Origin: Crystallibacter degradans
Lineage (GTDB): Bacteria > Actinomycetota > Actinomycetes > Actinomycetales > Micrococcaceae
Reading direction: 5' to 3'
Length of the DNA stretch: 64,000 bases
NCBI RefSeq assembly: GCF_012952295.1
Contig: NZ_JABBCH010000001.1
Location: 124,001-188,000 of the forward strand
Part shown: piece by piece, positions 1 to 64,000 of the stretch
Layout: the number at the start of each line of letters is the position of its first letter
How positions within the stretch are numbered: position 1 is the stretch's first letter
Program-made: the position numbers and the translations under genes
The notes under the pieces: generated by a model
What the model saw: the letters and a program-made list of their open reading frames with translations, nothing else
The model's database searches: none
Told to the model about the DNA's origin: nothing

Positions 1-1268
1 TCAACATGGTTTACGACGGTGAAGGCGCTGTCCTTGTCCATGAGTTCCCGCTCGCCGAGGCCCTCGCGGTAGTCCACCAAGCAGCCTTCAGGGACCTTGG
101 CTTCCTCTTTGAGGTAGACGTAGTCGCCCTTGTAGAAGTCGGTGTACTGCGTATCCCATGCTGCGTCCGCGACTTCCTCGCTGTCCGGACCGAGCTTGAG
201 CCAGGCGTCGAAGCCATCCGGCTGGCTGCCGTGGTCAAATTCTTCACCGTCGATGACCCACTTCTTATCGACTTCGAAGCTGGCGCGGTACTTGGGTGCG
301 TGCGGGATGTCGGCACAGGCGGAATCGGCGTAGTTTCCGTCCACGTAGATCTTGTTCAGCAGGCCGCCGGAATAACCGTCCTTGCAGGTGAGCTCGTATT
401 CGGGGGTGCCGTCTGCCACCTTGACCGTGGCGTACACATGGTAGAAGTGGCTCTTGCCTTCGCCCAGTTCGACGTCGTCGTCCTTACTGGCGAGTTCGGC
501 CGTGTTGCCCTGGAATTGGTTCTCCTTGTCGCCCTTGCTCCAGGTAGCCCTCTCAACCTCGATGCCGTGGCCGAAGGAGAGCGTGTCCGAGAGGGTGTAT
601 TCCTCCTCATCCTTGTAGTCGCCGTCGCCGTTGGGCTGGTTGGTTACCTGGATGGTGTAGCTGATGTACCAGCGGCCTTCGGACTCGTCGCCGAGGGCCT
701 CCACCGAGTTGGCCTTCTTGGTGGCGACGATCGGGCTGGCCTCGTCCTCGTGGTCGCCCTCTTCGTGCTCGGCTTCTTCTTCGTCTTCACCTTCTTCGTG
801 CTCGGCTTCGTCCTCGGTCTCGGTTTCTTCGTCTTCGTGCCCGGCGTCATCGTCGCTGCCGGCGATCGCGGCCAGGGGTGCGGCGGGCTGGACGGCCGGC
901 GCGGCATCTTCGGCAGCCGGGGTCGGTTCTTGGCCCGGGGCGGGCGCCGGTTCAATGGGTTCGGGCGCCTCCGCGACTTCAGCTTCGGCGGGTTCGCCTG
1001 TTCCTGCCGAGGGGTCTTCCGTTCCGGCAAGCGTGGCTTCGGCGGGGGCTGCCGCAGCCAGCCCCACGATCTCGGTGACTGATCCCGATGACTCTGCTCC
1101 GCCGTCGTCCGCTAGAACAGGCAGGGCCAGGCCGGCCGACATGAGCGAGCCCGCAGCCACAGCAGCAAGTCCTCCGCGCAGCCGCTTCAGGGCGTCGCGC
1201 CTCTTCGGGCGCGCTTCCTTGGGCGGTTTCGGATTGGACGCCGCTGACTGCGCTGGCTTGTCTGTCAT
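1..1268 (-). CDS. Secreted acidic surface protein, 3' end outside the window
   Basis: An open frame runs from an ATG at 1268 to the window edge, at least 422 residues, with no stop. A GGGGGA ribosome site lies just upstream. Residues 20-31 are Arg/Lys-rich and 33-53 hydrophobic, ending in VLA before DD, so a signal peptide is likely. Residues of about 54-140 are rich in Ala, Pro and Glu. Residues 143-178 are almost all Glu, Asp and His. From about 180 a folded beta-rich part begins (WYISYTIQVTN near 195-205; FEVDKKWVIDGEEF near 327-340), which resembles the Ig-like or Cna-B/SpaA folds of Gram-positive surface proteins. I do not recognise a specific family. Any sorting signal would lie beyond the window. 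The long open frame on the opposite strand is its shadow. Confidence 0.75.
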   Translation of the reverse strand, partial: MTDKPAQSAASNPKPPKEARPKRRDALKRLRGGLAAVAAGSLMSAGLALPVLADDGGAESSGSVTEIVGLAAAAPAEATLAGTEDPSAGTGEPAEAEVAEAPEPIEPAPAPGQEPTPAAEDAAPAVQPAAPLAAIAGSDDDAGHEDEETETEDEAEHEEGEDEEEAEHEEGDHEDEASPIVATKKANSVEALGDESEGRWYISYTIQVTNQPNGDGDYKDEEEYTLSDTLSFGHGIEVERATWSKGDKENQFQGNTAELASKDDDVELGEGKSHFYHVYATVKVADGTPEYELTCKDGYSGGLLNKIYVDGNYADSACADIPHAPKYRASFEVDKKWVIDGEEFDHGSQPDGFDAWLKLGPDSEEVADAAWDTQYTDFYKGDYVYLKEEAKVPEGCLVDYREGLGERELMDKDSAFTVVNHV

Positions 1269-1375
1269 CTTGTTCCCCCAAAAAGACCGGCACACGTCGG
1301 GTGCCGTTGCAGGTGCGAGTGTGGGACCGTCATCCCCTGGTCCCTTATTGCCGTGAGCGCCCATGCGGACGCTGC

Positions 1376-1401
1376 GGCAGCCCGCTCCCCAACGGGCTGC
1401 C
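1376..1401. repeat. Inverted repeat, 9-bp perfect stem
   Basis: GGCAGCCCG and CGGGCTGCC are separated by an 8-base loop. The hairpin lies about 110 bases upstream of the minus-strand secreted protein gene and could be a 5'-leader hairpin. It has no T-run, so it is a poor terminator. Confidence 0.5.
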
Positions 1402-1837
1402 ACACGTGCAGTCCCTCATAAAGAAAACTGCTTCCCCCAAGGTCCTCACCATTGAGAACCTGCTCCGTTGCCTTCGTGCCCTGGCAGCCGCCGGCAACGG
1501 AGGGCGGTGGTGGCTGCCAAGTACGGCTAGCCTAGGCGAGGGGTCAGTTCGGGCGCTAGGGATAAACGTTGCTCGCGGCCGGATTGGCGCCGTTTTCCAA
1601 GGTATTTGCAAGGTCTCGGGGCGCAGTTCCTTCGTCCGGCGCTTCAGTCACCGTTGCACTGCAAGCATGACCGCGGAAATCCGGCTCGGTTTTATAACCA
1701 GTGAGGGGCATGCGTAGCGAGGGACAGTCCATGCATCAAGTGGATAATATGGTGAAAAGTTTCATCGAGGGTGGTGACAACAAACACATGTCACGGGTTT
1801 GTAACGGTTCAGTGTGGCCGATACGTTTAATCGCGCC

Positions 1838-2035
1838 ATGGCCCTAGGGAAGGGTTATGACCGGGTCCGCACGCCGAGCTCTGCCAGCGTACCTGTCCGT
1901 TCAATTTCACTGGCAGAGGTGGAGGAACCAGAAGTGGCGCCAGCGGCGCCTTGGGGTGAAGTGCGGTTAGTTGTCCGCGGCGTTCTGCTGCGTTCCGACC
2001 GCGCCGAGATGCTCCGTCTCGAATCCGACAGCTAA
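1838..2035 (+). CDS. Doubtful small ORF, 65 aa
   Basis: A 65-codon frame starts MALGKGYDRV and ends LRLESDS, 27 bases before the next gene. It has no Shine-Dalgarno site. TTTAAT lies six bases before the ATG, so a leaderless start is possible. An upstream in-frame GTG at 1814 also lacks a ribosome site. No family is recognised and the codon pattern is not decisive. It may only be leader sequence of the following gene. Confidence 0.25.
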   Translation: MALGKGYDRVRTPSSASVPVRSISLAEVEEPEVAPAAPWGEVRLVVRGVLLRSDRAEMLRLESDS

Positions 2036-2062
2036 CTTCGCAGGCGTGTAGAGAGGAATCCC

Positions 2063-3001
2063 GTGAAGAACTATTCTGCCCGTGGGCGCCGGCGCGCCGG
2101 CCCCACGGTCTCGTCGCATGGCGTCACCAGTCTCGCCCGCGGCCGCCGCCGCGCCAAGGACCAAGCACCATCCGCCGTCTCCTTCCGCAGCGTTGGGGCG
2201 CTCACCGGCCTGGCCGTAGTTGCCACGGTGGCTGCTGCGGCTGCCCTGCCCTTGGATCAGTCCGGATCCCAGGAAGCTCACGCAGGCCGCCCCCAACTGC
2301 AGACATCCGGTAAGACCTGGCCTATTTTCGCGCCGTCCAATAAAGCTGAGCCGACGTTCAGCCGGCCGACAACAGACAGCACGGCGGCGGCGCAGCAGGA
2401 CACAAAGGTCACTCCGAGTGCCGCGACCCAGCCGACTCCCGGAGGGGACGCTACCGAGCGACCCGCTCCAATGACCACGAAGTTCGCCACCGACTCCACG
2501 GGAGAGGCTGCCGCCCCGCTGACCGGCGCCGTCGAAAAGACAACGGGCGCCGCTAAAGAGAAGGTTGCCGGCGCTACCGAGGCCGCTACGGATGCAGCTG
2601 GAAAAGCTACTGCGGCTGCCACGGAGGCTGCCGAAAAGGCCAATGCGACAGCCACGGACACAGCCAAACCAACGGCCTCGCCTACGGCCGACGCGGCGGT
2701 ACCGACAAGTCCGGCCACGAGCCCTCCGGCCAAGCAGAGTGCACGAGCCGTGCCTGACAACACCGAACCCACCAGGTCAGGCGTACGCAGCAATTCGGCG
2801 GCGCCCGTCGAACCGGTTCCGACCACCGAAGCCGCCGATCCGGAGGAACGGCCATCACCCGAGACCTCGCCTACTGCCGATAAGCCCACCGGGGATGCAG
2901 AGAAGAAGAAGCATCGCCAGCATTCCGACCGGACCGTCGACGATGCAGAGTGGCTCTGGATCCTCTTGGGTGAGGACGAGGAGAATCGCAGCAGCCGGTA
3001 G
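2063..3001 (+). CDS. Membrane-anchored or secreted Ala/Thr/Pro-rich protein with LEA-like segment
   Basis: The protein has 312 residues and starts at GTG 2063 behind GAGAGGAA. The N-terminus is Arg-rich, with ARGRRRA at about residues 6-12 and again at 25-31. A hydrophobic stretch at about 48-70 is either a signal peptide or an anchor. The rest is low complexity. Residues 150-210 form a pseudo-repeat of Ala, Thr, Lys and Glu (KEKVAGATEAATDAAGKAT and relatives), like the amphipathic helices of group 3 LEA or apolipoprotein-like proteins. A Pro/Ser/Thr-rich linker and a charged C-terminus follow. A strong terminator follows the gene, so it is probably monocistronic. The function is unknown; a cell-wall spacer or stress protein is a guess. 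Confidence 0.75.
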   Translation: MKNYSARGRRRAGPTVSSHGVTSLARGRRRAKDQAPSAVSFRSVGALTGLAVVATVAAAAALPLDQSGSQEAHAGRPQLQTSGKTWPIFAPSNKAEPTFSRPTTDSTAAAQQDTKVTPSAATQPTPGGDATERPAPMTTKFATDSTGEAAAPLTGAVEKTTGAAKEKVAGATEAATDAAGKATAAATEAAEKANATATDTAKPTASPTADAAVPTSPATSPPAKQSARAVPDNTEPTRSGVRSNSAAPVEPVPTTEAADPEERPSPETSPTADKPTGDAEKKKHRQHSDRTVDDAEWLWILLGEDEENRSSR

Positions 3002-3036
3002 AGCCTGACCCACCCCTGCGGGCTGGTGTGCATAAA

Positions 3037-3080
3037 GGGAAGGATGGCGGAACATGCGTTCCGCCATCCTTCCCACTTTT
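3037..3080 (+). terminator. Rho-independent terminator, 17-bp perfect stem
   Basis: GGGAAGGATGGCGGAAC and its exact complement flank a 4-base ATGC loop. ACTTTT follows. It ends the gene at 2063-3001 and overlaps the probable promoter of the next gene. Confidence 0.88.
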
Positions 3081-3099
3081 CGAATATGTGTTCTACTCT
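3070..3099 (+). promoter_or_regulatory. Promoter for leaderless gene at 3106
   Basis: TTCCCA (3070-3075), an 18-base gap and TACTCT (3094-3099). The -10 box ends seven bases before the A of the ATG at 3106, so transcription should begin at the start codon. The same geometry recurs at 39993, 42835, 61350 and 61997. Confidence 0.55.
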
Positions 3100-3105
3100 T
3101 GATGT

Positions 3106-3456
3106 ATGGACCGGGATTCTGCGGCGCGGATGGCAGCCCGTTACGCGAAGCGTGCGGAGGCGGTATCGCTGACCGCCGAGGAACTGGATCTCGAGCACCA
3201 CAAGGTGACCCGGGTAGTGCCGGGCGTGCCGGTGTGGGCGTGGATCCGTTTTCCCGGTGCCGCCGAGCTGGTCCAGGGCGAGGCGTTCGGCTGGACGTCG
3301 CGGGCTGTGCAGGTGACCTGGGAGGACGCCGGCACCAGGCGGACAACCTGGGTGTGGGCCTCCGCCGTGCAGCGGCGGACCGATCCGGTGCGCAAGACCT
3401 CCTTGGGCGAGAGGACTGCAGCAAACAACGACGACGCGGCGCCGGCCGGGTCTTAA
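3106..3456 (+). CDS. Conserved hypothetical protein, 116 aa
   Basis: A 116-residue soluble protein with no signal peptide or membrane segment. The N-terminal 25 residues are helical and charged (MDRDSAARMAARYAKRAEAV). A Trp-rich beta-type core follows (VWAWIRFPGAAELVQG, VQVTWEDAG, TTWVWASAVQRR), then a polar tail. There is no Shine-Dalgarno site, and the -10 placement supports a leaderless ATG. It lies tail-to-tail with prs and shares a hairpin with it. I do not recognise a named family. The core looks like a small beta-barrel such as a DNA- or ligand-binding domain, but that is a guess. Confidence 0.65.
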   Translation: MDRDSAARMAARYAKRAEAVSLTAEELDLEHHKVTRVVPGVPVWAWIRFPGAAELVQGEAFGWTSRAVQVTWEDAGTRRTTWVWASAVQRRTDPVRKTSLGERTAANNDDAAPAGS

Positions 3457-3475
3457 GGAGACCGGCCGACGCCGC
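3435..3475. terminator. Bidirectional hairpin between convergent genes
   Basis: GCGGCG-x-CGGCCGG and CCGGCCG-x-CGCCGC form a GC-rich stem with one mismatch. It overlaps the 3' end of the 3106 gene and lies downstream of prs. It lacks a strong T-run on either side, so its termination strength is uncertain. Confidence 0.6.
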
Positions 3476-3496
3476 GCAGTTAGTTAGGGCTGGGGC

Positions 3497-4477
3497 TTAG
3501 GCCTTGCCATCGAAGAGGCTGGTGACGGAACCGTCCTCGAACACCTCGCTGATGGCACGGGCGATCAGCGGAGCGATGGACAGCACGGTCAGCTGCGCGA
3601 ACTGCTTGTCCGCGGTGATGGGCAGCGTATTGGTGACCACCACTTCGCGGGCGCCGGACTCGGCCAAGCGGCGGGCCGCCGGGTCCGAGAAGACGGCGTG
3701 GGTGGAGGCGATGATGACGTCCTTGGCTCCGGCGTTCATGAGCACCTGGACGGCGCCGGCGATGGTGCCGCCGGTGTCGATCATGTCGTCGATCAGCACG
3801 CATTCGCGGCCCTCAACCTGACCGACAACCGTCTTGGCCACGGCCTGGTTGGGCACGTTGACGTCGCGCGACTTGTGCACGAAGGCCAGCGGGGCACCGC
3901 CGAGGCGCTCGGCCCACTGCTCGGCCACGCGGACACGGCCGGTGTCCGGGGAGACCACGGTGACGTTGTCCAGGTCCACGCGGGTGCGGACGTAGTCGGC
4001 CAGCAGCGGGATGGCCATCAGGTGGTCCACCGGGCCGTCGAAGAAGCCCTGGATCTGCGCGGTGTGCAGGTCCACCGAGATCAGACGGTCGGCGCCGGCG
4101 GTCTTGTACATGTCCGCAACCAGGCGGGCCGAGATCGGCTCGCGGCCGCGGTGCTTCTTGTCCTGCCGGGCGTACGGGTAGAACGGGGCGATCACGGTGA
4201 TGCGCTTGGCGGAGGCCCGCTTGAGCGTGTCCACCATGATCAGGTGCTCCATGAGCCATTCGTTGATCGGGGCCGGGTGTGCCTGGATCACAAAGACGTC
4301 GGTGCCGCGGACACTTTCCTCGAAGCGGACGTAGATCTCACCGTTGGCGAAGTCGTACGCGCTGGTGGGAAGCAGATCGATCTCGAGCTCTTTGGCGATC
4401 TCTTTGGCGAGTTCCGGGTGTGCCCTGCCTGAGGCAAGGACCAGCCTCTTTTCGCCCTGGGCCTTAATTCCGGTCAT
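3497..4477 (-). CDS. prs: Ribose-phosphate diphosphokinase
   Basis: Makes PRPP from ribose 5-phosphate and ATP in the cytosol, feeding purine, pyrimidine, NAD, His and Trp synthesis. The 326 residues are full length for class I PRPP synthetase. Visible signatures are the flexible catalytic region DLHTAQIQGFF and the PRPP-binding loop CVLIDDMIDTGGTI. The N-terminal FANGEIYVRFEESVRG is also typical. The ATG overlaps the glmU stop by four bases (ATGA), so translation is coupled to glmU. The glmU-prs order is common in actinobacteria and firmicutes. It ends convergently with the small gene at 3106-3456. Confidence 0.97.
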   Translation of the reverse strand: MTGIKAQGEKRLVLASGRAHPELAKEIAKELEIDLLPTSAYDFANGEIYVRFEESVRGTDVFVIQAHPAPINEWLMEHLIMVDTLKRASAKRITVIAPFYPYARQDKKHRGREPISARLVADMYKTAGADRLISVDLHTAQIQGFFDGPVDHLMAIPLLADYVRTRVDLDNVTVVSPDTGRVRVAEQWAERLGGAPLAFVHKSRDVNVPNQAVAKTVVGQVEGRECVLIDDMIDTGGTIAGAVQVLMNAGAKDVIIASTHAVFSDPAARRLAESGAREVVVTNTLPITADKQFAQLTVLSIAPLIARAISEVFEDGSVTSLFDGKA

Positions 4478-5970
4478 GAATGATCACTTTCTGCATTGGT
4501 GGGGGTTTGGGAAGAAGCAGCGGCATCGGCCGCCTTTGCAGCTGCAGTGCCTGCACGGTTCTGCTGGACCCAGCCTTCGATGTTGCGCTGGGCTGAGACG
4601 TTCAGTGCCAGCGCGCCGGCCGGAACGTCCTTGCGGAGCACCGCGCCCGCGCCCGAATACGCGCCGTCGCCCACCTGAACGGGTGCAACGAAGACGGTGT
4701 TCGATCCGGTGCGGACCTCGGAGCCGATGATCGTACGGTGCTTGGCCACGCCGTCGTAATTGGCGGTGATGTTGCCGCAGCCAATGTTCGAGTTCTCGCC
4801 GATCTCGGCATCCCCGGCGTAACCGAGGTGGCTCAGTTTCGAGCCCTTGCCGATGATGACGTTCTTGGTCTCGTAGAAGGCGCCGATCTTGCCCTTCTCC
4901 CCCAGCTGCGTGCCCGGGCGCAGGTAGGTGAACGGACCCACCGTCGCCTTCGGGCCGATCCGGCTGTCCGAACCGTGCGTGCGGATGACCTTGGCGCCCT
5001 CGCCCACCGTGACGTTGGTCAGGGTGCAATCGGGACCAACGACGGCGTCCGTCGCCAGGTGCGTGCTGCCGTGCAGTTGGGTGCCGGGCAGCAGCGTGAC
5101 GTCCGTGCCGAACGTGACGGTGGAATCGATCCAGGTGGTGGCCGGATCGACGATGCTCACGCCCGAACGCATGGCGGCCTCAAGTACGCGCTTGTTGTGC
5201 TCCGCGCCGAGTTGCGCCAGCTGGACGCGGTCGTTCGCGCCCTCAACCTGCCAGCGGTCGGTGGTGACCACCGCTGCCACCCGGCCCCCGCCGTCGCTAG
5301 CCCGGCCGAGCACGTCCGTGAGGTACTTCTCGCCCTGCGCATTGTCCGTGGTGATCTCCTTGAGCGCATCGCGCAGGACCTTCGCGTCGAACGCGTAGAT
5401 GCCGGAGTTGATCTCGCGGATTTCGCGCTGCGCATCGGTGGCATCCTTGTGCTCCACAATGCCCTGCACGGTGCCGTCACCGGTGCGGACAATCCGCCCG
5501 TAGCCGGCGGCGTCGTCGAGCACCGCGGTCAGCACGGTCACCGCGTTGCTGTCCTGAGTGTGGGTCCGGACCAGCTCCTGCAGCAGGGCGGTTGTGAGCA
5601 ACGGAACATCGCCGTAGGTCACCACAACCGTGCCCTCGAGGTCCGCGGGGAGGGCTTCGAGCGCGGCTTCCACCGCGCGGCCGGTGCCGGGAATCTCGTC
5701 CTGGTCCACAATCAGCGCATCCGGATCCAGCTCCTGGATGTGGGCTGCCACGCGGTCGCGCTCATGGCGTACGACGGCGGCCAGCACCTTGGGCTCGAGG
5801 CCCCGGGCCGCGGCCAGCGCGTGGCCGACCATGGAAATCCCGCCGATTTCGTGGAGGATCTTGGGTTTCTGCGACTTCATCCGGGTGCCCGCGCCTGCGG
5901 CGAGAACGATGACTGCGGCCGGCTGGATCACCGGTACTGCGTTGTCTGGACTGTTGTCTTGGGGGCTCAC
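4474..5970 (-). CDS. glmU: Bifunctional UDP-N-acetylglucosamine pyrophosphorylase / glucosamine-1-phosphate acetyltransferase
   Basis: Makes UDP-GlcNAc for peptidoglycan and for the polysaccharides encoded nearby: the C-terminal half acetylates GlcN-1-P and the N-terminal half adds UMP. The protein has 498 residues. The nucleotidyltransferase motif LAAGAGTRMKS is at 23-33. The C-terminal left-handed beta-helix has repeated hexapeptides and the motif FTYLRPGTQLGEKGKIGAF at about 340-360. The last 35 residues form an Ala-rich tail beyond the catalytic core, common in actinobacterial GlmU. The start is GTG behind TAGGAG. It is the first gene of a glmU-prs unit, next to tRNA-Gln on the same strand. 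Confidence 0.96.
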   Translation of the reverse strand: MSPQDNSPDNAVPVIQPAAVIVLAAGAGTRMKSQKPKILHEIGGISMVGHALAAARGLEPKVLAAVVRHERDRVAAHIQELDPDALIVDQDEIPGTGRAVEAALEALPADLEGTVVVTYGDVPLLTTALLQELVRTHTQDSNAVTVLTAVLDDAAGYGRIVRTGDGTVQGIVEHKDATDAQREIREINSGIYAFDAKVLRDALKEITTDNAQGEKYLTDVLGRASDGGGRVAAVVTTDRWQVEGANDRVQLAQLGAEHNKRVLEAAMRSGVSIVDPATTWIDSTVTFGTDVTLLPGTQLHGSTHLATDAVVGPDCTLTNVTVGEGAKVIRTHGSDSRIGPKATVGPFTYLRPGTQLGEKGKIGAFYETKNVIIGKGSKLSHLGYAGDAEIGENSNIGCGNITANYDGVAKHRTIIGSEVRTGSNTVFVAPVQVGDGAYSGAGAVLRKDVPAGALALNVSAQRNIEGWVQQNRAGTAAAKAADAAASSQTPTNAESDHS

Positions 5971-6070
5971 GAAGTGGCACTCCTACCCGGACTGAATCCG
6001 TGTCAAAGCTAAGCAAGGGTTAACGCCATGCTACTTGCCGGGACTTGCTCCGTTTACCAGAGGGTCCTCG

Positions 6071-6142
6071 TTCCGCCCATAGGATTCGAACCTATACTCC
6101 ACAGCTCCAAAGGCTGGGGTGCTGCCATTACACCAGGGCGGA
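6071..6142 (-). tRNA. tRNA-Gln (anticodon UUG)
   Basis: The reverse complement folds as a cloverleaf. A 7-bp acceptor stem TCCGCCC/GGGCGGA is followed by discriminator A. The anticodon loop CTTTGGA gives anticodon TTG, reading CAA. The T arm is ATAGG-TTCGAAT-CCTAT. CCA is not encoded. It sits about 100 bases upstream of glmU on the same strand. Confidence 0.95.
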
Positions 6143-6453
6143 CCGTGCCGGGGGCACAAGAAATCATTTTGCCACGTTTGCCGAGTTCCGCGCGACTTGA
6201 GCCCACTTAGCTACCTCGGTGTGCACGTCTCGCATGTCCGCGCAGGCCTACCGGCCGCCCAACATGTCGAACATGAGTCATTGAGCATGAGTTAAACGAT
6301 TGGGACGGGCTTGAAACGAAAAATGCCCGCCATATGGACTAAAAGGCCCTAGCCGCTTCCGCTAATTGCCGTTAGATTGGGACGCCTATGCGGCCTTGTC
6401 CCGGCAACCTATTGGGGGGTTGATCTGGGTGCCGCACTGGAGTTTGGGGAAAT
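6143..6453 (+). promoter_or_regulatory. Intergenic region with possible promoter for the triple glycosyltransferase gene
   Basis: No gene is seen in these 311 bases. TTGAAA at 6311-6316, a 16-base gap and TATGGA at 6333-6338 make a possible promoter. GATTGGGACG occurs twice, at 6299-6308 and 6374-6383, and may be a binding site. Both assignments are by eye and weak. Confidence 0.35.
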
Positions 6454-9276
6454 ATGCAACGCGTAAATCTTGGTGGTGTGGCAGTGGACCTGCTGGACTT
6501 CGATGAAGCGGTAAGCCAGATCAAGGAACGGGCTGCGAAGGGCATTGGCGTGCGGGCGGACAACGCCGGTCCGGCTAGCGGCGGATCCTCAGGGACCTTG
6601 CCGTTAGTCTCTGACAGCCGCCCACTGGCGGTCGTTTCCGCCAACCTTGACCACATAGCCCAGTTCGGCAGCGATGGACGCTGGCACGACACCTTGGACT
6701 ACCGCTTGGCCAGGCCGGATTTGGGCTACAGGCCGGAGGTCGAGCCAGCCACCAGTCGGATGGCTCCTTCTGCCGACTGGCTGACGCTCCTTGATGGTGC
6801 CCCGCTCGTCACCCAGGCCGGGCAGTTGACGGGACGCTCCTGGCCACGACTCGCGGGCAGCGACCTGATTGGGCCCTTGCTCGATGCGGCCGAGGAGGAA
6901 GAGATAAGCGTAGGGTTCCTCGGCGGATCCCCCATCATCCAGCGGTTATTATCCAGGCGCTTGACCCGCACCAGGCCCAATCTGCTGGTATCGGGTATGT
7001 GGTCCCCGGACCGGTCCGTACTGTCGGATCATGCTGCTTCGCTTGAGCTCGCGGACGTCATCGCTGCCTCCGGAACTCAGTTACTGGTGGTGGGGCTGGG
7101 CAAGCCAAGGCAGGAACTGTGGATCGCAGAGTACGGTCCATATACAGGAGCAAATGTTCTGTTGGCATTCGGCGCGGTGGTTGACTTCTTGGCTGGCAGC
7201 GTCCGGCGTGCGCCGAAGTGGGCCAGCGAGCATAGCTTGGAATGGGCATGGCGGCTCGCGCTTGAACCTCGGCGCCTCGCCCGCCGCTACCTTGTCGATG
7301 ACCCGCCCAGCCTGATCCAGTTGCGCCGCCACAGTTCGCTGCTGGCTACGGATGCCGACGCTCCAGGCCACTCCGCCACCCTGCCGACACCTGCCTCGGG
7401 TGGCAATCCGGATGGCTCCTTCGTCCCCCTCGGCGAGCCCGCCGACGTCGTTGTTTATGTAGTGACCTACAACAGTGCCGACGCCCTCGCCGGGCTGATC
7501 AAGGGGCTGCGGCAGGAGGCCCAATCCGTCCGCTTGCGGGTCGTTGTCGCCGATAATGATTCTCCGGACGGCACCCTGCATGCTCTTGCAGACTTTCCCG
7601 ACGTTTACGCCTTGCCCACTGGCGGAAATCTGGGCTACGCCGGCGGCATCAACGCCGCGATGCACCTGCCAGGCGGCGGCGCCTCCGTGCTAGTCCTCAA
7701 CCCGGACATGGTGGTGGAGCCGGGCGCCATCAGGGCTCTCCACCGTAGGATGGTCAGATCCGGCGCGGGGATAGTGGTGCCGCAGCTGCTAGAAAGCGAC
7801 GGCGCTACTTACCCCTCCCTGCGGCGGGAACCGACAATCGTCAGAGCATTTGGCGATGCGTTGTTCGGCAGCAGGTTTCCCACCCGTCCTGCGTGGCTGG
7901 CGGAGATGGATTACGACGCCGAAAGCTACCGTCACCCGCACAGGGTTCAGTGGGCAACCGGCGCCGCACTTCTGGTCCGGGCCGATGTCGCAGAACGGCT
8001 CGGCGACTGGGACGAACAGTTCTTCCTGTACTCGGAGGAAGTGGATTATTTCCGCCGCGCCAGGGAGTTTGGCGAAGCCATCTGGTACGAGCCCTCTTCC
8101 GTAATGACGCACCAGCAGGGCGGTTCCGGCTCCTCGCCCAAGCTCAACGCGCTCATGGCGGTCAACCGGATCCGCTACGTCCGCAAGTATCACTCCCGCC
8201 GCTACGCCGCGTGGTTCCGCTCTGCCGTTGTCCTCGCCGAAGTCCTGCGCTGCTTCAAGCCGTCCCGGCGCGGAATCCTGCGCACCGTCCTGAACGAGCA
8301 CAGCTGGGATGCGCTCCCCGGCCCCACGGCCGCCGAGCGCACGGCGCACCTGCTCGAACACTTCCCGCCGGGCGCAGTCATCATTCCGGCCCATAACGAG
8401 GGAGCGGTCATCTCGAACGCCCTTGACCGGCTTGTGCCGGTGCTGGCCACGGGCAAGGTCGAAGTGATCGTCGCCTGCAACGGCTGCACCGACAATACGG
8501 CGCAAATTGCCAAAGAGTACGACGGCGTACGCGTCCTCGAGCTCGGCCAGGCCTCCAAGACTGCGGCGCTCAATGCGGCAGACGCTGCCGCGTCCCGGTG
8601 GCCGCGACTGTATCTGGACGCGGACATCGAGATCAGTCCGGCCGCACTGCGCATGGTGTTGGACCGCCTCGGCCGCGGTGATGTTCTCGCCGCCCGGCCG
8701 GCCTTCCGGTATGACACGGCTGGCGCCTCCTGGCCGGTCAAGGCCTTCTACCGCGCACGGCGCCGCATACCGTCCACAGCTCAGGCGCTATGGGGCGCCG
8801 GGGTTTATGGCCTGACGGAGGCCGGACACCAGCGGTTCGGCGAGTTCCCAACGATAACCGCCGACGACCTCCTCGTGGATGAGTCATTCACCCGCGCCGA
8901 AAAGGCAGTGGTGCACGCTCCCCCGGTCTCGGTCAGGACACCTCGTGATATTCAGGGCCTGCTGGCGATCCTGCAGCGCAACTACCGCGGTCAAGCAGAG
9001 CTACGGCAGCGCGGATTCACCGCTTCCTTGCCTGCCGCCCGCTCAGAGCACCCTGTCGGCCATGTTGCACGACCACAAGCATCCCTCGGAGCCGGAGGCG
9101 TGGCCACACGCCGAACACTGAGGGAACTGCTCAACTCCGTCCGGGGCCCAGCCAGCGCTCTGAATGCCGCCATCTACGCGTGCTTTGTGGCGGCGGCGCG
9201 GGTTTCCCGAAAGCACGGGGAGAAAGCGGCCTGGGAACGGGACGACACGAGCAGACGGACTATACCTGTGTCCTAG
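6454..9276 (+). CDS. Three-domain glycosyltransferase (WecG/TagA-type + two GT2 domains)
   Basis: A 940-residue cytosolic protein that appears to join three enzymes. Residues 1-295 match the WecG/TagA/CpsF family (GT26), with VGLGKPRQELWIAEY and FLAGSVRRAPKWASEHSLEW. These enzymes usually add ManNAc or a related sugar to a lipid-linked primer. Residues of about 333-600 are a GT2 of rhamnosyltransferase type (DNDSPDGT at 367, GNLGYAGGIN, NPDM at 416). Residues of about 643-880 are a second GT2 (VIIPAHNEG, ACNGCTDNT, YLDADIEI at 719). The ATG follows TTTGGGGA. It stands alone on the plus strand, separated from the polysaccharide operon by a transposase remnant. It probably builds successive linkages of one glycan; the sugars are unknown. 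Confidence 0.88.
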   Translation: MQRVNLGGVAVDLLDFDEAVSQIKERAAKGIGVRADNAGPASGGSSGTLPLVSDSRPLAVVSANLDHIAQFGSDGRWHDTLDYRLARPDLGYRPEVEPATSRMAPSADWLTLLDGAPLVTQAGQLTGRSWPRLAGSDLIGPLLDAAEEEEISVGFLGGSPIIQRLLSRRLTRTRPNLLVSGMWSPDRSVLSDHAASLELADVIAASGTQLLVVGLGKPRQELWIAEYGPYTGANVLLAFGAVVDFLAGSVRRAPKWASEHSLEWAWRLALEPRRLARRYLVDDPPSLIQLRRHSSLLATDADAPGHSATLPTPASGGNPDGSFVPLGEPADVVVYVVTYNSADALAGLIKGLRQEAQSVRLRVVVADNDSPDGTLHALADFPDVYALPTGGNLGYAGGINAAMHLPGGGASVLVLNPDMVVEPGAIRALHRRMVRSGAGIVVPQLLESDGATYPSLRREPTIVRAFGDALFGSRFPTRPAWLAEMDYDAESYRHPHRVQWATGAALLVRADVAERLGDWDEQFFLYSEEVDYFRRAREFGEAIWYEPSSVMTHQQGGSGSSPKLNALMAVNRIRYVRKYHSRRYAAWFRSAVVLAEVLRCFKPSRRGILRTVLNEHSWDALPGPTAAERTAHLLEHFPPGAVIIPAHNEGAVISNALDRLVPVLATGKVEVIVACNGCTDNTAQIAKEYDGVRVLELGQASKTAALNAADAAASRWPRLYLDADIEISPAALRMVLDRLGRGDVLAARPAFRYDTAGASWPVKAFYRARRRIPSTAQALWGAGVYGLTEAGHQRFGEFPTITADDLLVDESFTRAEKAVVHAPPVSVRTPRDIQGLLAILQRNYRGQAELRQRGFTASLPAARSEHPVGHVARPQASLGAGGVATRRTLRELLNSVRGPASALNAAIYACFVAAARVSRKHGEKAAWERDDTSRRTIPVS

Positions 9277-9328
9277 CTGCATTCCCCACGGACGTTAGGG
9301 ATGTTCGGCGTGGCAGGGGGACATAAAG

Positions 9329-9382
9329 AAGACCTCCGCGTGGAGTGGGACTTGTTTAAGAGCGTCCACAAACGGAGGTCTT
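9329..9382. repeat. Inverted repeat next to transposase remnant
   Basis: AAGACCTCCG at 9329-9338 and its exact complement at 9373-9382, 34 bases apart. The right arm ends four bases before recognisable transposase sequence begins. It may be a relic of an element junction or a long-loop hairpin. Confidence 0.4.
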
Positions 9383-9385
9383 GGT

Positions 9386-9625
9386 CAGACCAACGGCAAA
9401 GACGAACACTTCAACCGCACCATGATCGAGGAATGTGGCCTACCCAAAACCCTATTCCTCAAAAGCCGGGTAGTGCCCATTAGCGTGGTGCAAACAGCCC
9501 AACCCCGAACGAGTTGCAGCGCTCCCCGCCAGGCTCCATGACTACGATCACCACCGAGGCAACACCTCACTCAAGGTCAGCCTTCAGCCAGCCGCATGCC
9601 CAACCTCTTAGTGGAATACACCTAG
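9386..9625 (+). pseudogene. IS481-type transposase, C-terminal remnant, frameshifted
   Basis: Three frames together rebuild the end of an IS481-family integrase. QTNGKDEHFNRTMIEE (from 9386) leads into a Trp codon broken by one extra T. AYPKPYSSKAG follows in a second frame. After a stop and about 13 unrelated codons, RVAALPARLHDYDHHRGN (from 9510) continues, and after a -1 shift GQPSASRMPNLLVEYT ends at a TAG. The usual family sequence is similar to NGKAERFNRTLLEEWAY through RVTNLxGQYT. The N-terminal catalytic part is missing. It is inactive and marks an old insertion beside the polysaccharide operon. Its stop overlaps that of the convergent Wzz-like gene. Confidence 0.8.
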
Positions 9626-10398
9626 CCCCGTCGCGATTTGAAGAATAGGGCCAGGTTGGCAAACGTCCACCAGAGTGGAGAGCCTGCGAGTCCCGGCTTT
9701 CCACCTCCCATCCCTCCACGGCCCCGCTGCTCGCGTTGCCTCTTCAATACGAGGCGGTCAACCATGGTTGCCGTAGCCACCGCTAAAGAGAGGGTTAGAA
9801 CCAGCAGTGCCACGACTGCGCGGGTATTTCTGGCGTCTATGTACATGACGCGAGGACTCTCCGGTGCTAACTGGGTGGTGATGCGCGCCTTGGGAGTGAC
9901 GCCCATCCGTTCCTGTGGAGTGACAGCCAGACGATCGAGATTTTGCTGCAAGCCCGCCAACACCGTAAGAACTTCCTCCGGTGATTCCTGGACGACTTCA
10001 AGAGTGATCGCCGGCCGGCTGAAGCTGCTCTCCCACTGAGTGCCCGTGTTAGGGAGATACACCGCATAACCGCTACGGATACCGGTTCCATATAAAGGTG
10101 CACCAGAGGTGTGTATGGCAGGTGGATGGTCAAGGCTGTTGAAACTGCGTTCCACTAAAGCCGCATATGGGATGGTGACGCCGTCATCGGCCCGAAGGGG
10201 ATTCAGCGCCGATGCCCCCGGGGGCGGCAAGAACATAAGGTCTACCTTCGTCCAATAAACGCCTACTGCCTGTTGCGCCTGGACGATCACCGGCATCATG
10301 AAGAGCAATACGGCGGCCACGACATACCAACGGCGGAGTAAAGCATTCCCCTGGCCGAAAACCGCGCTGATCATCGAAAGGTTCCTCTTCACATTCAT
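9622..10398 (-). CDS. Wzz-like chain-length/polysaccharide co-polymerase protein
   Basis: A 258-residue membrane protein. One membrane segment lies at about 24-42 (VVAAVLLFMMPVIVQAQQAV) and a second at about 194-212. A mainly extracytoplasmic domain of about 150 residues lies between them, and a basic Gly-rich cytoplasmic tail follows. This is the layout of Wzz/YveK-type proteins that set polymer length with a Wzy polymerase. No tyrosine kinase domain is attached. It is the last gene of the operon and overlaps the polymerase gene by four bases. Its stop overlaps that of the transposase remnant on the other strand. Confidence 0.72.
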   Translation of the reverse strand: MNVKRNLSMISAVFGQGNALLRRWYVVAAVLLFMMPVIVQAQQAVGVYWTKVDLMFLPPPGASALNPLRADDGVTIPYAALVERSFNSLDHPPAIHTSGAPLYGTGIRSGYAVYLPNTGTQWESSFSRPAITLEVVQESPEEVLTVLAGLQQNLDRLAVTPQERMGVTPKARITTQLAPESPRVMYIDARNTRAVVALLVLTLSLAVATATMVDRLVLKRQREQRGRGGMGGGKPGLAGSPLWWTFANLALFFKSRRG

Positions 10399-11723
10399 GC
10401 TCCTTCCCGGGCGATTCTTCTGGTAGGTGCCCCGAGATGCCAGTATGCTCCGCTCAAACCTGACATCAGGAACATCAGGCCGGCCGCTTGAGCGAACGAA
10501 AGAGCATCAAAAAAAGCTGCCAGCAGTGCACTCACAAGTACCGAAGCCCCCAAGGCCGGCCCCATCTGGGTCATGATGTGGTCGTGGTGTAGACGCCGTC
10601 CGGCGAATGCGACGCCCGCGCCAACGGCCAACACGGCGGCGAAGGTCACCACACCGATCGCCCCAAGCTCGATAAGCATGCCCACATATTGATTGTCCAG
10701 AATTCGATAAGAAGGCAAGAACGTGCCGAAGCCGCGTCCCAGCAACGGGTTCATTGCCACGAATTCACCCGCGATGTCGTAACCGTCAGTACGGGAGTCG
10801 ACACTCGCATCCCTAACAGTGAACAATCCAAGAACAGTACCTACCATACCTGGCACGAGAACATAGACTGCGACGAACGCAAACGCCAGCGCCCACGCCG
10901 CGGCACGCCGGACTTTGGGCGCCCACGTAGGCAAGAGCACCGCTAAGACCGCCACCGCACCGATAAAGGCAGACCGAGAGACCGAAAGAAAGATGGCTAG
11001 CGTCATAGCTGCGACCGGAAACCACCTGACTAAACGAGCCGATTTGTGATCGTGAATGGCCAGCGTCAAGGCGATAGGCAAAAGCATCGTCAGCACGGCA
11101 GCGTACTCCAGTGGCTGCCTCGCCGTGGCTTCAGGCCGGACAAATCCACCGCGAGCGTCAACTCCTTCGAATTGTCCGGTAGTCAAACCCGGAATCTGAA
11201 TCGCGTCTGTGAAGCTTTGGCCCGTGTAAAACTGCAAGGCCCCAAGTGCGGCATACAATCCTCCGAGGAGGGCCAAACGCCGCATCAAGGTCAGAAAGCG
11301 CTCCTTGTCAGGGATCCCGTCATTGGCCACCAGTAACACTCCAGCGAAGGAACCGGCACGCAAGAGTCCCAGATCCGCGGCGTTGGCGTCTGGAGCAGGT
11401 AGTGCACTGATTGATGCGACCGCAAAGCTGGCGAGCACGGCACCGAGGAAGACGAACATCGCTGTTCGCACAGGGCTTGGGCTTCCGAACCGTGGCGATC
11501 CCGGGCTTTGGATATGGTGCCAGCACCACCAGAGCAAAGTGGCAAGGGCGAATACGCCAGCCACTGACCCCGCACCGCCCAATGCTCCAATGCCTCGATC
11601 CGACGGAATCACGAATAACAACACGAGATAGATGGTGAGTACGCTAACTGCGTCGGGCGGCGTAAGTAGTGTGATCAGTAATGTCTTGCGCGTTAGCCAT
11701 TTAGTTCGATTCGTCTCAGGCAT
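10395..11723 (-). CDS. O-antigen ligase/Wzy-type polymerase
   Basis: A 442-residue polytopic membrane protein with about 11-12 hydrophobic segments. The large periplasm-side loop typical of the O-antigen ligase/polymerase family (PF04932) is visible near residues 180-215 (QSFTDAIQIPGLTTGQFEGV). The family-type motif SRSAFIGA and a later DNQYVGMLIELG segment are present. It probably polymerises lipid-linked repeat units on the outer face of the membrane. It lies between two Wzz-like genes, with 7 bases to the one upstream and a 4-base overlap with the one downstream. No clear ribosome site precedes the ATG, consistent with translational coupling. Confidence 0.78.
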   Translation of the reverse strand: MPETNRTKWLTRKTLLITLLTPPDAVSVLTIYLVLLFVIPSDRGIGALGGAGSVAGVFALATLLWWCWHHIQSPGSPRFGSPSPVRTAMFVFLGAVLASFAVASISALPAPDANAADLGLLRAGSFAGVLLVANDGIPDKERFLTLMRRLALLGGLYAALGALQFYTGQSFTDAIQIPGLTTGQFEGVDARGGFVRPEATARQPLEYAAVLTMLLPIALTLAIHDHKSARLVRWFPVAAMTLAIFLSVSRSAFIGAVAVLAVLLPTWAPKVRRAAAWALAFAFVAVYVLVPGMVGTVLGLFTVRDASVDSRTDGYDIAGEFVAMNPLLGRGFGTFLPSYRILDNQYVGMLIELGAIGVVTFAAVLAVGAGVAFAGRRLHHDHIMTQMGPALGASVLVSALLAAFFDALSFAQAAGLMFLMSGLSGAYWHLGAPTRRIAREGA

Positions 11724-11730
11724 GGCTGGT

Positions 11731-12471
11731 TCATCGACCGTCCGGAATATCCGAAGCAGAAGACTTCGAGAGTCGCTTCGTACTAGCTCCTATCCCCGCA
11801 CCAGCCTCTGTAAGGACTGTGGCGTTCGTATTAGAGGAGGAATGCTCAATTCCCGAGCGGTCTTCTTGCCGCTTCGCGCGTTTGAGGAGGAATGCGTCCA
11901 GAAGCCTCACCAGCAACAACGTTCCTGCCCCGCCGCAAGCGACGGCTAACAGCACCGCCTGGAGTTGTTCCCTATTTGCTGTTGTCGGGGCCTCATCAAC
12001 GGCCAGGGTCAAGACGGAAATTCGTGAGTTCTCCGGCACAGACAAATCATCTTGGAGATTAGTCAATGTTTCGGGAACGGCTGCTAAAACGGCATCGAGA
12101 ACAGCTAGGGTTGACTGCTCCGAGTCACCCGATGCAGAAAGCTGCATTATCGGTCCTGCAGTATCTACGTCCCGTCCCGTCTCGAAAGATGTCCCTTCGT
12201 TTTCAACCAGAAGCGGATCGGCGACCGCTGGCGAGTTCAGCGTCACAGCCAAGACTCCCAGCGCCTGCTCCAACCCCCCGAGGTACAAGTAAGGATTATC
12301 TCCGGATGCAATGGTCGTGGGCGGCGGAATGAGCACTACGCTCGCGGTGGCCTGATAACTGAGCGGGACCGTGCGATGGGCCAGCACACCCAAGAGCACG
12401 GTCAGTGCGATCCCCAAGACCACAAAATACCAGCGGCGCGCTAGGCTCAGGGCCAAATCTCTGAGGAACAT
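11731..12471 (-). CDS. Wzz-like polysaccharide co-polymerase protein
   Basis: A 246-residue protein whose N-terminal membrane segment is at about 14-32 (RWYFVVLGIALTVLLGVLA). The next part (YQATASVVLIPPP) matches the Wzz domain. A second membrane segment lies at about 168-188 and a polar Ser/Thr-rich tail follows. It differs clearly in sequence from the other Wzz-like protein of the operon. No kinase domain is present. The start ATG overlaps the stop of the upstream gene (TAATG) and follows GGAGG. It probably acts with the adjacent Wzy-like protein in chain-length control or export. Confidence 0.75.
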   Translation of the reverse strand: MFLRDLALSLARRWYFVVLGIALTVLLGVLAHRTVPLSYQATASVVLIPPPTTIASGDNPYLYLGGLEQALGVLAVTLNSPAVADPLLVENEGTSFETGRDVDTAGPIMQLSASGDSEQSTLAVLDAVLAAVPETLTNLQDDLSVPENSRISVLTLAVDEAPTTANREQLQAVLLAVACGGAGTLLLVRLLDAFLLKRAKRQEDRSGIEHSSSNTNATVLTEAGAGIGASTKRLSKSSASDIPDGR

Positions 12472-13409
12472 TAAATAGCCTCCTCGTTGTTTTCACCGTG
12501 GACCGAGTTCGTCGAGCTAATCATTCTTTTCCCCTGTTCCCTGTCCGTCTTTATCGTTATCCAGGCCGTTTTTAGACGATCGAGACCTTCTCTGCCTCCC
12601 AAACGCATGGTTGCCCGTTTCAGTGCAGCCTTGCCAATTTGTGCAGCCAAACGTGAAGGTCCGAAGATACCCCTGTCGCACACGTAGTCGAGCGCGCTGG
12701 GCGTTTCCACGTCGTCCAGCAGGCCTGGAAAACTTGCGGCAAATTTTGGCGCCGCGACCAACCGACCATGCACTCGATTACTGACGTTTACTCCGTGAAT
12801 AACTTGCAGCCATGCGGGCGGCCCGTCCAGTACTTGGAGAGGCATGACCTTATAGAGACTGTTGTGCCAATCTACCCAGCAAGTCATGGGATCAGACCAT
12901 GATTCGCGGACCGAGCAGAAGGCGTTATTCCGATCCACCCTCGAGTACAACTTTGGCCCGTTCTTGATGAGCCCCTGGGATAAGTAAAGGGCAGTCCTGG
13001 TATGCGGCGACGGCGCAGCTTGCAGCCTTTCGACAAAATCCGAGGCAATGCCGTCGTCGTTATCAAGGTTGGTGGTGATCATTTGCGCATGGCGTTGACC
13101 ACTGACTCTGGCAAGATCCGTCACGAGTTCCTCCGTAGATACCGAGGAACGGAATATGGCCTTGAAAGTCGAATCAGCGTTGAGTGCTGCAATGCGGTCG
13201 TGCAACCAGTCGGGACTGGCCGGATCGAAGTAGATGATCCATGAAAATGATGTGCATGTCTGTGCCCGTACCGAGGGCAGGCAGTAATGCTCGAAAAGCT
13301 GCACCCGATGGCGTAGCCAGCCCTCTCTGGCACGAATGTAACCTTCCGCCCCTACCGACGGGAGATTGAACCGGGTGAGCAGGATATGATCCGCCGACTG
13401 CGCGCTCAT
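12471..13409 (-). CDS. Putative rhamnosyltransferase-type glycosyltransferase
   Basis: A 312-residue soluble protein of the putative rhamnosyl transferase family (PF11316 type). Recognisable parts are ILLTRFNLP at the N-terminus, RVQLFEHYCLPSVRAQT, SWIIYFDPAS and the acidic motif TTNLDNDDGIASDFVERLQ, which corresponds to the nucleotide-sugar-binding DxD region. It probably adds one sugar, perhaps rhamnose, to the repeat unit at the inner membrane face. It overlaps the upstream lipoprotein gene by four bases and the downstream Wzz gene by one. The donor sugar cannot be read from sequence. Confidence 0.72.
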   Translation of the reverse strand: MSAQSADHILLTRFNLPSVGAEGYIRAREGWLRHRVQLFEHYCLPSVRAQTCTSFSWIIYFDPASPDWLHDRIAALNADSTFKAIFRSSVSTEELVTDLARVSGQRHAQMITTNLDNDDGIASDFVERLQAAPSPHTRTALYLSQGLIKNGPKLYSRVDRNNAFCSVRESWSDPMTCWVDWHNSLYKVMPLQVLDGPPAWLQVIHGVNVSNRVHGRLVAAPKFAASFPGLLDDVETPSALDYVCDRGIFGPSRLAAQIGKAALKRATMRLGGREGLDRLKTAWITIKTDREQGKRMISSTNSVHGENNEEAI

Positions 13410-14731
13410 AGTTTGACCTTGTAGATATGGTAAGTGTTCTCGGAGTTGAATGTGTCAGAGAACTTATTATCCGAGCCGACGCTCACACTCCGGTCCTCGA
13501 ATAGCACTTCCACGCTCGAAGCACTGATCTGTCCGGGTAATAGGAAGGTCCGGCTTCCCGGATCCGCGTCCCCATCCACCATGGCAAAGATATAGGCGTA
13601 GCCTCCGTGCGTTTTGAGCATCGTGTCAAGACCGGTGCCGAAGGAATACTGGTACGACTGCGTATTTATGACGGGCGCCAGCTCGTGAATCTTTGTGTTC
13701 ACCTCCTGTGCTGCCGCTACTTGATCCGCGCCACAGAAGTTCTCGGTCACCTGCGCCTCCCGGAAAACATTGCCACTCTGGCACGGCCCGCTAAGACTTT
13801 GGTTGAAATACAGTATCCCTCGAGCCTCGTTGATGATTGAGCTCATCACTGAGCCACGAAGCTCATCTGGACTGACATATCCCTCAAACGGTCCCTCCGC
13901 GGGGCCGCCATTCAGGTTCTCAACAAATTGCCAAGTAGGCTGCCGCTTCCTGTCCGCACCGTCACGAAGCCGCAGAGCTTCAGTAGTTTTCCCGTAGCTG
14001 GAGGCAGTCCGGCAGTATTTCTCTGCCACAGGTACGAGATAGACGTCCCTATAAGGTCTTTTGTCGCAATACGGAATCGTGTACCAGTACATATCCACTG
14101 AAACTGCATCTGTGAAATCGTTGACGTAGCTGTTGGCATCGGGTTGGGCCATGTCCTTGCCTATAACCATCTGAGTGAAGTTGGCGTACTTGAAATATCC
14201 AGCCGGGACTGCGTCCGTCAGTTTGCGTAAATGTTCCCTACCCTCATCCGGAGGAAAGCGCCCATCCACTTCGTCGTCCAGAAAATAGCCCACCCAATTT
14301 CTGCTTTCAGCTGTAAATGTCTCGTTCAGTTTGCCGCCGATCCAAAACATACCGTTGTCCTCAATGAGGCTGTAAGGAGTGGTATCAGCCATGCCGATAT
14401 AAGTGTTGATTCCGATTTGTTTATCGAATTGAACTTCTTCATCGTTACTAATCCCACTGTGCCAGACGACGATCGGGAAGAATTCTGGATCCGACCAGCC
14501 TGCTGCATTCGCTCTTGCGAACTGCTTCCAATACTCGGGTCCGCCCTCCCAGCCAATAAGCGGCAACGACAAGGGAGGCTCGGCGACAGCATTAGCCGCG
14601 ACACCCGGTTCAGGTGCATCTGATGGAGGGCTGCAAGCCGCACCGCCCGAAAGCAGAGCAAACACCAAGATTAGTAAAGGGAACTTTTTCCGTACTCTGG
14701 CGCCAACCAGCAACATGTTCACTGAACTCAT
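13406..14731 (-). CDS. Exported lipoprotein, glycosidase-like, inside the polysaccharide operon
   Basis: The ATG at 14731 overlaps the previous stop (ATGA), giving 441 residues; an open extension to 14914 lies inside the upstream gene and was rejected. A basic N-terminus, a hydrophobic stretch and LLSGGAAC near residue 33 suggest a lipoprotein signal, although the lipobox is not ideal. The mature part is rich in Trp, Tyr and Asp (IGWEGGPEYWKQF, IGINTYIGMADTT, RNWVGYFLDDEVDG, DAVSVDMYWYTIPYC). This looks like a TIM-barrel glycoside-hydrolase-like domain. It may trim or modify the exported polymer. No exact family is recognised, and the catalytic residues are inferred only loosely from the acidic motif FLDDEVDG. 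Confidence 0.6.
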   Translation of the reverse strand: MSSVNMLLVGARVRKKFPLLILVFALLSGGAACSPPSDAPEPGVAANAVAEPPLSLPLIGWEGGPEYWKQFARANAAGWSDPEFFPIVVWHSGISNDEEVQFDKQIGINTYIGMADTTPYSLIEDNGMFWIGGKLNETFTAESRNWVGYFLDDEVDGRFPPDEGREHLRKLTDAVPAGYFKYANFTQMVIGKDMAQPDANSYVNDFTDAVSVDMYWYTIPYCDKRPYRDVYLVPVAEKYCRTASSYGKTTEALRLRDGADRKRQPTWQFVENLNGGPAEGPFEGYVSPDELRGSVMSSIINEARGILYFNQSLSGPCQSGNVFREAQVTENFCGADQVAAAQEVNTKIHELAPVINTQSYQYSFGTGLDTMLKTHGGYAYIFAMVDGDADPGSRTFLLPGQISASSVEVLFEDRSVSVGSDNKFSDTFNSENTYHIYKVKL

Positions 14732-15864
14732 GAATTGCTCCTTCTGATTAGTTCGAGCATTTGCGCGGCTCGCGCATCCCAGCTGTGCTGCCGGGCAAAC
14801 TGGCGGCGCATGTCGTGCGTGACTGCTGTATCTGGAGCCGACAATGCACTTTGAACGGAGCGGACAAACTCTGTCGTGCCACTGGCAATTTCCACTAGAT
14901 CGGTATCCAGCCATCGCACCGCGGGCAGGTCTGTAGCTACGACTGGAGCACCGTGGGCAAGGTACTCCAGAGTCTTGAGCGGAAAGCTGGACCGGTTGAA
15001 GTCGGAATCGTTGTACGGCGTGAGACCGACGCCGACTTCCTCCAGAAAAAGGGCAACTTCGGACTGGGATAGTTGCCCGAGCCAGGTTACGTTTTTCGCC
15101 GCTAAAAAGCGGTCGAGCCGGTCACTCGTTTCGGGATCCCGTTCCGTTCGTGGTCCAACAACCTCTATTGGGGTGCCGCTCGCCTGTAAGGCCTCCAGAA
15201 CGTCAAAATCTATGCGCTCATTCAATTGGCCGACCATCGCGGCGATTTGCCGTCGGTGAGGTTGGGCATCCACATGATTGGTTGAAGTCCGGCAGCCGTT
15301 GGGCAGGATATGGATGGCAGTCCCTTCAGCACCTACAGCTTCCAAGCGACTTTTCAGATACGGAGAGACCACCATGACAAGATCGGCGCAGGCCATATTC
15401 TTAAGCAGATTGTCATATACGGAACCGCGGGAGAGTCCCATCATGTATGCACCGGCCAACCAGTCGTCAGTGACATAAAGCACCTTCGGAATATCCAGGT
15501 CCGGGAAATTCGCCATTGGTGAGGAAACAAGCACGGAAAAGGGTCGACACTTCAACTCGAATATGGACTGCCTCAAAGCATTGTGCAGAAGCCTGTTCGC
15601 AACGGCGCGGATTCCTCGGCGGGTGAAACCTGGCGGGGACAGTACTCTCAACCGCGTTATGCCTGGCGCGACGTCGCTTAGGTCTTTAAGGCCCCTAATT
15701 GTCGACGTCGCTGTACGCCCCGTCAAGCCAACGGGACGAGGCGGATCGACCCACAGTACTGGCAGATGCGCAGCCAAAGCCGTCGCCAGATGATGGTCTG
15801 TTCCTTTAACGTCCTCCCACCGGCAGCCGGCTATGTGGACGAAGACCTCGCGAGTGCCCGTCAT
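14728..15864 (-). CDS. Glycosyltransferase, GT1/GT4-like fold
   Basis: A 378-residue soluble GT-B type protein. The N-terminal half contains ALAAHLPVLWVDPPRPVG and VLYVTDDWLAG. The C-terminal half has a typical donor-binding region: VGQLNERIDFDVLEAL, then LTPYNDSDFNRSSFPLKTLEYLAHG, where the E of LEYLAHG is in the family position. It probably adds a sugar to the lipid-linked repeat unit. It overlaps both neighbours by four bases. The donor and acceptor are unknown. Confidence 0.78.
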   Translation of the reverse strand: MTGTREVFVHIAGCRWEDVKGTDHHLATALAAHLPVLWVDPPRPVGLTGRTATSTIRGLKDLSDVAPGITRLRVLSPPGFTRRGIRAVANRLLHNALRQSIFELKCRPFSVLVSSPMANFPDLDIPKVLYVTDDWLAGAYMMGLSRGSVYDNLLKNMACADLVMVVSPYLKSRLEAVGAEGTAIHILPNGCRTSTNHVDAQPHRRQIAAMVGQLNERIDFDVLEALQASGTPIEVVGPRTERDPETSDRLDRFLAAKNVTWLGQLSQSEVALFLEEVGVGLTPYNDSDFNRSSFPLKTLEYLAHGAPVVATDLPAVRWLDTDLVEIASGTTEFVRSVQSALSAPDTAVTHDMRRQFARQHSWDARAAQMLELIRRSNS

Positions 15865-17129
15865 GACCCTAAGCTCCGGGCCTCGGTAGCCGGTTGCCTT
15901 CCTGCGGCAAGAGGTCGCGAATTGAAATCGTCTGCTGGCGCTCTATCGAAAAAACGACCCAATAGTCTGCCCACGGAATAACCGAGGTATCGACGCGCAG
16001 CGCTAATGTCATCTCGGATATTCGGCCCGTTTGTCCCATGGGACAGGGCATCGCGATAGATCTGAAGCTGGCGTTGCGCCGCAAGTTGGAGCGAAAAGCG
16101 GTTTCGGACCGTGTTCGCTCCGAAGTTTCCCAGCTCGCTACGGAGCCGCTCCTCAGGGAGAATGCTTTTCAAGATCCGGACGAGTTCCGGAGCTCCACGC
16201 TCCGCTCCCTGCCCAGCGCCATACCAGCCATGCCATAAAAATTCGGGCAAAGTCGTCGGGTCTAACAACACCCAGAAGCCGTTTTCGCCTTGGACCACCA
16301 ATGGCTTGGCAAAAGCCATTGCGCGAAGCGCGGAGCCGCCCATCCCGAGTGCTACATCAGCGGCTGCATACGCCGGTCGCGGATCAGTCAGCTCGCCTGT
16401 CAGAACTACAGTCCTCTGACCTGTTCGATTGTTTACGGCGGCGGCAGCGTCCATCACCTCGGTTCGCGCCGGGCCATCTCCAACAATTACCAGCCGAGTG
16501 GGAATTTCGGCGGACAAGGCTTCCACGGCTGCTATAGCCCCAAGCAGGCCTTCCAGTTTCAGCTGATGCGCCAACCTCGAAACAGAGACAACAGTGTATG
16601 CATCAGTATCCAGCCCCCACTCTCGACGGAATGCTTCAAGCCCAACTTCGACATTCGGTCCGTTCAAAGCAGTGTCGACAGGTGGTTCCAGCAATGCGAC
16701 TACGGAACGGCCAAATTGCCGTTCTGCGGCCGCGATTTCCTCTGTTCCCACACAGAGCGGGACATACGTGGGGATAAACGGAGCCACGGCCATTGACATT
16801 ATCGTCGAAACGGCAACGAGTCCGCGTCTCCGCTTGGCGGCCAACAAGCATTCCAACGTTGGCGGCCATTCGTAGCCGTGGACAATGTCGATGCCTCGGC
16901 TGTCCACAACATCCAACAGCGCGCGGACGATGGCAGGAGTTGGGCGGAGCCGCGGAGATGGTGCTTCTACGAATTCCAGTCCAAGCTCGGAAATACGGCT
17001 GACCAGAGGTCCGGGCTGTCCGAAGACTACTACCTCGTGTCCCAGGTCTTTGATGGCGGCAGTAATTTCGATAGCGTTCAGCTGGCTGCCGCCGATTGCC
17101 AGATCGTGGGGGTAAACCAGGATTTTCAT
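15861..17129 (-). CDS. Glycosyltransferase family 4 protein, copy B
   Basis: A 422-residue GT4-type enzyme. The N-terminus MKILVYPHDLAIGGSQLNAI holds the Gly-rich acceptor-side loop. The C-terminal half contains VSVSRLAHQLKLEGLLGAI and VIVGDGP, and GMGGSALRAMAFAKPLVVQG occupies the donor-binding region. It is a clear paralogue of the gene at 19731-20936, which shares the PHxxxxGGSQLNA start and the GFW element. The two probably add similar sugars in sequence. A C-terminal extension of about 60 polar residues is not shared. It overlaps the flippase and the next glycosyltransferase by four bases each. Confidence 0.82.
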   Translation of the reverse strand: MKILVYPHDLAIGGSQLNAIEITAAIKDLGHEVVVFGQPGPLVSRISELGLEFVEAPSPRLRPTPAIVRALLDVVDSRGIDIVHGYEWPPTLECLLAAKRRRGLVAVSTIMSMAVAPFIPTYVPLCVGTEEIAAAERQFGRSVVALLEPPVDTALNGPNVEVGLEAFRREWGLDTDAYTVVSVSRLAHQLKLEGLLGAIAAVEALSAEIPTRLVIVGDGPARTEVMDAAAAVNNRTGQRTVVLTGELTDPRPAYAAADVALGMGGSALRAMAFAKPLVVQGENGFWVLLDPTTLPEFLWHGWYGAGQGAERGAPELVRILKSILPEERLRSELGNFGANTVRNRFSLQLAAQRQLQIYRDALSHGTNGPNIRDDISAARRYLGYSVGRLLGRFFDRAPADDFNSRPLAAGRQPATEARSLGS

Positions 17130-18613
17130 GAGCGTTCCACCGTTTTCTCCGCAAGACCAATTTGTCGCAGCAACTTCACTTGCTCACGCCGTCGATAGAG
17201 CAACACAGCAGAAACCACGAGCGCAAGGAAGCCGGCGAGAAGCAGGGCAAGCAAGGGCGACTCCAAGTTCGTTGCCAGTATGAAGGAGCCCCCGCCTGTT
17301 ATCAGACCAGCCATGATGGGTAGCCATAGACCTGAGGCAATGCTTCTGAGCAGGATGCCTGTCTGCCTGAGTTGCCACAGATAGAGCGGAAGTACGACTG
17401 CAGCGGAAACGAGAGCCTGCGCTGCAGCGAGCCCAGCGATGCCGCCCCAGAACGCACCGGCCACCAAAGCGGGCACCAACACAATGAGACTGCCCGCTTG
17501 GATGGCAAAAACGATTCCCGTGCGGCCCAGGACAACCAGATAGTCGTACACGAGCTCATAGAAGATTCGGCACAATGCTGATACCACAAGCCACGATAGT
17601 GCGGCGGCAGCGGGGAGCCAGACTTCCCCGTACACGAAGCCAACTAGCGGGACAGCTGCGCCGGCCAGAGTCAGGAACGTGGGCACGGCAGCGGCGGCAA
17701 GAACACCCACGATCGAGATCACCGATGCATGCATCTGGTCCGGCTGATCCTGCAGTTTTGAAAATACTGCAGGCGCTACCCTCCTCAGCGGTTGGGAAAC
17801 AATGCTCACAGGCCAGCTGGCGAGGTTGAAAGCCAGGACATATAGCCCCAGTGCGGTCGCTCCCAGTATCGACCCGGCGGCCAGCTGATCCGCATAACCT
17901 ACGGCGAACACCACAATGCTGGACCCGGCCAAAGGCCAACCGAAGCGGAGCAGGGGGCCCAGATGCGCCCGCTCCAAACCGAACCTGTACGGCAGCGGTG
18001 ATGCTTTCAGAAACATGATCGCTGAGGTTAGACCTCCGGCCGCCCTGCCAACGGCCAGGGCCATGGCACCCATCCCTGCAAGTGCCAGAACGACGGACAG
18101 CACTGCACCCACCCACACGTTCACCTGATCAATGCCCATGCGGGTTCTTTCCTGGAAGTTCCGCTGAAGCAGTGCCGCCGGGGTTGCGACAATGCCGTTG
18201 ATCAGCACGTTGACGATCAGGAGACGGACAACATCGGTAGCCTCCGGATCCCCCATTGCGCTGGCGAAAGTAGGTGCCACCAGAAAGGCCGCTGCTGAAA
18301 ATACCAGGCTGCAGAAGACAGAGACGGTGGTGACAGTCGGCGCTATTCGTTCAGGGTCGCCCCGCCACCGCACAATGGCAAGGCTGACGCCGAGTTCATT
18401 AAAACTGAGCACGGCCATTAACGCGACTAAGGCAACGGCGAACGTGCCGAAGGATTCCGGACCCAGTACTCTGGCAAGAATTATCCCGATACCCAGCGTC
18501 CCGAACCGGGATACTACGGTGTTCAGCAGACTCCAGCCGAAGGCACTGGAAGCACCAATGCCGGGTCCAGCAGATCGGTCTGTGGTTCCTTCATGCCCCT
18601 GGCGAATGCTCAT
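17126..18613 (-). CDS. Wzx-type polysaccharide flippase
   Basis: A 495-residue polytopic membrane protein with about 12-14 hydrophobic segments, of the polysaccharide transport/MOP superfamily. The start ATG at 18613 overlaps the previous stop (ATGA); a GTG two codons upstream is less likely. Family-like features include the N-terminal ILARVLGPESFGTFAVALV and GYADQLAAGSILGATALGLY in the middle. It should flip undecaprenyl-linked repeat units across the membrane to the Wzy-like polymerase of the same operon. Confidence 0.88.
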   Translation of the reverse strand: MSIRQGHEGTTDRSAGPGIGASSAFGWSLLNTVVSRFGTLGIGIILARVLGPESFGTFAVALVALMAVLSFNELGVSLAIVRWRGDPERIAPTVTTVSVFCSLVFSAAAFLVAPTFASAMGDPEATDVVRLLIVNVLINGIVATPAALLQRNFQERTRMGIDQVNVWVGAVLSVVLALAGMGAMALAVGRAAGGLTSAIMFLKASPLPYRFGLERAHLGPLLRFGWPLAGSSIVVFAVGYADQLAAGSILGATALGLYVLAFNLASWPVSIVSQPLRRVAPAVFSKLQDQPDQMHASVISIVGVLAAAAVPTFLTLAGAAVPLVGFVYGEVWLPAAAALSWLVVSALCRIFYELVYDYLVVLGRTGIVFAIQAGSLIVLVPALVAGAFWGGIAGLAAAQALVSAAVVLPLYLWQLRQTGILLRSIASGLWLPIMAGLITGGGSFILATNLESPLLALLLAGFLALVVSAVLLYRRREQVKLLRQIGLAEKTVERS

Positions 18614-19734
18614 GACCACGTAAACGCCGCCTGCAGCTTCTCTGCAATGTATTCCTGCTGCTCTGGTGTGATGTGCGGATGGATCGGCAGCGAGAGAATT
18701 TCCCGCGCGGATTGCTCGGCTATGGGGAAGGAGCCTTCGCCGTGGCCGAGTGAGGTAAAGGCCTTCGTGAGATGAACCGGCACAGGGTAATGAATTCCCG
18801 CGCCGATGCCTGCGTGGTTCAATGCCGACATCACGCCATCTCTTACCGAGGCTGGCAACCGCACCACATAGAGATGCCAGACATCTTCATTCCCGGGTGC
18901 CGATGACGGCAGCAGGACATCAGAAACCTCCGAGAGCAGCCGGGCGTATCTGGCAGCGGCGTCCCAGCGCCGCTCATTCCATGCCTCCAGCCTGGCCAGC
19001 TTGGCATTCAGCACTACGGCCTGCACTGTGTCCAGGCGCGAGTTCATGCCAACGGCCTCGTGCTGGTACTTCACCACGCTTCCATGTGCACCGAGCAAAC
19101 GCACCCGGGCCGCGACGTCGTCGTCGTTAGTGAGAACCGCACCGGCATCACCGGCTGCCCCAAGGTTCTTGCCCGGGTAAAAGCTGGTCCCGGCTGCAAT
19201 GCCCAGGGAGCCGGCAAAGCGGCCGTTTCGCCGGGCGCCTTGGGCTTGGGCCGCGTCTTCAATAATGACGGCCCCACAGTCATCAGCGATGGGTTGGAGT
19301 TGTTCAACGAAGGCTGTCTGGCCGAACAAGTGCACAGGGACGATCGCCTGGGTTTTCGATGTGACAGCCTCGGCTGCCCGCTCGGGATCCATCAGCAGGT
19401 AGACAGGGTCCACGTCCACCGGAACCGGGACTGCACCTATGCGGGAAACCGCTTCTGCGGTGGCAATGAAAGTATTTGCGGGCAGAATGACTTCCCCCCC
19501 AGCCTCCACCCCGCTCGCACGCATTGCCAACTCCAGTGCGTCAGTGCCGTTTCCGACCCCAATGCAGTGGGCAACCGACAGAGCCATTGCATAGTCGGCT
19601 TCGAAAACACCCACGGCCGGACCGCCGATGAACGAGGTCATGGCGAACACTTCTTTCAGTCCGGCCTGGACCTCTTCATCCACTTCTTCCTGCTGGGCAG
19701 CCAGATCCACCAGCGGAATGTTCACGCCGCTCAC
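18610..19734 (-). CDS. DegT/DnrJ/EryC1/StrS-family sugar aminotransferase
   Basis: A 374-residue PLP-dependent enzyme. The start chosen is GTG 19734: it overlaps the previous stop (GTGA) and lies seven bases behind GGGAG. The motifs are GNGTDALELAMRASG for the cofactor phosphate, EDAAQAQGA with the PLP-pairing Asp, and SFYPGKNLGAAGDAGAV with the Schiff-base Lys. The family transfers an amino group to a keto-sugar nucleotide, as WbpE or QdtB do. With the acyltransferase two genes upstream it probably makes an N-acylated amino sugar. This is one of two DegT-type genes in the operon, which suggests two amino groups or two amino sugars. Confidence 0.87.
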   Translation of the reverse strand: MSGVNIPLVDLAAQQEEVDEEVQAGLKEVFAMTSFIGGPAVGVFEADYAMALSVAHCIGVGNGTDALELAMRASGVEAGGEVILPANTFIATAEAVSRIGAVPVPVDVDPVYLLMDPERAAEAVTSKTQAIVPVHLFGQTAFVEQLQPIADDCGAVIIEDAAQAQGARRNGRFAGSLGIAAGTSFYPGKNLGAAGDAGAVLTNDDDVAARVRLLGAHGSVVKYQHEAVGMNSRLDTVQAVVLNAKLARLEAWNERRWDAAARYARLLSEVSDVLLPSSAPGNEDVWHLYVVRLPASVRDGVMSALNHAGIGAGIHYPVPVHLTKAFTSLGHGEGSFPIAEQSAREILSLPIHPHITPEQQEYIAEKLQAAFTWS

Positions 19735-20936
19735 AGCGCTACTCCCGAATGGCTCCACTGCTGTTGCCGCACTGGATTTCCAGTAAGCATGGAAGCCCTG
19801 AAGCGCGTGACTCCCACAGCGCTGCGGACTAGCGAGGACACTGTTCGGCTGAAAGACGGGTGGCTGGACGCAACCTCGTCGTAAATGCCTGACAACTCGC
19901 GGCTGGCAACTTTCAGGCTGTAGCGCCGTTTGACCAGATGTCTGCCGTAACTACCGAGATCAGACCGCAATTGGGGATGGTCAAGGAGCTTCACCAATGC
20001 AGCTTCGAGGTCCTTGGCTCCATTGCCGTTGGCTCCGAACCAGCCTTCCTGCAGGAATTGCTGCGACGACTCTGGATCCGCTACCTGCCAGAATCCGCCT
20101 TCACCGTGGACAATCAGCGGCTTCTCGAAAGCCAGACCTTTGATAGCTGACGTGCCCATTCCAACCACAACATCCGCAGCTTCGTAGACAGTGGCGGGAT
20201 CAGCGAGAAATCCCAGGACGTCGACGACAGTGCGCCCATGCCGTTCGTTGACCCGCTTGGCACGGAGTGACACCTGCTCGAGTCCTTCGCCGTCGCCGGC
20301 AACCAGCAGTCGCAGGGGGTAACGGTCTCCTAGTCGGTCCGCCATGGCAATCAGCGCCAGTACCCCCTGGAGTTTCTCCAGTTCCGTGGTCAGCATTGTC
20401 ACTGTCGAGACCACCAACTCGCGAGGTTCAATTTCCCACTGCCTTCGAGCCGCTTCTACGTCCGTGGTCCGATTGTGCGACATATCCACCGGCGGTTCCA
20501 GCAGATAGGCCTGGCGCCCTTCCGACCGGGATCGTGCGGCTAGCGCGGGGGTCCCGACGATCAGTGGGAGGTGGCGCGGCAGGAATTCAGGTACGTCCAT
20601 AGCCATGACGGACATCAGGACAGGGACTCGTTGGCGCAACCCCGCGCTGAACGTCGCTTCAATACAGGGAGCCCATTCGTAAGCGTGGACAAGATCTATG
20701 TCCCGCTCCTTCACCAACCTGCTAAGCCGGCGCATCCATTCCCTGCTAAGTCCGGGAACGGGCTCTGGAGCTTCGACATACTCAAGACCCATGGCCCTGA
20801 CGCTGCTGACGAGCACGCCCTGCGGCGCATAGATCAGCGGCTCGTGCCCTTGTTTCCGCACCCGGGCAGCCATTTCAACGGCATTGAGCTGACTCCCACC
20901 CATGACCATCTGGTGCGGGCAAACGAGAACTTTCAT
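19731..20936 (-). CDS. Glycosyltransferase family 4 protein, copy A
   Basis: A 401-residue GT4-type enzyme starting MKVLVCPHQMVMGGSQLNAV. It has STVTMLTTELEKLQGVLALI and LLVAGDGEGLEQV in the C-terminal half, and GMGTSAIKGLAFEKPLIVHG in the donor-binding region. It is a paralogue of the gene at 15861-17129. It overlaps the upstream acyltransferase by four bases and the downstream aminotransferase by four bases. The two copies probably arose by duplication inside the operon and then moved apart. Confidence 0.82.
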   Translation of the reverse strand: MKVLVCPHQMVMGGSQLNAVEMAARVRKQGHEPLIYAPQGVLVSSVRAMGLEYVEAPEPVPGLSREWMRRLSRLVKERDIDLVHAYEWAPCIEATFSAGLRQRVPVLMSVMAMDVPEFLPRHLPLIVGTPALAARSRSEGRQAYLLEPPVDMSHNRTTDVEAARRQWEIEPRELVVSTVTMLTTELEKLQGVLALIAMADRLGDRYPLRLLVAGDGEGLEQVSLRAKRVNERHGRTVVDVLGFLADPATVYEAADVVVGMGTSAIKGLAFEKPLIVHGEGGFWQVADPESSQQFLQEGWFGANGNGAKDLEAALVKLLDHPQLRSDLGSYGRHLVKRRYSLKVASRELSGIYDEVASSHPSFSRTVSSLVRSAVGVTRFRASMLTGNPVRQQQWSHSGVAL

Positions 20937-21622
20937 GATGCCTCCTTTGAATGCGCGAGCGTGAGTTCGTCAAATAACCGATGAGGACCGGGCAGTGACC
21001 GGGCCGGCACTCCGGCCCAGATTTCACCGGGTGGAAGGTCTTGGAGCAGAACTGACCCCATGCCGAGCGTCGAGCCTTCGCCCACCCGTACTTTTTGTCG
21101 GACGCTTGAGTTCATGCCGAGATACGCGCCGCGTGCTATTTCGACACCACCGCCGAGCGAAACACCGGCGGCGAAAGTCGCATAGTCATCCACGACATCG
21201 TCGTGCGTGAAAGTGGTCTGCGGCATAGCCACGACATGCCGACCAAGGTTCACGCAGGTAGTCAGCACTACGCCGGCCAGGAGGATGCTGCCGTACCCAA
21301 CGGAGCAGTTATCCGGCACACGGACACTCGGGTCGACGATCGTGGCGTACTGGGATTGGGGTATGCCCTGCCGGTCCAGCCGAGAAACCACTTTTTCGCG
21401 CCCCCTGCCTAACCCAACACAGACGAGCGGGCGGACGTTGTCCAGCCATCCGGCGCCGTCGATTCCGGCCAGTACTCGTGCACCATCGATGACCGACCCG
21501 TGGAGCGACTGATCATCGTCGAGGATTCCAGCGACGTCGTACTCCCCCGCCGCCCGGATTGCCACCAGCGTTTCCCTGGCCAGTCCGCTCGCGGCAACCA
21601 GCACAATCCGTTCCGCTGCCAT
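20933..21622 (-). CDS. NeuD/PglD-type sugar O/N-acyltransferase
   Basis: A 229-residue protein. The start ATG overlaps the stop of the upstream aminotransferase (TAATG); a longer open frame to 21724 lies inside that gene and was rejected. The N-terminal part is a small Rossmann-like PglD_N domain (IVLVAASGLARETLVAIRAA). The C-terminal part is a left-handed beta-helix with hexapeptide repeats, including the His region RHVVAMPQTTFTHDDVV and the ending GEIWAGVPARSLPGP. The family acetylates the 4-amino group of UDP-amino sugars or O-acetylates sialic acid-like sugars. Following directly after a DegT aminotransferase, it probably acylates that enzyme's product. Confidence 0.85.
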   Translation of the reverse strand: MAAERIVLVAASGLARETLVAIRAAGEYDVAGILDDDQSLHGSVIDGARVLAGIDGAGWLDNVRPLVCVGLGRGREKVVSRLDRQGIPQSQYATIVDPSVRVPDNCSVGYGSILLAGVVLTTCVNLGRHVVAMPQTTFTHDDVVDDYATFAAGVSLGGGVEIARGAYLGMNSSVRQKVRVGEGSTLGMGSVLLQDLPPGEIWAGVPARSLPGPHRLFDELTLAHSKEAS

Positions 21623-22761
21623 TACTGGCCTCCGGCTGCGAGGAGGCAGCTGATGACCCGTTCCTGGTCCTCCTCTGTCAGCTCGTGATAGAGCGGCAGA
21701 ATCAGGGTGTGGTCTGCCAGCCATTCCGTATTGCCCAGTCCAGCAGTGCCCGTATTACGATGCAGGTAGGCGGGCTGGCGGTGAGCGGCCATGATTCCAC
21801 GGCGGGCAGAGACGTCTTCGCTGGCCAGTTTTTCCAACAATTCTTCACGGCCGAGCGGGAAGTCTTCCTGGACCTCCACCCAGAAGGACTGGAAATTACT
21901 GGTTCCCCAGGCCGGATCCTTCACTGTTCGCAGGCCGGGCACGTTCGCAAGCCGCTGCTGATAAACTGCCGCGATCTGACGCCGTCGCGCCACCATCTCC
22001 GGCAGCTTGCCCAACTGGACAAGCCCGACAGCGGCCTGCAAATCCGTCATTCGGAAATTGAAGCCGATTTCTTCGTACTGCTCCGCGGGAGCCAGGATGG
22101 AGCTGTGCCGGTCTGCCGCAGACGCGCTCATGGCGTGCTCTCGGAGCCGTCTGGCGCGGTCCGCCCAGTCCTTGTTGAGAGTGGTCAGCATGCCGCCCTC
22201 ACCGGTGGTGAGCAGCTTGCGGGGGTGGAAGGACCAAGCCGTAACGTCCGCGCCCGCTCCCGCCGGCCTTCCACGGTGGGTTGAGCCTGCCGCGCAGGCT
22301 GCGTCTTCGATGACGGCGACCCCCAGCCGGTCACACACATTCCGTATAGATTCCAAGTCGATCGGAACGCCGCCCTGGTCAACGACGATGACCGCTCTGG
22401 TCTGCGGTGTGAGCGCGGCCAATAGTGTCGCAGCGGTCATGTTGCCTGTTTCGAGATCAACATCGGCAAACACAGGGCGGGCACCGACATAGGTGGGTGC
22501 ATTCGCCGTCGCTATGAAAGAAAAGGACGGTACGACGACATCATCTTCGGCCTTGATACCGGCTACGACCAAAGCCAAGTGCAATGCCGTAGTACAACTG
22601 GACGTGGCCACCGCGTGGTCCACGTGTTGGCTGGCAGCGAAGGCACGCTCGAATGCAGCAACTTTTGGTCCCTGTGCTACCCACCCGGACTCCACGACTG
22701 AGGCCAGTGCGTCCGCTTCTTCTTGGCCGAGCCAAGGCTTCATGACATTGATGCGGTTCAT
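21622..22761 (-). CDS. DegT/DnrJ/EryC1/StrS-family sugar aminotransferase
   Basis: A 379-residue PLP enzyme. The ATG at 22761 is preceded by GAGGAGGGG; an in-frame GTG at 22782 would place that site inside the gene. The motifs are SSCTTALHLALVVAGI, EDAACAAGSTHRG with the cofactor Asp, and SFHPRKLLTTGEGG with the Schiff-base Lys. It resembles the PglE/PseC group, which makes 4-amino-4,6-dideoxy sugars. That would fit the PglD-like acyltransferase that follows directly. The exact substrate is inferred from context only. Confidence 0.87.
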   Translation of the reverse strand: MNRINVMKPWLGQEEADALASVVESGWVAQGPKVAAFERAFAASQHVDHAVATSSCTTALHLALVVAGIKAEDDVVVPSFSFIATANAPTYVGARPVFADVDLETGNMTAATLLAALTPQTRAVIVVDQGGVPIDLESIRNVCDRLGVAVIEDAACAAGSTHRGRPAGAGADVTAWSFHPRKLLTTGEGGMLTTLNKDWADRARRLREHAMSASAADRHSSILAPAEQYEEIGFNFRMTDLQAAVGLVQLGKLPEMVARRRQIAAVYQQRLANVPGLRTVKDPAWGTSNFQSFWVEVQEDFPLGREELLEKLASEDVSARRGIMAAHRQPAYLHRNTGTAGLGNTEWLADHTLILPLYHELTEEDQERVISCLLAAGGQ

Positions 22762-22792
22762 GATTATGTCCCCTCCTCGCACGTACTGTTAG

Positions 22793-23791
22793 TTATTTGG
22801 CGGTCGCCAATGACCGGCCGGCTGCAATTTCCTCGCGCAGTGGCGACCACCATTCGACCAGTCGGCGTAATCCGACAGACAGCGGCACTGTTGCCTCGAA
22901 TCCCAACGCATCGCGGACAGCCGATACGTCTGCGAGTCGGCGCGTCACCCCGTTGACTGCGCGTTCGGGACCGTGCTCCACGGGGAGATCCGAATCCATC
23001 GCATCCAGCAACGACTCGGCCAGTTCCAGGAGGCTCGTTTCCGACCCGCTGGCCACGTTGAAAACACCCTCAGTCAACGGGCTGATGGCTGCGAGCAGGT
23101 TGGCCCGGGCAATGTCTTCGGTGAAGACGAAGTCCATGGTCTGGCTGCCGTCGCCGAAAATCAAGGGAGACTGGCCGTCAGCGATGCGCTCCATCCACCT
23201 GACTAGCACCTCCGTGTAAGCACCGTGCACGTCCATCCGGGGCCCGTAGACGTTGAAGTACCGGAGGGCCACATAGTTGAGCCCGTACATGGACCGGAAA
23301 CTGCGCAGCATCCCTTCGTTGAATGACTTGGCGGCCCCGTAGAAGGTGTCGTTGTTATGGTGATGATGCCGCTCCGACGTCGGAAATTCCTCCGCAAGAC
23401 CGTATACCGAGGCGCTGGAGGCGGCGACAACTTTTTCCACTCTTGCGGCTACCGCAGCCTCCAGCACGTTGAACGTCCCGTTGACCAGAACATCCATCGC
23501 CAGCCGAGGTTCCTCGGCGCACTGGGTGATTCGGATAGCTGCCTGATGGAAGACCAGATCCTTGCCTTCGCATAACTCGCGAACCAGCCCGCGGTCTGCG
23601 AGATCGCCAACGATAAGATTTACGCGACCACTCGCCAATGCCGCTTCCAGGTTCGCCTCACGCCCACGAACGAGGTTGTCCAGAACGTCGATCCGTTCCG
23701 TGCCGGCGGCCAGTAACTGATCGACAATTTCCGATCCAATGGTGCCGGCACCGCCGGTGACCAGGATCTTGCTTCCCTGCAGATTTCTCAT
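22793..23791 (-). CDS. NAD-dependent sugar-nucleotide epimerase/dehydratase (SDR)
   Basis: A 332-residue extended SDR. The cofactor-binding loop GGAGTIGS is at 13-20, and the catalytic YxxxK is Tyr151-Lys155 within TFYGAAKSFNEG. ASSASVYG supplies the Ser. RYFNVYGPRMD and the later VFTEDIARA are typical of UDP-glucose 4-epimerase/WbpP-like enzymes. It has a natural run of four His at 142-145. The ATG overlaps the oxidoreductase stop by four bases. It probably epimerises or dehydrates a UDP- or dTDP-sugar for the repeat unit; which of these cannot be decided here. Confidence 0.87.
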   Translation of the reverse strand: MRNLQGSKILVTGGAGTIGSEIVDQLLAAGTERIDVLDNLVRGREANLEAALASGRVNLIVGDLADRGLVRELCEGKDLVFHQAAIRITQCAEEPRLAMDVLVNGTFNVLEAAVAARVEKVVAASSASVYGLAEEFPTSERHHHHNNDTFYGAAKSFNEGMLRSFRSMYGLNYVALRYFNVYGPRMDVHGAYTEVLVRWMERIADGQSPLIFGDGSQTMDFVFTEDIARANLLAAISPLTEGVFNVASGSETSLLELAESLLDAMDSDLPVEHGPERAVNGVTRRLADVSAVRDALGFEATVPLSVGLRRLVEWWSPLREEIAAGRSLATAK

Positions 23792-24870
23792 ATCGCCTTC
23801 TCCAGCAGTAGTTCGGATCCACTAACCTGGCTGCGGCGGCCGCCCCTAGCCAGGCTTCGGCTGGCAGCCTCAAGCACGGATAGCACTCTTAGTGCGGCCC
23901 TGCCGTCCGTGCGGGCTGACCGGCCTTCCCTGATGCTCGCCGCGAATTCCCCAACCATCTTGCCGAGGGCTTCATACTCGGGAAGGGCGGGTGACCAGGT
24001 GTCGCCGAGTCGGTAGTTGATAGCCGCAGCCTTGCGGATAGTCGCGTCCTCCTGCCGATCCCTGCTGTCGCCTAGGGTCACGCCGCGGTCGTAGACACTG
24101 ATCCTCTGCTGCGGATTCAAATCGTCCCAAACGAGCGTTCGCCGGCTGCCGCCAATGACCATTTGGCGGATCTTAGTGGGGCTGAGCCAGTTCACGTGGA
24201 TATGGGCGAGCGCACCGTTGGCTAAAGGCAAGCTAAGGTATCCAACACAGGACTTTCCGGAGTGAAGCGGGTCGGCACCTTGCGCGGAAACCGTCGCCGA
24301 GGCCAATCCCCCGGGAAGAATGAAATCCAGAATGGACAAATCGTGCGGGGCGAGGTCCCAGAACACGTCCACGTCGGGCTGGACCAAACCGAGGTTGATT
24401 CGGACGGAGTCTATGTAAAGGATCTCGCCCAGTTCGCCCTCGCAAATAAGCTCTTGAATCTTCATGACTGCAGGCGTGTAGCAGTAGGTATGATCCGCCA
24501 TTAGTACTGCGCCGCTTGCTTCGGCCGCAGCAACCATCTCCATTCCTGATCGACGATTGTCTGCCAAAGGCTTTTCCACCAGCACATGCTTGCCGGCAGA
24601 TAAGGCTTGCATCGCGATGGCATGGTGGGTTCTGGCAGGCGTCGCTATGGCCACGGCATCGATGTCGTGATTTTCCAACAATGCTCCAATGGAACCCACG
24701 ACGGCAGGGCTGCCGGTCTTGCGTGCCAGATCTTCTGCCCGGGTCATGTCCTGGTCACAGATGGCCTTCAGCTCCCAGTCGGAGCTGTTGACGAAATTGC
24801 GAGCCAGGTTCGGCCCCCAGTACCCAGCGCCAACGACGCCTACCTTCAGTGGATTTTGGACGTTTTCCAT
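23788..24870 (-). CDS. Gfo/Idh/MocA-family oxidoreductase
   Basis: A 360-residue NAD(P)-dependent oxidoreductase. The start ATG overlaps the stop of the phosphoglycosyltransferase (TGATG); the open frame upstream of it is not coding. VGVVGAGYWGPNLARNF at 10-26 is the Rossmann loop. HVLVEKPLAD near 100 carries the EKP signature. The C-terminal half is the usual alpha/beta substrate domain with FWDLAPHDLSILDF, containing the family Asp/His pair. In polysaccharide clusters such enzymes oxidise C3 of UDP-sugars, as WbpB does, before a DegT enzyme adds the amino group. This fits the two aminotransferases here. Confidence 0.87.
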   Translation of the reverse strand: MENVQNPLKVGVVGAGYWGPNLARNFVNSSDWELKAICDQDMTRAEDLARKTGSPAVVGSIGALLENHDIDAVAIATPARTHHAIAMQALSAGKHVLVEKPLADNRRSGMEMVAAAEASGAVLMADHTYCYTPAVMKIQELICEGELGEILYIDSVRINLGLVQPDVDVFWDLAPHDLSILDFILPGGLASATVSAQGADPLHSGKSCVGYLSLPLANGALAHIHVNWLSPTKIRQMVIGGSRRTLVWDDLNPQQRISVYDRGVTLGDSRDRQEDATIRKAAAINYRLGDTWSPALPEYEALGKMVGEFAASIREGRSARTDGRAALRVLSVLEAASRSLARGGRRSQVSGSELLLEKAI

Positions 24871-26387
24871 CAATAAGCTCCTACAGGTTTGAGCATGACG
24901 TTGAAGGTTCGCCACATGATCATCAGATCCCCGGTGACGGACCAATTTTCGACGTAGTAGAGATCCAGCCGGACAGCCTCTTCCCAATCCAGATCGGAGC
25001 GGCCGTTGATTTGCCAGAGTCCTGTCAGCCCAGGTTTGATAAAGAGTCGACGGTGGACGTGGCCTTGGTAATTGCATGCCTCGCTCGGCAACGGCGGGCG
25101 AGGTCCCACTAACGACATTTCCCCTCGGAGGACGTTGTAGAACTGCGGCAGTTCGTCCAAGGAGTATTTTCGGAGCCATTTGCCGGGTCCGGTCACCCGC
25201 GGGTCGTCCCGAATCTTGAACAAGAGCCCGTTGCCATCGTTGTGATCCCTCAACTGGGCAAGTTCCTGCTCCGCCGTCTGAACCATTGAGCGGAACTTGT
25301 ACATCCGGAAAAGTTTGCCCCTTCGGCCCACCCTGTCCTGGCGGTACAGGGCGGGCCCATCACTGTCGAGCTTTACGACGATGGCGAGCGCCACGAGAAG
25401 AGGAGCCAAAATCAGCAGGGCAACGGCGGAAATGACAATATCCATTGCACGTTTGATCACATGTTTGCCGCCCTCGAAATAGGGCAGTTCAACGTGCATC
25501 AGTGGCAGTCCCTCAACCGGCCGAATGCGGATCCGGGGACCCGCCACATTGGTCAGTGACGATGCCAACACGATCTCCGTTGAGCTACGTTCCAGTTGCC
25601 ACCCGAGATCACGGATATAAACGCCTCCACCCCTGATATCACCCGCCACAATCACGGCGTCCGCACCAGACGAAGCTATTGCGCTTTCCACGTCGTCGAG
25701 GTTCCCCACGTTCCGAATGTTGCGGCCGCAGACAATGACACTGTCCAGATCGGTCTCTTCCAGCACAGCGCCGACGACTTGATAGGTAGCGCCTGTGTAC
25801 TTCTCGATCTGAGTCGCGACATACTTCACATCTTTGCTTCGGCCCAATACCAGCACGTCAGAGAGATACCGACCAAAGGCTCGATGCTTATTCAAATGCC
25901 GCCGCCAGAGCCAGCGGGTGAAAAGCAACAGGCTAACGCCGATAGGCAAGTCCAACAGAAAGAAACCGCGGAAGTGGACAGTGTTCAGCAGTACGAACGC
26001 TGCTGCCAGGAGCCCAAAAGTTGCTAACGTGGCGCGCAATACCTGCTTGTACTCGCTAGCTCCCACTCCTATGAGGCTCCGATCGCGGGTCCGGAACAAT
26101 TCCAGCATGGCGAGCCAGGCTCCAGCAATGAAAGAGGATGTGCTGACATACAGAAGCCATGTCACTTGAGTAGGAGCAGGTTCCAGTCCGTAGAGGACCA
26201 TGCCCGAAACGCCAACCGCGGCGGTTATGACCAGTGAGTCGGATGCGTGAAGATGGCTTTGATACGTGCGGCACCATTGACGACCCGATTTTTCAATAGA
26301 ATTCCTGCGTGCTTGCCGCCGTCGGAGAGCAGAAGCGAGGCTAAGTGATTCGCCATCAAGTGCCGCGTTGACTTTGAGCCCGCTCAT
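24870..26387 (-). CDS. Initiating polyprenyl-phosphate sugar-1-phosphate transferase (WbaP/CpsE type)
   Basis: A 505-residue membrane enzyme that starts repeat-unit synthesis by moving a sugar phosphate to undecaprenyl phosphate. The ATG at 26387 sits seven bases behind GGAGGA; an ATG 21 codons upstream would read through that site. Four to five membrane segments occupy about 55-165 and a Rossmann-like domain about 180-300. The catalytic bacterial-sugar-transferase domain lies at about 310-505: KRAMDIVISAVALLILAPLL, YRQDRVGRRGKLFRMYKFRSM (the first 20 residues are typical), SLDELPQFYNVLRGEMSLVG and KPGLTGLWQINGRSD. It is the first gene of the 15-gene operon, divergent from a large LuxR gene. 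Confidence 0.92.
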   Translation of the reverse strand: MSGLKVNAALDGESLSLASALRRRQARRNSIEKSGRQWCRTYQSHLHASDSLVITAAVGVSGMVLYGLEPAPTQVTWLLYVSTSSFIAGAWLAMLELFRTRDRSLIGVGASEYKQVLRATLATFGLLAAAFVLLNTVHFRGFFLLDLPIGVSLLLFTRWLWRRHLNKHRAFGRYLSDVLVLGRSKDVKYVATQIEKYTGATYQVVGAVLEETDLDSVIVCGRNIRNVGNLDDVESAIASSGADAVIVAGDIRGGGVYIRDLGWQLERSSTEIVLASSLTNVAGPRIRIRPVEGLPLMHVELPYFEGGKHVIKRAMDIVISAVALLILAPLLVALAIVVKLDSDGPALYRQDRVGRRGKLFRMYKFRSMVQTAEQELAQLRDHNDGNGLLFKIRDDPRVTGPGKWLRKYSLDELPQFYNVLRGEMSLVGPRPPLPSEACNYQGHVHRRLFIKPGLTGLWQINGRSDLDWEEAVRLDLYYVENWSVTGDLMIMWRTFNVMLKPVGAY

Positions 26388-26450
26388 GACGCCTTCCTCC
26401 GCGGGGAGAACAGGGTCGGAAACAATAACAGGTGGTCGGGGCAGCGCCAT

Positions 26451-26992
26451 GTATCACGCCGCCGACCCTGATCGTGCGCCGCGGGGGATCCACCATAGGT
26501 GCCCCGCGATTGACCTCTCGTTTCGCTGCCGGCTTGGATTTTGGCAGACCTCAAGCCCAGAATTGGCTCCATCATGTGCCCCGATTTTCCCCAGACTGCC
26601 CCAACTAGCTTCCCTGCACCCACCCTTGGATGCCTGTGGTCAGCTTATGGATTCCCCTGAGGCTTAGCACGAGTGGCCCCTACTCAACTTTTACTACTCG
26701 GGTACCTGCGAATCGCCGCGAGCTGAATGAGTACGACTACTCGGGACACTCGTCTTTGCAGGCAAAGTTCTGACCGCCCGCTGGGAGCCTCATCTATCTA
26801 GATACGCGAGAAGTCATAAAAGCCGAACTGACGGGACCTTGGTCCTGAATAATCGTCTGTCACAGGGTGCTTAATCCCTTAACTCGTTCGATGAATTGAT
26901 TATCCAGTATGCCGTATGTGAGGACGGGCACCTTTGGCTTGCGTAACAAGTTAGTATCGATTCGACAGCTATTAAGGAAGTTGGGGGATAGC
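26451..26992. other. Divergent intergenic region between polysaccharide operon and LuxR gene
   Basis: About 540 bases with no convincing gene. It must hold the promoter of the 15-gene operon and that of the LuxR gene, but no clear hexamer pair was recognised. It holds the paired TACTCGGG motifs. Its base composition is visibly more A/T-rich than the flanks. Confidence 0.5.
26694..26748 (+). promoter_or_regulatory. Paired TACTCGGG motifs, candidate operator
   Basis: CTACTCGGGTACC (26694-26706) and CTACTCGGGACAC (26737-26749 region) lie 43 bases apart, about four helical turns. Near-identical motifs with TACTCAGG lie 42 bases apart at 51280 and 51322, upstream of another LuxR gene. The operator role is inferred. 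Confidence 0.4.
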
Positions 26993-27046
26993 GTGCCAAG
27001 AAATTCGATCGTCCATCCTTCGTTCAGGGAAATTCCGAGAAAATGA
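26993..27046 (+). CDS. 17-codon leader ORF coupled to the LuxR gene
   Basis: GTG at 26993 lies six bases behind a GGGGG ribosome site. The frame encodes MPRNSIVHPSFREIPRK and stops with TGA at 27044-27046. That stop overlaps the LuxR ATG at 27043 as ATGA. The LuxR start itself has only a weak ribosome site, so translation may depend on this leader. The peptide is basic and has no recognised motif. Confidence 0.4.
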   Translation: MPRNSIVHPSFREIPRK

Positions 27047-29730
27047 GCCTGCACGACGATTGGCCGTACTTCGACGATCTCAAGCTCGTCAAAACCCTTG
27101 AACAGGCCATCCTTAACGGTCAAGGGGCAGCTGTTCTTGGAGAATCAGGTGTAGGTAAGACCGCCTTGGTTCGACACGTCCTTGAGCGTTTGAACGGACG
27201 GATCGCTGTATTTTTCCTCAAAGGGAAGGGCGGCGCAGGAGCGGAACCGTTAGCTGCGCTGTATCCCCTGGTGAGCCAGCTTAATTCTGAAGTGCTCGGA
27301 AACCAATTTCACCTGCTCCGGCACCTAGAAGCCTTGATCGATTCCCGGGCAAATGGGTTACTCCCGGTCCTTTACGTGGACCATGGAGAGTTTCTGGACG
27401 ATGTTTCGGCCGCCATATTGGCCCAGTTATGCATGAACAAGAGCATTACGTTAGTTGGAACCTTTGACGACACTTTCCCTATGGGAGAGGAAGCGGCCGT
27501 GCTCTGTCACGATGACAAGCTAGCTATGGTCCGGCTTGAACCGTTGTCCATGTCGTCGGCTGCCGTCATGTTGGCTGTTGGATTGAGGGGTCCGACCTCA
27601 TTTGCCGTGGTGCAGGAGCTATGGAAGTGCAGCAATGGCAACCAGAGATTGATCAAGGCGCTCGCACTTGAGTGGAAAAAGTCCGGTCACCTGAAGGAGA
27701 CGCCGGGCGGGTGGATCCTGTCGGGAACGGTAGCGCCTTTGGACGGCCATGTGTCGGACATATGGAAATCAAGACTGGCTCTTCTGACTGCCGGCCAACG
27801 TTCATTTGTGGAACTGATTGCTCTCTCGGAGGAGCTCCCCTTGGGAACAGCGCTGCAGTTGACGGACCCGGCGGACCTCGACGCAGTTTATGAACAGGGC
27901 CTGCTGCGGTTCAGCTCGGGTCATCCGGTTCGGATCCGAATGAGAAACGACATGGCTGGGCCCATAGTCCGTTCGCAGGTTCCTCCAGGGCGCAGTAGAC
28001 GACTGTTGGAGTCACTCGTGTCGTTAGAGGCCACCAATGGGCATCCTCCCATCGGGCCTATCCCCTTCGTCTCGTGGCAGATGAGCAGCGGCTGCGATGT
28101 GGACGAAGAGACCCTGCTAGCCGCCGCTGAAGAGGCGAACAGGATTCCCGATGGGCGGGCGGCTATAAAGTTCCTATCCGCCGCTAAGTCGTGGAAAAGC
28201 GATCCCTCGTTTGTCAGTGAGATGGTCCGTGGGCTTATAAACGAGGGGCGAATAAGAGAGGCCGACCAATTGCTTTTCGAGCATTACAGAAAAGCAGGAG
28301 AGCCATCGGACATTGAACAATTTGCTCGGTTGAAAATAAACGAGGCGAGGCTATTACGGTTTGGGCGGCAGTTGGCCCCTGAATGCTTCAATAAAAACGA
28401 TCACAATGAAAATACAGTTCTGGTCCTCAAAGATGTTGCTGATCGAGTTCAAGCCCGGGTCGATGAAGCGGACGAAGGGAATAGTGTAACGCTTCATGAT
28501 CTCTGCAGAGAGATAGAGATCATTCGTCTCGAAGCAGACGCCTATGAAGGTGACTACAGTCAATCTATCCGTCGGCTGAAGCAAGCGGTCAAGGCCGAAG
28601 GACCAGACCAACCCAGTAAATGGCACCTTACAATTCGGCTGAACGAGGCCAAAGTCATCACCGGCTCTGCTGACAATGGACTCCATGGCGCGCAGAAACT
28701 TGCCGCACGCTTGAGCCAGATTGAAACGGAACCTGCGGTCCATGAAGCAGTGCATGCCACATTGTTCAATCTGCATTTCATCGCGGGGAACATGGATACC
28801 TGCTGGGAGATAGCTAGAAGTCCCTCCGCCGACGCTGGGCCCTGCGATATCACAGTGGGAGCACTCGACGAGGGCCTTGCATACGCTATGAGCGGCCTGC
28901 ACGAGGACGCATTGCTACGGCTAATACCCGAAATTTACCAGTTGCGGGAGCGGGACCCCCACGGCATTCTGAATCTAGCCATCTCCGCTGCAGCTTACGC
29001 GTACGCGCTTTCCGGCAACGCCGAGGAGGCACACGCGCTGCTTCATGAGACAACGTCGATCGATATGCCTGCCAGTTGGAAGGCCAGACGCATCGCTTTG
29101 TATTTCTCAGCGCTCGCGGCAGCCCTGATCGACTCGAGAGAACCAGTACTCCGCACGCTGCTGCAAGCTGCGGAGGAGGACCGTATCCTGGGAAACACTG
29201 CCTTCGAACTCTTGGCCCTTTCCGCCGCCGCGAGAATAGGCGGTATGGAAGCGGCCGAACGTCTCGCTCCCGCTGCTGCTGGCGCACAGGGTAGGTTCGC
29301 CGCGCTATGCAGCGCGTACGGCCGGGCCCTCAGCCGACGCGATGGCCAAGCACTCCTGGACGTCGCTCGCGGCGCAGCCGACCTTGGGCACCAACAGTTT
29401 GCGATTGACGCAGCCAACCAGGCAGCGGATGCTGCTGCAGCCTCCGGCGACTCGGATACCGCCGAGGCCGCTCGGCTCTTTCAGCCTCCTCAGGACAATT
29501 TGGCTCTAGCCAGGCTTGAAAACCCCGTGCTGTGGGATGGGCTTACACCGCGTCAGCGAGACATTGCTTTGCACGCCGCGGCAGGAGAATCCAACAGGAC
29601 CATAGCGCAGGCTCTTCAGCTGAGCATTCGGACCGTCGAAGGCCACTTGTATCAGATTTACAGTCGACTTAACGTATCGGGGCGCAACGAACTCCAAGAA
29701 GTACTTAGCAGGTCAAGCAGGGCCTCGTAG
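27043..29730 (+). CDS. Large ATPase-LuxR (LAL) transcriptional regulator, divergent from the polysaccharide operon
   Basis: An 895-residue regulator. The Walker A motif GESGVGKT is at 33-40 and a degenerate Walker B PVLYVDHGE at 108-116. About 400 residues of helical TPR-like repeats follow. A LuxR helix-turn-helix lies at 834-888 (LTPRQRDIALHAAAGESNRT, then SIRTVEGHLYQIYSRLNV). LAL/MalT-type proteins bind ATP and a ligand and then activate transcription. Its place head-to-head with the phosphoglycosyltransferase gene suggests control of the polysaccharide operon. It is related in layout to the four LuxR genes at 45.9-57.0 kb. Codon use in the middle (around 28.3-28.6 kb) is more A/T-rich than in those genes, hinting at a different history. 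Confidence 0.9.
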   Translation: MSLHDDWPYFDDLKLVKTLEQAILNGQGAAVLGESGVGKTALVRHVLERLNGRIAVFFLKGKGGAGAEPLAALYPLVSQLNSEVLGNQFHLLRHLEALIDSRANGLLPVLYVDHGEFLDDVSAAILAQLCMNKSITLVGTFDDTFPMGEEAAVLCHDDKLAMVRLEPLSMSSAAVMLAVGLRGPTSFAVVQELWKCSNGNQRLIKALALEWKKSGHLKETPGGWILSGTVAPLDGHVSDIWKSRLALLTAGQRSFVELIALSEELPLGTALQLTDPADLDAVYEQGLLRFSSGHPVRIRMRNDMAGPIVRSQVPPGRSRRLLESLVSLEATNGHPPIGPIPFVSWQMSSGCDVDEETLLAAAEEANRIPDGRAAIKFLSAAKSWKSDPSFVSEMVRGLINEGRIREADQLLFEHYRKAGEPSDIEQFARLKINEARLLRFGRQLAPECFNKNDHNENTVLVLKDVADRVQARVDEADEGNSVTLHDLCREIEIIRLEADAYEGDYSQSIRRLKQAVKAEGPDQPSKWHLTIRLNEAKVITGSADNGLHGAQKLAARLSQIETEPAVHEAVHATLFNLHFIAGNMDTCWEIARSPSADAGPCDITVGALDEGLAYAMSGLHEDALLRLIPEIYQLRERDPHGILNLAISAAAYAYALSGNAEEAHALLHETTSIDMPASWKARRIALYFSALAAALIDSREPVLRTLLQAAEEDRILGNTAFELLALSAAARIGGMEAAERLAPAAAGAQGRFAALCSAYGRALSRRDGQALLDVARGAADLGHQQFAIDAANQAADAAAASGDSDTAEAARLFQPPQDNLALARLENPVLWDGLTPRQRDIALHAAAGESNRTIAQALQLSIRTVEGHLYQIYSRLNVSGRNELQEVLSRSSRAS

Positions 29731-29780
29731 CGAGTTTATTAGCAACAAGGCCCATTCACAGGCTCAACCTTCACAGTTCC

Positions 29781-32213
<2,433 letters not shown>

Positions 32214-32364
32214 AGCAGGAGTATTACGAGTACCTTAGGCCTAACAGTTATCCTGCGGGGCCGCAAGCATTTGCCGGATTCCAGCAGGCCTCTGGATGGC
32301 TTGGATGCCCTCCCGTAGGGTCGTTAGCAGGTTCCCAGCAGGTCGCCAGCAGAAAGGTGTTGCC

Positions 32365-33033
32365 ATGAAACCGTCCATTGTGGTTTTCGACGTCAACGAA
32401 ACGCTCTCCGACCTTTCTGCCCTGTCCGCCAAGTTCACGCAGGCGGGAGCTCCGGCTTTCCTGGCGAAGGTGTGGTTTGCGGGGCTCCTGCGCGACGGCT
32501 TTGCCCTGGCAGCCGCGGGCAACAACGAGAAGTTCGCCCGCATCGCCGCGGAGTCCCTGGGCGGCTTGCTTCAGGACGCTCCGCTGAACCGCGACCTTGA
32601 CGAGGCCGTGCAGCACATCATGGACGGCTTTTCCGCCCTGTCCCTTCATCCCGATGTTGCCGAGGGCATCAGCGCTCTCCGCGGCGCCGGCCTGCGCCTG
32701 GTCACGCTGAGCAACGGTTCTGCCGACGTGGCGAGGAACCTGCTGGGGTCGGCCGGCCTGCTGGAGCAGTTCGAACACCTGCTCTCCGTAGAGGACGCAC
32801 CCGCCTGGAAGCCGGCCCGGGCTGCCTACGACTACGCCGCGTGGGTCTGCGAGACGGACCCGGACCAGATGATCCTGGTGGCCGTCCATCCTTGGGACAT
32901 CCACGGCGCCAAACGGGCCGGCCTGCAGACCGCTTGGCTCAACCGCAGCGGCGTGGACTACCCGGGCTACTTCGAAGCACCGGACTACACGATCACCAGC
33001 CTCGACGAACTGGCCACTGCCTTGGCGCGGTGA
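32365..33033 (+). CDS. HAD-superfamily hydrolase, haloacid dehalogenase type II
   Basis: A 222-residue cytosolic hydrolase. The ATG at 32365 follows AAAGGTG; an open frame further upstream has no ribosome site. Motif I is FDVNETLSD with the nucleophile Asp. Motif II is VTLSNGSADV, and motif III the Lys of WKPARAAYDYAAW. Motif IV is VAVHPWDIHGAKRAG. The DVNETL form is typical of the haloacid dehalogenase type II group, which hydrolyses small 2-haloacids or phosphate esters. In the usual type II motif IV the pattern is VSxNxWD; here AVHPWD places His at the Asn position. No pathway partners lie nearby. Confidence 0.85.
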   Translation: MKPSIVVFDVNETLSDLSALSAKFTQAGAPAFLAKVWFAGLLRDGFALAAAGNNEKFARIAAESLGGLLQDAPLNRDLDEAVQHIMDGFSALSLHPDVAEGISALRGAGLRLVTLSNGSADVARNLLGSAGLLEQFEHLLSVEDAPAWKPARAAYDYAAWVCETDPDQMILVAVHPWDIHGAKRAGLQTAWLNRSGVDYPGYFEAPDYTITSLDELATALAR

Positions 33034-33112
33034 CTTCCTCCACGAGGAAGAGCGGCGCCGTCCTGCACGCCGGCTACTCTCCGGCTGGCTCTGTCCGGCT
33101 AACGTTGTCCGG

Positions 33113-33574
33113 CTAGCCTTTCTCCGACAGGGCCGGGGCCGCAGCTTCGTCCAGCTCATACCCCGAGACCGGCACCTCATCCTCCGCTTTGGGCTCCGGC
33201 ACCTCCCGGGTTGCAGAGCCAGCGTCCGGGCGCTGCTGCAGCCGGTCCGTTTTGGCCACGGTCAGCAGGACAACTGAGTCCTCCGTGGCCCTGACCGCGT
33301 ACAGCCCCGGCGGAACCACGAGGAGATCGCCATCCCGGCCATCCCAGCGGTCGGTCTGCGTGGCCAAACGGATGCGGCCGTTCAGGACCAGGACGGTTGC
33401 CTCGCCCGGGTTCAGGTGTTCGTTCAGCTCCTGGCCAGCGGCGAGCGCGATCACGGTCTGGCGCAGAACATGTTCGTGCCCGCCGTACACCGTGTTGGCG
33501 CTTCTGCCGCTGGTGACCCGCCGCGCGGTGTCGAGATGACGGCGTCCTATTGCGGTCAAAGAAAACTTCTTCAC
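33113..33574 (-). CDS. Cupin-domain protein
   Basis: A 153-residue protein. GTG at 33574 was chosen because GGGAGG lies five bases upstream and the core starts there (VKKFSLTAIGRRHLDTARRV); in-frame ATGs upstream have no ribosome site. Residues 30-110 form a small beta-barrel with GGHEHVLRQTVIALAAGQEL and EHLNPGEATVLVLNGRIRLA. This is the cupin motif 1, with His and Glu metal ligands. DGDLLVVPPGLYAVRA is the motif 2 region, which lacks a clear His. The C-terminal 40 residues are acidic and disordered. It probably binds a small ligand or protects against metal stress; the substrate is unknown. Confidence 0.8.
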   Translation of the reverse strand: MKKFSLTAIGRRHLDTARRVTSGRSANTVYGGHEHVLRQTVIALAAGQELNEHLNPGEATVLVLNGRIRLATQTDRWDGRDGDLLVVPPGLYAVRATEDSVVLLTVAKTDRLQQRPDAGSATREVPEPKAEDEVPVSGYELDEAAAPALSEKG

Positions 33575-33700
33575 TTCTGCCTCCCAGACTGCGTGAATCA
33601 TGCTGTCCGCTTCGGATCCCCGTGGACCGCGGATTCCCACCATCCTAGGCCCTTCCGCGCCTTCCTGTGGGATGAGTCACAGGAGCATTGCGCTCGCAGG

Positions 33701-34078
33701 TCAGCGCCGGGTGGAGTAGTGGATGGTCTGCGCCGCGATCCGGCCGTCGCGGACCACAAAACTGTCCACGCCGTCGTGAATTTCCAGCTCGTCCGTGGAG
33801 CCGGTCCATACCAGCATGCCAACCTCGCCGTCGGTCAGCAGTTTGTGGAACTGAAACGACCCGTCCTTGATGTAGCTCTGCAGAACGCCCGCAAGGTACC
33901 GCACGCCGTCGTGGCCGCGGTTCACTCCCTCAGCCGACAGAAGTACGACGTCGTCCGCATAGTTCTCGCGCAGGTCACCTTCCAGATCCCCCACCGTGCG
34001 GCAGTGGAGGTGCGAATTGAGCACCTCCTGGATCGTGCGCGGGCTGCCCCTGCTCGCTTCTGCTTCATGCTGTGTCAT
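33701..34078 (-). CDS. NTF2-like (SnoaL-type) protein
   Basis: A 125-residue protein with the NTF2-like cone fold seen in SnoaL-like and ketosteroid isomerase-like proteins. Evidence is the N-terminal helix TIQEVLNSHLHCRTVGDLEG, the ENYADDVVLLSAEGVNRGHD segment and the final strands IHDGVDSFVVRDGRIAAQTI. The ATG at 34078 lies six bases behind GAGGGG; an ATG two codons earlier would directly abut the site. Such proteins may be small enzymes or binding proteins. No neighbour suggests a substrate. Confidence 0.72.
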   Translation of the reverse strand: MTQHEAEASRGSPRTIQEVLNSHLHCRTVGDLEGDLRENYADDVVLLSAEGVNRGHDGVRYLAGVLQSYIKDGSFQFHKLLTDGEVGMLVWTGSTDELEIHDGVDSFVVRDGRIAAQTIHYSTRR

Positions 34079-34290
34079 GGTCATCCCCTCGCTGCCCGCG
34101 TTTTTCGACCCGCGGCGTCCGGTTTTTGGCCCGTTGGCCCGCGGCCCAATGTGCACCCTCAAGGTTCATGTACCCGCCCCGGTCACCATCCAGACGTGCC
34201 GACGGTGCTGACTTTGATGAGCGCCGCGGCAAACAGAAAACGAACTTCGCGGGTGGCGCACACCCTCGCCCGCCGAGCGGAGGCTGACCG

Positions 34291-35172
34291 TCAGGGGTGG
34301 CGCACGCCCTCGCCGGCGAGCACGGCGCGATAGCCCTCGCGGAATGACGGAAAGCTGAACCGGAAACCGGTGGAGATGAGCCGCCTGTTGCTGCAGCGCT
34401 TATCCCCGCCGCGCGCGTTGGTTCCGCCCGGCGCGTTGTTCCCGCCACGTATCGCCGCTACCCCAGCGGCCGGCGGTTCCGGCACGCCCAGTTCGCTCGC
34501 CAGGAACCGCAACACCTCCCCCAGTTCCGCCGGTTCGGAATCGACCCCGACATACAGCGGCTCCGGCACCTCGATGGCCGTGGCCAGGTGCACGATCGCC
34601 GCGGCGGCATCGTCCCGGTGGATCCGGTTGGTCAGCCGGGGCGGATCCGGGATCACCGCGGTCCCCTGCCGAACCTGGTCGATCAGCCGTGTGCGTCCCG
34701 GACCGTAGATGCCGCCCAGGCGCAGCACGACGGCGGACGGCAGCCGGGCGTGCAGCAACTCCTCCGCCTCGCGCAAGATCTTGCCGGTGGCCGTCGATGG
34801 CCGGGCCGGCGTGGCTTCGTCGACCTCGCCGCCGTCGTTCTCCCCGTACACCGCGGTGGAAGACACGAACAACACCCGGCGCGGCCGGACGCCGTCGTGC
34901 TCCATCGCATCCAGCAGGTTGGCGAGCGCGTCAACGTACGCGCTGCGGTAGGCCGCCTCCGTCCGCTCGGCAGCCGCCGTCGCGATGACCACAATGTCCG
35001 TGTCGGCCGGGATTTCGGGCAGCGGACCGGTGAGGTCCACGGCGGCGCCCTCCAGCTGCGCGGGCAGCTTTTCCGGCGAGCGCCGCCAGCCGATCACGCG
35101 GTGGCCGGCCGCGGCAAACCGCAGTCCCGCTTCCGTCCCCAGGTCGCCGCATCCCGCTATCAGCACTGTCAT
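34291..35172 (-). CDS. NAD-dependent epimerase/dehydratase-like SDR
   Basis: A 293-residue SDR-like protein. The Rossmann loop is IAGCGDLGTEAGLRFAAAGH at the N-terminus, in the GxGxxG form rather than GxxGxxG. VLFVSSTAVYGENDGG and LRLGGIYGPGRTRL are typical of the YeeZ/YlbE-like SDR group. The usual YxxxK is changed: TATGKILREAEE stands where it is expected, so catalysis as an ordinary epimerase is doubtful. The ATG at 35172 fits AAGGG nine bases upstream; a TTG two codons earlier is possible. It is divergent from the SARP regulator. Confidence 0.78.
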   Translation of the reverse strand: MTVLIAGCGDLGTEAGLRFAAAGHRVIGWRRSPEKLPAQLEGAAVDLTGPLPEIPADTDIVVIATAAAERTEAAYRSAYVDALANLLDAMEHDGVRPRRVLFVSSTAVYGENDGGEVDEATPARPSTATGKILREAEELLHARLPSAVVLRLGGIYGPGRTRLIDQVRQGTAVIPDPPRLTNRIHRDDAAAAIVHLATAIEVPEPLYVGVDSEPAELGEVLRFLASELGVPEPPAAGVAAIRGGNNAPGGTNARGGDKRCSNRRLISTGFRFSFPSFREGYRAVLAGEGVRHP

Positions 35173-35302
35173 ATCCAACTGCCCTTCGTTGCCTTTGCCT
35201 CAGAATCCATATTCGGGCAACCCCCAATTTTGGGCGGCCGACATGCCCCAACTGCACCATTGAAACTCAATCGTTACCAGTCATGATGAAGAGAGCATTC
35301 GT

Positions 35303-35330
35303 GGGGAATGCGACGCATTGGGGAATGCGA
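35303..35330 (+). repeat. Direct repeat GGGGAATGCGA in front of SARP gene
   Basis: GGGGAATGCGA occurs at 35303-35313 and 35320-35330, a 17-base period. The second copy serves as the ribosome site of the gene starting at 35332. The first copy also precedes an in-frame ATG, so two starts are conceivable. Confidence 0.5.
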
Positions 35331-35331
35331 G

Positions 35332-36309
35332 ATGCAAGGGGGATGTGTGGAGCAAATAACCGCCGGGCACGCCACGCCCATTTCTGTACAGATGATCGGC
35401 AACCTTGAAGTCCGTCGGGGCAAAACCGTCCTGACGTCGGCCACCCTCGGCAGCCCGAAGGCCAGGCAGATCTTTGAAATTCTGCTGCTGAGACTCGGCT
35501 CGCCCGTTTCCAAAGGCGAGCTCATCGAATTGCTCTGGGGCAGCAAACCACCGGGCAAAGCACAGGCCACGCTGGAAAGCTACGTCAGCCTGCTGCGGCG
35601 CAGTCTGCAGCCCGGCGACGCCAAGACCGGCCCGCTGCGGACCGCAACCGGCAGCTACGTCCTCGATCCGGACCTGGTGGAAGTGGATCTGGTCCGGTTC
35701 AACCAGTTGGTCGCCGAGGCCGACGAAAGCGCGCCGGCGGAGGCCTATCCCCTGCTGGCACAGGCACTGAAGCTGGCATCGGCGCCGCTGCTCGGGGACG
35801 AGCTGGCGACCGAGTGGGCCGACGAGGCTCGTGTCCACCATGCGTCCCTGGTGACGTCGGTGCAGATCCGGGCGGCCGAAACCGCTGAGTATCTGGGACG
35901 CACGCAGGATGCGCTGCACTGGGCCGGGCGGGCTGTGGCGTCGGAGCCGCTGAACGAACGTGCGTGGTCCACGCTGGTCGCCACGCTGGAGTCTGCCGGC
36001 CGCTACGCCGAGGGCCTCCAGGCCTACGACAAGTGCCGGCGCCTGCTGGACCGGGAGCTGGGCTGCACGCCGGGGCCAACCCTGCGCGCCGCCCACGCGC
36101 GGCTGCTACAGAAAACCGTAGAGGACGACGGCGAACTCACCGAAGTCCTCGAAGCCCTGCTCTATCTGAACGACCGCATGCGCTCCCAGCCGACGCACCA
36201 AAACACGCTGGCCGTCACCGGCAAACGCGCGCAGGCGGCGTCGTCGTACACAAATACTGCAGGCCGCGTCATCAGCGCCTTCCTCAATAAGGCGTTGACC
36301 GTCGGCTGA
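35332..36309 (+). CDS. SARP/BTAD-family transcriptional regulator
   Basis: A 325-residue AfsR/SARP-type activator. The N-terminal winged helix (OmpR-like) spans about 15-100, with SPKARQIFEILLLRLGSPVS and LWGSKPPGKAQATLESYVSL. The bacterial transcriptional activator (BTAD) TPR domain spans about 105-265 and contains RAVASEPLNERAWSTLVATL and YDKCRRLLDRELGCTPGPT. The tail of about 60 residues is unique. ATG 35332 fits GGGGA seven bases upstream; an in-frame ATG at 35308 has no room for a site. SARPs usually activate biosynthesis or regulator genes. It forms a two-gene unit with the small HTH protein 18 bases downstream. Confidence 0.87.
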   Translation: MQGGCVEQITAGHATPISVQMIGNLEVRRGKTVLTSATLGSPKARQIFEILLLRLGSPVSKGELIELLWGSKPPGKAQATLESYVSLLRRSLQPGDAKTGPLRTATGSYVLDPDLVEVDLVRFNQLVAEADESAPAEAYPLLAQALKLASAPLLGDELATEWADEARVHHASLVTSVQIRAAETAEYLGRTQDALHWAGRAVASEPLNERAWSTLVATLESAGRYAEGLQAYDKCRRLLDRELGCTPGPTLRAAHARLLQKTVEDDGELTEVLEALLYLNDRMRSQPTHQNTLAVTGKRAQAASSYTNTAGRVISAFLNKALTVG

Positions 36310-36327
36310 CACTAGGAGGGGATCCAG

Positions 36328-36531
36328 ATGGATAACCAGATCGACAGCAACACGACATATCTGTCCGTCGCCCAGGTCGCCGGGCACCTGAGCGTCTCGA
36401 AAATGACCATCTACCGGCTGGTCCACACCGGCAAGCTGCCGGCCGTCCGGATCGGCCAAAGCTACCGGGTCAGCGAAAAAGCGGTGGCTAACTATCTGGA
36501 AAACGGAACGGTGCGGGCCGGGGGCACCTAG
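36328..36531 (+). CDS. Small excisionase/BldC-type helix-turn-helix protein
   Basis: A 67-residue DNA-binding protein. A single winged helix-turn-helix fills it: YLSVAQVAGHLSVSKMTIYR, then VHTGKLPAVRIGQSYRVSE. The pattern matches excisionase-family DNA-binding domains and the developmental regulator BldC, which is about the same size. The ribosome site GGAGGGG precedes the ATG. No integrase is near, so a phage excisionase is unlikely. Coupling to a SARP gene suggests joint regulation of the same targets. Confidence 0.85.
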   Translation: MDNQIDSNTTYLSVAQVAGHLSVSKMTIYRLVHTGKLPAVRIGQSYRVSEKAVANYLENGTVRAGGT

Positions 36532-36552
36532 AACCGCAGCGGAGCCGCAACT

Positions 36553-36966
36553 TCACAGGTAGAGGCGCAGGTCCAGGACGGAACGAGGCATTTGCTCGGG
36601 ATCGGGGTAGGCGATGACGACCCGGATGCCATCCGGGTCCCGGACCTCAACAAATGTCACGCCGCCTGTTGAGTGTTTGTAGGTGTGATCGGTCCTGTCT
36701 TTCAGCACCTGCTCGAAATGCTCGAGCCCCTCCATGCTGTCGGTCGCCCACATCAGCAGACGGGGCCCGACGCCGGTGGGATAGTGTGCGGCTCCCGAGC
36801 CTTGCGCAATCAGATAGACCTGGAATCCCCCGGGGTCCAGAAGAAGGGCTGCGCCCTCCTCCCTGATGGCCTGCTCGCAGCCGAACACGTCACAGTAGAA
36901 GTTCACTGACCGCTCGAGTTGGGATACGAACAGCACTGATGAAACAACCTTCGCCGAGTACTTCAT
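36553..36966 (-). CDS. VOC-family (glyoxalase/bleomycin resistance-like) protein
   Basis: A 137-residue protein with two beta-alpha-beta-beta-beta repeats: VLFVSQLERSVNFYCDVFGC in the first and FVEVRDPDGIRVVIAYPDPE in the second. The ATG at 36966 follows AAGGAAGG. The family includes metal-dependent lyases, dioxygenases and drug-binding proteins. The final DPDGIRVVI carries no Glu at the usual metal position, so the metal ligand set is uncertain. It is convergent with the HTH gene and may be co-transcribed with the small gene at 37020-37250. Confidence 0.8.
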   Translation of the reverse strand: MKYSAKVVSSVLFVSQLERSVNFYCDVFGCEQAIREEGAALLLDPGGFQVYLIAQGSGAAHYPTGVGPRLLMWATDSMEGLEHFEQVLKDRTDHTYKHSTGGVTFVEVRDPDGIRVVIAYPDPEQMPRSVLDLRLYL

Positions 36967-37019
36967 GGGGCCTTCCTTGAGCGGCTGGTACTGCTTGGTC
37001 AGGTCCAACCTGCCCTGTG

Positions 37020-37250
37020 TCAGGCGGGTCTGAAGTTTCCACTCCACCTCTCGTCATCGGGAATCGGGGAACCGAATACTTTTGTGGTGCGGCGCAGATC
37101 GTCCGCGGCGAGGTCCCGCAGCCTGCCTAATTCGTCGAGCCGCTCTTGGGGAATCTCGTGTCGCTTGAACTGCTCCTGCGCGTGCTTGAACTGCTTTTCG
37201 GCCTCTTTGAGATTGGCTTGGGCCTGCAAAACCGGGTCGGTGGTATCCAT
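37020..37250 (-). CDS. Hypothetical helical protein, 76 aa
   Basis: A 76-residue soluble protein predicted to be mostly alpha-helical. Residues 8-55 hold many Gln, Glu, Lys and Arg with spaced Leu and Ala (LKEAEKQFKHAQEQFKRHEI), suggesting a short coiled coil. The C-terminus is polar (FGSPIPDDERWSGNFRPA). A GGAG site lies close to the ATG. It lies between the VOC gene and the HTH regulator, all on the minus strand. No family is recognised. Confidence 0.5.
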   Translation of the reverse strand: MDTTDPVLQAQANLKEAEKQFKHAQEQFKRHEIPQERLDELGRLRDLAADDLRRTTKVFGSPIPDDERWSGNFRPA

Positions 37251-37322
37251 GGCTCCATGATGGCAGTCCTGGCCCGAAGGCAGAAGGGTACGAGGTCCCG
37301 CTTTGACGGTGCCCTGGAACGC

Positions 37323-38126
37323 TTATGCTCCGGTGTGGCCGGTTCGGCGGACGGGCTTGGACGACGGCCCTGTGGGATCCGCCTGTTGGTCCATCTCCTC
37401 GGGGCCTTGCCTCGGGTGGCCCAACCGCAGGATGCAGGCCCCGGGTTCGGCGAAGGGAATCAGTTGGGCTTGGTCAGGATCCTCCCCCAGCTGGGCGAGC
37501 AAGCCGCGCACCATGCCCAGGTGCACCGAGCAGACAACGTGCGGGGTCTGGCGGGCAGCCTGCAGTAGCGGACAACGGGTCAGTCTAACCGCGCTCCATG
37601 AAGCATCGACGTCAACTCCGAATCCGACAGATTCCAGTAGTGCCACCGTCCGCCGGCGCGCTGACAGACCATCCGTCCCGTCCATCGGGTGATCGGTCCC
37701 GGAAGGAGGCCCATCGCGTTCCAACTGCCTGGCCCACAATTCACCGACACTGATCCCCTCCGCCCGTGGTTGAGTACTGCTGTTTGCAATATGCGAGGCG
37801 AGAATCGTCGCAAGCGCGGCGTAGGCTGTGGCCTGTGATTCCTCCGGGACCGCCTGGTACAGCCGTGCTGGTCTTCCCCGGCTGCCCCGGGCTGCCGTCA
37901 TCCGCCGGGCCAGCCCGGCTTCGACCAACGCCTCTAGATGTTCGCGGATCGTATTCTGGTGCTGGCCGGTGTCGGTCGACAGTTTCTCCACGGTGCAGGC
38001 CTCGGGCTGGTCGCGCAGCCGCTGCAGCAGAGCCGCGCGCGCCGAAGACATGGGTGCATTCGTTCCCGAGTTGGCCGGAAGCGGGCCGAGCGGGGTGTGG
38101 TTCTGGTCATTTTCCACGGACTTCAT
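37323..38126 (-). CDS. Winged-helix regulator with C-terminal cysteine motif
   Basis: A 267-residue regulator. The winged helix-turn-helix at about 28-90 has LSTDTGQHQNTIREHLEALV and GLARRMTAARGSRGRPARLY, an ArsR/DeoR-like form. The C-terminal half contains RCPLLQAARQTPHVVC, a C-x13-C pair, followed by HLGMVRGLLAQLG, and a third Cys in FAEPGACILRL. This layout resembles SufR-like actinobacterial regulators that bind an iron-sulfur cluster or metal, so redox or metal sensing is plausible. The ATG abuts an A/T-rich TGTAATAAA sequence, and a matching TTTACT-N2-AGTAAA palindrome lies upstream of the divergent gene. Confidence 0.82.
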   Translation of the reverse strand: MKSVENDQNHTPLGPLPANSGTNAPMSSARAALLQRLRDQPEACTVEKLSTDTGQHQNTIREHLEALVEAGLARRMTAARGSRGRPARLYQAVPEESQATAYAALATILASHIANSSTQPRAEGISVGELWARQLERDGPPSGTDHPMDGTDGLSARRRTVALLESVGFGVDVDASWSAVRLTRCPLLQAARQTPHVVCSVHLGMVRGLLAQLGEDPDQAQLIPFAEPGACILRLGHPRQGPEEMDQQADPTGPSSKPVRRTGHTGA

Positions 38127-38481
38127 TGTAATAAATATGGGCGCTCAGTGCCACCATTTCGGCCGCCCGAGCTCTTATTTCTCAGCCGTGCAAGCTAGTC
38201 GGACGAGCAGCGCCTTGCCCCGAAAGTCTCGTGCCCTCCTACGGGCAGAAAGCCGCGGTCTATTTTTACGGAATTTACTGTAGTAAAGTCTGCTCTAACA
38301 CACTTCTCTTGACGCTGAAATCCCCGAAGGCAGAGGCGGAACCCGCAGCCTTCGTCGGCAATCCCCCTTGCTACGGCGGGAAACCCGAACACCTAAAGAC
38401 GCTTTAGCCGAGCCGCCCGCCAGAACTCCTGCCGGGAGACTGCCCGGAGCTACTGCTCCCGCCGCAGAAAGGGAGATTCTG
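38127..38481. promoter_or_regulatory. Divergent regulatory region with TGTARTAAA sites
   Basis: TGTAATAAA (38127-38135) lies directly before the regulator's start. The palindrome TTTACT-GT-AGTAAA (38274-38287) lies about 200 bases before the divergent membrane protein gene. The two share TGTARTAAA and are candidate operators of the adjacent regulator. Confidence 0.45.
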
Positions 38482-38763
38482 GTGCCCCTGTCGAATGAGG
38501 AACGGAAGCAGTTCGAAGAACTGGAACGAGAGTTAAGCGCCGAGGATCCCAAGCTGGCCCGAAAGCTGCTCTCAGGTTGGTCAAGCCCTTCGCGCATGTT
38601 CCCCCTACCGGCCGGAATCCTCATCATGATTGCCGGATTCCTGCTACTGATCTTCGGTATCTCCCATCAACCTGCGCTCATCGGAGTCATCGGTTTTGTC
38701 CTGATGGGCGCCGGCGCGTACTGGTCCATCAACTTGCGGGATCCCGGCGGCCGCTTAGGGTAG
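38482..38763 (+). CDS. DUF3040-family membrane protein
   Basis: A 93-residue protein. GTG at 38482 was chosen because GGGAG lies six bases upstream and the conserved start follows (VPLSNEERKQFEELERELSAEDPKLARKLL). The first 20 residues of that segment match the usual DUF3040 opening. Two membrane segments follow at about 45-65 and 68-86. The family is common in actinobacteria and of unknown function. It may be in an operon with the membrane protein at 38979. Confidence 0.82.
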   Translation: MPLSNEERKQFEELERELSAEDPKLARKLLSGWSSPSRMFPLPAGILIMIAGFLLLIFGISHQPALIGVIGFVLMGAGAYWSINLRDPGGRLG

Positions 38764-38908
38764 CGGCCAATCGAGGGCATGCGCCCACGTACCCGCCGCG
38801 GCCACCCCGCCCCGGCTGGCCGCGGCATCCCTCCGGGTTGCCGTCCCGATGGCTCGAATAAAACATCGGGACTCCAAGAACTCAAGCGCATCCGGATTGC
38901 ACCAATAC

Positions 38909-38962
38909 CATCGTCACCATCGTCACCATCGTCACCATCGTCACCATCGTCACCATCGTCAC
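38909..38962 (+). repeat. Tandem repeat, six perfect copies of CATCGTCAC
   Basis: Six exact 9-base units lie between the DUF3040 gene and the next ribosome site, ending 16 bases before the GTG at 38979. No coding frame using it is convincing. Copy number probably varies by slippage. Confidence 0.9.
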
Positions 38963-38978
38963 TTCAAAGGAGATTATC

Positions 38979-39443
38979 GTGGCTGCCACCTCTATTCCCA
39001 TCCCCGCCGGTAGCGGGATCAGCCAGGCCTTTCAGCGGGCCAAGGCAGAACCGGCCTATGGCGCGTTTTTGACACTCTGGGTTGGCTTCATTGTCCTTCC
39101 GATTGTTTTCGGTGTGGATAAATTCGCCAACGTCCTGACCAACTGGGAGGCTTATTTGGCCCCTTGGTTAGTAGATGTGCTGCCTTTCAGCAGCCATACC
39201 GCAATGATTATCATCGGCATCGTCGAGATTGTTGCCGGCATAATGATTGCAATCAAACCACGCTATGCGGCCTATGTCGTGGCCCTGTGGCTCGCGGGCA
39301 TCATCATTAATCTGCTGACGTACTCCGGTTTCTACGACGTCGCCCTGCGTGACTTTGGCCTGCTCGTCGCCGCACTGGCGCTGGCACAACTGGCGCGGAC
39401 GTACGACACAGGCAAGAGCAGGCGAGGCCGGGCGAAGTCCTGA
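38979..39443 (+). CDS. Conserved four-helix membrane protein
   Basis: A 154-residue membrane protein. GTG 38979 follows GGAG by six bases. Hydrophobic segments lie at about 28-48 (FLTLWVGFIVLPIVFGVDKF), 72-92 (TAMIIIGIVEIVAGIMIAI), 97-113 and 122-138. It resembles DoxX-like or DUF4383-like small membrane proteins but is not assigned. The C-terminus is Arg/Lys-rich and probably cytosolic. A 9-base tandem repeat sits directly upstream and could affect its expression. Confidence 0.7.
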   Translation: MAATSIPIPAGSGISQAFQRAKAEPAYGAFLTLWVGFIVLPIVFGVDKFANVLTNWEAYLAPWLVDVLPFSSHTAMIIIGIVEIVAGIMIAIKPRYAAYVVALWLAGIIINLLTYSGFYDVALRDFGLLVAALALAQLARTYDTGKSRRGRAKS

Positions 39444-39560
39444 ACAGCCGTGCCAGTATCGGCTTGACTGCTCGCCTTCTAAGATCAGTGAAACCCGTCC
39501 TGCCCTGCCGATCCAACAGAAAGTTCCCATCGGTTCATGAGTATCTGGAAGGTGACGGAA

Positions 39561-39731
39561 ATGGAAAAAGACAAGTATTCGAGCCAGGAGCTCAGGGTCC
39601 ACAGCGAGGCTCCTGCGGAAGGAGACGCAGCATTCGATCCAAGCGACGAACGGATGCATGCGGAGGAACCAGCTGAAGGACCTGCCGACGTCGACGACCT
39701 TGGGCTGCATTCACACGTAGGGCTCCATTGA
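39561..39731 (+). CDS. Hypothetical small acidic protein, 56 aa
   Basis: A 56-residue hydrophilic, acidic protein starting MEKDKYSSQELRVHSEAPAE and ending in a His/Leu tail. AAGGTGACGGAA precedes the ATG; an in-frame ATG eight codons upstream lacks a site. The pseudo-repeats EAPAEG and EEPAEG are visible. It is probably unstructured. No family is recognised and coding status is moderate. Confidence 0.4.
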   Translation: MEKDKYSSQELRVHSEAPAEGDAAFDPSDERMHAEEPAEGPADVDDLGLHSHVGLH

Positions 39732-39811
39732 GCGTCACCGGCAGCCGCAGTCATCCGCATCGATCCGAGAATGAAGTCCGGCCGCAAGAACGCTCATGGA
39801 CAAGCTGACGC

Positions 39812-39843
39812 GCAGGCGGAGGAAGGAATCGACCTCCGCCTGC
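39812..39843. repeat. Hairpin, 11-bp perfect stem
   Basis: GCAGGCGGAGG and its exact complement with a 10-base loop, in the gap between the small acidic protein and the HNH gene. No T-run follows, so it is a weak terminator candidate for the upstream gene. Confidence 0.5.
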
Positions 39844-39992
39844 ATGGTTTGGTGGCGGGGAAGGACGCTTCCTCGCCCTACCGGGTGTTGCATGCCCCTC
39901 GGGTAGACGGCACTCCCCCTCCACAGTCGGAACTTGTCCACATAACCCGAGGAACCATCCTCCTCGAACAGGCGTTCTAATAGCCTTGAGGT

Positions 39993-41585
39993 ATGGCCAT
40001 TGGAATGCTGGAGGAAACGGACGGAGCGGGCAGCTCCCTCGCCGCCCTGCGCTCCGAAGTCCTCCGCATAGCCGATGAGTTTGTCCAGGATTCACTGCTG
40101 ATGTCCCGCCGGGATCTCGCTGACTCTGTTGCGTTCACTGAAGAACTGGCCAAAGTCGTCGAATTTCTGCAGCTGGTCGGTGCCAGAGCAGTGGAAGACC
40201 AGAACGTTGCAGCCCTCGGTGAGTCCAGCGGCAGGCTTGGCTGGTCGGATCCTCCGGCACCATCGGACACGTCCACTCCCGGTGCCGCTGTATCGGACAC
40301 GTCCACTCCCGGTGCCGCTGTATCGGACACAACGTCCGCCACAGCAACTGGCACCGGTCGGAAGAAGCCGCGCCCCGAGTTCAAAGACGCAGCCGACTAT
40401 CTTCGGGGGCGCCTCGGCATCAGCCGGACGGAGGCGCGCCGCCGGCTCCGGGTAGCGGCGGACATTCTGCCGCGGCGCCAGCTCACTGGCGAGCTGGGAG
40501 CAGCGAAACTCGAACATCTCGGCGAAGCGCTGGCCGAGGGAGCCATCAGCGGCAAGGCCGCCACCATGATCCGGGATGCGGTGGACCGCGTCCGCCCGGT
40601 AGCGGCCCCTGAAGCACTGGCCGCCATGGAGGAGAACCTCACCCGCCAGGCCCAGGAGACCAACGCAGACGTGCTGTTTACACTCGTGGCCACGTGGGAA
40701 GCAGCACTGGATCAGGACGGGGCCCAGCCGTCCCCTGAACTGCTCAAGGCTCGACAAGGCGTCTTCTACAAGGGCAAGCGAAACGGTCTCCACAAACTCG
40801 AAATCGCGGCCACCGACGAACAGCATGAGTACATCGCCACGGTCATGAACGTGGCCACCAACCCGCGCATCGCCGCAAACCGCGCACCTTCGGAATCAGG
40901 CGCATCCTCCGAAAACCCTGTGGCTATCGGTGCCGAGCCGGAGAACGGACAGGACAGCGGCCAGGCGTGGGAGGACCCGCGCACCAGAGAGCAGCAGCTG
41001 CTTGACGGGCTCGTCGCGGGCTGCAAACTGGCACTGGCCACGGACGAGCTGCCGGACACCGGCGGGCATCGTCCCCAAGTCATGGTCACCATCGGATACC
41101 AGCAACTGCGCGGCGAAATCGCGGGAAGCGGCCATGCCGTGTTCGGCGGGCTGGTCACTCCCAAGACGGCCCGGCGGATCGCCTGCGACGCAGACATTAT
41201 CCCGGTGGTGCTCGGCTCGAAGGGCGAAATTCTCGACGTCGGCAGGAAGCAGCGGTTCTTCAACCGCGCGATGCGCCGTGCGCTTGTCGCAAGGGACAAA
41301 GGCTGTGCCTTTCCGGACTGCTGCATACCCGCTGTCTGGGCCGAAGCCCACCACATCAAGCCCTGGTGGGACGGCGGCCTTACGGAGGTCGTTAACGGGA
41401 CGTTACTTTGTTCGTTTCACCACGCTCTTATGGACAACGGGAACTGGGAAATCGAGGTCCGGCAAGGCATCCCCTGGTTCATCCCGCCGGCATACCTCGA
41501 CCCGGAACGAAGAGCGCGCCGAAACCTGTACTGGCACGCCGGAATCCCCGAGGCGCTCGCCATAGCAGCCCAAGCAGCCGGGTAG
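39993..41585 (+). CDS. DUF222/13E12-repeat HNH endonuclease-like protein
   Basis: A 530-residue protein of the DUF222 (13E12 repeat) family with a C-terminal HNH domain. DUF222 spans about 30-350. The HNH domain lies at about 425-490: CAFPDCCIPAVWAEAHHIKP, then DGGLTEVVNGTLLCSFHHAL. Its His-His, Asn and His are all present. The family is abundant in actinobacterial genomes and its role is unsettled. TAGCCT (39981-39986) ends seven bases before the ATG, fitting a leaderless start. Residues 91-110 are two copies of SDTSTPGAAV from a 30-base tandem repeat. Confidence 0.9.
   Translation: MAIGMLEETDGAGSSLAALRSEVLRIADEFVQDSLLMSRRDLADSVAFTEELAKVVEFLQLVGARAVEDQNVAALGESSGRLGWSDPPAPSDTSTPGAAVSDTSTPGAAVSDTTSATATGTGRKKPRPEFKDAADYLRGRLGISRTEARRRLRVAADILPRRQLTGELGAAKLEHLGEALAEGAISGKAATMIRDAVDRVRPVAAPEALAAMEENLTRQAQETNADVLFTLVATWEAALDQDGAQPSPELLKARQGVFYKGKRNGLHKLEIAATDEQHEYIATVMNVATNPRIAANRAPSESGASSENPVAIGAEPENGQDSGQAWEDPRTREQQLLDGLVAGCKLALATDELPDTGGHRPQVMVTIGYQQLRGEIAGSGHAVFGGLVTPKTARRIACDADIIPVVLGSKGEILDVGRKQRFFNRAMRRALVARDKGCAFPDCCIPAVWAEAHHIKPWWDGGLTEVVNGTLLCSFHHALMDNGNWEIEVRQGIPWFIPPAYLDPERRARRNLYWHAGIPEALAIAAQAAG
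40263..40322 (+). repeat. Two-copy 30-bp tandem repeat inside the HNH gene
   Basis: Two identical 30-base units (40263-40292 and 40293-40322) encode SDTSTPGAAV twice. An 8-base partial copy follows at 40323-40330. The repeat keeps the reading frame and lies in a linker, so copy-number change would only alter linker length. Confidence 0.95.
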
Positions 41586-41689
41586 TAGCTGCTGCGGCAG
41601 TTCTTGCGGCTCTAGGCCAGGCCAACAAACGAAAGTTAGACTGACGGCAATTGCACGCGCATTTTCGCCAACAGTTTGGGGACCCGGCG

Positions 41690-42751
41690 ATGTGGAGCCC
41701 ATTTCAACTACGCGGTGCAATGGTTGCCGGTTCCCTCGCGCTGGTTGTCGCCATTTCAGGTTGTACCGATATGAATGAGCCGTCTGCCGACACACCTGCC
41801 CCGTGGTACGCCGGCTACGTGGACGTAACCCTGCCGTCCGAATACGAACTGGACAAACCGCCGAATCCAGCAGCCGGACTCGCGGTGCTGTCTTTCATCG
41901 TGGCGCATCCCGATGATCCCTGCACCCCGTCCTGGGGCGGTTATCTCAGCTTGGACAAGGCGGGGACGCTCGGACTGGACCAGCGCATAGCCGGGTTGAG
42001 GGCAAATGGTGGAGACGTCGTCATCTCCTTCGGCGGGCAGCTCGAGGAGGAACTGGCCACGGTCTGCGCTGACCTCGGAGCATTGACCGAGGCATACAGG
42101 AGCGTGGTGGACCGCTATGGCATCAGCACCATCGACCTCGACGTCGAAGGGAACGACCTCAAGGACGAAGAGTCCCTACGGCTGCGCTCTGAGGCAGTGG
42201 CTTTGCTGCAGCAGGAGCGCGGACCGCAGAATCCGTTACAAGTCTGGCTAACGTTGCCAGTTTCTCCGAATGGCCTGGAGGAAGAGAGTATTGCCGCGGT
42301 GGCACAGATGCTCGACTCCGGAGTAGACCTAGCGGGCGTCAACATCATGACCATGAACTTCAGCGACAGCCGGGATGGTGGGCAGTCCATGCTTGATGCT
42401 TCGACAGCGGCGGCTGATGCCACCCACGAACAGCTCAGGGACATCTATGCTCAAGTTGGGCAGCGCTTGGACGGGCAGGAGCTCTGGCGCAAGATCGGCC
42501 TGACGCCAATGATCGGCCAGAACGACGTCGAATCGGATGTTTTTGATCTGGCAGCCGCAGAAAGTTTGAACGAGTTCGCTTTGAGCCGCGGTGTCGGCAG
42601 GATGTCCATGTGGTCACTCAACCGGGACACGGCCTGTGATCCGGACGAGGCGGACCTCGGCCAAACATCCCCCACCTGCAGCGGCGTGGAGCAAGAACCG
42701 GGGGCGTTCTCGCGCATCCTCGGCGGCGGGTTCAGTAGCAGCTTGCTCTAG
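41690..42751 (+). CDS. GH18 chitinase-like lipoprotein
   Basis: A 353-residue exported protein. ATG 41690 follows GGGGA; an open extension upstream has no site. VAGSLALVVAISGC is a good lipoprotein signal with lipobox ISGC, so it should be anchored outside the membrane. The mature part is a GH18-type TIM barrel: GGDVVISFGGQLEEEL is the conserved SxGG strand and YGISTIDLDVEGNDL the catalytic region. In the usual DxxDxDxE pattern the last three acids are present, but the first Asp is Ser. Other GH18 hallmarks include VNIMTMNFSD and the C-terminal MSMWSLNRDT. It may degrade chitin or a related GlcNAc polymer; the neighbouring synthase gene makes that suggestive. Confidence 0.85.
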   Translation: MWSPFQLRGAMVAGSLALVVAISGCTDMNEPSADTPAPWYAGYVDVTLPSEYELDKPPNPAAGLAVLSFIVAHPDDPCTPSWGGYLSLDKAGTLGLDQRIAGLRANGGDVVISFGGQLEEELATVCADLGALTEAYRSVVDRYGISTIDLDVEGNDLKDEESLRLRSEAVALLQQERGPQNPLQVWLTLPVSPNGLEEESIAAVAQMLDSGVDLAGVNIMTMNFSDSRDGGQSMLDASTAAADATHEQLRDIYAQVGQRLDGQELWRKIGLTPMIGQNDVESDVFDLAAAESLNEFALSRGVGRMSMWSLNRDTACDPDEADLGQTSPTCSGVEQEPGAFSRILGGGFSSSLL

Positions 42752-42798
42752 CCTGCTGCCTATTAGTGCCGGCACGGTCCCGTTACCACTGGCGGCTG

Positions 42799-42828
42799 TT
42801 CAACCGGTGTAGCTTTTTTCGCTACGCT
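42799..42828 (+). promoter_or_regulatory. Promoter for leaderless NUDIX gene
   Basis: TTCAAC (42799-42804), an 18-base gap and TACGCT (42823-42828). The -10 ends seven bases before the GTG at 42835, so transcription should start at that codon. Confidence 0.5.
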
Positions 42829-42834
42829 CTTGTG

Positions 42835-43239
42835 GTGCCCGATGTTCTGACGCTTTCCGCCCTGGTGATCCGCGACGACGCCGGCCGGCTGCTGCTGGTC
42901 CGCAAGCATGGGACCACCAAGTTCATGCAGCCCGGTGGCAAGCTGGAGCCCGGCGAAACCTTCGCGGCCGCTGCAGTGCGCGAACTCGAGGAAGAACTGG
43001 GAATCCGGGTGGACGAGTCCGGGCTGACGGACCTTGGCCGCTGGTACGGCGCTGCTGCCAATGAGGCGGACACTTTTATCGACGCCGGGATCTTCAGCTG
43101 CTCGGTCCGCCAGGCTCCTGTCGCGGCGGCAGAGATCGAGGAGGTCCTCTGGCTGCATCCGGACGAGGCTTCCACGCGGCAGGACCTCGCTCCCCTGCTG
43201 ACCGAACACATCCTGCCGTTGCTGGCGGCTATGTACTGA
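42835..43239 (+). CDS. NUDIX hydrolase
   Basis: A 134-residue enzyme that hydrolyses nucleoside diphosphates linked to another group. The complete Nudix box is visible: GKLEPGETFAAAAVRELEEE followed by LGI, fitting G-x5-E-x7-REUxEExGU. GTG 42835 was chosen from the promoter geometry (leaderless); no Shine-Dalgarno site exists and a second GTG lies one codon upstream. The last 11 bases overlap tail-to-tail with the deacetylase/glycosyltransferase gene. The substrate is unknown. Confidence 0.88.
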   Translation: MPDVLTLSALVIRDDAGRLLLVRKHGTTKFMQPGGKLEPGETFAAAAVRELEEELGIRVDESGLTDLGRWYGAAANEADTFIDAGIFSCSVRQAPVAAAEIEEVLWLHPDEASTRQDLAPLLTEHILPLLAAMY

Positions 43240-45532
43240 GCCGGGTGGACATGCTCGGGGCGATGACGCTGTTGGTCCGTTCCGGTTTGTACCAGCCGAC
43301 CACCTGGCCCCGCATGGCTTGGATCAGGGCGGCATACAACAGATAGGCCCGCAGCGGCTCGTAGATCAGCCGGTAGATCGGCACCATGAGCAGGTGCCAC
43401 AGGCTCTCCTTGACCATCGTCAGCGCGATCACCGAGATGACAAAGTGCGTCACGGCGACGAAGAGCGCAAACCAAGCGATGCTCTGCCAGTTGCCGTTGG
43501 CCAGGCTGATGCCGGCCACCACGACGGTCAGCGGCATGAACACCAGCGGAACCAGGGTGGAGAGCAGCGCGTACGGCAGGGCAACCATGCCCAGGACCCC
43601 GTACTTGGGACGCAGGATCATCGTGTAGTGCTTTCGCAGCGCCTGGATGTTGCCGTAGGTCCAGCGCAGCCGCTGCTTGGCCAGGCCGCTCACGGTCATC
43701 GGTGCCTCGGTCCAGGCCACAGCCTTGTTCTCCTGCACGATCCGGTAGCCCAGGCGCTGGATGCACAGGGTGAGGTCGGCGTCCTCGGCCATGGTGTCGT
43801 GCGAGTAACCGCCGACGACGTCGAGCGCCTCCTTGCGCCATCCGGCGCAGGCTCCGGGCACAATCGAGATGGCGCCAACCAAGCCTTCGGCCATACGCGT
43901 GACGCAGATGCCGGAGATGTACTCCAAGGACTGCCAAGCGGTAAGCAGGTTGCGCCGGTTGCCCACTTTTACGTGGCCGGCCACGGCGCCCACGCGGTCG
44001 CCGCCGTCGGGATCGCAGAAGTGGCGGGCAAGCATCCGGACCGTCTGGGATTCGAACAGGGTATCGCCGTCGAGCGTGACGATGATTTCGCCCCGGGCCA
44101 TGGCGATGCCGAAGTTACTCGCCGCGGATTTGCCGCCGTTGGCCTGCGTCAGCACCCGCAGGCCGGGCCAGTCCCGGGCGAACTCGTTCATCACCGCCAA
44201 GGTGTTATCGGTTGAACCGTCGTTGACCGCGATGACTTCCATGGCCGTGTAATCACTATTCTTCAAGGCCTGCAGGGTCTTCAAGATGACGGGTTCCTCG
44301 TTGAACACCGGCAGAATCACACTGACAAGCGGCAAGGACGCCTCGTCCAGCGCGGACCACTGCTTGCGGGTCTGCCGGCGATGCCCGATGAGCGCCAGGA
44401 CTATGTAGGCGAGGGTCATCAGGGTCAGCGAGCCGATGCCGAACCAGAACAGCCAGCTGATGAGCGTAGGCGGGGCAACCATGTAAAGCGTGTTCACCGC
44501 CGCGGTGGCGTGATCGACGAGGCCCGCTTCGTAGGACTTCACCGGGAGATAGCCCGTTGGCACGATCGGCGCCAGCGTGGTGAAAGTGTAGCCCTTGTCC
44601 TTGGCCTGCTCGATGAGCTTCGCCAAAACTGCCACGGTCCCGGAACGGTCGCCGCCGCCGTCGTGCATGAGGATGATGTGGCCATCGCCGTCGAGTTCCG
44701 GCACCGGGATCTCCTCGCCCGGGTCATAGGACCAGTCCAGCGTGTCCATGTCCATGTCCACGTGCAGGTACCCGAGCTGCTGCGCCTGCAGCACCGCTAG
44801 GGCGTTGTTATCCGGGTCGCCTTTCGGGATGCGGAACAGCCGCGTGGCATACCCGCCCACAGAGCGCATGATCCGGTCCGTGCCGATCAGCTCCTCGCGG
44901 TTGCGGACGTCGCCGTGCTCATAAAAATCGATGTGGCTCATGGTGTGGTTGGCTACCATATGGCCTTCACGAATGATGCGCTGGAAGACGTCGGGATTCT
45001 TGACCACGTTCTGGCCGAGGCTGAAGAACGTGGATGGCACGCCTTCGCGCAAGAGCAGGTCCAGGATCTGCGGGGTGTACTATGCGCTGGGGCCGTCGTC
45101 GAAGGTCAGCATCAGCTGTTTCTCGGCCGGGGTGCCGAAGCGTTCCACCGTGTACGGGGCGTGACCGATTTCCTCCGCTTCAGCAGGGGCGGCTTCCCGG
45201 AAGACCTTGTCGCTGAACGGGTCCGTGAGCATGACCTTGCCACCGATCCGCTCCACCGTGTCCACCCGGACGAAGGCGAAGCCGGTTTCCTCGCCGATCA
45301 GTGGGATGTTCTCTTCGTCCCAACTGGCGAGAAGCTCACGCGGATAGCTGGCGGACTGGTTTTCCGGCGGGGTCCAGGTCGGGGCCAGAGCGCTGGGCGT
45401 CACGAAGGCCACAGTTCCGGCCATGGCGACGAGCAGGGCAGTCAGGACGAGCATGACGCGACGCCAGCGTTTACCGCTTGGATCGAAAAAAACCGGAACG
45501 GCAGGGTGCGGAATCTTCGCCGACGTGCTCAT
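43229..45532 (-). pseudogene. Polysaccharide deacetylase-GT2 synthase, interrupted by one in-frame TAG
   Basis: Read through one stop, the frame encodes about 766 residues. A membrane segment at 27-46 precedes a NodB-type polysaccharide deacetylase at about 135-330 (LTFDDGPSA at 142-150, ANHTMSH with metal His at 196 and 200, LMHDGGGDRSGT). A further membrane segment leads to a processive GT2 domain (VNDGSTDNT 436-444, DGD 488-490, EDAD 583-586, QRLRW 620-624) and C-terminal membrane helices. Such fusions are expected to make and partly deacetylate a GlcNAc-type or similar polymer. Codon 151 is TAG (45080-45082), directly after FDDGPSA and before YTPQILDLL. Everything else is intact. A fresh nonsense mutation, readthrough, or a sequencing error could explain it. 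Restart at GTG 45052 would lose the first deacetylase motif but keep the GT2. Confidence 0.85.
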
Positions 45533-45904
45533 GCCAGCGTCCCGGTCGAACAGTTTTCAGGGGCAGCTAAGGCATTCTTCTCCACGTTGATCAATCCCCC
45601 AAGGATTAGGTACGCAGTGGTTTATGGATGGTGGCTAGGTGTTTATGGATGGTGACTAGCGATGCTCCGGCAAGGGAGCGGCAATGAATGCAAGATCGGG
45701 AGACGGGGCCGGCAGTGACGGGGCAAAGTCTCGGTCTCAGAAGACTTCGTTCACCGCCGGTCCCGTCAAGGCCGGGACCGCGGCAGTTGCGGGGGCTTTC
45801 CCGCCGCGGCCCGGATCAGGAGCGGGTTGGCCGTGGCGTCGCCTGCCCCATTCCCTCAGCCTAGGAAGCGGCGGAGCCCCCGGCACGAGTGCTTCCTACG
45901 CGTT
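45533..45904. other. Intergenic region upstream of the deacetylase/GT2 gene
   Basis: 372 bases between two minus-strand genes. The half near the deacetylase gene holds the 19-bp tandem repeat at 45620-45659. The rest is GC-rich with no convincing gene; a plus-strand ORF here overlaps the LuxR gene and was rejected. Confidence 0.5.
45620..45659. promoter_or_regulatory. Two-copy 19-bp direct repeat, candidate operator
   Basis: GTTTATGGATGGTGGCTAG (45620-45638) and GTTTATGGATGGTGACTAG (45641-45659) differ at one base. The period is 21 bases, two helical turns. They lie 88-127 bases upstream of the deacetylase/GT2 start. A tandem activator site is a reasonable inference. Confidence 0.6.
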
Positions 45905-48900
45905 TTACCCGCCTCCTACTTGCAACACGGGCACGGAATCACGTGGAGCGAGCGCCCTAGGCTCCACCTGTTGCGTGCCACTGAGTACGACGGCGGCAAG
46001 CTCAGCTCGAGTGCGCACATGCAGCTTGTCGTAGATGCGGTAAATATGGCCGTCCACGGTCCGCACGGAAACGCCCAGCCGCGCCGCGATGTCCCGGCTG
46101 CGCATGCCCTGCGCCACGAGCGTGACGACGTCCCGTTCGCGGTAGGTCAGCTCCCGGGTGACAAACGGCTCGCCCAGCTGCGAGGTCACCACGTCCGGCA
46201 GTTGCAGGCGCAGCTGATGGACCAGCCGCAAGGCCTTCCGCTGTCTGGCCCGGTGGCCGTCGCGGTGCCCGTCGTGTTGGCCCTCGCGTGCCAGGTACCG
46301 GGCGCCGTAGGCGGCTGCTTCCGCGGCCAGCAGCGGGTATCCGGCATCGGCCGCGTCCCGGGCGAGGACGAGGATGCGGTCCGCATTCTTATCCAGCAGT
46401 GCCTGGGCGAAGGCATGCAGCAACCCGTTTTCCCTGCCGGCCGGTGCTGCGGTAATGTCCCGCAGCCGCGCCAGCCCGTCCAGTTCACCGAGCCGCAGCA
46501 ACAGGATGTGGACTTCGGTTTCCTCCGTCACCCGGCCGAGTTGGGCCAGACGTGCCGCCAGCCCGGTCAGCTCCTGGACCGCAGCGGTCATGCCCTGCGT
46601 GGCAGCGCCGGCGGCGGCAATCCGCGCCTGGGCCGTCAGGGGCATGGCCTCGCGGATGGTGCCCCGGTGGTGAGCCCGGTGCTCACTGAAGGCGCTGGTG
46701 CACGATGCAACGGTCCCGCGCTCGTTGAGCATGGCGGCTGCATCCGCGGCCAGGCCCAGCGAGTAACCGAGCAGCTGGTGCGGATCCTGCATCCGCAGCG
46801 AGTCCACTGCCAGCAGCAGCCGGTCCAGGCTGGCCCGGACGCGCCCTTGTTTGAGTTCCACCCAGCCGTGCAGGAACTCAGTGGTTCCACCGAAGACCAC
46901 CAGGGATTCCGGCCTGTCGGTATCGTAGCGTTCCAGATGTCCGGTGGCGTCGGTGAGGTGGCTGGCCTGGACCAGGCAGCGGATGAGGCGGAGGGCCAGG
47001 CCTTCCTGCAAAACGTTCCCGGTGTCCGGTTCGTCCTCCAGGAGGCGGAGCACCGCGCTGGCGATGTCGGCGCTGGTCTGCCGGTCGCCGGTGGCCAGAG
47101 CCGCCTCGGCCAGGAGCGTCTTAGCCACCAGGACTACGTGTTCGGTGGCCGGGTCCTGGCGACCCTCGTACTGCTGAGCGGCGTCTGCCTCGGCAGCCAA
47201 CCGCCACAGGCCCGGGATGCTTTCGGCAAACCGGCCTTCCAGTTGCATCGCATGATGGTGCAGCAGCCTGTCGAACCGGCGGTCCTCCGGCTTCAAGATC
47301 CGGCGCGTCAACGCGATGTCCCAGTTCCGGAGCAGCTGGCTCAACAGCTCCGCCCCGGCACCGGTCCGCACCACGACTTCCTGGCCCAGCAGGACCGCGT
47401 CGCGGAGCACGGCAGGGTCGGTGGAATTGGCCAGAACCTTGGACAACCGGGCCAGCGCGCGGCCGGCATACCCCTGTCGCAGGTAGATCCGGATGATCTC
47501 TACTTCCGCCGCGGGTGCCAGCTGCGGCGACTCGATCACCGTCGCGGCCCGCAGCGCCAGCGCGAGGTCGTGACCCCGGTTGGCCTGCTGCGCGGTGGCC
47601 AGCAGTGTCTTCTCGCTCAGCGGAAGCTGAGCGTCGAGGGCCCACCTGGCCGGCCCCACGCTGTCGGGAGTTAGCTCCGGTTCGTCGACGAGGATCTGGG
47701 TGAAGCGGCCGTACAGTTCTCGACGGGTGCCGGCGGGCGCGATACTGCGCACCGCCGCTGCGGGGTAGGCCGGCCCGAGCCGGACCAACGGACCGAAGTG
47801 GGCCAACGCTTCCGCCGCGGCTGCCCGGTCCTGGCGGTGGGCCTGGTGCTGATTCTGGGTGTAGTCCTGCTGATCCGAGTCCGGGTCCCTATTCTGGTCC
47901 GTCTCTTCGAAATCGAACTCGAGCAGGCGGCCGGCCTGGAGCCGCTCGAAGTGCCCTCCCCGTGCGAGCCGAGACAGCAGGCGCAAGCGCAGCGGACCGG
48001 CGAGGGCCACGGCGTAGACCGCTTCCTGCTCCGCGGTTGCCAACCGCTGCAGGTCCTCCCGGAGCATGTCCTGCAGGAGCTCGCTGGTTTCCGGGAACCG
48101 GCCGGTGGGCAGCCAATTGCCGTTGTGTTCGACCAGCCGGTTCAGCCGACGGCTTTCCTCGAGCAAGGCCAGCAGGTTCCGTGGATGACCGACGGAGTTC
48201 CGGGAGAGCAGTCGTGTGGCGGCCGGGAGCACCGGACCTCCGAGGACGTGCCGGACGACGTCGTGGACTTCCGGCACAGTCAGCGGGGCCAGTTCGCAAC
48301 GTTCCAGCTGGCCGTCCTGCTGCAAGGCCGCCAGCTCCGGATCAACGGAATTCCCCGGCCGGGCCGCGAGCAGCGCTTTTACTGCTCCGGTTCCGATCAG
48401 CTGGGCCAGTATGACCGCGCTGACGGGATCGAGTTCGTGGGCATCGTCCACCAGCAGCACGGGCGGTTCGGCGCGGCCAGAGAGGAACCGCAGGGTTGCC
48501 CGCAGGACCTCCACCGGCGGCGTGTCCGGTGCCGGTGGAACCTCATCGCCGAGCAGCGGACCCAGCGCCGCGAACGGTACGTCGAGCAGCGATGCCGCGC
48601 TGCCGGCAAGCCGGATGAAACGGAAATCCGGCCTCAACACCTGGGCGATGTGGCCGAGCAGAGCGGTCTTCCCGATCCCCGGCGCCCCTATTATCAGTGC
48701 GCCGCGGACAGTCTTGCTGTTCAGGATTGCCGTGACTGCGGCCGTGGCGCGCCCGCGTCCTGCCAAGGCTGGAAGTTCTGCCGAGGCTGGAAGGCGAGGC
48801 ACCGCCGTCGTACTTATTGGTGGTGATTCCCCAAAGACTGTTTCCCCGGTCAGCGCCTCCCCTGGTGCCGTTTCCCCGTTGTGTCCTGCCTCTGCCAAGG

Positions 48901-48934
48901 CCCCCGCGTGTGCGGAGATGATCGAGTGACTCAT
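45905..48934 (-). CDS. Large ATPase-LuxR (LAL) regulator D
   Basis: A 1009-residue regulator, last of four in a row. The Walker A motif GAPGIGKT is at 83-90 and Walker B PVLLVDDAHE at 158-167. Helical TPR-like repeats fill the middle. The LuxR helix-turn-helix lies at about 929-985 (LTYRERDVVTLVAQGMRSRD, SVRTVDGHIYRIYDKLHV). A Gln/Asp/His-rich insert (about 345-380, with DPDSDQQDYTQNQHQAH) interrupts the middle region, and a 25-residue tail follows the DNA-binding domain. The gene starts 39 bases after regulator C and lies 372 bases upstream of the deacetylase/GT2 gene on the same strand. Control of that gene is the simplest inference. Confidence 0.9.
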   Translation of the reverse strand: MSHSIISAHAGALAEAGHNGETAPGEALTGETVFGESPPISTTAVPRLPASAELPALAGRGRATAAVTAILNSKTVRGALIIGAPGIGKTALLGHIAQVLRPDFRFIRLAGSAASLLDVPFAALGPLLGDEVPPAPDTPPVEVLRATLRFLSGRAEPPVLLVDDAHELDPVSAVILAQLIGTGAVKALLAARPGNSVDPELAALQQDGQLERCELAPLTVPEVHDVVRHVLGGPVLPAATRLLSRNSVGHPRNLLALLEESRRLNRLVEHNGNWLPTGRFPETSELLQDMLREDLQRLATAEQEAVYAVALAGPLRLRLLSRLARGGHFERLQAGRLLEFDFEETDQNRDPDSDQQDYTQNQHQAHRQDRAAAAEALAHFGPLVRLGPAYPAAAVRSIAPAGTRRELYGRFTQILVDEPELTPDSVGPARWALDAQLPLSEKTLLATAQQANRGHDLALALRAATVIESPQLAPAAEVEIIRIYLRQGYAGRALARLSKVLANSTDPAVLRDAVLLGQEVVVRTGAGAELLSQLLRNWDIALTRRILKPEDRRFDRLLHHHAMQLEGRFAESIPGLWRLAAEADAAQQYEGRQDPATEHVVLVAKTLLAEAALATGDRQTSADIASAVLRLLEDEPDTGNVLQEGLALRLIRCLVQASHLTDATGHLERYDTDRPESLVVFGGTTEFLHGWVELKQGRVRASLDRLLLAVDSLRMQDPHQLLGYSLGLAADAAAMLNERGTVASCTSAFSEHRAHHRGTIREAMPLTAQARIAAAGAATQGMTAAVQELTGLAARLAQLGRVTEETEVHILLLRLGELDGLARLRDITAAPAGRENGLLHAFAQALLDKNADRILVLARDAADAGYPLLAAEAAAYGARYLAREGQHDGHRDGHRARQRKALRLVHQLRLQLPDVVTSQLGEPFVTRELTYRERDVVTLVAQGMRSRDIAARLGVSVRTVDGHIYRIYDKLHVRTRAELAAVVLSGTQQVEPRALAPRDSVPVLQVGGG

Positions 48935-48972
48935 GATTAACCGTGTTTCTGCTGTGTTACCGCCCAGCTGAC

Positions 48973-51174
48973 TTAGGCAAACGCGCCGGCCGGGACAGCC
49001 GGCGGGCCAACCTGCAATTTTCGGTAAATTTGCTGCAGGTGGCCTTCCACGGTGCGGATGGACACGTGCAGCCGATACGCGATGACCGCGTTGCTGGCGC
49101 CTGTTGCTGCCAGCGAAGCGATCTCGCGCTCACGCCCACTAAGGGCATCGTGAGTGCCGCCGCTGCCGGGCGCGAAGTCCGGCAGCCTGCGTTCGGCAAG
49201 AATGAAAGTGTGCGCGGAACGCATCAGCGAGGTGTCGTGCTGCCGCGCCGCTATGGTCAATCCGGCCCGAGCGGCCTCCTGGGCCAAGACCCGGTTTCCC
49301 TGGCACACGGCCTGGTCCGCCGCGGCGAACAGTCGTTCTGCGTCCCCGCGCGCGATGCCTTCACCGAAGAGCCCGCACAGCCGGGCAAAGTCCCCCTGCA
49401 TCTGGCCCGCGATCGCGGCGAGCCGAGCGGCGGATCCGGTGGCGCCGAGGCGGACCGCACCGCTGACGAACAGCAGTTCGTCCGTGAGCGCGCCGCGGGT
49501 GGTGGCCTGGGCGGCGCCCTGAAGCAGCCGGGCGATGGCCTGGTCACGATGGCCTACCGTGGCCGAGGCCATGGCGCCGAGGTAGCGGATCCAGACCTGC
49601 TGCTGCCAGCTCAGCCCCCTAGGGCCGGCACGAAGTACGACGGCGGGAAGCTGGCTGAGCTGCGCGCGTGCACCTTGCCTATCGCCGGCGAGGGCGAACG
49701 CGTAGGCGGCCGCCGCGGAGGCAAGCGCGTTCAGCCCGTTCTCGGAGGGGCCGGTCTGGAGTTGCGCCAGCACGGGGCGCAGTTTGGCCAGCGCTTCGTC
49801 CGCCAGGCCTGCATCCGTGCTGGCTACCGCCTCAGCCGTTTCGATCCACAGCCAGATCCGGGCACGGCCGACCGGCAGGCCGGAGCTGAGGTCCGCCCGG
49901 GACGGGGTGGCGGCGGCGAACAACCGGCCGAAGCCGTCCCACATCCGCTGGTGCGCCAGCAGCCGGACCCCGTAGGCAATCCCGCTTGTGCGTTGAGCAA
50001 GTTCATCCGTGGGATCGGCAAGTCCAAGGGCGAACCCGCCCGGTTGGCGGGGCCCGCCCTCTTGGTCCGTGCCGAGCAGTTCGGCGGCGAGCAGTTCGGC
50101 GGCGAGTTCCAGGGCATCGGTTTCGCGACCGGTGGCGGCCATGGCTTCACAGAGGGCTGCTCCTACCCGCAGCCGCAGGGCGGGGTTCCTCGACGGCAGG
50201 AGATCCTCCACCGCTGCGACGACGTCAAGATAGCGGCCGTCGAGCACCGCATGCTCTGCAGTGGTGAGCACCGATAGACACGGATTCGTGCCAATGGGGG
50301 CGGCTGGCAGGCTTGCCAGCTCCGGCTCTGTTTGCTCCAGGTCTGCCTTCTCGAGGCCTGCTTGCTCCATGCCTTCCTGGTCCGCCTCGGTGAGGATCCA
50401 CCCGGCGTCGCAATGTACCAGCCGGCCGGATTCGACCCATTCGCGGGTGAGCACGCGCAGCAGCCGCGGATTGCCGCCGCTGGCTTCATGCAGCGCCTGC
50501 ACGGCCAAGAGGGTCAGTCCCGGACCAAGTGCCGCCCCGAGCCATTCACCGGTTTCTTCCACGCCGAAGTCCCTCAGGTCCGTCCGCGCAAGCCGGCCGT
50601 CCTTCCATAGGCGGAGCAGCCCGGCAGGCGTGCGACGCGCATCGTCCGCACACACCAGAAGGCGGGCGTCGCCGTCGTCGGCCATTGCGGTAATGACCGC
50701 GGCAGCGAGCGGATCGATCGCGTGCGCGTTGTCCACAAACAGCAGCACGGGCTTGCCGCCCGATCGCCGGTGCAGGAAACTGGCCACACTGCACACCACG
50801 GCCAGCGGGTGTCCCAATTCCGCTTCGGGGATCTCGGCGAGCAGCACGTTCAGTGCGCCGTAGGGAAGACGTTCAACGGCGGGGCTGCCGCGGAGGTAGT
50901 CAATGTGGACCTCGCCGTGCAGCCGGTGGAGTACGTCGCGGGCCAGGGACGTCTTGCCGGTACCGGGGCCGCCGATCAACAGTGCGCCACAGCCGGACCG
51001 GGACGCGGCGAGGGTGGCGGCCAGGTATGTGGCGAGGGATTCGGCCAGCTTGCTGCGGCTGCCCACCGGGGGTGGAACCGGCGGCATGGAAGGCGGCAGG
51101 TGAGCGTGTCGGTGCGAAGTCTTCTCATCCGGTGCGAGCGGTAGGTCAGACCACGCCGATGTAGGGCTGAACAT
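48973..51174 (-). CDS. ATPase-LuxR (LAL) regulator C, with shortened DNA-binding domain
   Basis: A 733-residue regulator, shorter than its neighbours. Walker A GGPGTGKT lies at 68-75, and Walker B is degenerate (PVLLFVDNAH, 142-151). The LuxR helix-turn-helix starts at 678 (LSGREREIASLAATGASNAV, SIRTVEGHLQQIYRKLQV). After KLQV the usual last helix (of the type SSRTELAELL) is replaced by GPPAVPAGAFA and the stop. The dimerising helix may thus be lost. No ribosome site precedes the ATG, so the start is uncertain. The gene is separated from regulator B by 231 bases that hold two TACTCAGG motifs 42 bases apart, so it may have its own promoter. Confidence 0.85.
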   Translation of the reverse strand: MFSPTSAWSDLPLAPDEKTSHRHAHLPPSMPPVPPPVGSRSKLAESLATYLAATLAASRSGCGALLIGGPGTGKTSLARDVLHRLHGEVHIDYLRGSPAVERLPYGALNVLLAEIPEAELGHPLAVVCSVASFLHRRSGGKPVLLFVDNAHAIDPLAAAVITAMADDGDARLLVCADDARRTPAGLLRLWKDGRLARTDLRDFGVEETGEWLGAALGPGLTLLAVQALHEASGGNPRLLRVLTREWVESGRLVHCDAGWILTEADQEGMEQAGLEKADLEQTEPELASLPAAPIGTNPCLSVLTTAEHAVLDGRYLDVVAAVEDLLPSRNPALRLRVGAALCEAMAATGRETDALELAAELLAAELLGTDQEGGPRQPGGFALGLADPTDELAQRTSGIAYGVRLLAHQRMWDGFGRLFAAATPSRADLSSGLPVGRARIWLWIETAEAVASTDAGLADEALAKLRPVLAQLQTGPSENGLNALASAAAAYAFALAGDRQGARAQLSQLPAVVLRAGPRGLSWQQQVWIRYLGAMASATVGHRDQAIARLLQGAAQATTRGALTDELLFVSGAVRLGATGSAARLAAIAGQMQGDFARLCGLFGEGIARGDAERLFAAADQAVCQGNRVLAQEAARAGLTIAARQHDTSLMRSAHTFILAERRLPDFAPGSGGTHDALSGREREIASLAATGASNAVIAYRLHVSIRTVEGHLQQIYRKLQVGPPAVPAGAFA

Positions 51175-51405
51175 GATGAGACCAATCGGCTGAAGCTACG
51201 TGCTATCGAGCCTAAAGTCGCGCTGCTGCAGTGTCTTGCGTAGCCGATACGGGTTCTTCGTGCCGAGGCGGCCGGACTGTACTCAGGAACCTTGGAGAAA
51301 GCTTGCCGACGGCGTGCGGACTACTCAGGTAGGTACGTGCAGGTACCGGCTCCGTTGCGCCGGGGGTCGCTGGCAGCCGGAAAGGCCGCACGGCTACTCG
51401 GTTTG
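51175..51405. promoter_or_regulatory. Gap between LuxR genes with paired TACTCAGG motifs
   Basis: TACTCAGGAA (51280-51289) and TACTCAGGTA (51322-51331) lie 42 bases apart. A weaker TACTCGG copy is at 51395. GGTAC-CTGCAC-GTACC-like symmetry follows the second copy. It is a candidate promoter/operator for regulator C. Confidence 0.4.
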
Positions 51406-54192
51406 TCAGTCCAGGTGCTCCGCGGTCAGGTCCTCGCGGTTGCTGATCTGCAGTTTGGTGAACATCCGGTAGATGTGGCCCTCCACGGTGCGGACCGACA
51501 GGCTCAGCCGCCGGGCGATGTCCGAGTTGGCCAACCCGTCCACCACCAGTCGTCCGATTTCCCGCTCGCGCCTGGTCAGCCTGGCGTGCACCGTAACTGC
51601 CCCGGCAGCAGGCAGGCCGAACGCGGTCAGTCCCGCCCCGGACGACCCGCGGGCCGCGAGTCCGCCCGCTGGCAATCCGTCGGCTAACAGTCCGCCTGCC
51701 GTGCCTGTCTGCAGCCCGCCGGCGGTATCCGGCACCAGGGACAGTTTCTGCAGCTGCCGTTTGACCTGCTGCAGGAACTCCTGCCGCCCAGCGGCTCCAC
51801 CGGTATGTTCGGGCAGCAGATCCCGCTGCTGAAGGCTCTGCAGGGTCAGCCGCAGGGCGTGCCCGGCCGAGGGATCGCGGCTGAGCCTGAGCACGGCGTC
51901 CATGTCTTCGTCGCGCAGGGCCCGGGCGAACGCGGTCAGTTGCGCGGCAGGCGTTCCCTCGGTCAGGCCAGCGACTTTTACCAGTTCGTCCAGCTCCGTC
52001 AGGTCGCCCAGGCGCAGGCTCAGCTGCCGTAGGTCCAGCTCGGTGCTGGCCAGGCCGCGCTTCTTCGCGTCGCCGCTGAGCGTACGCAGCTTCCCGAGTC
52101 CGCCGTCGCCGTTTTGAATGAGGTAGCCGGCGGCGGCCACGTACCCCTGGCTCAGGAGCTGCAGCTGCGGCACGGATTTATACGGCACATCGGCGTATGC
52201 GGCCAGGTATTCTCCGGCGAGCGCGGTCAGGCCGGCCATGGCGGAGGCGTAGGCCCCGGAGGCGAGGGCGATGGGCAGCAGGTGTTCGAGGTCGGACTGG
52301 CGCAGTCCCTCGATGGCGGCGTTAAGCATCTGCAGCCCGCTGGCCGTCCGTCCCCGCAGGATCTCCCGCATGGCATACGCGTAGCTGACGGCGCCGCCGA
52401 AGTAGAACAGCCCCCGGTGTCCGGTGCCGGCGTACCGCTCCAGTTCAACCCGCACCTCCTCCCATTCGGCGAGCCGCACGCAGGCCATGATGTGCGTGGT
52501 CAGGACGTATTCGTAGTACCCCAGCAGCTCGTCTTCGTTCCGCCGCAGCAGCGCCAACGCCTCGCGGGTCAGCGAAGCTCCGCTGACGAGCCGGCCGGTG
52601 GCGGCATACACGTCCCCCAGCAGGGTCTTGATGACCAGCTCGGTCTCGGGGAAGCCGTCGGACTCTTCCTGCAACGTACGCAGTTCGGCTTCGGCATCGG
52701 CCAGGCGGCCTTCGGAGAGCTTGGCGTGCACGCGCATCAGCCGGTGGCCCTGCTCCGCAATAACGACGGCGCGGCTCGCCTGCAGCTTCGGATTCGCGCC
52801 TTGGATCCGCTCCACCGCCCGAGCCCACTGATCGGCGAGAACATACAGTCCGGCCGGTTCGCCGTGCAGGTGCAGATGCAGCTGGGCCGCCAGTACCGCC
52901 GCCCGTTTGGCCGTGCCCAGATCGTCGGTTCTGGTCAGGACACCGGCCAGCCTTTCCCCGGCGCGCTCATAGTCGCCTGAGTGGAAATGGGCGCGAGCCA
53001 TGGCCACCTGCGCCGCGGGGCGGTACGCCGGATCCCTGACCGCTCCGGCTGCGCGGAGGGCAAAGCGTGAGTGGAACAGACCATTGGCTACCTGGGCGGC
53101 CTGCAGCAGCTGCTGGTCCGGCACCGGCACGCCGCATTCGAGCGACCAGTCCACGGAGCGCAGCAAGGTCTCCACCCGCAGCGGCCGCGTACCAAGTTGG
53201 CCCAGGTAGGCGGCCAGGCTGCGCCGGATCCGCAGGCTGCGGCCGGCGGGAACCATGGCCCGCAGCACCTGTGCGTAGATCGGATGGGCCACGCGGACCA
53301 GCTGTTCGGCGTCGTCGCCAATGGTAATCAAACGGGCTTCGACGAGCGCGTCGACCTGGTCCCCCGCGCCGGTCTGCAGCAGGACCTGCAGCGGCACCGG
53401 GTCCGCCAGGGCAACCGTCTCCAACAGTTCGCGTTCGGCCTCGGTACAGCGGCCGAAGTGGCCTTTGATCAGATCCGTCAGGCGCAGATCCGGCGGCAGC
53501 GGCTCCCCGCCCAGGAGCCAGACACCGTTGCGTTCCACCAGCGTGCCGTCCCGGCGGACCTGGGCCAGCAGCGCCAGCAGGAACATCGGATTGCCGCCGG
53601 CGGACTGGACCAGGGCTTCGCTGATGCTGGGCAGGATTTCGCCCTGCAGCACCTGGCGGCAGAGCTCGTGGGCCTGCGCCCCGTCCAGCGGCTGCAGGGT
53701 GTGCCGCAGGATCAGCCCGTCCGTGGCCAGCGATTGGATTTCCGGCGGCGGCGCCTGAACGGACCGGCTCATCGCCAGCAGCCTGACCGCTCCCGAGGCC
53801 ACCAGCTGCGCCGCCAGCAGGGAACTGGACTCGTCGAGTTCGTGGACGTCGTCGATCACCATCAGCACGGGCGCCTTGCCCGGCGACAGCCGGTGGATGT
53901 ACGCGAGCACGGACCGCATGGCCGGCAGCACGGAGTCCTTCCGCTCCACCTGCAGGGCGGAAAGGTACGGGGCCAGCGCGCCGAACGGAATGCGTGAGAG
54001 GCTGGGGCTGGCGTAGACCCGCAGCGGGGTCATCTCACTGCCCAGCTCGGCGATGACGGCGCGGGCCAGCGCGCTTTTGCCCAGTCCCTGGTCCGCTACC
54101 AGCAGGGCACCTCCGTTGGTCCGGATGGCGTGCAGCACGATGCTGAGGTCCGCTTCCCGCCCGACCAAACCGACGCTCCCGAAACCCTCCAT
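51406..54192 (-). CDS. Large ATPase-LuxR (LAL) regulator B
   Basis: A 928-residue regulator. The ATG at 54192 overlaps the stop of regulator A (TGATG), so the two are coupled; the longer open frame upstream lies inside regulator A. Walker A is ADQGLGKS (33-40, a permitted variant) and Walker B VLMVIDDVHELD (109-120). The LuxR helix-turn-helix is at 872-928 (LTRREREIGRLVVDGLANSD, SVRTVEGHIYRMFTKLQI). A flexible linker with repeated GGL (about 823-863, TAGGLLADGLPAGGLAARG) joins the repeats to the DNA-binding domain. It has a short N-terminus with the ATPase almost at residue 1. Confidence 0.9.
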   Translation of the reverse strand: MEGFGSVGLVGREADLSIVLHAIRTNGGALLVADQGLGKSALARAVIAELGSEMTPLRVYASPSLSRIPFGALAPYLSALQVERKDSVLPAMRSVLAYIHRLSPGKAPVLMVIDDVHELDESSSLLAAQLVASGAVRLLAMSRSVQAPPPEIQSLATDGLILRHTLQPLDGAQAHELCRQVLQGEILPSISEALVQSAGGNPMFLLALLAQVRRDGTLVERNGVWLLGGEPLPPDLRLTDLIKGHFGRCTEAERELLETVALADPVPLQVLLQTGAGDQVDALVEARLITIGDDAEQLVRVAHPIYAQVLRAMVPAGRSLRIRRSLAAYLGQLGTRPLRVETLLRSVDWSLECGVPVPDQQLLQAAQVANGLFHSRFALRAAGAVRDPAYRPAAQVAMARAHFHSGDYERAGERLAGVLTRTDDLGTAKRAAVLAAQLHLHLHGEPAGLYVLADQWARAVERIQGANPKLQASRAVVIAEQGHRLMRVHAKLSEGRLADAEAELRTLQEESDGFPETELVIKTLLGDVYAATGRLVSGASLTREALALLRRNEDELLGYYEYVLTTHIMACVRLAEWEEVRVELERYAGTGHRGLFYFGGAVSYAYAMREILRGRTASGLQMLNAAIEGLRQSDLEHLLPIALASGAYASAMAGLTALAGEYLAAYADVPYKSVPQLQLLSQGYVAAAGYLIQNGDGGLGKLRTLSGDAKKRGLASTELDLRQLSLRLGDLTELDELVKVAGLTEGTPAAQLTAFARALRDEDMDAVLRLSRDPSAGHALRLTLQSLQQRDLLPEHTGGAAGRQEFLQQVKRQLQKLSLVPDTAGGLQTGTAGGLLADGLPAGGLAARGSSGAGLTAFGLPAAGAVTVHARLTRREREIGRLVVDGLANSDIARRLSLSVRTVEGHIYRMFTKLQISNREDLTAEHLD

Positions 54193-57044
54193 CAGGCGAG
54201 AAGTTCGGCAAGCTCGGTGCGGCTGGAGACGTGCAGCTTGCTGTAGATCTTGCCCAAATGCCAGTCCACCGTGCGCGGCGAGAGGTTCAGCTGCTCGCCG
54301 AGCTCCACGCTGCTGTGCCCCCGTGCGGCGGCAACGGTCAGTTCCTGTTCGAAGCTGCTCAACGTTTCGAAGCTGCGGTGCAGATCGTGGTGCCGGCGCA
54401 GCCTGCGAAAACTCGTGTTGGCCAGTTCCCGCGCCTGCCGGGCCGTCAGCGGGTCCGGTGCCGCGGACTGGGCGGCGGAGGCAGCCTCGTAAGCGAACAA
54501 TTCGTTGCCATCCCCGCGGGCGAGCTGCGCGGCCTGAAGCCAAGCGGCGCCGTCGTTGTTGAGCATTCCCGCGGCGAAAAGCCTGCCGGTCCTCGCCAGC
54601 TGTCCCGCAGTCTCCGGAACTCGATCCAGGATGACGACGGCGGCTTCGCGGTCCCCCAGCCTCGCGGCCGCGGTCAGGAAGAGCGCGCTGTGGGCGACCA
54701 AGCCCCGGCCTGCGGCCTCGTGTGCGAGCCGCTTCAGGTCCGTGAGTGCAGCGTCCCGGCCGCCGAGCTGGGCCTGTGCGGTAAGGCGGAAATAGGCCGC
54801 AACTACGCTGATGTTCCAGGGCGGTTGTTCACCGACGGCACCCAGCTCACCGAGGTAGTAGCGGGCGCGGGCGGTGTCGCCCTGCAAGGCGCTGCAGTAG
54901 GCGGCAGCTGCCAACGCTGCGGGCTTTGCGCCGGCGGGATCGCGCCGCCTGAGTTTGCCCAGCGCGGGCAGCAGATGGTCCAGCGCCTCGTCGGGCCGGC
55001 CGCAGGACGCGTGCAGCAGCCCGGCCGCCAGATCGCCGCCGGTGCCGGCGCCAGCGCCAGCGCCACGGGCCAAGCTGGCGATACCTGTGCCGCGCCGGGG
55101 CGACAGCAGGTCCGCGGCGCGCTGCCAGAGTCCGCAGTTGAAGTAGATTTCGAAAACCCGTACCAGCACGGTGTCCCGCAGGGTCGGCGAGAGATCAGGG
55201 TTCGCGGTACCGGTTTCCAGCCAAGCGACGACGGCAAGCGCGTCCTCGCTCCGCCCGGTGAGGGACCAGCCTTCGGCCAGCAGGCATCCGGCGTAGAGTC
55301 GCATGCCCAGCGGCAAGGTTTCGTCGCCGTAAATATTTTCGAGCTCGCGGGGCAGCTGTGCGTGCCGGCCCTCGAAGGTGGCGTACTCGGCCTCGATCAG
55401 CACTGCTTCCCAGCGGAGCGGCGGGCCGCCGTCGTTGTTGGTGGTTCCGCCTGCGGTGTCCTCGCCGCTGTGGCCGATGGCGGCTTTCAGCTGCTCGATC
55501 ACGGCGCGAGCTTCGGCGGCGCGGCCCGGAAGGCGGCGGAGCACGCGGTGCCGCTCGACGCACAGCAGCGTCCAAAGCCGCAGGTTTCCGCGTGCCGCCT
55601 CGAGAACCGATTCCAATGCCTCGGCCGCCGCGTTGAGTTCGCCCAGGCTGCGCAGAGCATTGGCTTCCTGAAGCACCATTTCGGGCCGTTTCCGGTGGTC
55701 CGGCACGCTGCGGACAAAGCGGAGAGCACCGGCATGGTCGTAGAGCCGGTTGGCCAGCTGGGCGGCCCGCAGCGCGGCCTCGGGCGGGAGTTCGACACCG
55801 CAGTCGATGCTCCAGGAGGCAAAGCCCATCAGCGTGCCGCCCGGAATCGCGTTGAAGTCTATGGTGGCAGCCACGGCCTCCCGCAGTTCCCGGCTGCGTG
55901 CCGGCGGCACGGATTCGCGCACTGTATCGGCGCTGAGCTGGTTTTGCAAGCGGACGATAGGCGGCGAAGTGGCAAGCACGCGCATCACGCCGTGCTCTTC
56001 CAGGACGTCCAGGTCCTCCGGTGCGGCCAGCCGCTGCAGCGCCGCGAGCGGAAGTTCCACCGCGAAGGCCAGCAGCTCGATGATGCGCCGCTGCTCGGGG
56101 CCGTAGCGGTTCAGCCGGGCACGGATGACCTCCGCAATCTCGCCGGAGCGGACCAGCGGCGCCACCAGGTCCCAGCTGCCGTCCTGCTCAACGAGGGTGC
56201 CGGCGTGGCGCTGCTCAGACGCGAGCATGCGCAGGAATCCCGGGCTGCCGGAGGTGTGGCTGTGCAGGTTTGCGACGGCGGCGCGGGCTACCCGCCCGCC
56301 GAGCAGTGCCGAGAGGTACCCGCCGCTCTCCTCCAGCGTGAAGGGCGCAAGATCGATCCGCCGGACGTGGCCGTCGGCCCAGAGCCGGATGAACTCCTCG
56401 GCCGCACCGGTCAGTTCGCGCGCGAGGATCAGCACCTTCGCTTGGCCGGAGACCGCCAGTTGGGTCACGGCCATGACCGACATCGGGTCCAGATCATGGG
56501 CATTCTCAACCAGCAGGACCAGGATCCTGCCACCGGCCTGTTCGGTCAGGAGCCGGGACAAGCCCTGCATGGCCAGCACCGGGTGGTCCAGCACGTGTTC
56601 GGGCAGTTCACTGAGCAGATAGCCCAGGGCCGCGTAGGGCACGTTGGCGGAGATGGCGCTGCCGCGTACCGGGACAATATGGTGATTGCCGTCGAACGTC
56701 TTGAGCGCTTCCAGCGCCAGCGCGGTCTTGCCCACGCCGGGCTCCCCCACGACCATCGCGCCCACCTGCAGGTTGTCCTGCAGCGCGGAGCGGACTTCCT
56801 CGATCTCCCGCTCCCGGCCCACAAAAACATTGGCCGGCGCGGGGAGTCCGACAGGTGAACCCAAGTGGCCGCCGCGCATCAGGCCGATGGGCGACACCGT
56901 TCCTACGGCGCGCCCTGCTGGATCCGTAACCTGGCCGGTCTGGTCCAACGCCCGCGGAACCCTGGCACCCGGATGCACTGCAGCCGCCCCCAAGACACGG
57001 CCGTGCACAGATCTTTTAACTGGTTCACGCCTCACACCTGCCAC
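54192..57044 (-). CDS. Large ATPase-LuxR (LAL) regulator A, first of the tandem set
   Basis: A 950-residue regulator. An N-terminal extension of about 70 residues precedes VFVGREREIEEV. Walker A GEPGVGKT is at 100-107; Walker B is degenerate (ILVLLVENAHDL near 174-185, with Glu for Asp). TPR-like helices follow, including a Gly/Ala linker (GAGAGAGTGGDL). The LuxR helix-turn-helix is at 896-950 (VAAARGHSSVELGEQLNLSP, RTVDWHLGKIYSKLHV). Trp in place of the usual Gly in TVDWHL is a difference from regulators B-D. GTG 57044 has GGGGA close upstream; the ATG at residue 56 is the alternative. It opens the set and is probably transcribed with regulator B. Confidence 0.88.
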   Translation of the reverse strand: MAGVRREPVKRSVHGRVLGAAAVHPGARVPRALDQTGQVTDPAGRAVGTVSPIGLMRGGHLGSPVGLPAPANVFVGREREIEEVRSALQDNLQVGAMVVGEPGVGKTALALEALKTFDGNHHIVPVRGSAISANVPYAALGYLLSELPEHVLDHPVLAMQGLSRLLTEQAGGRILVLLVENAHDLDPMSVMAVTQLAVSGQAKVLILARELTGAAEEFIRLWADGHVRRIDLAPFTLEESGGYLSALLGGRVARAAVANLHSHTSGSPGFLRMLASEQRHAGTLVEQDGSWDLVAPLVRSGEIAEVIRARLNRYGPEQRRIIELLAFAVELPLAALQRLAAPEDLDVLEEHGVMRVLATSPPIVRLQNQLSADTVRESVPPARSRELREAVAATIDFNAIPGGTLMGFASWSIDCGVELPPEAALRAAQLANRLYDHAGALRFVRSVPDHRKRPEMVLQEANALRSLGELNAAAEALESVLEAARGNLRLWTLLCVERHRVLRRLPGRAAEARAVIEQLKAAIGHSGEDTAGGTTNNDGGPPLRWEAVLIEAEYATFEGRHAQLPRELENIYGDETLPLGMRLYAGCLLAEGWSLTGRSEDALAVVAWLETGTANPDLSPTLRDTVLVRVFEIYFNCGLWQRAADLLSPRRGTGIASLARGAGAGAGTGGDLAAGLLHASCGRPDEALDHLLPALGKLRRRDPAGAKPAALAAAAYCSALQGDTARARYYLGELGAVGEQPPWNISVVAAYFRLTAQAQLGGRDAALTDLKRLAHEAAGRGLVAHSALFLTAAARLGDREAAVVILDRVPETAGQLARTGRLFAAGMLNNDGAAWLQAAQLARGDGNELFAYEAASAAQSAAPDPLTARQARELANTSFRRLRRHHDLHRSFETLSSFEQELTVAAARGHSSVELGEQLNLSPRTVDWHLGKIYSKLHVSSRTELAELLA

Positions 57045-57383
57045 ACATTCCCCAACGTCGGCGTTCCTGCATTGAGAATCAGCATACTGACGGGATGCAG
57101 AAGTAACCAGTGTTTTGGAAAAACCTGTAACGCAGTAATAACGCCCTGCTGCTCGGCAGCGGACGGATCCTGATCCGGCTGCGTGGCTGGCGCAGACCCA
57201 GGCGGTCTAATAGCGGCGAACAATGCGCAATTCAGGGTGCATTTCCTGCATGCGGTTATTAAGTTCACGGGGTTGCTGAAAAGAGTCGCCCTGCCGGTTA
57301 AAGCTATCAATTTCCGTAACAAAAGCCCATACATCGACGCCGGAGACTAATGAACTTCAGCCGTACCTGCGCGATGCCTGGGA

Positions 57384-57478
57384 AGTTCCTCGCTTAAAGA
57401 GGTCCGGTGCCGCACCGAGGATGCGGCACCGGACGGTGCGAGGAACTGATCCCGCTGAAGCAAGCGGATTCCTCTTTT
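57384..57478 (+). ncRNA. Candidate structured RNA
   Basis: AGTTCCTCGC and GCGAGGAACT (57384-57393, 57438-57447) enclose a 13-bp perfect inner stem, GTCCGGTGCCGCA and its complement, with a 7-base loop. A small stem CCGCT-GAAGCA-AGCGG and the T-rich CCTCTTTT follow (57452-57478), which reads like a weak terminator on the plus strand. No coding frame explains it. No known RNA family was recognised and the strand is uncertain. Confidence 0.4.
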
Positions 57479-57480
57479 CG

Positions 57481-57505
57481 GGACGGGTAGTCATCGGACC
57501 CGTCC
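57481..57505. repeat. Hairpin, 8-bp perfect stem
   Basis: GGACGGGT and ACCCGTCC with a 9-base loop, directly after the larger structured element. Confidence 0.5.
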
Positions 57506-57631
57506 ACGTCTGGAATGTACGCGCGCATTAGCCGTTGGCGCACATCAGTGAAACCCCAAAAAGTACCTACGGAACGTTGTACATAGGCAACTTTCCGATA
57601 AGAAAAGAGTACTCCTGCCCGACGTCAAGGG

Positions 57632-57645
57632 CCAATAACTATTGG
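57632..57645. promoter_or_regulatory. Palindrome CCAATA-AC-TATTGG
   Basis: A perfect 6+2+6 palindrome in A/T-rich sequence, just beyond the SulP terminator. It could bind a dimeric regulator, or arise by chance. Confidence 0.3.
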
Positions 57646-57650
57646 ATAAA

Positions 57651-57677
57651 CGGACCGTTCCGAAATGCAACGGTCCG
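57651..57677 (-). terminator. Rho-independent terminator of the SulP gene
   Basis: CGGACCGTT and AACGGTCCG form a 9-bp perfect stem with a 9-base loop. On the minus strand it is followed by TTTAT. It lies about 56 bases after the SulP stop. Confidence 0.75.
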
Positions 57678-57732
57678 GTCACCGTCTCCCACGACTTCGT
57701 GAGGTCCTCGGACACTCCAGAAGGCCGGCGGG

Positions 57733-59250
57733 TCAGCCGTTGAGTTTGCCTGCCAGGCGCTCGCGCATCAGCACGGACGCTTCATTCAACCCGATGATCT
57801 CCAGGTTCTTCCCGAGGCTGCGGTATTTCTCTGCAATGGAATCCAGCGCGGCGATGGTGGAGGCATCCCACAGATGCGAGGCATGCATGTCAATGATGAT
57901 GTGCTGCGGGTCGGTGGCGTAGTTGAACTGCGTGTAGAGGTCGTTGGACGAAGCGAAGAACAGCTCACCGTCCACACGATAGGTCGCCGTCTCCTCCCCG
58001 TTGACCTCCACCACGGTGCGCTCCACGGTGACGAAGTGCGCCACCCGGCGGGCGAAAAGGACCATGGCGACCAGCACGCCGGCGCCGACGCCGATGGCCA
58101 GGTTGTGCGTCCACACGGTCACGACGACGGTGCTCACCATTACCCCCGTCTCCGACTTGGGCATGTGCTTGAGCGTTGATGGCTTGATGGAGTGCCAGTC
58201 GAAGGTCGCGATGGACACGTAGATCATCACGGCCACGAGCGCGGCCATCGGGATCAGCGCCACCACATCGCCGAGCACGACCACCAGCAGCAACAGCAGC
58301 ACGCCGGCCAGGAAGGTGGAAATTCTGGTGCGGGCGCCGGAGGCCTTCACATTCATCATGGTCTGGCCAACCACCGCGCAGCCGCCCATCCCGCCGAAGA
58401 AGCCGGTGACGATGTTGGCCACGCCCTGGCCCCAGGACTCGCGCGTCTTGCTGGAGCGCGTGTCGGTGATGTCGTCCACCAGCTTGGCGGTCAGCAGGGA
58501 TTCGAGCAGCCCGACGAAGGCCATCGCCAGCGCGTACGGCGCGATGGTCCGGAAGGTCTCCAGCGTGAGCGGCACGTCGGGGATGAACAGGCTCGGCAGG
58601 CTGTCCGGCAACTGCCCCTTGTCCCCCACGGTGGGCACCTGGATGGCGGCCAGCACGGTCACCAGCGTTAAGGCGACGATCGCGACCAAAGGCGCGGGCA
58701 CCGCCGTCGTTAGCCTGGGCAGGCCGAACACGATCAGAAGGCCGACGGCGGTGATGGGGTAGACGAGCCACGGCACGCCCAGAAGTTCCGGCACCTGGGA
58801 ACCGAACACGAGGATCGCGAGCGCGTTCACGAAGCCGATCATGACCGAACGCGGGATAAAGCGCATCAGCCTGGCCACCCCCAGCACTCCCAGCAGCACC
58901 TGGAAGATGCCGCCGAGGATCACTGTGGCGATCAGGTATTCCACGCCGTGGCTGGCCATCACCGGGGCGATGACCAGGGCCACCGCGCCCGTCGCCGCCG
59001 AGATCATCGCCGGCCGGCCGCCGACGAACGAGATGGTCACCGCCATGATGAAGGAGGCGAACAGGCCCATGCGCGGATCCACGCCCACGATCACCGAGAA
59101 CGCGATGGCCTCGGGAATCAGCGCCAGCGCGACCACCAGGCCGGCGAGCACCTCGGTCTTGAGCAGCCGCGGGGACTTCAGCGTGCGCAGCACGGACTGC
59201 CGCTCATCGGGAGTCAGTGCTGGCTTCGTGGCAGGGGCCGGGGCGGGCAT
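57733..59250 (-). CDS. SulP-family anion transporter with STAS domain
   Basis: A 505-residue membrane protein with about 10-12 transmembrane segments at 30-400. A C-terminal STAS domain lies at about 420-500 (ATYRVDGELFFASSNDLYTQ, IIIDMHASHLWDASTIAALD). SulP proteins move sulfate, bicarbonate or other anions across the cell membrane, often with Na+ or H+. Typical parts are LVVALALIPEAIAFSVIVGV and FFGGMGGCAVVGQTMMNVKA. AAGGA precedes the ATG. It has its own terminator and is divergent from the ABC exporter. The substrate is not readable from sequence. Confidence 0.9.
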   Translation of the reverse strand: MPAPAPATKPALTPDERQSVLRTLKSPRLLKTEVLAGLVVALALIPEAIAFSVIVGVDPRMGLFASFIMAVTISFVGGRPAMISAATGAVALVIAPVMASHGVEYLIATVILGGIFQVLLGVLGVARLMRFIPRSVMIGFVNALAILVFGSQVPELLGVPWLVYPITAVGLLIVFGLPRLTTAVPAPLVAIVALTLVTVLAAIQVPTVGDKGQLPDSLPSLFIPDVPLTLETFRTIAPYALAMAFVGLLESLLTAKLVDDITDTRSSKTRESWGQGVANIVTGFFGGMGGCAVVGQTMMNVKASGARTRISTFLAGVLLLLLVVVLGDVVALIPMAALVAVMIYVSIATFDWHSIKPSTLKHMPKSETGVMVSTVVVTVWTHNLAIGVGAGVLVAMVLFARRVAHFVTVERTVVEVNGEETATYRVDGELFFASSNDLYTQFNYATDPQHIIIDMHASHLWDASTIAALDSIAEKYRSLGKNLEIIGLNEASVLMRERLAGKLNG

Positions 59251-59463
59251 GGCTGTTCCTTATACGTGGTGATGTGGGCGTGGAGAGGGATGGATGCGAG
59301 CGTGAGGACAAGGTCCACGCTGTTCAACCCTAACCGCCCTGCTCAAGCTGTCAGGGCCACGACAAGGACAGAAGATGTCCACATAGCTCCGCGATCCCAT
59401 GGACTGGCTCCTGCCGCAGGCGTAGCGTTTTGACATCGCGAATCCCACCAACCAGGGGTCTTA

Positions 59464-60432
59464 ATGATCCATACGAGCAAGCTCACCAAGACCTTTACCG
59501 TGAAGAAAGAGAAGATCCAGGCCGTCAAGGGCGTGGACATCGACGTCGAGCGCGGCGAACTGGTCGCGTTCCTCGGGCCCAACGGCGCGGGCAAATCGAC
59601 CACCTTGCGCATGCTCACCACGCTGCTGGCGCCGACGTCCGGAGCCGCGCGGGTGGCAGGGGTTGATGTCGTCGCGGACCCCGCGGGTGTCCGCTCGCGC
59701 ATCGGCTACATCGGCCAGGGTAACGGCGGCGGGCACAGCTACCGCGTCATCGACGAGCTCATCATGCAAGGCCGCTTCTACGGGATGAATACCACCGACG
59801 CGCGCACACGGGCGGAGCAGCTGCTCAAGTCGCTGGAACTGGAGGACCTGAAGAAGCGCACCGTCATCAAGCTCTCCGGCGGCCAGCGTCGGCGCATGGA
59901 TGTGGCGTTGGGGCTGATGCACTCCCCCACCCTGCTGTTCCTCGACGAGCCGTCCACCGGCATGGACCCGCAGAACCGCGCCAACCTGTGGGAGCACATC
60001 ATGCGCATGCGCCTCGAGCACGGGACCACCATCGTGCTCACCACGCATTACCTGGAGGAAGCGGACACAATGTCCGAGCGGGTCATCGTGATCGACCACG
60101 GCGAGATCATCGCGGACAACACGGCCGGCAGGCTCAAGTCGGACCTGGCCGGGGACCTGCTGGCAGTGGAGGTGTCTGCTGCCGCGGCGGCCAAGGTGCG
60201 TGGACTGCTCGGCCGGGCCGCGGCCGCAGGCGAGCTGGAAGAAACAGCGTACGACGGCGTCATCCGCTTCCGTCTTCGGCTCCCCGACGGCGCGCGGCTG
60301 GCACCGGGACTGCTCAAGGACATGAACGACGCCGGCGCGCCGGCCCTGCGGCTGGAGCTGAAACCGCCCACGCTGGACGATGTTTTCCTCGAGCTGACCG
60401 GCCGCAGCCTGCGGGAAGGAGGCAAAGTCTGA
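59464..60432 (+). CDS. ABC transporter ATP-binding protein, DrrA-like
   Basis: A 322-residue ATPase. Walker A GPNGAGKST lies at about 38-46, the signature LSGGQRRRMDVALGL at about 138-152, and Walker B LLFLDEPSTGMDP follows. The switch His is in VLTTHYLEEADTM. The length and the C-terminal extension of about 80 residues match the daunorubicin-resistance DrrA/NodI type of exporters. AGGGG precedes the ATG. The stop overlaps the permease start (TGATG), so both are coupled. The substrate is unknown; drugs, lipids or glycans are all possible. Confidence 0.93.
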   Translation: MIHTSKLTKTFTVKKEKIQAVKGVDIDVERGELVAFLGPNGAGKSTTLRMLTTLLAPTSGAARVAGVDVVADPAGVRSRIGYIGQGNGGGHSYRVIDELIMQGRFYGMNTTDARTRAEQLLKSLELEDLKKRTVIKLSGGQRRRMDVALGLMHSPTLLFLDEPSTGMDPQNRANLWEHIMRMRLEHGTTIVLTTHYLEEADTMSERVIVIDHGEIIADNTAGRLKSDLAGDLLAVEVSAAAAAKVRGLLGRAAAAGELEETAYDGVIRFRLRLPDGARLAPGLLKDMNDAGAPALRLELKPPTLDDVFLELTGRSLREGGKV

Positions 60433-61247
60433 TGCAGCTCCAGCAAGCCACCGCCGCCGGCACCGCCGTGAGGAAACCCGGGCTCGGGCGGATCCTGCAG
60501 GACACCAAATACGTGTTCTGGCGGGAAATGCTGCTGGTCATCCGGGATCCGTTCTCCCTGATCTTTTCGCTGGTGCAGCCGCTGGTGTTCCTGGCCCTCT
60601 TCGGTCCGCTGCTCGGGGCGGCCGTAGGCGCGGAGGCCTTCGGTGGCGAGTCGTCGCTGCAGTGGTTCCTCCCCGGCGTCGTCGTCATGATCGCGCTCTT
60701 CGGGACCTCCATGACCGGCTCGAACCTGCAGTACGAGCTGATGACCGGCTCCTACGAGCGGATCCTGGCCACGCCGCTGTCCCGTTCCTCGCTACTGATC
60801 GGCCGCGCGCTGAAGGAATGGGCGCCGCTGGTCCTGCAGGGTCTGGTGATTGCGCTGGCCTCCATCCCGTTCGGTTTCGTCTTCTATCCGCTACACGTGC
60901 TTTTCGGACTGGTGGTGATCGGGGTCTTCGGCATCGGCCTCGGCGCGCTCTCCTACGCACTGGCGCTGGTCACCCAGGGGAAGGAGTGGGTGTTCTGGGG
61001 CGTGCAGCAGACGCTGCTGTTCCCGCTGATGATCCTCTCCGGCATCATGCTGCCCATCGAAGCGGGCCCGCGCTGGATGCAGGTGCTCAGCCTATTCAAC
61101 CCGCTGACCTACATGGTCAACGCCGAGCGGGAGCTGTTCGCCGGCGGCCTCGGCTCGGACACTCTGTGGGGCGTCGTCGCGGCGGTGATTACCGCCGTCG
61201 TCGGTTTGGCCGTGGGAGTGAGGGTGATCAAGCGCAGTACTCTCTGA
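60432..61247 (+). CDS. ABC-2 type permease, DrrB-like
   Basis: A 271-residue membrane protein with six membrane segments. The ATG overlaps the ATPase stop; open sequence further upstream lies within the ATPase gene. ABC-2 family features include DTKYVFWREMLLVIRDPFSL near the N-terminus and FNPLTYMVNAERELFAGGLG before the last helix. It forms the membrane channel for the upstream ATPase. The last residues are VIKRSTL. Confidence 0.92.
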   Translation: MQLQQATAAGTAVRKPGLGRILQDTKYVFWREMLLVIRDPFSLIFSLVQPLVFLALFGPLLGAAVGAEAFGGESSLQWFLPGVVVMIALFGTSMTGSNLQYELMTGSYERILATPLSRSSLLIGRALKEWAPLVLQGLVIALASIPFGFVFYPLHVLFGLVVIGVFGIGLGALSYALALVTQGKEWVFWGVQQTLLFPLMILSGIMLPIEAGPRWMQVLSLFNPLTYMVNAERELFAGGLGSDTLWGVVAAVITAVVGLAVGVRVIKRSTL

Positions 61248-61313
61248 ACGCTGCCGATTGACCAGGTGAGGTGAAACTTTCCATCACAAAGGCGGATCCG
61301 ACACGCCCCGTCA

Positions 61314-61343
61314 TTGTGACCTTTTCGTGATGACCTCTACTCT
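61314..61343 (+). promoter_or_regulatory. Promoter for leaderless gene at 61350
   Basis: TTGTGA (61314-61319), an 18-base gap and TACTCT (61338-61343). The box ends seven bases before the ATG. Same -10 sequence and geometry as at 3094-3099. Confidence 0.6.
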
Positions 61344-61349
61344 GTATCC

Positions 61350-61922
61350 ATGTCTCAATCAGTCTCAGCGACGAGTTTTTCCGATTTGCCCGACGGACAG
61401 GTGGAAACGGACGCAGGATTCTCTCCGGCCGAGGACCAGCCGGCCATCGCTGCACCGGACGCCGGAGCCAGTGCGGATGCAGGAGCCACCGCCGAGGCCG
61501 AGCCTGAGGAAGCCATCGACGCCGAGGAAGGCACCACGGAGGACAACGAGGCCGAGGCCCCCGATCCCGCGGCCGTGAAGGCGGTCATTGACGGGAAAGT
61601 CTTCGCTGCCGTAGCCAACACGGCATCGGGTGAAGTCGGCCGCACCACGCGCTTCCACTACCGTCAGGACGGCAGGATGATCTGGGCAGAATACTCAGGC
61701 GGCGCCGTCGTCCGCGGTTATCTTGTGGGCACACGCGACGGCGACCGGCTGGACTTCCGCTACTCGCACCTGAACATCAACCTGCAGACCGCCAACGGAG
61801 TGTGCGCAAGCAAGCTGGAGGTACTCGACGACGGGAGCATCCGGCTGCACGAAACCTGGCAGTGGGAATCGCGCCCGGAACGAGGCACCAGCGTGGTGGA
61901 AGAAATCCCGGCACGAAGCTGA
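61350..61922 (+). CDS. Conserved hypothetical protein with acidic N-terminus
   Basis: A 190-residue cytosolic protein. The first 75 residues are Ala/Glu/Asp-rich and probably disordered. The conserved part (about 78-188) holds TRFHYRQDGRMIWAEYSGG, VVRGYLVGTRDGDRLDFRYS, ANGVCASKLEVLDDGSIRLH and EETWQWE-like ending HETWQWESRP. This domain occurs in short proteins often mislabelled N-acetylglutamate synthase; I do not accept that function from sequence. There is no ribosome site; the promoter puts the ATG at +1. Confidence 0.75.
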   Translation: MSQSVSATSFSDLPDGQVETDAGFSPAEDQPAIAAPDAGASADAGATAEAEPEEAIDAEEGTTEDNEAEAPDPAAVKAVIDGKVFAAVANTASGEVGRTTRFHYRQDGRMIWAEYSGGAVVRGYLVGTRDGDRLDFRYSHLNINLQTANGVCASKLEVLDDGSIRLHETWQWESRPERGTSVVEEIPARS

Positions 61923-61996
61923 CAACTATCGGCAAGGAACTGCCATCCTCGCTGCCGGCCGGTGTGCCGCCCCGAGGCGTCGGATAACCTGACGGC

Positions 61997-62956
61997 GTGA
62001 GTTCCCCTACGCCTTCCTTGCCGGTTGAACCGCTGGCGAAAACGCTGACCCCGCTCGTCCTGGTTGCCGTAGCGGTGACCGTGCTCGCCTGGGCCAGCGC
62101 GTTCATTGTGATCCGCGGTGTGGGAAGCGACTTCACGCCCGGCGCCCTGACCCTGCTGCGGCTGCTCGTCGGCGCGGCTGTCCTGGCCATCGGACTGATC
62201 GGCCGGCCATGGGTGAAGCCGAACCCGCGGGAATGGCTGCTGATCATCGGCTGCGGCGTTATGTGGTTCGGCATCTACAACGTTGCCCTCAATACTGCGG
62301 AGCAGACGCTCGACGGCGGAACCACGGCCATGATCGTGAACTTCGCACCGATCCTGATAGCCCTGGGTGCGGGCGTTTTCCTGCGCGAAGGCATCCCGAA
62401 ATGGCTCGCGATCGGCGCCGGAGTGGCTTTCATCGGCGTTCTGCTGATCGGCTTCGGCACGAGTGCAGACAGCGCAGCGGGCAGCGGAACCGGCGTCATC
62501 TGGGCCCTGGTGGCGGCGTTGACGTATTCGGTAGGCGTGCTGCTCCAGAAACCAGCCCTGCGCAGAGTGCCGGCGGCGCAGGTGACCTGGCTGGCCTGTG
62601 CCATTGGCGCCGTGACCGCACTGCCGTTCACCGGCGAACTCATCGTTGACCTGCAGGATGCTTCGGCCGCGTCCGTTCTTGGCGTCGTCTACCTCGGTGT
62701 GGTGCCGACGGCCGTCGCGTTCAGCACCTGGGGGTACGCGCTGACCAAGATGGCGGCCGGGCAGCTCATCGTTTCCTCGTACCTGGTGCCGCCTGCCGCC
62801 ATTGTGCTCGGGCTCCTTTTCCTGGGCGAAGTGCCGACGCTTATCGCGGTGGTCGGCGGCGCGGTGTGCCTGTTCGGAGTTGCGCTCTCGCGCCGCCGCA
62901 GCCCGGAGCCCAAGATCAGGCGCCGTGAGGACGTGAGCCAGGATTCGCTGGAATGA
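61997..62956 (+). CDS. EamA-family (DMT superfamily) transporter
   Basis: A 319-residue protein with ten hydrophobic segments in two EamA repeats. The first includes VAVTVLAWASAFIVIRGVGS and TPGALTLLRLLVGAAVLAIG, the second ALVAALTYSVGVLLQKPALR and YLGVVPTAVAFSTWGYALTK. The family exports metabolites such as amino acids or drugs. GTG 61997 has no ribosome site; TAACCT (61985-61990) ends seven bases before it, so it is probably leaderless. The gene ends convergently with the decayed zapE. Confidence 0.9.
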   Translation: MSSPTPSLPVEPLAKTLTPLVLVAVAVTVLAWASAFIVIRGVGSDFTPGALTLLRLLVGAAVLAIGLIGRPWVKPNPREWLLIIGCGVMWFGIYNVALNTAEQTLDGGTTAMIVNFAPILIALGAGVFLREGIPKWLAIGAGVAFIGVLLIGFGTSADSAAGSGTGVIWALVAALTYSVGVLLQKPALRRVPAAQVTWLACAIGAVTALPFTGELIVDLQDASAASVLGVVYLGVVPTAVAFSTWGYALTKMAAGQLIVSSYLVPPAAIVLGLLFLGEVPTLIAVVGGAVCLFGVALSRRRSPEPKIRRREDVSQDSLE

Positions 62957-63024
62957 GCGAGGGGTAACGGTTCCGCATCCACGATGGCGCCGGCCGCTGC
63001 CGTCGCTGAACCGCGGACGTTCGC

Positions 63025-63579
63025 GGTTGCCGTCGTTATTTGAGGGCAGGGAGCGGTAGTCCACCGCGCCGGCAACGCCGGCCACCTGCATGTGTTTCAA
63101 CCGGCCAGCAGCTGGCTGTCGGCGGGATCGTGCACATGGAATTCGCCCAAGACCAGCAGGGTGCAGTCCTGCAGCAACAAGCCGATGGCCAGGTCCACGG
63201 CGCTGGTACCGGACGGCCGTGACGACGAATCCTGCAATTCGCGGCGGCGGGCGTGCAGCCCGCGGAAGAAGTCGTGGAAATGCCAGCGCTTTTTACCATC
63301 AAACGGGAGCGCCGTGAAGAACTCGTTGACCAGCCAGCTCTTGCCTCGGCCAACTGGGCCCCAAAGGTAGAGATTCCGCCGCTTCTGGTTGCCGGATGCC
63401 AGTGCGGAGACTACGTTGGGAGCGTGCGCGGTGCAGGAAGCATTAACCGTCCTGGCGGCAACGTCCGCCAGTTGCCGGATGGCTTGGAGCTGGTACTCGT
63501 CGAGGTCGAAACCAGCCGCTGCCGCACGTTGCTCAAAGTGCGCCAGAACTTCCTGCTTGGTCTGCGACTTGCCCCTCAA
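63025..63579 (-). pseudogene. zapE: zapE (AFG1-like ATPase), decayed
   Basis: The first frame (63579-63097) encodes an AFG1/ZapE-like N-terminal half: NLYLWGPVGRGKSWLVNEFF with Walker A GPVGRGKS, WHFHDFFRGLHARRREL and LLVLGEFHVHDPADSQLLAG. Usually DEFHVHDP stands here; the Asp of Walker B is Gly. It then stops. Sequence LKHMQVAGVAGAVDYR, which belongs about 40-50 residues later in intact members, follows directly in another frame. So the middle is deleted with a frameshift, and the last third is absent. At the 5' end, GAGGGG precedes ATGACGCAT, which runs into TGA unless one T is restored, so the start also seems shifted. It is probably inactive. Confidence 0.75.
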
Positions 63580-63606
63580 TGCGTCATTCTTTTCCCCTCA
63601 GACAGG

Positions 63607-63628
63607 GTACTCTACATCTGTAGAGTAC
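63607..63628. promoter_or_regulatory. Near-perfect 22-bp palindrome, candidate TetR operator
   Basis: GTACTCTACA-TC-TGTAGAGTAC lies between the decayed zapE and the TetR gene, 25 bases before the TetR start. The arms match over ten bases. The position and symmetry fit autoregulation by the adjacent TetR protein. Confidence 0.7.
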
Positions 63629-63652
63629 CTCGAACGATCAGGAGCCTCCCCC

Positions 63653-64000
63653 GTGGAAGCAGCATTACCGCAACTCCATCAAAGCCCGGCTACCTCCGCG
63701 CACGACGACAAGGCGCAGCGCCGGACCCTGATGACAGAAGCAACCACGGAAATCATCGCCCACGAGGGCCTACGGGCCCTGACACACCGGGCCGTGGATG
63801 CGCACCTGAACCTACCGACAGGCTCCACCAGCTACTACTTCCGGACCAAGGACGAACTGATGGCAGGCGCTTTGGAGTACCTGCGCGAGCGTTCGGTGGC
63901 GGACTTCGAGAATGCGCATCTGGAGGCGCCGCGGACCGTCGAAGAGGGCATGGACATTGAGCACGTGGCCACCCGGATTGCCCAGTACCTCGACATCCAG
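63653..64000 (+). CDS. TetR-family regulator, 3' end outside the window
   Basis: The first 116 residues of a TetR-type repressor. GTG 63653 follows AGGAG by eight bases. After about 18 disordered residues the N-terminal helix-turn-helix spans about 20-68: RTLMTEATTEIIAHEGLRAL, VDAHLNLPTGSTSYYFRTKD. SYYFRTKDELMAGALEYL is the family signature. The ligand domain begins after it and runs off the window. A palindrome lies directly upstream. The target may be itself and whatever follows downstream. Confidence 0.88.
   Translation, partial: MEAALPQLHQSPATSAHDDKAQRRTLMTEATTEIIAHEGLRALTHRAVDAHLNLPTGSTSYYFRTKDELMAGALEYLRERSVADFENAHLEAPRTVEEGMDIEHVATRIAQYLDIQ

Follow-up and report, generated by a model that had tools for sequence, protein, structure and literature searches.

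Two tandem pairs of STAND-type LuxR regulators and a candidate palindromic operator beside surface polysaccharide genes in the Arthrobacter group

Why do four giant ATPase-LuxR regulator genes lie in one row next to a polysaccharide gene? The question is raised by a 64,000-nucleotide stretch of the Crystallibacter degradans genome (contig NZ_JABBCH010000001.1), which is referred to here as the window. The four ORFs share the minus strand, no further gene being seen between them, and the coordinates and lengths of the preliminary description were confirmed. Regulator A is located at 54192..57044 (950 aa, GTG start; its real start probably lies ~55 codons inside the annotated ORF), Regulator B at 51406..54192 (928 aa), Regulator C at 48973..51174 (733 aa) and Regulator D at 45905..48934 (1009 aa). 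The TGATG junction between A and B was found as reported, one base being common to the TGA of A and the ATG of B, while B and C are separated by 231 bp and C and D by 38 bp. Additionally, Regulator E (27043..29730, plus strand) is divergent from a Bac_transf priming sugar transferase gene (24870..26450, minus strand), the probable first gene of the operon in a low-GC polysaccharide cluster.

All five proteins show the N-terminal P-loop ATPase and the C-terminal LuxR (GerE) HTH of the LAL, or MalT-type STAND, regulators. AAA_16 and GerE were matched above the Pfam cut-offs in A, B, C and D (AAA_16 of B only barely, 32.7 vs 32.6), and AAA_22 and GerE in E. Identity to A is only 25-31%, so these are old paralogues and, as had been proposed, not fresh copies. 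A profile built on A-E scored these five above 850 bits, while four other LAL-size LuxR proteins of the same genome (L054-L057), which has 27 GerE matches, reached 40-72; a fifth (C92:74334) was absent from the profile matches at E <= 1e-10 among the predicted genes. Genes were predicted by GC3 contrast, which misses some of them, such as the class-2 B genes of L042 and L043 that were entered in the tree by hand.

The run of four is real, but it is not a serial foursome: A-B-C-D consists of two tandem units, in each of which a class-1 gene (A or C) comes first and a class-2 gene (B or D) second, while E is a lone class 1. Across 111 loci, which are related by descent and give counts that are not independent, 145 of the 157 class-2 genes directly follow a class-1 gene and 147 of the 162 class-1 genes directly precede a class-2 gene. 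The earlier remark that LAL regulators are usually single fails in this clade, where two distinct classes are neighbours in a fixed order. In a tree with AbsR2-type outgroups, 155/158 class-1 and 155/155 class-2 rows fell into pure clades (supports 0.87 and 0.89, respectively). Tree and gene order together give two pairs, and four independent layered regulators were thus rejected. Partner distances correlate with r = 0.943 in the 39 two-pair loci, compared with 0.271 +/- 0.049 (maximum of 1000, 0.526) when partners were swapped within these loci, revealing a partner-specific co-divergence; the same nearest pair of another locus was found for both classes in only 92 of 141 cases. Repeat loci (L125-L127, L130, L131, L135 and L138) were left out of the adjacency, Walker B, co-divergence, context, box-gap and density counts, and matches below 300 bits out of the adjacency, tree and context counts; the Walker B count used matches down to 100 bits, provided that they spanned more than 700 profile positions. 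Loci sharing a genome or contig (L098/L099, L100/L101, L133/L196, L194/L198) and the near-identical genomes L162/L163 were retained in the adjacency, tree, co-divergence, context and box counts.

The ATPase sites of the two classes are unequal at the level of the second Walker B residue. It is N in 108/163 class-1 rows, with D or E kept in 30/163, and D in 148/161 class-2 rows, 15 of 161 of which lack the Walker A lysine. Regulator A retains the P-loop and the LuxR HTH, and its Walker B reads EN, the second acid being substituted, while B and D both carry DD and a LuxR HTH. The AlphaFold2 models of A (pLDDT 89.9, pTM 0.88) and B (pLDDT 88.0, pTM 0.83) present a STAND fold with a helical sensor arm, part of whose region is missing from C. 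Foldseek matched the A model with 6mfv (STAND), 8bob (MalT) and 1z6t (Apaf-1), and the B model with CED-4 and apoptosome subunits; the matches, including 6mfv, 8bob, 1z6t and 4m9s, are at domain level, with a TM by query length of 0.13-0.30. The class-2 alignment profile also matches MalT (1hz4) in the helical region.

Concerning the genomic surroundings, a polysaccharide synthase gene had been described downstream of D. It is present as a polysaccharide deacetylase and GT2 synthase gene (43229..45532, minus strand), but an in-frame TAG at 45080-45082 interrupts it within the deacetylase domain. It is not a conserved neighbour either, as UDP-glucose dehydrogenase, epimerase and deacetylase genes are established next to D in G002 and G004. 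The proposed link to surface polysaccharides nevertheless held: among 103 loci other than the window, polysaccharide genes (identified with reference proteins drawn partly from genes seen downstream) lie within 6 kb downstream on the same strand in 53, on the opposite strand in 2 and upstream in none, with at least 6 kb of upstream sequence in just 54 of the 103. Where at least 6 kb was present on both sides (n = 42), the figures were 13, 1 and 0. Relatives thus do not show the genes scattered and never near polysaccharide genes. Pfam analysis of the two nearest downstream genes (131 of 134 proteins, 68 loci; loci with less than 3 kb on a side and four loci from already counted genomes were left out) yielded Bac_transf 12 times, Polysacc_synt_2 7, Glycos_transf_1 5 and UDPG dehydrogenase 4, whereas the 25 families listed for 135 upstream proteins include none of these. 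The commonest nearest downstream genes form a pair encoding an aminotransferase V (29 of the 131 proteins) and a NifU-like protein (26 of 131). Genus g21, of another family, has a sole Bac_transf gene within ~10 kb downstream of its pair in 11/11 genomes. A purely local role cannot be the general rule, since roughly half of the loci lack a polysaccharide gene in the vicinity.

The gaps that separate the pairs, and those that follow them, repeatedly contain a 19-base palindrome, WCGRGTA-N5-TACTCGT. In its inverted form with a spacer of 5, 94 sites were detected in 91 of 149 gaps, compared with 1.8 in shuffled sequence, the motif having been discovered in the very gaps used to measure its enrichment; inverted spacers of 0-4 and 6-9 gave 0-6 sites. 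Box density is 1.19 and 2.06 per kb in the gaps, while the remainder of the loci has 0.043 per kb. The box is nearly symmetric and is consistently oriented, positions 1 and 19 being T..T in 56 of 88 array sites and A..A in none. The window holds just two full boxes, one beside each polysaccharide locus. The first candidate operator (45885..45903) has 12/14 matches to ACGAGTA-N5-TACTCGT and lies just past the D stop, ~350 bp ahead of the GT2/deacetylase start; a box directly after D is also found in G004 and G002. The second (26669..26687, 11/14 matches) is established between Bac_transf and E, with extra TACTC half-sites beside it reaching ~26755. The B-C gap of the window has no full palindrome, only three half-sites at 51280..51402 (TACTCAGG twice and TACTCGGT, on the plus strand). 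No box was found in the gap upstream of A, and one lies upstream of pair 1 in just 6/111 loci. In all 11 g21 loci the gap behind the array is free of the box, and a motif search across these loci gave nothing clear. Among loci followed by the aminotransferase, 21/31 have a box without adjoining polysaccharide genes. A direct repeat with 21-bp spacing ahead of the GT gene (45620-45659) was also considered as a shared operator and was discarded, as it occurs once in the genome. The box near the arrays is probably the landing site of the paired regulators.

Near-perfect copies far from the arrays were compared between genomes. In pair-bearing genomes 36 of 59 such sites are intergenic, vs 3 of 20 sites in pair-lacking genomes (Fisher p = 5.5e-4), and 27 of the 59 vs 0 of the 20 sites are placed ahead of a gene start; ORFs below 120 aa were left out of the placement count, and the pair-lacking set covers 20 of the 21 sites in the family, with 16 sites in five genomes of other families set aside. 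Among the products of genes next to distant sites are polysaccharide deacetylases, GT2, LytR-CpsA-Psr and surface proteins, while 14 of the 27 promoter-type sites adjoin other or unknown genes. Near-perfect sites in pair-bearing genomes are no commoner than a reversed-pattern control. The reversed pattern was rejected as a background: it is commoner in G000 (222 vs 85 real per strand) and equally common among near-perfect sites elsewhere, and placement by pair presence was used instead.

We consider it probable that the array represents two tandem copies of a conserved STAND-type LuxR (LAL) pair, which jointly controls surface genes through the box. In the model that we infer, class-1 (A, C) and class-2 (B, D) proteins would be made from adjacent, near-overlapping genes, probably on one mRNA, and would most likely act jointly. 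A signal would reach the helical sensor arms, nucleotide exchange would open the proteins, and these would come together, in the simplest case as a mixed complex, the LuxR heads of which would settle on WCGRGTA-N5-TACTCGT-type palindromes ahead of polysaccharide and other surface genes; the nature of the signal and the sign of regulation belong to the proposed part of the model. Class 1, in which the second Walker B acid is mostly lacking, may act as a nucleotide-holding sensor, with class 2 as the switching ATPase. In this model the core is pair 1 (A-B), pair 2 (C-D) being accessory and its class-1 member eroding in the genus, while E probably arrived as a lone class 1 with a horizontally acquired polysaccharide cluster. 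The control in four layers or combinations put forward in the preliminary description was not borne out, as the unit is the class-1/class-2 pair, C is eroded and the G007 stretch has A-B alone; control inside a single pair may be combinatorial.

A less probable alternative is that the classes are neighbours by descent alone, each forming its own homo-oligomer under separate signals and with partly common boxes. Physical linkage by itself could yield conserved order and agreeing partner trees, the box is close to symmetric, and lone class-1 genes do exist (E, L046 11626 and the middle gene of the seven '1-2-1-1-2' arrays). However, the class-1 gene upstream of nearly every class-2 gene, a co-divergence that persists between two pairs of one locus, the systematic Walker B difference and the consistent box orientation all argue against it. 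It is improbable that the box is owned by another regulator of envelope genes, such as a NarL-type response regulator, with the pairs merely co-located, because it is densest between and directly after pairs even where no polysaccharide gene follows, and because placement ahead of genes was not seen at any of the 20 sites from pair-lacking genomes. Such an owner would nonetheless suit the half-site TACTCGT, which resembles the NarL heptamer, the 27 GerE matches of the genome and the distant boxes ahead of Hpt, MarR and kinase genes, and a co-inherited regulator could be the binder.

The pairs might also regulate something else, the slot from prs/L25/Pth to aminotransferase-Mfd being an insertion hotspot for polysaccharide genes and the association only positional, as many Arthrobacter-group loci with a pair but no polysaccharide gene in that slot would suggest. 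We regard this as quite improbable: in g21 the upstream neighbours differ from those of the Arthrobacter group, yet Bac_transf follows in every genome, and distant boxes precede glycan genes as well. Finally, the array could be decaying and mostly non-functional in the window genome. C had been described as one of the giant regulators, and its ATPase and GerE matches are there, but about 200 residues are gone after the ATPase domain. Its GerE match ends at position 47 of 57, and its C-terminal end is altered identically in G004 and G002. In G003 and G008 only short ORFs matching over 68 residues are left of C, the G007 stretch lacks C-D, and the next gene downstream of D carries a stop codon. 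Against this, A, B and D show constrained evolution, with a dN/dS of 0.11-0.27 (D, 0.25-0.27), and even for C the value does not exceed 0.50 (0.41-0.50); a decaying and mostly non-functional array is highly improbable.

Extending the paired-regulator reading, we tentatively suggest, with rather less confidence than in the pair itself, that a mixed complex of a class-1 sensor, its ATPase site weakened, and a class-2 switching ATPase runs a surface-matrix regulon across the Arthrobacter group via one box. This would comprise polysaccharide synthesis and deacetylation, wall-polymer attachment and surface proteins, as a transcriptional counterpart of paired NLR receptors. STAND proteins are mostly known as single, homo-oligomerising switches, and paired unequal STAND proteins are a hallmark of plant immunity. 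With its predicted operator and regulon, a conserved bacterial pair would offer a simple and genetically tractable setting in which to ask why STAND proteins pair, as well as a handle on capsule and matrix control in Arthrobacter-type soil bacteria. A literature search, thin on subscription journals, found no earlier report of the paired regulators and no regulator of such kind for this control.

Among known systems, MalT shares the N-terminal STAND ATPase, helical sensor arm and C-terminal LuxR HTH with the A-E family. It is a single-gene, homo-oligomeric regulator, whereas the family presented here has two classes, near-constant neighbours and a class 1 in which the second Walker B acid is mostly lacking. 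BldM and WhiI of Streptomyces belong to the atypical response regulators and have no STAND ATPase, and their genes are not known to be tandem-paired. These two LuxR/NarL-type HTH proteins are reported to form a heterodimer on a half-changed palindrome, with sites TCACcCgnncGgGTGA and TGnnCCGnnCGGGTGA unlike the window box (PMC4125116); joint action of two different LuxR-type HTH proteins is the likeness to what is proposed for A-B. The closest named family by profile is SCO6993/AbsR2 of Streptomyces (NCBIfam NF050132), against which A-E score 81.4-112.6 bits, far under the curated cut-off of 850 and hence not as AbsR2 equivalogs. AbsR2-type proteins have 606-646 aa, and AbsR2 is encoded by a single gene divergent from SCO6992, a beta-glucuronidase gene, so that it is not an already known pair (PMC9628970). 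In Arthrobacter sp. UMCV2, large ATPase-LuxR proteins (AirR) were noted and treated as LuxR solos, some airR genes responding to a volatile amine; in the main text of that study, 'polysaccharide' is absent and 'tandem' appears solely in a reference title (PMC9659744). The likeness of AirR to A-E is in the large ATPase-LuxR build, and the long AirR proteins may or may not be of the A-E family. Plant paired NLRs (sensor/helper) are STAND proteins from linked genes with unequal roles. The window pairs are set head-to-tail, with their assembly proposed, and their predicted output is DNA binding, in contrast to the cell death brought about by plant NLR pairs and CED-4/Apaf-1; CED-4 and apoptosome subunits resemble the predicted model of B at the domain level.

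Re-reading of the sequence agreed with the four minus-strand ATPase-LuxR (LAL) genes A to D (57044-45905) in their lengths, spacings and TGATG overlap. AAA_16 and GerE domains were detected above the Pfam cut-offs in A-D, and AAA_22 and GerE in the fifth regulator, E (27043-29730, plus strand). Identity to A among the regulators is 25-31%. With the A-E profile, these five score above 850 bits, and four other LAL-size LuxR proteins of the 4.96-Mb source genome 40-72 bits. The nearest relatives of this genome belong to Arthrobacter, and B is 94% identical in Arthrobacter sp. VKM Ac-2550. The preliminary description had presented the four regulators as a series of four; the tree and the gene order give two pairs instead, A-B (pair 1) and C-D (pair 2), each consisting of one class-1 and one class-2 gene. 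A tree built from 47 proteins of 14 genomes has two clades, one with A, C, E and the leading genes of pairs (class 1), the other with B, D and the second genes (class 2). The long-branch first gene of locus L047 branches basally in the class-2 clade there and within class 1 in a larger, 319-row tree with AbsR2-type outgroups. Pure clades of the latter contain 155/158 class-1 and 155/155 class-2 rows (FastTree support 0.87 and 0.89), the three class-1 outliers being single weak matches from other families.

Profiles were used to assign the classes in 74 named loci and 50 further genomic stretches, and gene order was counted over 111 loci, with 7 repeated loci left out. A class-1 gene lies immediately upstream on the same strand for 145 of the 157 class-2 genes with room upstream, and a class-2 gene comes next after 147 of 162 class-1 genes; since most loci were retrieved with a class-2 query, class-1 adjacency is the evidence here and class-2 presence is not. 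Array layouts include ‘1-2’ (48 loci), ‘1-2-1-2’ (26) and ‘1-2-1-1-2’ (7); the window presents ‘1-2-1-2’ with E apart. In 139/147 cases the class-2 profile match begins less than 115 nt beyond the class-1 stop, a spacing that fits translational coupling. The partners also diverge together: class-1 and class-2 distances are correlated (r = 0.91, 141 pairs), and the closest pair from another locus is identical for both classes in 92/141. At the 39 two-pair loci, the true pairing gives r = 0.943, compared with 0.271 ± 0.049 (maximum 0.526, 1000 trials) when class-2 partners are swapped within loci. The unit of duplication is the class-1/class-2 pair. Linkage by itself could yield matching distances, so co-divergence supports physical partnership without proving it.

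Of 103 two-class loci, 53 have a same-strand polysaccharide gene no more than 6 kb downstream, 2 have one on the other strand, and none has one upstream, a count in which some reference genes had first been noticed downstream of arrays and only 54 loci have 6 kb of sequence upstream and only 72 downstream. Restricting the count to the 42 loci flanked by 6 kb of sequence on each side gives 13, 1 and 0, respectively, and the 71 loci flanked by 3 kb on each side give 20, 1 and 0 within 3 kb. As a reference-independent check, Pfam was applied to the two nearest genes per side in 68 loci. Downstream (131/134 proteins), Bac_transf (12), Polysacc_synt_2 (7), Glycos_transf_1 (5) and UDP-glucose dehydrogenase (4) were detected, along with the non-polysaccharide families aminotransferase V (29) and NifU-like (26). 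Upstream (135 proteins), peptidyl-tRNA hydrolase (35), ribosomal L25 (35), acyl-CoA dehydrogenase (16) and ribose-phosphate pyrophosphokinase (8) appeared, with no polysaccharide family among the best 25 of 62, so that each has at most one upstream member. Many Arthrobacter loci occupy one slot (glmU-prs-L25-Pth-pairs-...-aminotransferase-mfd) and are therefore not independent. In g21, a genus of another family, 11/11 genomes have exactly one Bac_transf gene, located 1 to ~10 kb downstream of the pair on the same strand. Beyond g21, 25 genomes were surveyed, all of the window’s family: Bac_transf lies within 12 kb of a pair in 9 (8 downstream on the same strand, and genome G064 on the other strand), next to the lone regulator E in the source genome, elsewhere in 12, and is absent in 3. 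The polysaccharide cluster with E (~9600-29730), including this Bac_transf gene, has a GC content of 0.57-0.58 against 0.64-0.69 around it and is probably an acquired island. In the 47-protein tree, E is joined by none of the class-1 proteins from the nine further genomes of its genus (a class-1 fragment of G005 is unplaced), which suggests, but does not prove, that E and the cluster arrived together. At the other locus, the GT2/deacetylase gene (45532-43229) carries an in-frame TAG (45080-45082) within its deacetylase domain, and its homologue at locus L147 (13965-16367) is an uninterrupted ORF of 800 aa; the TAG may mark a pseudogene, a sequencing error or a real stop.

The motif [CT]GAGTA emerged from k-mer counts in the gaps that follow or separate pairs. 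When ACGAGTA-Nx-TACTCGT was searched with at least 11/14 matches in those 149 gaps (63.6 kb), from which the k-mer had come, the inverted repeat with spacer 5 gave 94 sites in 91/149 gaps (shuffled mean 1.8), spacers 0-4 and 6-9 gave 0-6 sites, and spacer 10 gave 16. Direct repeats were elevated at spacers 0, 6, 8 and 12 (24-47 sites) and everted ones reached 16, as fits half-site clusters. Density of this candidate operator, the box (core 12 positions), is 1.19 per kb after arrays, 2.06 between pairs and 0.043 elsewhere in these loci. A box lies within 450 bp 3' of the array in 63/111 loci, distributed by next gene as UDP-glucose dehydrogenase 13/14, Bac_transf 17/29, aminotransferase 21/31 and others 12/37; none was found there in the 11 g21 loci. 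Exactly two sites of at least 11/14 are present in the 64-kb window, each in the gap beside one of its polysaccharide loci (45885-45903 and 26669-26687), where about 0.017 would be expected in 964 bp from 85 sites in the 4.96-Mb source genome, the gaps being those chosen by the preliminary description. Its observation holds with corrections, and its interpretation is partly upheld and sharpened, with testable sites inside the window: the link to surface polysaccharides is supported, control by four layered regulators is not. Between two pairs separated by an aminotransferase gene, a near-perfect box was also located at L048 (genome G015; position 8861, array strand). Upstream of the GT gene, the 19-mer GTTTATGGATGGTGRCTAG occurs twice as direct copies 21 bp apart (45620-45659), a tandem found once in the genome. 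A partly self-complementary element around GTCTCAGAAG (AAGTCTTCTGAGACCGAGACTT in the window, ~45725-45750) has similar counterparts in 30/111 post-array gaps and may be a terminator or a second site.

In 20 pair-bearing genomes, sites with no more than one mismatch to WCGRGTA-N5-TACTCGT (near-perfect sites) occur at 71 places, 12 at arrays and 59 elsewhere. Their number is not above the reversed-pattern control, so the signal is one of placement. All 59 distant sites were analysed in two batches, the first picked for perfect or clustered sites, and 36 are intergenic (19/23 and 17/36, respectively), 27 of the 59 lying in addition no more than 450 bp from a start. In family genomes that lack the pair, with no or only weak matches to it, 3/20 sites are intergenic (Fisher p = 5.5e-4) and 0/20 precede a start. 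The 27 promoter-type sites were classed as 8 at glycan enzymes or their operons, 5 at surface or wall proteins and 14 at other or unknown genes. The glycan genes are polysaccharide deacetylases (3 loci, C44:5239 of the source genome among them, and one of the 3 with GT2), GT2 in two more, LytR-CpsA-Psr, a heparinase-like and a PIG-L-type gene; the surface group holds SBBP or Big-domain proteins (3), LysM and TadE-like, and the remainder includes two Hpt proteins, MarR/ANTAR, thioredoxin, KsgA-like, MFS and amidase. The gene caller assigned to the coding class one additional site, which precedes a GT4 with DUF3492. The boxes before small Hpt-domain genes, found in two genomes (L230, 9069-9566; L268, 3129-3599), hint at a phosphorelay link.

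The second Walker B acid is important for hydrolysis in STAND proteins. At this position class 1 (n = 163) has N in 108, D in 24, T in 16 and E in 6, and class 2 has D in 148/161; the regulators of the window read EN (A), DN (C), DH (E) and DD (B and D). The Walker A lysine is present in 159/163 and 144/161, respectively, and the HTH motif is mostly HLYQ in class 1 (Q 103/163) and HLYR in class 2 (R 148/161). The unequal Walker B sites suggest a division of labour between the classes. AlphaFold2 modelled both A and B with confidence (pLDDT 89.9 and 88.0). The leading structural matches of A are a STAND-TPR protein, MalT in a negatively regulated complex and Apaf-1 with bound ADP; CED-4, the active apoptosome and NLR resistosomes are among those of B. 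All are matches at the level of domains, and the difference, which may reflect modelling preference, was given no weight. In the simplest account, class-1 and class-2 proteins from one operon would form a signal-gated STAND switch, which would bind the box ahead of surface polysaccharide operons. BldM-WhiI, with two different LuxR-type heads on one site, is a precedent for such sharing (PMC4125116). SCO6993/AbsR2 is a lone LAL whose gene diverges from that of a beta-glucuronidase (PMC9628970), and the LuxR proteins of Arthrobacter sp. UMCV2, long ATPase forms included, are handled as solos (PMC9659744). The class-1/class-2 pairing, its polysaccharide link and the box were not found described in the literature searched.

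Within the window’s genus, sequence comparison indicates that pair 2 is eroding. C is without roughly 200 residues present in A and in the C of G009, and G004 and G002 show the identical loss and an identically altered C-terminus. For C, dN/dS is 0.41-0.50, compared with 0.25-0.27 for D; A and B have 0.16-0.27 and 0.11-0.20, respectively. Both genes of pair 2 are fragmented in G001, an ORF of 174-182 aa resembles C over 68 residues in G003 and G008, and G007 has A-B only in the stretch read. Finally, seven loci (L095, L096, L157, L159, L160, L166 and L167) bear a third class-2-like gene 3' of the pair, whose profile match ends before the HTH (to ~814-817 of 890); it is possibly a regulator with a diverged DNA-binding head or with none.
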